DNA of 27,008 nt from a virus. A program made the translations under genes and the position numbers. Under the pieces are notes generated by a model. That model did no database searches. It was not told the origin of the DNA and saw nothing but the letters and a program-made list of their open reading frames with translations. Of the stretch, positions 1 to 27,008 are shown in pieces (within the stretch, counting starts at the first letter, position 1; each line of letters starts with the position of its first letter). Location of the stretch: the IMG/VR virus record IMGVR_UViG_3300006754_000129, positions 1-27,008 of that record; one strand, written 5' to 3'.

Positions 1-266
1 TAAAAGATATACCACCACCTCACCTGGACCTTTTTCGATTGTGTCGAATGGGGGGTACGGTAGGATAGTAGAACGGTAGGAAAATGTAAAATGAATGAGT
101 GGAAATTACAAAAGTATCCTAGTATCTTTCTCCCCAATACTTTTTTGTTTGTTCCTGTCTCCGTATTATATAATGAACACGCGTTCTATATATAGCAAGA
201 CCCGTGCCAATATGCGCGAACTTTTTAAAATATATTAAATAGTTTTCCACCCTCGGGAATAAGCAC
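1..266. other. AT-rich stretch without a supportable gene
   Basis: No convincing gene is visible here. A TATAAT hexamer lies at 169-174 with a weak TTGTTT 18 bp upstream on the + strand. A 47-codon + strand frame at 95-238 encodes a hydrophobic stretch but has no well-placed ribosome binding site. The segment lies beyond the terminators that close the leftward operon, so it probably separates that operon from whatever lies to the left. Confidence 0.5.
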
Positions 267-300
267 AAAAAAAGCCCACACACGATCTTGTGTGCGAGCT
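267..300 (-). terminator. Intrinsic terminator, second of a tandem pair
   Basis: Read on the minus strand, an 11-bp stem (AGCTCGCACAC pairing with GTGTGTGGGCT, loop AAGATC) is followed directly by seven T. Two of the pairs are G-U wobbles in the minus-strand RNA and would be C-A mismatches in the plus-strand RNA, so the sequence is adapted to stop leftward transcription. It lies about 40 bp beyond a first terminator. Confidence 0.8.
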
Positions 301-330
301 TTTCTAAAAGCTTTTTTCTCTCCCAACCAA

Positions 331-372
331 GCAAAAAAATAGGCCCGAGGGAATCCTCACCCCCGAGCCTAT
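331..372 (-). terminator. Intrinsic terminator closing the leftward operon
   Basis: On the minus strand a 13-bp stem (left arm ATAGGCTCGGGGG, right arm CCCTCGGGCCTAT, 8-nt loop) runs straight into seven T. All 13 positions pair in the minus RNA if two G-U wobbles are allowed. In the plus RNA those two positions become C-A mismatches. The stem starts 8 bp after the stop codon of the 36-aa gene. Confidence 0.85.
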
Positions 373-379
373 GTTCCGC

Positions 380-490
380 CTATCGGCGGTTCTTTCGCCT
401 ACTGTCTCGAACCTTCGCGCGGGCCTTTTTACGGGCCTTGAACGAAAGTTTCCGCGACAGTCTCCGGCGCTTGCGGCCAGAGTCTTTCAT
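380..490 (-). CDS. Highly basic 36-aa peptide
   Basis: The 36-residue product has 20 Lys/Arg, including the runs RKRRR and RRKNRR, and almost no hydrophobic residues. It could be an RNA- or DNA-binding peptide, but no family is recognised. The ATG overlaps the stop of the preceding gene as ATGA, indicating translational coupling, and a GGAGA ribosome binding site lies 6 nt upstream inside that gene. It is the last gene of the leftward operon, with the first terminator just beyond it. The coupled start, the binding site and the terminator placement support a real gene despite its size. Confidence 0.7.
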   Translation of the reverse strand: MKDSGRKRRRLSRKLSFKARKKARAKVRDSRRKNRR

Positions 491-726
491 ACTTGTCTCC
501 GTATCTTTACGCTCGCAGTAGCATCTACATGCAAGCCCTGTTTGTAATCCTCATCGTTCGTTCTTGCATGATCCCAGTCCCTTGTGCTAAAGGGCCGCAC
601 TGTTACGGTCTTTAGCTCAACACCGGGCCTTTCTCCGCTTGTTGGATCGGAGATGATCGACCCACTAAGACTCTCGAGTACTGCCATCCAAAGTGAATCC
701 GCCGCAGTCTCAATTCTTTCAGGCAT
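487..726 (-). CDS. Unknown 79-aa protein
   Basis: Small soluble protein of mixed composition without a signal peptide, membrane segment or recognised motif. The ATG is preceded by AGGGGA within CTAGGGGATTCTA, the same CTAGGGGA leader element found before the upstream 153-aa gene. It is the middle gene of a three-gene leftward operon: an 82-nt CTAG-rich gap separates it from the gene before it, and an ATGA overlap joins it to the basic peptide after it. Function unknown. As part of a module divergent from the virion genes it may act early or in replication, which is inference only. Confidence 0.7.
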   Translation of the reverse strand: MPERIETAADSLWMAVLESLSGSIISDPTSGERPGVELKTVTVRPFSTRDWDHARTNDEDYKQGLHVDATASVKIRRQV

Positions 727-775
727 TAGAATCCCCTAGTTTTATGAAAGGATTGTCGGACCTAGCAGGATCCTA

Positions 776-790
776 GTTGGGGCCACCTAG
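776..790 (+). repeat. 15-bp inverted repeat, copy A
   Basis: GTTGGGGCCACCTAG. Its reverse complement recurs with one mismatch at 1305-1319, so the two copies bracket the 153-aa gene in opposite orientations. Both lie in leaders crowded with CTAG. Confidence 0.6.
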
Positions 791-808
791 TCTCATATGT
801 GTACTAAT

Positions 809-1270
809 TTATCCAGCAGCGAGTTCCATATCATTCGAGTCCTCGTTTGTATCCTCAGCCGAGTCCTCGTTTTCCTGTTCCACCTGTTCGGCCAAAGCCA
901 CTGCGGCCTTGAGTTCCTCGAGCGTCATGACGGCAACCGTTTCCTGAGCAGTCATTGGTACTTTTTCGACAACTACCGATGTGCGTAGCGTTCCCAGGAT
1001 GAACCTGTCCGTGGTCTTCCATACCCCAGTATCATGGATCTCTTTTGCCATCTGGCGATCCTCGATACTAGTTCGGTAATCATCCTTCTGCCCAGAGATT
1101 CTCTTGTACTTTTCGGCGGCCATTCTTAACATGTAATCATGGAAACCTTTCTTGATCATCTCAGCAGAAAGGTCGTCAGTGAACGCTATCCGTAATTCAT
1201 GATTGTGTCCACCGTGGACCACTTTCTTGCTCATATCCTCAAGTAGAAAGTTCTGGAATTTTTTAGCCAT
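809..1270 (-). CDS. Unknown 153-aa protein with acidic tail
   Basis: First gene of the leftward operon. The start chosen is the ATG at 1268-1270 (product begins MAKKFQNFLLEDMSKK), because CTAGGGGAACAAAGAATC upstream gives a ribosome binding site. An earlier in-frame start would run through this leader. The N-terminal two thirds is mixed and helical-looking (AEMIKKGFHDYMLRMAAEKYKR). The C-terminal ~30 residues are strongly acidic (EQENEDSAEDTNEDSND) and probably disordered. No catalytic motif, membrane segment or known family is recognised. Acidic tails occur in phage DNA-mimic and single-strand-binding proteins, but nothing else supports either role. Confidence 0.75.
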   Translation of the reverse strand: MAKKFQNFLLEDMSKKVVHGGHNHELRIAFTDDLSAEMIKKGFHDYMLRMAAEKYKRISGQKDDYRTSIEDRQMAKEIHDTGVWKTTDRFILGTLRTSVVVEKVPMTAQETVAVMTLEELKAAVALAEQVEQENEDSAEDTNEDSNDMELAAG

Positions 1271-1304
1271 GATTCTTTGTTCCCCTAGATTTTGTTGTGG
1301 GAAA

Positions 1305-1319
1305 CTAGATGGCCCCAAC
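1305..1319 (-). repeat. 15-bp inverted repeat, copy B
   Basis: Read on the minus strand this is GTTGGGGCCATCTAG, matching copy A at 776-790 with one mismatch. It lies in the leader of the 153-aa gene, about 35 nt upstream of its start codon. Confidence 0.6.
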
Positions 1320-1527
1320 AAGAATCCCACTAGATCCTAGTTCCGAAAACTATTTGTCTAGTGTCCATTCCTGTTTTTATTATTGCACCACAGAATTGTT
1401 GTCGCGAGTAATAATCCTCGGGGGGTCCTGGCGCAAACGCTCGCCCCCATTACTTTATCGCTAGATTCGTGGTACTGGTGTATCCGTGTCCATGCGCCCC
1501 GCGCGCATTCCTACCTGTGCGGTATTT

Positions 1528-1548
1528 GTCTAGGCGTATGCCCTAGAC
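1528..1548. repeat. Short CTAG-centred hairpin
   Basis: Perfect 7-bp arms GTCTAGG and CCTAGAC separated by 7 nt. It lies within the divergent intergenic region. Function unknown; it may be a protein-binding site. Confidence 0.4.
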
Positions 1549-1823
1549 GGCGAATTTCATTTGAGTACGGATATACTATGGTATTTCTAGTATGCGGACC
1601 TGTCGATATATATACTCCCGTAAAAATGTGAATAAATTTATTTTTCGAGTGTAACAAAAAACGCTGGAAAAAAAAACAATGCAAATCCCGTGCCAAACAA
1701 AAAGTATTGGGTGCAACTCGTTTATTTACATATATTTACATACAATTAAATGCCTAGTTCATGTATCGGAATTAAACTAGTGGACGTATCTAGTTGTTTT
1801 TAAACGAGTTATGATAATATTAT

Positions 1824-1938
1824 TGACAACTTGGCATAGAAATGTCAAAAAATGTCATGAAAGTACACAACCTAGTGTAATTGTTATGTAAACTAGTGTC
1901 AAAATAGCATAGAAAAATATGTCATATTGACACTGACA
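1824..1938. repeat. TGTCA/TGACA pentamer array
   Basis: TGTCA occurs at 1843, 1853, 1897 and 1920, and its complement TGACA at 1824, 1928 and 1934: seven copies in 115 bp. One pair is a tight inverted repeat (TGTCA-TAT-TGACA, 1920-1932). Two CTAGTGT words (1872, 1893) are exactly 21 bp apart, and GCATAGAAA is repeated at 1834 and 1907. The layout resembles iterons or an operator cluster bound by a phage protein. Confidence 0.55.
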
Positions 1939-2006
1939 AAACATCTAAATAGTTGTTTTTATTATACTTATGAAAGTACTAATAAAATAGTTGTTATGTT
2001 TTTTAT

Positions 2007-2034
2007 CACTATAATGAATATATACATTATAGTG
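2007..2034. repeat. Palindrome with 10-bp arms
   Basis: CACTATAATG and CATTATAGTG are perfect 10-bp inverted arms around the 8-nt AT spacer AATATATA. It has no T tract, so it is unlikely to be a terminator. It sits at the end of the AT-rich core of the divergent region, fitting a dimeric protein-binding site or a DNA cruciform. Confidence 0.6.
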
Positions 2035-2198
2035 GCGAAAAAAGTATTGCCAACAGAACGGATGCTAGGTATGCCAAACTAGTTGTCGCGGCATCCCGCG
2101 CGTGCACACGTTTATTATATTTCAGCTCCTAAAAATTTCTGAGCTAATTTTCAAAACGTCAAGGGGGAGGGGGTTGAGTCTCCTCATGGCGCGTTGTG

Positions 2199-2225
2199 AA
2201 CTCCGTAACAAATTGTTACAGAGTT
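2199..2225. repeat. Repeated phage palindrome, copy 1
   Basis: Arms AACTCCGTAACAA and TTGTTACAGAGTT around a single central A. All pairs form except one C-A position. It lies about 95 bp upstream of the first gene of the packaging operon. Four similar copies precede the portal, scaffold, sugar cassette and tail fibre. Confidence 0.8.
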
Positions 2226-2263
2226 GGAGGGTTTGCTTGGCGGGAAAGAATGTGCAAATATGG

Positions 2264-2291
2264 TTTGCATAGTGGCACTCTCTTATATACA
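2264..2291 (+). promoter_or_regulatory. Possible rightward promoter
   Basis: TTTGCA (2264-2269) and TATACA (2286-2291) are separated by 16 bp, about 30 bp upstream of the start codon of the first rightward gene. Each hexamer departs from the sigma-70 consensus, so this is only a candidate. Confidence 0.3.
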
Positions 2292-2319
2292 TTTATGGTA
2301 GAAAGGTTTTAGGGACGAG

Positions 2320-2499
2320 ATGATAAGAGTAGACGATTTGTGGAGTGAGCATAGGAAGGTCTTCGCGCTTCTTGACAGCGGCCTGTCCGAATTGGGCATC
2401 GCTGAAGAGTTGGGCTGGGACCTGGATGTGGTGCAGAGAATCGTTAGGAGCAGAATGGGTTTGCGGAAAAGAGGGATTGAAGAAACTGTAGAAGCTTAG
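2320..2499 (+). CDS. Small helix-turn-helix protein
   Basis: 59-residue product starting MIRVDDLWSEHRK. The ATG follows AGGGACGAG, a good ribosome binding site. Residues ~16-42 (LLDSGLSELGIAEELGWDLD followed by a recognition-like helix) have the spacing and hydrophobic pattern of a homeodomain-like HTH, with a basic stretch GLRKRG near the end. It is the first gene of the rightward packaging operon, just after the control region, so it may be a transcriptional regulator or an accessory to the small terminase. The exact family cannot be told. It is shorter than most stand-alone repressors. Confidence 0.7.
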   Translation: MIRVDDLWSEHRKVFALLDSGLSELGIAEELGWDLDVVQRIVRSRMGLRKRGIEETVEA

Positions 2500-2589
2500 G
2501 GCCGGGGGAGCGAGGTGGTGTGTACTGTCCCTTCCAGCCCTGCTCCGCACTATTGAGCTCCCTCGTACCCTTCTCTCAGGAGGTTGAAA

Positions 2590-2706
2590 ATGCCTAAAGT
2601 TGGAGGAAAGAAATTCTCGTATTCAAAGTCTGGCCAGAAGGCCGCAAAGACTTATGCGAAGAAGACCGGCCAGAAGGTGAAGAAGGCTGGGACTAGGAAG
2701 AAGTAA
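2590..2706 (+). CDS. Basic 38-aa peptide upstream of TerS
   Basis: 38 residues starting MPKVGGKKFSYSKSG, with 14 Lys/Arg. A near-perfect AGGAGG lies 7 nt before the ATG, and the stop is 1 nt before the next ATG, so it is part of the packaging operon. The lysine-rich tail contains two similar heptads (SGQKAAK and TGQKVKK). Short peptides starting MPKVG(G)KKF are common near packaging and portal genes in environmental phages. From memory their role is not known. A DNA-binding or virion-minor-component function is inference from charge and position. Confidence 0.75.
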   Translation: MPKVGGKKFSYSKSGQKAAKTYAKKTGQKVKKAGTRKK

Positions 2707-2707
2707 C

Positions 2708-3334
2708 ATGGCACGTAAAAGGGAGATAGACTCCGCGTTGATGATTCAGGCCCTCGAGCAGACTATGACAGTTGAAGAGGCGGCTGATAAGATTGGATGC
2801 ACAGCGCCGAGTTTGCGGAACAGGGCGAAGGAGGAAGTTGATGTGAAGGTGGCTCTCCAAGGTCAGAGTAAGGCTCGGGAGAATATCCTTGCAGAGGCCA
2901 TCATCGCTAACAAAGGAGTCCTCAGCAAAGTCGCTGACACGGTCGGCATGGGGTCTGCTCAAGCAGTCCGTTACCACATCACTCGCAGTCCGGCACTGCA
3001 GCAAGTGATGGCTGATTCACGTGAGAGGATCATCGACACAGCTGAGGACAACATATTCAGGGCTGTTGAGAGTGGAGACAAGGCTTACAGCTGGAAAGTT
3101 CTTCAGACTCTCGGTAAGGATCGTGGGTATACAGAGAGGCGGGAAGTAGATCAGCACGTTATACACTCGGTGGATCAGACTTCTACAGAGGCCCTTGTGG
3201 GAGTTCTTGATCGTTTGGCGACTTCTAATCCGGAAGCCATTGAGGCTGATTTTGCTGTCTTAGATGATGAAGAGCGTAAGGTGCTTGGGGAAGCCCTTAG
3301 TGATCATAAGAAAGAGGAAGCTGCAACGCAGTGA
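2708..3334 (+). CDS. Terminase small subunit-like protein
   Basis: 208 aa. The N-terminal ~65 residues contain HTH-like helices (TVEEAADKIGCTAPSLRNRA) as in DNA-recognition domains of small terminases. A second HTH-like segment follows (GVLSKVADTVGMGSAQAVRY). The middle (residues ~95-150) is helical, and the C-terminus is acidic and charged (DDEERKVLGEALSDHKKEE), fitting the oligomerisation and TerL-contact regions of TerS. The gene directly precedes terL with a stop/start overlap, the usual terS-terL arrangement. The ribosome binding site AGGAAG lies within the end of the basic peptide gene. TerS proteins diverge strongly, so the call rests on fold pattern and position. Confidence 0.75.
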   Translation: MARKREIDSALMIQALEQTMTVEEAADKIGCTAPSLRNRAKEEVDVKVALQGQSKARENILAEAIIANKGVLSKVADTVGMGSAQAVRYHITRSPALQQVMADSRERIIDTAEDNIFRAVESGDKAYSWKVLQTLGKDRGYTERREVDQHVIHSVDQTSTEALVGVLDRLATSNPEAIEADFAVLDDEERKVLGEALSDHKKEEAATQ

Positions 3335-4968
3335 ATGAATTGATCGCCAATACTCCTGTGGCCCTAACACCTGAGGCCCAGGATCCAGCTGAGGTTGCCA
3401 GAGAGCTTATCAGGCGCAAACAGGCGGCTGGTAGTCTGGTAAAGTACGCTCAGTTCATGGATGATGGTTATGATCCTTACCAGGTTCATTATCATATAGC
3501 CGAGAAGCTGCAAGCTGTCGAGCAAGGGAAACTTCGGCGGCTGGCGATATTTGTCCCTCCTGCTATTGGTAAATCCAGGATTTCTAGTGAGATATTTCCT
3601 TCTTGGTTCTTCGGCAGAAACCCGACATTGGAGTTCATCCAGGCAAGCTATTCAGCAGATCTGGCCTTTGGGTTTGGAAGGAATGTTAGGAATATAATAA
3701 AAGATGACCGCTTTCGTTTAGTGTTTCCTGGGATTAAGATCGCCGATGATGCTCAGAGCATGAATGAATGGAAGACGCATCAGGGTGGAGAGTATAAGGC
3801 TGAGGGTGTACTAGGCGGGCTGATAGGCTTCCACGCACACATAGCTGTCATAGATGACCCTTTCAAGAGTTACGAAAGTGCCCTCAGTCTAAATAATCGT
3901 AGAGCTGTTTGGGATTGGTACGCGAGCGTTTTGCTCAACCGTCTGCGTCCTTATAAGGATGGTCCAGGTGCTGTTATACTAATCATGCAGAGGTGGCATG
4001 ACGATGACTTGGGGGGACGGATTGAAAAGCTCAACGAAGCAGGCGAAGAGTATTGGGACATTATAAGGCTTCCCTCCCTCGCAGAAGCGGATGATCCTTT
4101 GGGCCGAGCGCCAGGCGAAGCGCTCTTGCCGGAAGGCCCTAACATGCGCTCAACTGAGGAGCTCCACGCTATTCGTGCGCGCAATCCGTCCCTTTTTATG
4201 GCTTTGCATCAGCAGAAACCGGTCAGCGATGAGGGGGATGTTTTTCAGCCTGGTTGGATGAAGAAGGTTCCTGATAGTAAGATTCCTGAAAATATGACTT
4301 ATTACGGAACCAGTGATTATGCACTGACCAAGGGTTCTGGAGACTACACTGTTCATATGGTCTTCGGCATAGATGAGCGAGGTATGATATACCTTGTTGA
4401 GGTGTTTAGGGACCAAGTGGAGATATTTGATGGGGTGGAGAGTGCTTGTGAGTTGATGCTTAAGTATAAGCCTTTGAAATGGCTACATGAGCGTGTTATG
4501 ATGGGTAAGGTTGTTGGGCCTCTTCTTAGGAAGCGTAAAGCGGAACTTGGTTGCTGGACGGTCTTAGAGGATGTTAGTGTTATAGGGAGAGGTTCTAAAG
4601 ATTCAGTTAATAGAGCTGGAGCTATAGCAGGGGCAATGCAGATGGGAATCTTTCATGTCCCTGAGAATGCTACTTGGCTGGGAGAGCTTGAGCACGAGAT
4701 AAGTAGATTTCCCAATGCTAGGTATGACGATCAGATTGATTGCTTGGCTTTGTTAGGTATGCAGCTCTCAAAGCTCCGCAGCGCGATAGGCGCGGCTGAG
4801 GTGTTAACTGGACCTACAAAGATTGTTCCAAGTAGTAGTACCTTCGATGAGTACGTTATGAAAAACACCAGGGCGAGAAGAGGGATGCCAAGACGGAACG
4901 AAGGTATTGTAGTTCCTTTTCCAGAGGCCAGTCCGTTAGATGATAACTGGGGCCTTGACGCTCCATAA
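3331..4968 (+). CDS. terL: Terminase large subunit (packaging ATPase/nuclease)
   Basis: 545 aa motor that pumps DNA into the procapsid and cuts the concatemer. ATPase domain: Walker A VPPAIGKS (75-82), Walker B IAVIDD (171-176), and a coupling motif ILIMQRWHDDD (217-227) typical of large terminases. The C-terminal RNase H-like nuclease shows Asp residues at SDYA (329) and GDYT (338), and a final acidic cluster YDDQID (465-470). It starts at a GTG overlapping the terS stop (GTGA), with AGAGGAAG upstream. No intein or break is seen. The stop codon lies inside the left arm of a palindrome that continues into the portal ribosome binding site. Its length matches the family. Confidence 0.95.
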   Translation: MNELIANTPVALTPEAQDPAEVARELIRRKQAAGSLVKYAQFMDDGYDPYQVHYHIAEKLQAVEQGKLRRLAIFVPPAIGKSRISSEIFPSWFFGRNPTLEFIQASYSADLAFGFGRNVRNIIKDDRFRLVFPGIKIADDAQSMNEWKTHQGGEYKAEGVLGGLIGFHAHIAVIDDPFKSYESALSLNNRRAVWDWYASVLLNRLRPYKDGPGAVILIMQRWHDDDLGGRIEKLNEAGEEYWDIIRLPSLAEADDPLGRAPGEALLPEGPNMRSTEELHAIRARNPSLFMALHQQKPVSDEGDVFQPGWMKKVPDSKIPENMTYYGTSDYALTKGSGDYTVHMVFGIDERGMIYLVEVFRDQVEIFDGVESACELMLKYKPLKWLHERVMMGKVVGPLLRKRKAELGCWTVLEDVSVIGRGSKDSVNRAGAIAGAMQMGIFHVPENATWLGELEHEISRFPNARYDDQIDCLALLGMQLSKLRSAIGAAEVLTGPTKIVPSSSTFDEYVMKNTRARRGMPRRNEGIVVPFPEASPLDDNWGLDAP

Positions 4969-4983
4969 CAAATTGTTATAGAG
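4961..4983 (+). repeat. Repeated phage palindrome, copy 2
   Basis: Arms CTCCATAACAA and TTGTTATAGAG. The inner pair that is G-C in copies 1 and 4 is A-T here, a compensatory change. The left arm contains the terL stop codon. The right arm ends in GAG, part of the portal Shine-Dalgarno sequence, with the portal ATG 6 nt further on. Confidence 0.8.
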
Positions 4984-4989
4984 AAGATA

Positions 4990-7101
4990 ATGTCATATCC
5001 TACAGCGCAGGACCTGAGAGTACAGTACTGGCAAGGGCAGATTGGCTTTGTGCAGAAGAAAGTGAAGCCGTTGTTCGATGCCTGTAATGTGCTCGTAAAT
5101 CAGTTTTATAATGAAGCGACCACTGAGCGGGAACAGGATGTGGGAGATGCGGAAGAGGAACACGTAAGGCGTGTTAAGAGTGGCTTGATTCATGGTTTTA
5201 TAGACCAGAGCCTGGCTAATATGTTAGACAGAGCTCCGACTTTTCAGTGTTACCCAGAGACTCGAGAGGCTGCGAGGACTATAAATCCTGAAGATCCGCA
5301 TAGCCCGTCTTTGGCTAATGGTGTTGCAAAGATAACTAATTACCGCTATAGGGAGACTAATCAGTTAAGGGTGGACGAGCGTGTGGCGCTTGACGCTTTC
5401 TTATTCCCTTATGGTGTGGCTAAGATTGGCTTTGAGTTGGATGTGGATGCAGCAGAGCAAGAGCTGTTGCAGGAGATGACAGTCTTGGATATGGAAGATC
5501 CATCTGAGGAGAATACGTTCCTTAAGGGTGGGATTCCTGTGAGGGTGGCAGATGGCCAGGATCATCTTTTCCACATACAGATACATCAGAATGAACTGAG
5601 ACTTCTTTTACAAGAAGATGTTAATAATGATCTTAAGGCCCTTATCAAAGAGTCTTTCATGGATCATATAAGACTTCATAAGCTTTTTCAAGATAGGCCA
5701 GCTCCTAGTGCGAATACTAATATTCATAGAGGTTCTCCTTATGCTGTTCGTTGGCAGCCAGACTTATTCTTAACAGATGCTTTTAGTCTGGAAGGGCCGA
5801 TGGATGCAAGGTGGATAGCCTTTGGTTGGGAGTTGCCTATAGATGAAGTTAGAGCGAATCCAGCTTATCAGAATATAGAGACTCTTGAGCCAAGTCGTTA
5901 TAAGGATGCTCCAGAGAAAGAAGCGGATCTTGACTCTGATGGTTTTGATGTCGTAAGAGGTTGGGAAGTGTGGGCGAGGAACTTTCCTGTAGGCAAGAAC
6001 AAGTTTAGGAATTTGTTCTTTACGATTGCCGAGGGCAGTGAGAAGTTCTTACAATATGAAGAGGAGTGGCCTTACGACAGAGTTGATAACTATCCGGTAG
6101 AGACTTTGAGTTTCCAGACTGGTGTTAGGCAATGGTTTCACAAGCCGCCGTTGCTTATGGCTGGTGGGGACACTGTCCAGGCTTTGACTAATGAGATCAT
6201 GGACTCGTTCCTTTATACTATACGGAAACAGAAGAACTTGTGGCTTGTTGATCCAGCGGCGGGTATTGACAGAGACATCCTTCAGGATATCTTGGATGCT
6301 CCAGATGGATCTATTGTAGAGGTTCCTGGTCTTAGTGAGCAAGGATCTAATGCTATTATCCCTCTTCCTTTCTTGTCTGTTCCTTCAGACAAAGGTGGAA
6401 TGTTGAATCTCCTTCAACAGATGTTCGATAGGAGCGCAGGTACTCCTCAGCCGGTGCAGCTTCCGACTGCTGAAACGGCAACAGAAGCTTCGATCATGGA
6501 GAAGAAGAATACGTCAAGGGAGAATCGGCGCTCGGCGTTGCTTTCGGAGTTTCAGGTTCGCAAGGCCAGGAAGATGTTCCAACTTGATTCGCAATTTAGG
6601 CCGGAGAAGTTATTTCTCTTGGATAAAAACGCGAATGAGTTTATTAGTCTGAGTAAGGAGCTTGCTGAAGGCGAGTACTTATTCACCATGGATGTTTCGA
6701 GTCAGTCCACTGCATTGGCTGTTGAGAGAAGTCAGTGGATGGACTTGCTAAACTTATTCGCAGGGCTTACTCCTCTTCTCACTCAAACCTACGGTATTCC
6801 TCCGAACATACCGGAGCTTGCGCGTAGACTGCTAGTGAGGGGATTTAATGAGAAAGACGTTGAAGAGATTTTGCCGATGCTTGAGAAGCAGACTCAAGAG
6901 ATGCAAGCACAAGCACAGGCAGCCGCCACGCAGGGGGAAGGCGGCACTTCGGAGTTCGCCAACCCAGAGGCCCAAGCGCTTCAGCAGGCCTTACAGGATG
7001 GGAGAGCGGCGAACGCGGGGGTAGGACCTTTAGACGCAGATAGCTTTAACAGAGATATGCCTAGTGAGGGTCAGCAGGCTGGAGAGACGGTGACAGTCTG
7101 A
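4990..7101 (+). CDS. Portal protein
   Basis: 703 aa. It would form the dodecameric ring at the capsid vertex through which DNA enters and leaves. Support: position directly after terL, a length in the range of podoviral portals of the P22 type, an N-terminal helical region, and a segment near residues 480-505 (RSAGTPQPVQLPTAETATEA) resembling the TATEA-type stretch common in portals before the long C-terminal helix rich in Glu/Arg. The last ~65 residues are low-complexity Gln/Ala/Gly (EMQAQAQAAATQGEGG). Translation probably starts at the ATG after GAGAAG, which overlaps the copy 2 hairpin. Its stop overlaps the next ATG. Assignment is by context and general pattern, without a signature motif. 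Confidence 0.82.
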   Translation: MSYPTAQDLRVQYWQGQIGFVQKKVKPLFDACNVLVNQFYNEATTEREQDVGDAEEEHVRRVKSGLIHGFIDQSLANMLDRAPTFQCYPETREAARTINPEDPHSPSLANGVAKITNYRYRETNQLRVDERVALDAFLFPYGVAKIGFELDVDAAEQELLQEMTVLDMEDPSEENTFLKGGIPVRVADGQDHLFHIQIHQNELRLLLQEDVNNDLKALIKESFMDHIRLHKLFQDRPAPSANTNIHRGSPYAVRWQPDLFLTDAFSLEGPMDARWIAFGWELPIDEVRANPAYQNIETLEPSRYKDAPEKEADLDSDGFDVVRGWEVWARNFPVGKNKFRNLFFTIAEGSEKFLQYEEEWPYDRVDNYPVETLSFQTGVRQWFHKPPLLMAGGDTVQALTNEIMDSFLYTIRKQKNLWLVDPAAGIDRDILQDILDAPDGSIVEVPGLSEQGSNAIIPLPFLSVPSDKGGMLNLLQQMFDRSAGTPQPVQLPTAETATEASIMEKKNTSRENRRSALLSEFQVRKARKMFQLDSQFRPEKLFLLDKNANEFISLSKELAEGEYLFTMDVSSQSTALAVERSQWMDLLNLFAGLTPLLTQTYGIPPNIPELARRLLVRGFNEKDVEEILPMLEKQTQEMQAQAQAAATQGEGGTSEFANPEAQALQQALQDGRAANAGVGPLDADSFNRDMPSEGQQAGETVTV

Positions 7102-7481
7102 TGCCTTTAGGATTTCTTTCAAAAGCTGCATTAAAAGTTGTTAAGGGAGGAAAAAAGAGTACTCTAAAAGGCAGAGAGATCTCTAAAGGGACTGATGTTA
7201 GGCTGAAAGAAGGTTTAGACATAGATGTTGAGCACGCTAAAGCAGTAGATAATATAAATATTGTTAATGATCTTATTAGAGAAGGGAAAAGGAAAGAGGC
7301 TAAGGAAACTTGGCTTGACCTATGGTCTGAGCCTAATCATCCTAAAGCTATAACAGAAGAGCAGCTAGAATTATCAGATGCTCAAGCTATACACTTAGGA
7401 ATAGATCCTGAGACTTTTGAAGATACTAAGGATCTTATAAAAGCTTCTGGACTTAAAGTTATAAAGAATAAAGAAGACTGA
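7101..7481 (+). CDS. Unknown 126-aa lysine-rich protein
   Basis: The start overlaps the portal stop as TGATG and the stop overlaps the next start the same way. The N-terminal ~30 residues are basic (ALKVVKGGKKSTLKGREISKG) and the rest is acidic and helical. It uses AT-rich codons, visibly more so than the portal. No family is recognised. It is the first of five unknown genes between the portal and the 1367-aa gene. The tight coupling suggests a late-expressed virion or assembly accessory protein, which is inference. Confidence 0.72.
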   Translation: MPLGFLSKAALKVVKGGKKSTLKGREISKGTDVRLKEGLDIDVEHAKAVDNINIVNDLIREGKRKEAKETWLDLWSEPNHPKAITEEQLELSDAQAIHLGIDPETFEDTKDLIKASGLKVIKNKED

Positions 7482-7654
7482 TGCCTTTTAAGAGCCAAAA
7501 TCAGCGGGCGATGTTTCATGCCGCTAAGAATGATCCCAAGCTTAGGAAGAAACTAGGACTGAAGCTTAGTGTAATTAAGAGGTTTCTTGACGAAGATCAG
7601 GGTGGAAAGCTTCCAAAAGTTTCTCGTAAGACAAAGAAAGTATTGAGTGCATAA
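7481..7654 (+). CDS. Basic 57-aa protein with MPFKSQ(N)QR start
   Basis: 57 residues beginning MPFKSQNQRAMFHAAK, then a basic helical segment (NDPKLRKKLGLKLSVIKRFL) and a GGKLPKVSRKTKK tail. The opening matches the general style of small phage proteins that begin MPFKSxxQRRFM (DUF3008-like), recalled from memory. Function is unknown. The start overlaps the previous stop (TGATG) and the stop overlaps the next start (TAATG), so translation is coupled. It probably binds nucleic acid by charge, but this is speculative. Confidence 0.72.
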   Translation: MPFKSQNQRAMFHAAKNDPKLRKKLGLKLSVIKRFLDEDQGGKLPKVSRKTKKVLSA

Positions 7655-8499
7655 TGGCTAAATTTAATTTTGCTAAAGGTGTAGAAGCTTTTCGTAAGGA
7701 GCTTGCAAAAGCTGAACTTGAAAGTCAACGTGCTCCAAAAGATAGTACTTGGAACATAAATGAGGATAAAGATGGTCTTATAGAAGCTAAACTTACTAAA
7801 AAGTATAATGGTAAGGATACGGTTATTTCTGAGCGTACGCTACGAGTAGTAGGAGGAGAAGATGGGTACGTGGAAGAGGTTATAAAGGGCGCTAATAAAC
7901 TTCCTGATCTTACTGATTCTGAGCGTAGATTTAGAAGGGTTTTAGGGGCTCAAGGTTTAGAAGAGAGAGGGCATAAAGGAGAGTCCTTAAGGGACTTTGA
8001 TCTTAGAACTTTGGAGCAACCAAAACAAGGATATATGAGCTCTTTTGCTAAAGCTGCTAAAGTGCCTGAAAATTTAGGCGGTAAAGCTGTAGAAGGGGTT
8101 AAGAGCTTAGGGCGAAAGTTAGGCTTTGGAAAAGAAGAAGATACCAGACCAGATCCTATTAAGTTTGAGGGAGCAAAAGCTCCTCCTGCAGGGGGACAAC
8201 AGGCTGGATATACTCCAGCTAAAAGAAAATTTTACTCTGCTGAGGCTGATGAATTTCCTAAAGAGCCTAAGCGAGAATCTTTGCAACAAGATCCTGCTAG
8301 GCTATCTAGGCCTGAGGAAGATAAGAAACCAGCTATAATAGAAGAACCGAAAGATAAATGGTCTAACTTCGATAAGATAGACAGATGGACTCAGAAGTGG
8401 GAAAAGGTTAAGTCTCCTGAAAGAAGAAAGAGTATCTTTGACTCTATGATAGAGGGTGAAGAAAAAAACTTTTTAGCTGATATTTGGAATTTACGATAA
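7654..8499 (+). CDS. Unknown 281-aa charged protein
   Basis: Rich in Lys and Glu, with a probably disordered Pro/Glu/Lys-rich middle (residues ~170-235, for example FPKEPKRESLQQDP and PEEDKKPAIIEEPKDK) and a C-terminal helical segment (WSNFDKIDRWTQKWEKVK). No membrane segment or known motif. Coupled at both ends by TAATG overlaps. It may be a minor virion or internal protein given its place between the portal and the 1367-aa gene. No catalytic evidence. Confidence 0.75.
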   Translation: MAKFNFAKGVEAFRKELAKAELESQRAPKDSTWNINEDKDGLIEAKLTKKYNGKDTVISERTLRVVGGEDGYVEEVIKGANKLPDLTDSERRFRRVLGAQGLEERGHKGESLRDFDLRTLEQPKQGYMSSFAKAAKVPENLGGKAVEGVKSLGRKLGFGKEEDTRPDPIKFEGAKAPPAGGQQAGYTPAKRKFYSAEADEFPKEPKRESLQQDPARLSRPEEDKKPAIIEEPKDKWSNFDKIDRWTQKWEKVKSPERRKSIFDSMIEGEEKNFLADIWNLR

Positions 8500-9305
8500 T
8501 GGCTTATTTACCAGAGACTAAAGATAAGACAGCCGTGGTTTCTCCTGCAGCGAAAAGGGTTCTTGGCCCAGAAGATCCTGCGGCGAGAGAAGAGTTCGAT
8601 GCTCAGAAAAAGAGGAAATTTGACACTTGGGATCAGATCGGCCTTGCCGCTGATATGCTCCCTGCTGGAGCTATGGCGGTTGAAGGCAGTAGAAAAATAG
8701 CAGAAACTATTTTGGAGGTTGTGCAGTCTGGTAGTGTACAAGATGCTATGAAGATTGCGGCTAGAGCTGACCAAAGTACCTTAAAGGAGGCATGGAAGCA
8801 TTTAGATAAAGCTGCTATTAAAGCGAGAATAGCTAAGCAACCAGACGCGGACGAGGTTTATGATAAGGCCAAAAAATCTATAGAAGCAGTAATGGATTTA
8901 ACTTTTGATCTTGGTAGAAAGTCCAAAGCTGATGAGCATAAAGCTGCTATTAGAAAAATGAAAAGAGAAGGAAGAAAGCCTTATGTTCCAAAGCCTTCTG
9001 TTCCAAAGAAAACTACAGACATTATGGCTACTAAGGATCTTCCTTCAGAGACCAGGATGAAGGCTAGGGATATGCCTTCTCCTTCTGGGAAGAATAGAGT
9101 TGATCAGGAGATGGTAGAAGGACTAGCAGCAGAGGTTGAGAATCTTAAGACTATGAGTGAGGATGAATTATTAGATTCTCTTTCTCCAGGCCATGATGCT
9201 CTTCTAGCTGATATGGGTACATCACCTAAAGATATTGCTTTGTGGAGACGATTGGTAGAAGATGAAATAAGAAGGCGTGGGCGGCTGGGAGACTGGGAGC
9301 CTTAA
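8499..9305 (+). CDS. Unknown 268-aa helical protein
   Basis: The start chosen is ATG 8499 (MAYLPETKDK), overlapping the previous stop as TAATG. A TTG start 15 nt upstream is less likely. The product is mostly helical and charged, with a Lys/Pro linker (RKPYVPKPSVPKKT, ~residues 160-175) and a C-terminal domain with a repeated Glu/Leu pattern ending in EDEIRRRGRLGDWEP. No signal peptide or recognised domain. Function unknown; neighbourhood suggests a virion accessory role. Confidence 0.75.
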   Translation: MAYLPETKDKTAVVSPAAKRVLGPEDPAAREEFDAQKKRKFDTWDQIGLAADMLPAGAMAVEGSRKIAETILEVVQSGSVQDAMKIAARADQSTLKEAWKHLDKAAIKARIAKQPDADEVYDKAKKSIEAVMDLTFDLGRKSKADEHKAAIRKMKREGRKPYVPKPSVPKKTTDIMATKDLPSETRMKARDMPSPSGKNRVDQEMVEGLAAEVENLKTMSEDELLDSLSPGHDALLADMGTSPKDIALWRRLVEDEIRRRGRLGDWEP

Positions 9306-9306
9306 G

Positions 9307-9474
9307 ATGCCAGGCTATGCACAGCCGGACTTGCAGTGGGACTCAGCGATGAGCGCTACTGAGATGTACCCTCCTCCTAAGAAGAAGAAAAGGCGTAGGA
9401 GAAGGAAGAATAAAATTAAGGGTATTGTGGTTCCTCCAATGACTAATAATATTGTCTCAGGAACTTATAAATGA
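9307..9474 (+). CDS. 55-aa protein with polybasic run
   Basis: The start chosen is ATG 9307, 1 nt after the previous stop; the frame could be extended upstream to a GTG, but this would overlap the previous gene by 29 nt. After a Tyr/Trp-containing N-terminus (MPGYAQPDLQW) comes PPPKKKKRRRRRKNK (residues 22-36), one of the most basic stretches in the window, then a short hydrophobic tail. Its stop overlaps the next start as ATGA. No family is recognised. The run could contact packaged DNA or RNA. Confidence 0.65.
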   Translation: MPGYAQPDLQWDSAMSATEMYPPPKKKKRRRRRKNKIKGIVVPPMTNNIVSGTYK

Positions 9475-12400
9475 CACAAGTGAATGTTAGCTCCGCTACT
9501 TCCAGAGCCATGACAGGAGACAAAGGGTCTTTTCTTGCGAAGTTAGAGACTGAGAATCCTGATAAGTATAAAGCTCTGGAGATGCTTGTAAGTGATTTAT
9601 CAAAAGGTAGTATTACGCCTGTTTTTTCTGGGTCTTCCCAAAAAAGCAAGGAGAGTCCTAAGTCTAATATAGTCCATGACTTTTTCTATAAGAGTCCTCA
9701 AGGCCTGAAAATGGGATTACAGGATATAGCGAGCTTAGTGGGAATTGCTGTAGACTGGATAGGGATGAGTACTAGTCAAAGATATGGGCCTGAAGGAAAA
9801 CAGTGGCAGGATAAATACACTCAGCCAGCTATAGATGCAGTTGTGCAGTTGGCTCCTGTTGTGGCTAGGCAGATGAAGATGGAGGCTTGGGCTCCGGGTG
9901 TTGCTTTTCCAGGAACAAAGAGTTTAGCGGAGAGGCAGCAATATTATTCTGGGGCGAAAGAAGAGAGGTCGCAGATTGCAGGGGCCTTGGCTGAGGGATT
10001 GAGAGAGGAAGTAGGGGAAAGAGGAGCTTTTGGTCTAGTTCATCCTGCAGAGATAGCGGTTGGACCTTTTGTTCCGAAGATGTCAAGGGCAGCTAAGACT
10101 ATTATCGGGGATGTTAGAGCAGGGGTTCCAGATCCTGATATTTCAGCGGCAGGGCTTTCTAGTGCTAGGGATGTAGAAGGGTTGTTGGGAGATTATCCAG
10201 TTCTTCCAGAAAGACGCGGGGGAGCTCCTGGCCCCGGTGAAGGAGATGAAGGACCTACAGGTCCCAGTGACGACATTAAAGACCTTCTTAAAAAAACCAA
10301 GGATATTAGAAAGACTAGAGAAGAAAGAGTTAAAGAGGCTATAGAAGAAGATAATAGGTCTTTTGATGAGGCTGTTGGAGAGCCTCCAAAAGATCCAGCT
10401 GACTGGCAGGGTTATGTAGTAAAGAGGGATAAGTGGCTTAGGCAAAAAGGGGAGAGGGATAAGAGAAAAAATAGTGCGAAGTACTCTGCTATGGTAGCAG
10501 CTATAGGAGAGCATCCTGGGGTAACGACTGTCAGTCCTACTAGAGAAGAGACTTGGGAATATAACAGGAGTTCTATCTTATGGCAGATAGAGAATGGGTA
10601 CCTTGATCCAGATGCTAATCCTCTTGAGAGAATGGAATACAAGGATTACTTGGGATATGACGCCCTTGACACTATAGGTATTCCAAGACAAGACAGGATG
10701 TATAAAAGGTTGGGGGATCAAGAGTTTGCCTTTTTTGATAGATTGTTTAAAGATGAGTTTATAAGAGAGGATCTTCTTTCAAAGGCCCCTAATACTACTT
10801 TGTTTGGGGGGACGCTAGTTTATGATGGGAATAACTTTAATGCTATTAGTGCTTTTTTAGATGATTTTGAGTATTCATATCCTGGTACTAGCGAGCCTAA
10901 GCCTCCTAGGTCTTTGATAAGAAGAGATCAAAGCGATGTGTCTGGGCTTATAAGGAGCCTAGAATTTGGTAGTAACACTAGGACACATCAAGAAGAGGTA
11001 GACTTTGTAGCTTCTCGTATGCCTTCCAGGCCTAGCGCTGGTGGGGAGCTTCCTATTACTGCTATTCCAGGTACTTCTAGCCCAGACCTAGAACCTAGGT
11101 ATAATAGGGACTTCGAAAGAGCGGCTCGAGGATTTCCTGTTAGCGGATGGGCACACGCCAGTATAGCGGCAGGCGGTCGTGGAGGAACGTCAGGTAGAGG
11201 GAATCTTTCCGTTGGGGGGAGATCATCGCTGTTGGGGGAGTATATACAAGGGGAAGGTACTAGCACAGGGCCTAATATAGTTAGTGATGTTGAATGGCCT
11301 ATAGAGGCTTTAGACCTAAGAACTATATTAAATCCTGATCTGGAGCCAGGAATCCGAGACGATTTTCTTGAAGAGTACAAAGAAGACTATCTTAGAATTT
11401 TAGACGAGCTAGACCAGGCAAGAGCTGAAGATATAGCTTCTAAGCAAAATCCTTATGATCCTGTGGGTAGGATGCTTAGCGATAAAAGGCAGAGATTAAG
11501 AGAGTTACTTTTAATTGATTATCCTGCTATCGGAGAGCATCTTGGGTTGACTCTTGATAACTCCTTTGATGTTCTTACGAAGGTTAGTGGGGGTATGAAC
11601 AATCCAGGGCATGTAGGAGAGGCTCTTGATTTCTTAATAGGCTCTGCAGTTGAAGACTTTAAAGATGGTATTATAAGAGAGATAAGAGATCCAATAAGAC
11701 TGCAAAGGGAAATAATTAGTAATTTAGATGGTGGAGCCCTTCGGCGATTCGCTGATAGTGTAAGAAGGCAGGTAGATAAGTATAATGATGAAGGGCCTAG
11801 AGCGGTACTATCAGGGAGTGATTATAGACAAGAAGAGCCATCGACTCGCTTACCTGCTGAAAGTCCAGAAGAGACACTACAAAGAGCTTCTGGAACGCCT
11901 CCTCAGAATTATACTATGATAGATGTTATGGGTGCTTTAGAGGCTGAGGATGTCCTTGGTTTTGATACTGCTGAGCAAGCTGGTAATGCTATACTATCTC
12001 ATCCTGATTGGGAAGATAGGTGGGAGATAGTAGACCCAGAGAATCTGGAGATACTAAGACAGTATTATGCTGGGCGTATATCATCTGAAGAAGGATCAAG
12101 CTCTCCTAGTCCTTCTGCTACTAATCTGCAGAGAATGGCAGACGTTATATCAGATTATGTCAGTAGTGAGATTCCTTCTACTCTTATAGATAGGCTGTGG
12201 GCTGTTTTTATGCCTTCAGACAATCCGATCAATAATGCCCTTGATAACATTAGATTAAGGGTAAGAGATGGAGAGCCTATCACTGTAGATGTCTTATCTG
12301 ATATGATAGATGAACTAGAGCGAGATCGTGCTGGCGAAGATGCGGAAGGCCTACAAAGTTCAGCCGCTCTTGGAGTAACCGAAAGTGCTGATATAAGGCG

Positions 12401-13574
12401 CGACTGGCTTGACGCTGTAGCACAAAGATTATCAGAACATGGGACCATGTCTATCAGAGATGCACAAAACGGTCTTATTAGTATTTCTGTGGAGGCCCAG
12501 GACAGGCTAATAGACGCCCTAGCCAGAGGGGCAGATACTGGGCAGCAAACTACCCCACAAGAGCTTTTTGATATTCTTAATGATGCTTACCGGTCTAGAG
12601 ACTATTGGTGGAGAGCTGGTATGAGTAGGTCTCATGAATCTATGGGACAGGCCGATATAGAGCCTCCTGAGGAGCTTGGTAGACCGTTATCTGAAATGAC
12701 GGAGGAAGAGATAAGAGATCTTAGGCTTAATGAAGTAGCTGAGAGGTTGTCAGAACATCCTTCTGCTGGGACAAGCTCTGCCAACTTGGGCATTTCAGCT
12801 CATATGACTTCAGATGAGATAAGGTCTTACCTTGAAGATTTTTCTTTGGAAGAGCAGGATAGATTAATAGATGCTTATCTTCAGGGGAATACTACTGGAG
12901 CGCCCGTAACTCCTCAGGAATTATCTGCGATTCTTTTTGATTTGGAGGCGCAAGGATCGATAGGGCAAAGGGACATTGGTGAAGATCCAGTTGCACAGAG
13001 CCAAACAACCCTTGATGACATGTACCAACGAGACGCTCGAAGAAACGCTAGCCTCGTGTCTGATTGGATGGCATCAGACGAGCATGTTGATTTAGTAGGG
13101 CCTACTATAACTGATGCTGGCATACATGAGTTTGGTAGACACCCTGTGGAAGGTCCTCTACAGGAAATAGACTGGGCAAGTGGAGCAACTACGCAGAGGG
13201 AGTATGTGTCTTTTTGGGATCAAATACCTGAAGTAGAGAACCTTGATGCTGCAATGCCTCGATGGAATGATATAGCTTTAAATAATCTAATGCAGTATGT
13301 TAGTACTTTCATTGATTTTCCTGGTGTTACTGATATGGCTCCTAACTATCCTACAGATAGTAGAGCCTATGCAAAAGTTAACCAAGATTTTATTAAGAAT
13401 AATCAGGATTGGGATAGTAAGCTACTCGGTGCGGATGAAGAAGGTTATGGTCTTGGCTTTGGAGACTTGTCTGAGACTTGGGGAGAAGGAGAAGAACAAG
13501 TAAAAAATAGAGCTAAGGCTGTGTCAGTTATCAATGAGTGGCGCAGAAGGCAACTGGGAGGGAATGATTTCTGA
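9471..13574 (+). CDS. Unknown 1367-aa protein with internal duplication
   Basis: The largest complete gene here, with an ATGA overlap upstream and a TGATG overlap downstream. It is a soluble, acidic, mostly helical-looking protein. Near the N-terminus a hydrophobic stretch (LQDIASLVGIAVDWIGM) may be a buried helix. Residues ~245-265 are a Gly/Pro/Glu linker. Two related units occur at about 978-1040 and 1084-1160, each with V-A-x-R-L-S-E-H, then Q-D-R-L-I-D-A, then T-P-Q-E-L-x-x-I-L. No nuclease, lysozyme, polymerase or protease motif is seen. Size and position among virion genes suggest an internal or ejected virion protein, though podoviral ejection proteins usually lie after the coat gene. 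Function unknown. Confidence 0.85.
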   Translation: MTQVNVSSATSRAMTGDKGSFLAKLETENPDKYKALEMLVSDLSKGSITPVFSGSSQKSKESPKSNIVHDFFYKSPQGLKMGLQDIASLVGIAVDWIGMSTSQRYGPEGKQWQDKYTQPAIDAVVQLAPVVARQMKMEAWAPGVAFPGTKSLAERQQYYSGAKEERSQIAGALAEGLREEVGERGAFGLVHPAEIAVGPFVPKMSRAAKTIIGDVRAGVPDPDISAAGLSSARDVEGLLGDYPVLPERRGGAPGPGEGDEGPTGPSDDIKDLLKKTKDIRKTREERVKEAIEEDNRSFDEAVGEPPKDPADWQGYVVKRDKWLRQKGERDKRKNSAKYSAMVAAIGEHPGVTTVSPTREETWEYNRSSILWQIENGYLDPDANPLERMEYKDYLGYDALDTIGIPRQDRMYKRLGDQEFAFFDRLFKDEFIREDLLSKAPNTTLFGGTLVYDGNNFNAISAFLDDFEYSYPGTSEPKPPRSLIRRDQSDVSGLIRSLEFGSNTRTHQEEVDFVASRMPSRPSAGGELPITAIPGTSSPDLEPRYNRDFERAARGFPVSGWAHASIAAGGRGGTSGRGNLSVGGRSSLLGEYIQGEGTSTGPNIVSDVEWPIEALDLRTILNPDLEPGIRDDFLEEYKEDYLRILDELDQARAEDIASKQNPYDPVGRMLSDKRQRLRELLLIDYPAIGEHLGLTLDNSFDVLTKVSGGMNNPGHVGEALDFLIGSAVEDFKDGIIREIRDPIRLQREIISNLDGGALRRFADSVRRQVDKYNDEGPRAVLSGSDYRQEEPSTRLPAESPEETLQRASGTPPQNYTMIDVMGALEAEDVLGFDTAEQAGNAILSHPDWEDRWEIVDPENLEILRQYYAGRISSEEGSSSPSPSATNLQRMADVISDYVSSEIPSTLIDRLWAVFMPSDNPINNALDNIRLRVRDGEPITVDVLSDMIDELERDRAGEDAEGLQSSAALGVTESADIRRDWLDAVAQRLSEHGTMSIRDAQNGLISISVEAQDRLIDALARGADTGQQTTPQELFDILNDAYRSRDYWWRAGMSRSHESMGQADIEPPEELGRPLSEMTEEEIRDLRLNEVAERLSEHPSAGTSSANLGISAHMTSDEIRSYLEDFSLEEQDRLIDAYLQGNTTGAPVTPQELSAILFDLEAQGSIGQRDIGEDPVAQSQTTLDDMYQRDARRNASLVSDWMASDEHVDLVGPTITDAGIHEFGRHPVEGPLQEIDWASGATTQREYVSFWDQIPEVENLDAAMPRWNDIALNNLMQYVSTFIDFPGVTDMAPNYPTDSRAYAKVNQDFIKNNQDWDSKLLGADEEGYGLGFGDLSETWGEGEEQVKNRAKAVSVINEWRRRQLGGNDF

Positions 13575-13993
13575 TGCCTGTTTATAGTTTTGAATGTTTA
13601 GATTGTGGAAAGAAAGATGACGTATATAGAAAAGTGGATGACAGAGGCAATCCGGTCGAATGTCCGTGCGGAAAGAGGATGAACCGAGTGCCCGAACGCT
13701 TCACTGCAGATACGTTTGAGCCTTACTATGACGAAGGTCTTGGGAGCGATGTCTATTCTGCCCGTGATAAAAAGGCTATTATGAACCAACTGGGAGTGGT
13801 TGAGGCTGGAGACCAAGTTGGAGGATCTAGGATTTTCGATGATAAGAATCCTAACCTGATAAAGAAGCAGCCGCCGATTGGCAAGCGAAAAAAGATGCCT
13901 AAGGCCTTTGATGATGCTGTTATAGAGGTTTCAGACGCGGAAGGGCGTACTGTTTCCAGAGAGATTTCTGGAGAGATTCCAGGGTATGATTAG
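13574..13993 (+). CDS. FmdB-like zinc-ribbon protein
   Basis: 139 aa. It opens MPVYSFECLDCGKK, typical of the FmdB/zinc-ribbon regulatory-protein family, with Cys8-x2-Cys11 and a second knuckle Cys30-x-Cys32-Gly (CPCGKRM). The second pair has one residue between the cysteines, where the family usually has two. The remaining ~100 residues are charged and unassigned (KKQPPIGKRKKMPKAF). It starts at an overlap with the stop of the 1367-aa gene. Similar zinc ribbons occur in other phages near terminase, portal and head genes. The role is unknown, possibly assembly or regulation of late genes. It is the last gene before the second structural block. Confidence 0.8.
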   Translation: MPVYSFECLDCGKKDDVYRKVDDRGNPVECPCGKRMNRVPERFTADTFEPYYDEGLGSDVYSARDKKAIMNQLGVVEAGDQVGGSRIFDDKNPNLIKKQPPIGKRKKMPKAFDDAVIEVSDAEGRTVSREISGEIPGYD

Positions 13994-13994
13994 G

Positions 13995-14021
13995 AACTCT
14001 GTAACAAATTGTTATGGAGAA
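13995..14021 (+). repeat. Repeated phage palindrome, copy 3
   Basis: Arms AACTCTGTAACAA and TTGTTATGGAGAA around a central A. Two inner pairs are G-U and U-G wobbles, so the fold would persist in RNA although the DNA palindrome is imperfect. It begins 1 nt after the stop of the zinc-ribbon gene and 78 nt before the scaffold start. A second small stem (GGAAGA-ATTG-TCTTCC, 14033-14048) follows. Confidence 0.8.
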
Positions 14022-14072
14022 GAAAAAGGGCTGGAAGAATTGTCTTCCTACTAAATAGCGGAGGATGAAAAG

Positions 14073-14942
14073 ATGAGTGAAGTAGTTCGGGGCGACACTG
14101 GACAGATGGAAGAAGGCAGCGTTAACGCTTACCTTGATGATCAAGCTCAAGAGTTTGGTGAAGACGATCTTGATATTGATGCAGTGTTGGAAGGAACTCA
14201 GGTGCAAGATCCTGGTCAGGCTTCCCGAGAGGGAACTGATGTGGTTCTTGCTCGTTTAGATAATTCAGATCCTGCGGCCGCTGAAGCCCTGAGAGGTATG
14301 CAGCGGCGTATGAGCCAAAACAACAACGAATGGCATGACCTTCGCACAGAAGTTCTGGGCCTGCGGGAACAGATGATGTCGCAAAGAGAACAAGCTGTTC
14401 AACAGCCGGAAGCACCTCCCCAGGAGGAGCCTCTTCCTGAGGGTGTTACAGAGAGGAACATGGAAGTCTTTAAGGCTATGGCTGATCGCCTTGGTTATAT
14501 TCCTCGACAGGAATTAGACCAAAGGGAGGAAGCTAAAGCCCAGGAACAAACTGCGGAAACTGCTGTCAATGCGGATCTAAGGGCTGGCGTTGATATGTAT
14601 GGAGAGCAGTTCGGATCTATGGATGAGTCTGGAAGCTTTGTCTTGAATCCAGCTATTCAGCGGAGACTTGACAATCGTATGCAGATGTTGCAAGATCCAT
14701 CTAGGGGCGTTACGCCTTTGGACTTGTTCCGTATGGAGTTCCCTGAAGCTGGTGGAGCGAGAGGCAGGACCACTCTGAATAACGGGGTCAATACTGGAAG
14801 TAGTAGCAGACCTTCTCCTAATGTAGTTCGTAGGACTGGGGCTTCTACTCCAGGAGCTGCGGTTGATATAAGGGCTGGTGAGGCTAGCCCTGATGATGTT
14901 ATGGATCGTGCGTGGGCTTTAGCTCGCCGCGAGTTAACTTAA
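14073..14942 (+). CDS. Scaffolding-like protein
   Basis: 289 aa, acidic and largely helical or disordered. It has a strongly acidic N-terminus (YLDDQAQEFGEDDLDIDAV), Gln/Glu-rich central helices likely to form coiled coil (LRTEVLGLREQMMSQREQAV), a Pro/Glu linker and a C-terminus of low-complexity Gly/Ser/Arg followed by a short helix (DVMDRAWALARREL). Composition, size and place directly before the coat gene match phage scaffolds, which guide procapsid assembly through a C-terminal helix. GGAGG lies 8 nt before the ATG. It shares the leader with palindrome copy 3. No protease motif is visible. Confidence 0.82.
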   Translation: MSEVVRGDTGQMEEGSVNAYLDDQAQEFGEDDLDIDAVLEGTQVQDPGQASREGTDVVLARLDNSDPAAAEALRGMQRRMSQNNNEWHDLRTEVLGLREQMMSQREQAVQQPEAPPQEEPLPEGVTERNMEVFKAMADRLGYIPRQELDQREEAKAQEQTAETAVNADLRAGVDMYGEQFGSMDESGSFVLNPAIQRRLDNRMQMLQDPSRGVTPLDLFRMEFPEAGGARGRTTLNNGVNTGSSSRPSPNVVRRTGASTPGAAVDIRAGEASPDDVMDRAWALARRELT

Positions 14943-14961
14943 TCTTAAGAGGTAATTTAAA

Positions 14962-15945
14962 ATGGCTGTCGGAGATGGCGCACCTACGATTGTCTGGGGA
15001 CCGTTACTTTCCTCGACAATTATGAATTACCTGGACTCGGGCATGCTTCGAGATCAGGTACATAAGCGTAGCCCTTTCTGGTCGTGGATCAGGGAAGGCA
15101 ACCGTATCAAACGACTCACCGGTGGTGAGCGTATCAAAGTCCCGGTTATGTATGAAGGTAGTGGGAACTTCAAGCGCTATTCAGGGCTTGAGGCTCTTGA
15201 TCCTACCGGGTACGAAGGAATCACGAATGCCTTTTTCAACTGGAAACAGGCAGCGACTAGTGTCGTGATTTCTGGTCTTGACAAACGTTCGAACCAGGGT
15301 GAAAGCCGTATTCGTGACTTGACGAAAGACAAAATCTTTCAGGCTGAGTCCACGTTGGCGGATAACTTGGCTTCGGATGCTTACAGCGATGGCACTTCCA
15401 ACGGCTCGAAGCAGATTACGGGCCTTAAGGCTATGGTTGACGGGACTCCTGCCACTGGCACTTACGGAGATATTAACTCCGCTAATAACAGTGCTTGGCG
15501 GAATAACGCTACTACTGGTGTTGGTAATGGCGCTGTCAACTTGCTTCCGAACTTGCGTACGATCTATAACGATTGCACGGAAGTTGCCGGTGTAGAGGGC
15601 GAGCCTGATGGTATCTTTACCACTCAGTCTGTTGCTGAGACCCTGGAATCCTTGGTTGTTCCTGCTATTCGCTATACTGGCGGTGGCACGAGTGATCTGT
15701 CTAGCCGCCCGACTTTCCGTGGCGCTAGCATTAACTGGGAGTCGAAGGTTGACTCGGGTTATCTGTATGTCCTTAACTCGAAGCATATCTTCGGTTTTGT
15801 CCATCGTGACGCTGATTTCGCTATGGCTGATGGTGGCTTGCAGAACCCGGTGAACCAGGATGCCTTTATTGCTCCGATCTTGTATCAGGGTAATCTGGGT
15901 ACTAATCTTCGCAGTGCCCACGGCGTCCTTCAGGGGATTACCTAG
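14962..15945 (+). CDS. Major capsid protein
   Basis: 327 aa coat protein candidate, probably of HK97 fold. Supporting features: position after the scaffold; an N-terminal arm followed by a helical region (LDSGMLRDQVHKRSPFWSWI); a central segment GLKAMVDGTPATGTYGDIN with the following WRNN, a pattern shared by several phage coat families; and a C-terminal beta-rich part (SGYLYVLNSKHIFGFVHRDADF). The codons differ from those of neighbouring genes: third positions are visibly richer in C and G, as expected for the most strongly expressed gene. AAGAGG lies upstream of the ATG. A 246-codon minus-strand frame within it is a by-product of this codon use. Confidence 0.88.
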   Translation: MAVGDGAPTIVWGPLLSSTIMNYLDSGMLRDQVHKRSPFWSWIREGNRIKRLTGGERIKVPVMYEGSGNFKRYSGLEALDPTGYEGITNAFFNWKQAATSVVISGLDKRSNQGESRIRDLTKDKIFQAESTLADNLASDAYSDGTSNGSKQITGLKAMVDGTPATGTYGDINSANNSAWRNNATTGVGNGAVNLLPNLRTIYNDCTEVAGVEGEPDGIFTTQSVAETLESLVVPAIRYTGGGTSDLSSRPTFRGASINWESKVDSGYLYVLNSKHIFGFVHRDADFAMADGGLQNPVNQDAFIAPILYQGNLGTNLRSAHGVLQGIT

Positions 15946-15960
15946 AAAAGGAGCTGAGAA

Positions 15961-16245
15961 ATGGCAGCGGGAGATATTACCTACGATACCAGTCCTGTGA
16001 CTAGGAGAGGCAATCGTAATGTTGTAACTGGGACTTTAGAGGCTGACACTACTTTAAGGACTTTTGCAGTCTTAGGTACTGGAAGCCGTATAATGAATGC
16101 TCAGTTCACTTGCGATCTTCCTTCTGGTGGTACGACTGTTCAAGCTCGTATTAATCAAATTGCAGATACTACTGCAACAAACGGAAGTGTAGCTATAGAC
16201 ACTGGTGCTGCAGCTACTCTTCGTTTTGCAATAGATTTTGTTTAG
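15961..16245 (+). CDS. Small beta-rich protein after the coat gene
   Basis: 94 aa starting MAAGDITYDTSPVTRRGNRN. It is dominated by Thr, Val, Ala and Gly in alternating patterns suggesting a small beta sandwich (VVTGTLEADTTLRTFAVLG), without charged helices. AAGGAG is well spaced before the ATG, 15 nt after the coat stop. Small proteins just after the coat gene are often head decoration or cement proteins. That role is plausible here but not shown. Confidence 0.75.
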   Translation: MAAGDITYDTSPVTRRGNRNVVTGTLEADTTLRTFAVLGTGSRIMNAQFTCDLPSGGTTVQARINQIADTTATNGSVAIDTGAAATLRFAIDFV

Positions 16246-16260
16246 GAGGAAAAAATACTC

Positions 16261-16755
16261 ATGTTTATGCAGACTGTAAATCGTTCGGATACTGAGCGTG
16301 TTTGGGTGAACTTCACTAACAGTGATGGTTTAACTATTACAGCTCATTATCCGGTTGTTAAAATTCTCGGTAATACCGCTAGCATAAGTACTAATGAGGC
16401 TGCAACAAAAGCTGCAACCTTTGGTTATGCTGGTCTTGGAGGCGGGAATATTATTGGCCTGGCTTATGAGGATGTCGCTAATAACGATGTCGGAATTGCT
16501 CAGGTGTATGGGTACCATGAGAGTGCTTTAATTGCTCCTCTTGCTGCAGCTGTTACAATCCGTCCTGGTTATGGAATGACTTATGACCTAACAACTCTTG
16601 GATTGAATAGTGTTGGTGCCGATTTCAATGGTCCTATTGTTGCTCTGGATACTATTGGAGGTGGAGCAACTTCTGGTAATGGATCTCTTTTGAGTGCTAA
16701 TATTGCTACTGCTGGTCAGGCTTATGCTGATCATGTATTTATTAGGGCTATGTAA
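16261..16755 (+). CDS. Beta-rich probable head protein, 164 aa
   Basis: Starts at ATG 16261 after AGGAGG, with a second in-frame ATG six bases on. It is rich in Gly, Ala, Thr and Val, with beta-like segments (GLTITAHYPVVKIL, AAAVTIRPGYGMTYDL) and a Gly/Ser-rich C-terminal loop before YADHVFIRAM. No signal peptide. Position after the coat and the 94-aa protein suggests a capsid decoration protein or head fibre base. It ends immediately before palindrome copy 4 and the terminator-like stem, so it closes the head block. Confidence 0.75.
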   Translation: MFMQTVNRSDTERVWVNFTNSDGLTITAHYPVVKILGNTASISTNEAATKAATFGYAGLGGGNIIGLAYEDVANNDVGIAQVYGYHESALIAPLAAAVTIRPGYGMTYDLTTLGLNSVGADFNGPIVALDTIGGGATSGNGSLLSANIATAGQAYADHVFIRAM

Positions 16756-16782
16756 AACTCTGTAACATATTGTTACGGAGCT
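16756..16782 (+). repeat. Repeated phage palindrome, copy 4
   Basis: Core arms CTCTGTAACA and TGTTACGGAG around TAT, with one T-G wobble. It starts directly after the TAA of the 164-aa gene and precedes the sugar cassette by 66 nt. Confidence 0.8.
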
Positions 16783-16784
16783 GT

Positions 16785-16824
16785 GGGGGAGGGTCACTGC
16801 CTCCTTTGGTTAAGACCCTCTCCT
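16785..16824 (+). terminator. Terminator-like stem between head and sugar blocks
   Basis: An 11-bp stem with two G-U wobbles (core GAGGGTC pairing with GACCCTC, extended by GGG/TCC) around an 18-nt loop, followed by the weak T-rich run GCATTTATT. The short, interrupted T tract suggests partial termination or an mRNA-stability hairpin rather than a full stop. Confidence 0.45.
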
Positions 16825-16847
16825 GCATTTATTAAAAGGGGCTGGAA

Positions 16848-17093
16848 ATGTTTGGATGGCTTAAACCCCATGATGGAAGAGATACTAAGGATAAACTAGT
16901 TAGATGTTCCTGTAATCGAATTATGTGGCTGTTAAGTTCAGATAATAATATTAAGCGTCATCATATAGGACATCAATTTAAGGTTGTAGAAACTGGCACT
17001 ATGTGGGAATTTTTTAAGATGAGAACAGGGCTTATTAGGTATAGAACTTTAAGTGAGCGGCTTAAAGACTTAATGGAGAGAAGGGACAAATAA
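16848..17093 (+). CDS. 81-aa Cys/His protein, possible zinc finger
   Basis: Starts at ATG 16848 after AAAAGGGGCTGGAA. Residues Cys20-x-Cys22 and, 15 residues later, His38-His39 with His42 form a CxC...HxxxH arrangement that could bind zinc. The C-terminal half is basic and helical (RTLSERLKDLMERRDK). Its stop overlaps the start of the first glycosyltransferase (TAATG), making it the lead gene of the sugar cassette. No family is recognised. It could be a regulator or partner of the cassette, or simply share its transcript. Confidence 0.7.
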   Translation: MFGWLKPHDGRDTKDKLVRCSCNRIMWLLSSDNNIKRHHIGHQFKVVETGTMWEFFKMRTGLIRYRTLSERLKDLMERRDK

Positions 17094-17974
17094 TGAAATT
17101 AGTGTTAGGTATGCCTTGGTATACAGGGCCTGATGATAATACTTTTCCACTTTATTTTGATATGATGATGTACTTTGGTGCGCTTCGTGAGAGAAGTTTA
17201 TGGGTACACGAGATGATGCCTAAAATTGAAAACTTAGATTTTCTTCCTAGTTTAGAAGAAACTGGGTATGATAAAGGCTTGGCTGATCCTACAATAGAAG
17301 AGTGGCAGGATATAGAAAAATTAGAGATCTATATAGTAAATTACAGTCGTACTTCGTTAGTTGGGGTGGCAAGAGAGAGAATAGTAGATGTAGCTATAGG
17401 GATAGATGCTGATTATCTCTTTTGGTGGGATGATGATATGAGGTTTGAAAAAGATGCTTTTCTTCGCCTATGGAGGCATCAAAAGCCCGTAGTAAGTGCA
17501 TTAGCCTTTAGTGCTAGAGATCCTATTTTTCCTGTTATTTTTCGGTTAACAGAAAAGTGGGATATTACGAATAATGCTAAGGTTGTTGAAAAGAATGAGA
17601 TATTACTAGACTATCCTAGAGATCAGTTAATTGGAAGTTCTAGTATAGGAGGGGAGCTTGCATTAGGAGCAGCTGTATGTCTTTATAATATGAATATATT
17701 TAAAGAAATTCCTAAGCCATGGTTTGCCAGTACTGGATGTGGAGAAGATTATTTCTTTAGTTATAGGTGCAAAGAGTTTAGTATAGAGAGATGGATGGAT
17801 ACTGGAGTTAAGACTGAACATCTACACCATGCACCTAGGTGGTGTAATGAAGACGCGTACTGGGCTAATAGACAGCATAATCATGATGACTATGTTAAGG
17901 AATTTGGAGATACGCTAAAAGATATGAGGAATGGACAAGTTGTAGTGACTAATGAAAAGGGGGTTGCTGTATGA
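17093..17974 (+). CDS. GT-A type glycosyltransferase
   Basis: 293 aa. It opens with a beta strand (MKLVLGMPWY). The sequence DYLFWWDDDMRF carries Asp113-115, the DxD-type metal and sugar-nucleotide site of GT-A enzymes, then AFSARDP. GCGEDYFF (215-222) provides the likely acidic catalytic or acceptor residues, and EHLHH (242-246) resembles the late His motif that completes the metal site. It is expected to transfer a sugar from a nucleotide donor in the host cytoplasm. Substrate unknown. Coupled to both neighbours by TAATG and ATGA overlaps. Its codons are strikingly AT-rich compared with the coat gene. Confidence 0.85.
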   Translation: MKLVLGMPWYTGPDDNTFPLYFDMMMYFGALRERSLWVHEMMPKIENLDFLPSLEETGYDKGLADPTIEEWQDIEKLEIYIVNYSRTSLVGVARERIVDVAIGIDADYLFWWDDDMRFEKDAFLRLWRHQKPVVSALAFSARDPIFPVIFRLTEKWDITNNAKVVEKNEILLDYPRDQLIGSSSIGGELALGAAVCLYNMNIFKEIPKPWFASTGCGEDYFFSYRCKEFSIERWMDTGVKTEHLHHAPRWCNEDAYWANRQHNHDDYVKEFGDTLKDMRNGQVVVTNEKGVAV

Positions 17975-19218
17975 AGAACCTTCTTACTATAGTTATACCA
18001 ACTTGGAATAATCTTGATATGCTTAAGATATGTATAGAGTCACTTTTTCTTAGTACTAAGTATCCTTTTGAAGTTATTGTAATTGATAATGGAGGAAAAA
18101 GTGAAGTGGCTAAGTCTTTGCCTGACTCAGCTAAAGAGTATGTAAAAGTTATAGAGCCTGAAGAAAATTTAGGATGGATGAAGGCACATAATTTAGCTCT
18201 TGAAACAGTTGAGACTCCTTACTATTGTTTGCTAAATGATGATGTTATTTTTATTCCTGCACAGTGGGATTTTTGGACAAAGCTTATTTCGCACTTAAAA
18301 GATAATGTGGTAGCTGTTGGGCCAGGAAGTAACTTTGTTGCAGGTAATCAAAGTATTCAACGTACTGATGTTCCTTTAGTCTGTGATAGTAGTTTTTTGA
18401 TAGGCTTTTGTATGGTTATTAGAACAGATATATTTAAGGAAATTGGAGGCCTTGATGCTGAGTTACCTGGAGGTGATGATTTAGATCTTAGTATTCGTTT
18501 AATAAAGGCTGGTTATAGTATAAGAATAGATAGAAGAGCATATCTTCATCATCATGGGCAACAGACTGGATTAAGGGTTCATGGAGATGATTGGGATTCT
18601 AATTGGAGTCAAGAAGTTACTAATAATGCTCTTATTTCTAAGCATGGTGTGAGAGCTTGGCAAGAATGTATCTTGGCACATTGGAAATATCCTAAAGAAT
18701 GGGATCTGGATAAACCTCTTCTTACAGAAGAAGATTGGTATAAGGAGCTTCTTAAACCTTATAATGGGGCTTCTGGTCTTAATATAGGTTGTGGAGGGAG
18801 AAAGTTAGAAGGGCCTATAGGAGTAGATATAAGAGATGCTGGAGAGTTAGGTGAGGGAGGTGAAAGATTAGGAGAGGCATTAACTGACATAAAGGCAGAC
18901 GCTACAAGTGTTCCTCTTGATGATGAGAGTCAAGAATATATAGTAGCAGCTCATATATTAGAGCATTTAATAGACCCTTTTGCTGCTTTGATTGAGTGGA
19001 ATAGATTGTTAGTTCCCAAAGGAAAGTTATTTTTAACTATTCCTAACCATGAAACATCTAATACTATAATATTAGACTATACACATCTTCATGCTTTTAA
19101 TAAAGATAGTTTAGAGCGGCTAGTAAAAGTTAGTGGTTTTGATATAGATTCTATAGAAAGTGAAACTCTTAATAATATTAGGTTAGTTTGTCATAAAGTA
19201 TCGGAGGTTTTGGCATGA
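17971..19218 (+). CDS. Glycosyltransferase 2 fused to methyltransferase
   Basis: 415 aa, two domains. Residues 1-~235 are a family 2 GT-A glycosyltransferase: LTIVIPTWN (5-13), VIVIDNGG (35-42), the DxD-equivalent LLNDD (87-91), and GGDDLDLSIRL (167-177) with the catalytic-type Asp/Glu position. After a linker (~240-265), residues ~268-410 form a class I SAM methyltransferase: NIGCGG (271-276) for SAM binding, VDIRD (285-289), KADATSVPLDD (308-318) and AHILEHLIDP (327-336), as in the Methyltransf_11 group. The natural reading is that one protein adds a sugar and methylates it or an adjacent one. Starts by ATGA overlap. Both active sites look intact. Confidence 0.88.
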   Translation: MKNLLTIVIPTWNNLDMLKICIESLFLSTKYPFEVIVIDNGGKSEVAKSLPDSAKEYVKVIEPEENLGWMKAHNLALETVETPYYCLLNDDVIFIPAQWDFWTKLISHLKDNVVAVGPGSNFVAGNQSIQRTDVPLVCDSSFLIGFCMVIRTDIFKEIGGLDAELPGGDDLDLSIRLIKAGYSIRIDRRAYLHHHGQQTGLRVHGDDWDSNWSQEVTNNALISKHGVRAWQECILAHWKYPKEWDLDKPLLTEEDWYKELLKPYNGASGLNIGCGGRKLEGPIGVDIRDAGELGEGGERLGEALTDIKADATSVPLDDESQEYIVAAHILEHLIDPFAALIEWNRLLVPKGKLFLTIPNHETSNTIILDYTHLHAFNKDSLERLVKVSGFDIDSIESETLNNIRLVCHKVSEVLA

Positions 19219-20138
19219 AAAGTCCAGGACTTCTCTATAACGCTGAAGTTAGAAATAATGGCACAGCTAGAAGAGTAACAGATACTTTATATAGAATGGG
19301 GTATAAAGAAACAGGTATGGACCGCTATAACAGGCCTTGGTATGTACAGCCTGATTTTAGTAAGCACGACTTTTGGCTTTATATAGATGATGGAAGAGAT
19401 GAGATTGATATGCCTGATCTTCCTAGTCCTAATGCTTGCTGGCTAGTGGATACTCATCTTGGATATGAAACTAGGTTAAAGTGGGCTATGCACTTTGATC
19501 ATGTTTTCTTATGTCAGAAGTCTGATGTTGCAAAGATGAAGTTAGATGGAATACAGAATGTTCACTGGCTTCCATTAGCTTGTTATCCTCCTGTAGATCC
19601 TAGCTATGCAGAGTTTCAAAATAATAGAGCTGATATACCTAAAGAATTTTTCGGATCCTATGGACTTCAGAAGCTCCATGATGTAGCTTTTGTTGGTCAT
19701 CTACCTACTAGTAATAATCAGATAGAAGGATCAAACAATAGAATAGATTATTTAGATGTAATATTTAAGAACTTTCCTAACAGTTGGTTTGCTTATAATG
19801 TATTCTTTGAGCAAGCTGCTTTGAGATATGCTAGGGCCAGAGTTGGCTTTAATATCTCTATTAGAGATGATCTTAACATGAGATTCTTTGAGGTTCTTAG
19901 TTATGGTAATTGTCTTGTTACTAATAGAGATGTAGTTGGCTGGGATGATCTGGGCTTTTCAGAAGGTGAACATTTCCTCGGTTACGAGGGGGAGGAGGAA
20001 ATGGTAGATAAGATTCAGTGGGCTTTAGATAATCCTATGGAGCGAGAGAAGATAGCAAAAGCAGGGCATGAGAAGGTAAGAAGCGCTCATACTTATGAGC
20101 ATAGAATTAACGAGATGTTAAACATAGTGGGAGTTTAA
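19215..20138 (+). CDS. GT-B type glycosyltransferase (CgeB/GT4-like)
   Basis: 307 aa, related to the glycosyl transferases group 1 / CgeB-like family. N-terminal half: FWLYIDDG and an AFVGH strand (158-162) starting the second Rossmann-like domain. C-terminal half: ARVGFNISIRDDLNMRFFEV with LSYGNCLVTN (208-237), the donor-binding region with the family's conserved Arg-Phe-Glu and Gly. It has no signal peptide or membrane segment, so it probably acts in the cytoplasm. Coupled to the fusion enzyme by an ATGA overlap, it is the third transferase of the cassette and would extend or branch a glycan begun by the others. Acceptor unknown. Confidence 0.85.
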   Translation: MKSPGLLYNAEVRNNGTARRVTDTLYRMGYKETGMDRYNRPWYVQPDFSKHDFWLYIDDGRDEIDMPDLPSPNACWLVDTHLGYETRLKWAMHFDHVFLCQKSDVAKMKLDGIQNVHWLPLACYPPVDPSYAEFQNNRADIPKEFFGSYGLQKLHDVAFVGHLPTSNNQIEGSNNRIDYLDVIFKNFPNSWFAYNVFFEQAALRYARARVGFNISIRDDLNMRFFEVLSYGNCLVTNRDVVGWDDLGFSEGEHFLGYEGEEEMVDKIQWALDNPMEREKIAKAGHEKVRSAHTYEHRINEMLNIVGV

Positions 20139-20140
20139 GT

Positions 20141-20803
20141 ATGACTACGCAGATTGATCTAAATAAAGCGTGGAGTGAGACTACAGCTGGTACTGGGTCT
20201 GGGGCAACAGCTACTCACGCCGCGGAAAGTGGAGTGTCTCATGTTATTACTCATATCTCTGGGCACTCAGATAAGGATGCTACTCTTCAGTTAAAAGATG
20301 GAAGTACTGTTATAGGAGAATGGGCACTGTCTCCGCCTTTTTCATTCTTACATTTTGATGATGATGTAGCTGGGACGAAAGTTCTTCTTAGGTCTGGAGA
20401 TACATTAATAAATTCTATAGATATGCACAATACTACAGCAGCAGATGCGTTTCTTTTGCTTTTTGATGCGGCTGCTACAGGGGATGTGAACTTGGTTGCT
20501 AATGGGGGTAGTGCAACTGCTAGGAATTATGTAATTCCAGCTACCGCTAATGCTACAGTCGGGAGAAGTTTTTCTGTGCCTCTTTTCTTTACATTAGGAG
20601 TTGTTTACGTGTCTGTTACAGCTACAGATGGAGAGACAGGAGCGGCTCAAGATGTATCTATAGGCTACTCAACATCTAAGCACTCAGCATCTGAAACTTC
20701 TCAAAGTGGTCTTTGGATAGGTACTCCAGGGAATACTGTAAGTGCAGTTATTTCAAGCAGTACTTCTGATTGTCAAGTAAACATTGCAGGTTTTAGTATA
20801 TAA
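20141..20803 (+). CDS. Beta-rich probable virion protein, 220 aa
   Basis: Begins 2 nt after the third glycosyltransferase. Two beta-rich halves: residues ~1-100 (HVITHISGHSDKDATLQLKD) and ~115-220 (YVSVTATDGETGAAQDVSI). It is very rich in Ser and Thr (for example TSKHSASETSQSG), which would offer O-glycosylation sites. Being in the same transcript as the three transferases, it is the most obvious candidate acceptor, but this is inference. It could also be an ordinary decoration or tail accessory protein. A remnant-like version of the phage palindrome follows its stop. Confidence 0.72.
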   Translation: MTTQIDLNKAWSETTAGTGSGATATHAAESGVSHVITHISGHSDKDATLQLKDGSTVIGEWALSPPFSFLHFDDDVAGTKVLLRSGDTLINSIDMHNTTAADAFLLLFDAAATGDVNLVANGGSATARNYVIPATANATVGRSFSVPLFFTLGVVYVSVTATDGETGAAQDVSIGYSTSKHSASETSQSGLWIGTPGNTVSAVISSSTSDCQVNIAGFSI

Positions 20804-20817
20804 AACTCTAAAGGGAG
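20804..20817 (+). repeat. Possible shortened copy of the phage palindrome
   Basis: AACTCT then AAA then GGGAG. It has the outer flanks of copy 5 (AACTCT...GGGAG) with the central ~13 nt missing, and it lies in the same place: immediately after a stop codon and before a late gene. GGGAG serves as the ribosome binding site of the next gene. Chance similarity cannot be excluded. Confidence 0.35.
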
Positions 20818-20826
20818 AACAGGGCT

Positions 20827-21483
20827 ATGCCAGTTTTACTAGATATCAATAAGGAAGTTGAAGTTGAGACTAAGGATTATGAAAAGGGTGTTCCTCTTCA
20901 ACTGACGCCTGAACAAAAGGGCGAAGTAGTGATGACTAAGTATGTCAGTACTAATAACCTGGTGGCGGATTTTCAGCCGGAAGGTGAGTGGGTCTTTCAG
21001 GTTACTTCTGACGTAGGTGGAGGTAATCGGAGGGAAAGGCTTTTAGTCGGCACAGAAGGAGAGCCTCGAGGACTGCAAATAGATGATGGAATATATGCAA
21101 CTCTTGTTGGGACTATGGACGGGCTTATGGGTATTCTTCCAGGCCGCCCTCCCATGAATGAGGCTGAAGTAGATGCTTATGCAGACCAAACAGGCGAGAA
21201 TGTTCCTGTGTTTCAGCAATGGAACTTTCGCGTAAAGGAAGCTTTCATAACTAACGGTCCTGAAGCCAGAGCGAACTTGGCCCGTAGCGAAGATCAAAAG
21301 AGAGCCTCAAGCCAGGCCGATATGTACTCTGCGTTTTCTGATATGTATCAGGCTGGAACAGAGCAACAAGCAGAGCTCTTTGGGCAGATGATGGAGTTCT
21401 TTAAGAAGAATGCTGGGGATGACGGATCTCCTTCTATGGAACAAGTAATCAACTCGGCTAAAGGGGCCAGTAAGGAGAAGTAG
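20827..21483 (+). CDS. Unknown late protein, 218 aa
   Basis: Begins MPVLLDINKEVEVETKDYEK with GGGAG 9 nt before the ATG. The first ~140 residues look like a mixed alpha/beta domain (YVSTNNLVADFQPEGEWVFQ). The C-terminal ~70 are helical, Gln/Met/Ala-rich and probably coiled or disordered (QADMYSAFSDMYQAGTEQQA). No known family is recognised. Its place between the sugar cassette and the adaptor suggests a minor head-tail or tail assembly protein. Confidence 0.72.
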   Translation: MPVLLDINKEVEVETKDYEKGVPLQLTPEQKGEVVMTKYVSTNNLVADFQPEGEWVFQVTSDVGGGNRRERLLVGTEGEPRGLQIDDGIYATLVGTMDGLMGILPGRPPMNEAEVDAYADQTGENVPVFQQWNFRVKEAFITNGPEARANLARSEDQKRASSQADMYSAFSDMYQAGTEQQAELFGQMMEFFKKNAGDDGSPSMEQVINSAKGASKEK

Positions 21484-21484
21484 A

Positions 21485-27008: not shown

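Follow-up and report, generated by a model that had tools for sequence, protein, structure and literature searches.

In an uncultured phage family with an Mx8-type coat, the structural operon routinely includes a cassette of three glycosyltransferase genes led by a gene for an 81-aa protein. This cassette probably supplies the enzymes of an island for glycosylating the capsid surface, with methylation optional, and the neighboring g164, a predicted capsid decoration protein, is the likeliest acceptor. The enzymes vary with the capsid-side genes of the island, above all with g164. The window analyzed is the 27,008-base virus record IMGVR_UViG_3300006754_000129, a fragment of its own genome, and gene content, enzyme families, predicted folds, co-variation, co-loss and block replacement were computed starting from it.

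Upstream of the island, the window contains terminase genes and, at the place of a portal gene, a gene for a 703-aa protein. The conserved left flank is the major capsid protein gene (14962..15945, plus strand, as are the other genes given here with coordinates), whose product is, by sequence, an Mx8-type coat (phrog_9953, 2.9e-49; tblastn against Mx9 1e-27 and against Mx8 2e-17) with about 26-37% identity to Mx8-type isolates in tblastn. It is followed by g94 (15961..16245), a small capsid-side protein and the most variable gene of the island, with 19-34% identity in pairs whose coats are 97-98% identical, and by g164 (16261..16755). A 23-bp palindrome (16758..16780, no strand assigned) and a long G/C-rich hairpin (16782..16827, plus strand) occupy the gap between g164 and g81. 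The cassette itself consists of g81 (16848..17093), GTA (293 aa, 17093..17974), a GT2 glycosyltransferase fused to a SAM-dependent methyltransferase (415 aa, 17971..19218) and GTB (307 aa, 19215..20138), and the next gene is g220 (220 aa, 20141..20803). On the right side, g218 (20827..21483) forms the conserved flank and, judged by its position, probably encodes a head-completion protein; it is followed by g332 (21485..22483), an SU10-type adaptor protein (SU10_adaptor PF24175, 4.4e-11), a virion structural protein and a 974-aa open fiber-like frame. The ORF coordinates agree with the original prediction that the enzyme genes are chained by 1-4 nt overlaps behind an 81-aa Cys/His protein: g81 and GTA overlap by 1 nt, GTA and GT2 as well as GT2 and GTB by 4 nt, and GTB is separated from g220 by a gap of 2 nt.

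The three glycosyltransferases are of different type, as had been predicted, the GT2-methyltransferase fusion and the GT-B enzyme being recognized by Pfam and the GT-A enzyme by its model. The 415-aa protein matches Glycos_transf_2 (PF00535, 6.6e-16, 59.1 bits with a Pfam cut-off of 23.3) and Methyltransf_11 (PF08241, 1.7e-07, 32.2 bits with a cut-off of 21.2), and the 307-aa GTB matches Glyco_trans_1_2 (PF13524, 5.4e-24, 85.2 bits with a cut-off of 25) and shows a conserved alignment, placing it in the Pfam family of the CgeB-type GT-B enzymes. The 293-aa GTA had no significant Pfam match, and neither its profile nor that of GTB found a significant match among PDB sequences. A profile-profile comparison between GTA and the GT2 enzyme likewise yielded none and gave way to structure prediction. 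A model built from 35 homologs (pLDDT 87.5, pTM 0.87) matched STIV A197 in the PDB with Z 16.6 over 174 residues at 17% identity, followed by LH3 (Z 15.9), COLGALT1 (13.8) and Mimivirus R699 (13.5), and D113 and D115 of the D-x-D metal/donor-binding motif are invariant in the 35 homologs. On the basis of this model, GTA is confidently predicted to have the GT-A fold, and it would transfer sugar. The conserved C-x-C and H-x3-H residues in g81 and its homologs suggest a possible zinc knuckle. Relatives of GTB in bacterial genomes are mostly 27-35% identical, and one at 50% is on a 3-kb contig from a Bacteroidales bin, whose length does not suffice to establish a host.

With the coat and GTB proteins, and alignments of each, as queries, about 140 viral loci were obtained, of which many overlap. 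Genes for g81, GTA, GT2 and GTB were present in the same order in 46 of the 70 loci holding both coat and g218, a fraction that is biased upward because GTB had itself served to find part of the loci. In one further locus the three enzymes were present but no g81 was detected, 18 loci had GTA without GT2 or GTB, and 5 had no match to these models. The recurrence in the same order, together with purifying selection on the enzymes (dN/dS 0.02-0.24 in computable pairs), indicates that the cassette is not a chance assembly. The GTA-only loci form one clade (support 98/93). Of the 5 loci with no match to the models, L077 and L078 possess a GTA-type protein (phrog_1574, 7e-12), one methyltransferase and two P-loop sulfotransferase-like proteins, one called from a weak Pfam match (0.0012) and the other from motif reading, and at L083, L085 and L086 no glycosyltransferase was found at the locus. 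All 65 loci with a GTA model match, as well as L077 and L078, contain a g164-type gene or, in the place of g164, an ORF of 150-161 aa, such ORFs being confirmed as g164-type in L067 and L070. The Mx8-type isolates Mx8, Mx9, ppBjS10J-1, ctMlz233 and BUCT555 share the coat family and, in broad terms, the arrangement of head genes; no glycosyltransferase cassette follows their coat gene, and structural genes, in BUCT555 also lysis genes, are located there. Among isolated phages, the coat-to-slot region had no counterpart at the DNA level and the 220-aa protein none at the protein level, and GTB had a single partial match.

It appears that methylation of the product recurs in the family and can be switched. 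The methyltransferase half was present in 30 GT2 rows and missing from 25, and in the GT2 tree, in which some rows are long-branched bacterial GT2s, the well-supported part requires the methyltransferase label to have changed at least 6 times. Many GTA-only loci add a different methyltransferase (Methyltransf_24), in some cases with RMNT_CmcI similarity. It is this repeated gain or loss of the half, together with the distinct methyltransferases of sister clades, that suggests a switchable methylation.

Comparison of close relatives indicates that the island is replaced as a block. Between loci L004 and L019, identity is 98-100% for g139, g289 and coat on the left and 100% for g218 and g332 on the right, whereas inside the island identities fall to 19% for g94, 45% for g164, 46% for g81, 71% for GTA, 60% for GT2 and 83% for GTB, and the slot proteins encoded after GTB are unrelated. 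DNA identity drops from about 99% to mostly 30-80% just past the coat gene and recovers around g218. The L004 island type recurs on L034, a contig from another metagenome, as far as that contig reaches, which argues against an assembly artefact. For the pair L124 and L133, identity is 89-97% in the left flank and 94-97% in the right one, compared with 34-76% within the island. In the loci L022 and L023, the block from g94 to GTB is divergent (23-57%; enzymes 43-57%) while the coat (90%) and the slot protein (93%) are kept, and the last approximately 28 residues of their GTB are equal to those of L004 and L019, suggesting a crossover inside the GTB gene. In 15 of 19 close pairs, identity was higher in the flanks than in the island; in L129, L132 and L136 the divergence of the island was not raised.

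The g164 protein is predicted to adopt the fold of a capsid decoration protein and would be bound to the coat on the virion. Its AlphaFold model is of moderate confidence (pLDDT 72), and the best PDB matches were proteins from HFTV1 (Z 11.2), FCWL1 (9.8), T1 (9.3) and XM1 and Pam3 (9.2 each). The top rows of the structure search were almost all phage capsid decoration proteins, with a best Foldseek E-value of 0.005 and none below 0.001, and a profile-profile comparison of g164 with Mx8 p49 gave no significant match. When the distances of g289, coat and g218 were held fixed in a partial Mantel correlation, the distances of GTA, GT2 and GTB correlated with those of g164 (0.35, 0.32 and 0.36; permutation p 0.002-0.01) and more weakly with those of g94 (0.08-0.17). 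Adjacency alone may explain the co-variation with g164, or a part of all these correlations. The loci L083 and L085, which lack glycosyltransferases, nest with the full-cassette locus L026 (support 99/97) and have lost g164 too, a phrog_29386 virion protein being located in its place; this co-loss of enzymes and g164, a single event, points to g164.

The original prediction of a multi-step methylated glycan on a virion protein remains the best-supported reading, but its choice of the 220-aa protein as prime acceptor is unsupported by synteny, by the recombinants and by the partial Mantel correlation, and we regard that acceptor as improbable. The g220 protein is adjacent to the enzymes, translationally linked to them by the 2 nt junction and, as had been pointed out, rich in Ser/Thr (25%), a content equaled by the fiber (24%) and almost reached by g94 (22%). 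Comparison of the slot in relatives reveals that g220 is composite, with an outer domain of about 108 aa and an inserted inner domain of about 116 aa, each of which also occurs alone: the outer part in L006, L012-L017, L036 and L041, and the inner part in L005, L009-L011 and L042. In L003, L004, L024 and L025 the slot contains unrelated proteins of 89-99 aa. Whether the cassette travels with the 220-aa gene had been put forward as a check, and the answer is no: relatives with orthologous enzymes have other slot proteins. Even in L002, whose enzymes are nearly identical to those of the window, the 220-aa protein is only 67-69% identical, and L022 and L023 display the reverse situation, with the slot protein kept and the enzymes changed. 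As the content of the slot is exchangeable while the enzymes persist, g220 is not tied to them; enzyme distances correlated with those of the slot outer domain at only 0.01 (GTA), -0.26 (GT2) and -0.10 (GTB), and L083 and L085 have the slot outer-domain protein without any glycosyltransferase. That the coat or g94 would be the acceptor is unlikely, although the mycobacteriophage literature describes modified capsid and tail tube subunits (PMC12619734, PMC12363180), the coat shows a partial correlation with the enzymes (0.23-0.35) and g94 is inside the exchanged block. The loci L083 and L085, which have no glycosyltransferase, possess g94 as well as a related coat, and the coat stays 97-98% identical during enzyme exchange.

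Two further readings place the target outside the virion proteins. Phage glycosyltransferases that modify the host surface are known, and the enzymes might serve seroconversion or superinfection exclusion; the GT2 half has a weak PHROG similarity to GtrB-like O-antigen conversion proteins (0.0011). However, the cassette has no Pfam match to a flippase-like or membrane partner, its proteins gave only borderline hydropathy values and no clear membrane helices in a hydropathy threshold test, and it is located among late structural genes and swapped together with the capsid-side genes, so that this reading is given a chance slimmer still than that of the 220-aa acceptor. Glycosylation of modified bases in the phage DNA is scarcely credible. 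Phage glycosyltransferases can hypermodify DNA (cited in PMC12619734) and a very weak PHROG match links the GT2 half to beta-glucosyl-HMC-alpha-glucosyltransferase (0.036), but the cassette sits in the structural operon and a gene of the thymidylate synthase/hydroxymethylase family was absent, with working controls, from ten related and possibly incomplete records of 34-56 kb. For a TET/JBP search the control was silent.

For capsid-surface glycosylation with g164 as the likeliest acceptor, we infer a glycan, its acceptor, its composition and its benefit along the following lines. Coat and small decoration proteins would be made late in infection, and the hairpin after the decoration gene would lower the expression of the enzymes. 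In the cytoplasm, these soluble enzymes would use host nucleotide sugars to assemble a short glycan on a surface protein of the virion, most likely g164: one enzyme would attach the first sugar and the others extend the chain, which would be methylated by the methyltransferase half of the GT2 fusion. Since the decoration genes, the enzymes and the slot are neighbors, framed by the conserved coat and adaptor genes, recombination in the flanks could swap this surface phenotype as a unit, and methylation would be gained or lost with the domain. The nearest GT-A folds (STIV A197, LH3 and COLGALT1), which act on proteins or have been proposed to do so (PMC10551542), favor this explanation. More tentatively, and with somewhat less than even confidence, the island might be a capsid 'serotype' locus, in which the decoration protein and its cognate glycosyltransferases are one co-adapted, exchanged unit with methylation switched on or off; near-identical phages would then present different glycosylated capsids, similar to the O-antigen or flagellin-glycosylation loci of bacteria.

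Virion glycosylation is known for a few mycobacteriophages (Che8, Corndog and Myrna; Freeman et al., 2023, as cited in PMC11256854, PMC12363180 and PMC12619734), whose own glycosyltransferases have likewise been shown or proposed to act on structural proteins of the virion, namely the subunits of the capsid and the tail tube. Unlike in the mycobacteriophages, three glycosyltransferases and a methyltransferase half are located here beside a predicted decoration gene within the structural operon and exchanged with it. STIV A197, the nearest solved fold to GTA, is an essential glycosyltransferase of an archaeal virus and has been proposed to glycosylate the virus coat (PMC10551542), but it is a single enzyme of an unrelated virus, for which neither a methyltransferase nor a linked decoration gene has been described. 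In the metaviromic islands of marine phages, near-identical phages also differ sharply at surface-related genes; these islands were tied to host recognition through tail fibers and lectin-like proteins, and the word stem 'glycosyl' does not occur in the main text of that study (PMC3909814). No literature was found that brings together phages, capsid decoration, glycosyltransferases and hypervariability. What is new is the combination of a conserved multi-enzyme set beside a decoration gene and varying with it across an uncultured family: the whole family appears to keep the set by its capsid decoration gene, both varying together. If this is true, diversification of these phages at their interface involves the capsid surface as well as the tail fibers. 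A concrete candidate enzyme-acceptor pair can be named, and the family would be a source of protein glycosyltransferases with small defined acceptors.

Two features of the cassette were seen differently in the original prediction. The palindrome proposed as a leader of its own is the 23-bp element, which has five copies in the window and is found in the same slots in close relatives; the element specific to this place is the longer hairpin (z -5.4 for the gap). Long hairpins alike in form but of differing sequence recur in most relatives; they were present in 15 of 15 folded relatives (z -1.9 to -7.0) and absent in L059, L120, L129, L132 and some others, and an Rfam search gave no match. As an intrinsic-terminator scan did not call the long hairpin, which has few T in its tail, we only infer its role, probably that of an expression step-down separating the capsid proteins, needed in abundance, from the enzymes. 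The AT-rich codons of the cassette, described as unlike those of the coat gene, are indeed so (GC3 0.19-0.29 against 0.53), but they are shared by neighboring genes; as a mark of foreign origin they were rejected, since GC3 is 0.21-0.25 in g94, g164, g220, g126 and g281 and it is the coat gene that is among the outliers.

The window contains five copies of a 23-bp palindrome (2201-2223, 4961-4983, 13997-14019, 16758-16780 and 24056-24078) with the consensus CTCYRTAACA-N3-TGTTA..GAG, as compared with about 0.01 copies expected in shuffled sequence. Most of the five are located between genes, close relatives carry the palindrome at the same slots as in the window, and the related viral locus L042 possesses nine copies. 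The mismatches between its two arms are more in keeping with a DNA operator than with an RNA hairpin.

The relative L077 encodes, within its enzyme region, two P-loop sulfotransferase-like proteins side by side (L077:6905-8271), which suggests a sulfated variant of the product of the proposed glycosylation cassette. Small Cys-rich zinc-ribbon-like proteins adjoin the enzymes in L060 (7013-7270) and L077 (9430-9720), relatives with other enzyme sets, and are perhaps counterparts of g81, the 81-aa Cys/His protein that leads the cassette. A zinc-ribbon-like stretch is also found at the start of the 139-aa protein g139 (13574-13993), whose gene precedes the scaffold-position gene; this N-terminal stretch matches Zn_ribbon_8 at 5.9e-07, which is under the cut-off of the Pfam model. 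The cassette of L042, a locus on the same contig as L117, is expanded (L042:12159-17342) and encodes, between GT2 and the CgeB-type glycosyltransferase GTB, an additional GT2-like protein and a 389-aa cytidylyltransferase-like and methyltransferase fusion.

A second variable region (7101-13574) is located between the portal-like gene and g139. It aligns poorly between L032, another related locus, and the window, the two being 92-98% identical on both sides of it (TerL, portal, g139 and coat), and it encodes a 1367-aa protein without family matches. At the window end, a 974-aa fiber-like open frame (24087-27008) continues past the last position. Its C-terminal stretch, which gave no Pfam match to S74, resembles the start of a chaperone/peptidase S74 domain, and fiber-like motifs recur in the frame.
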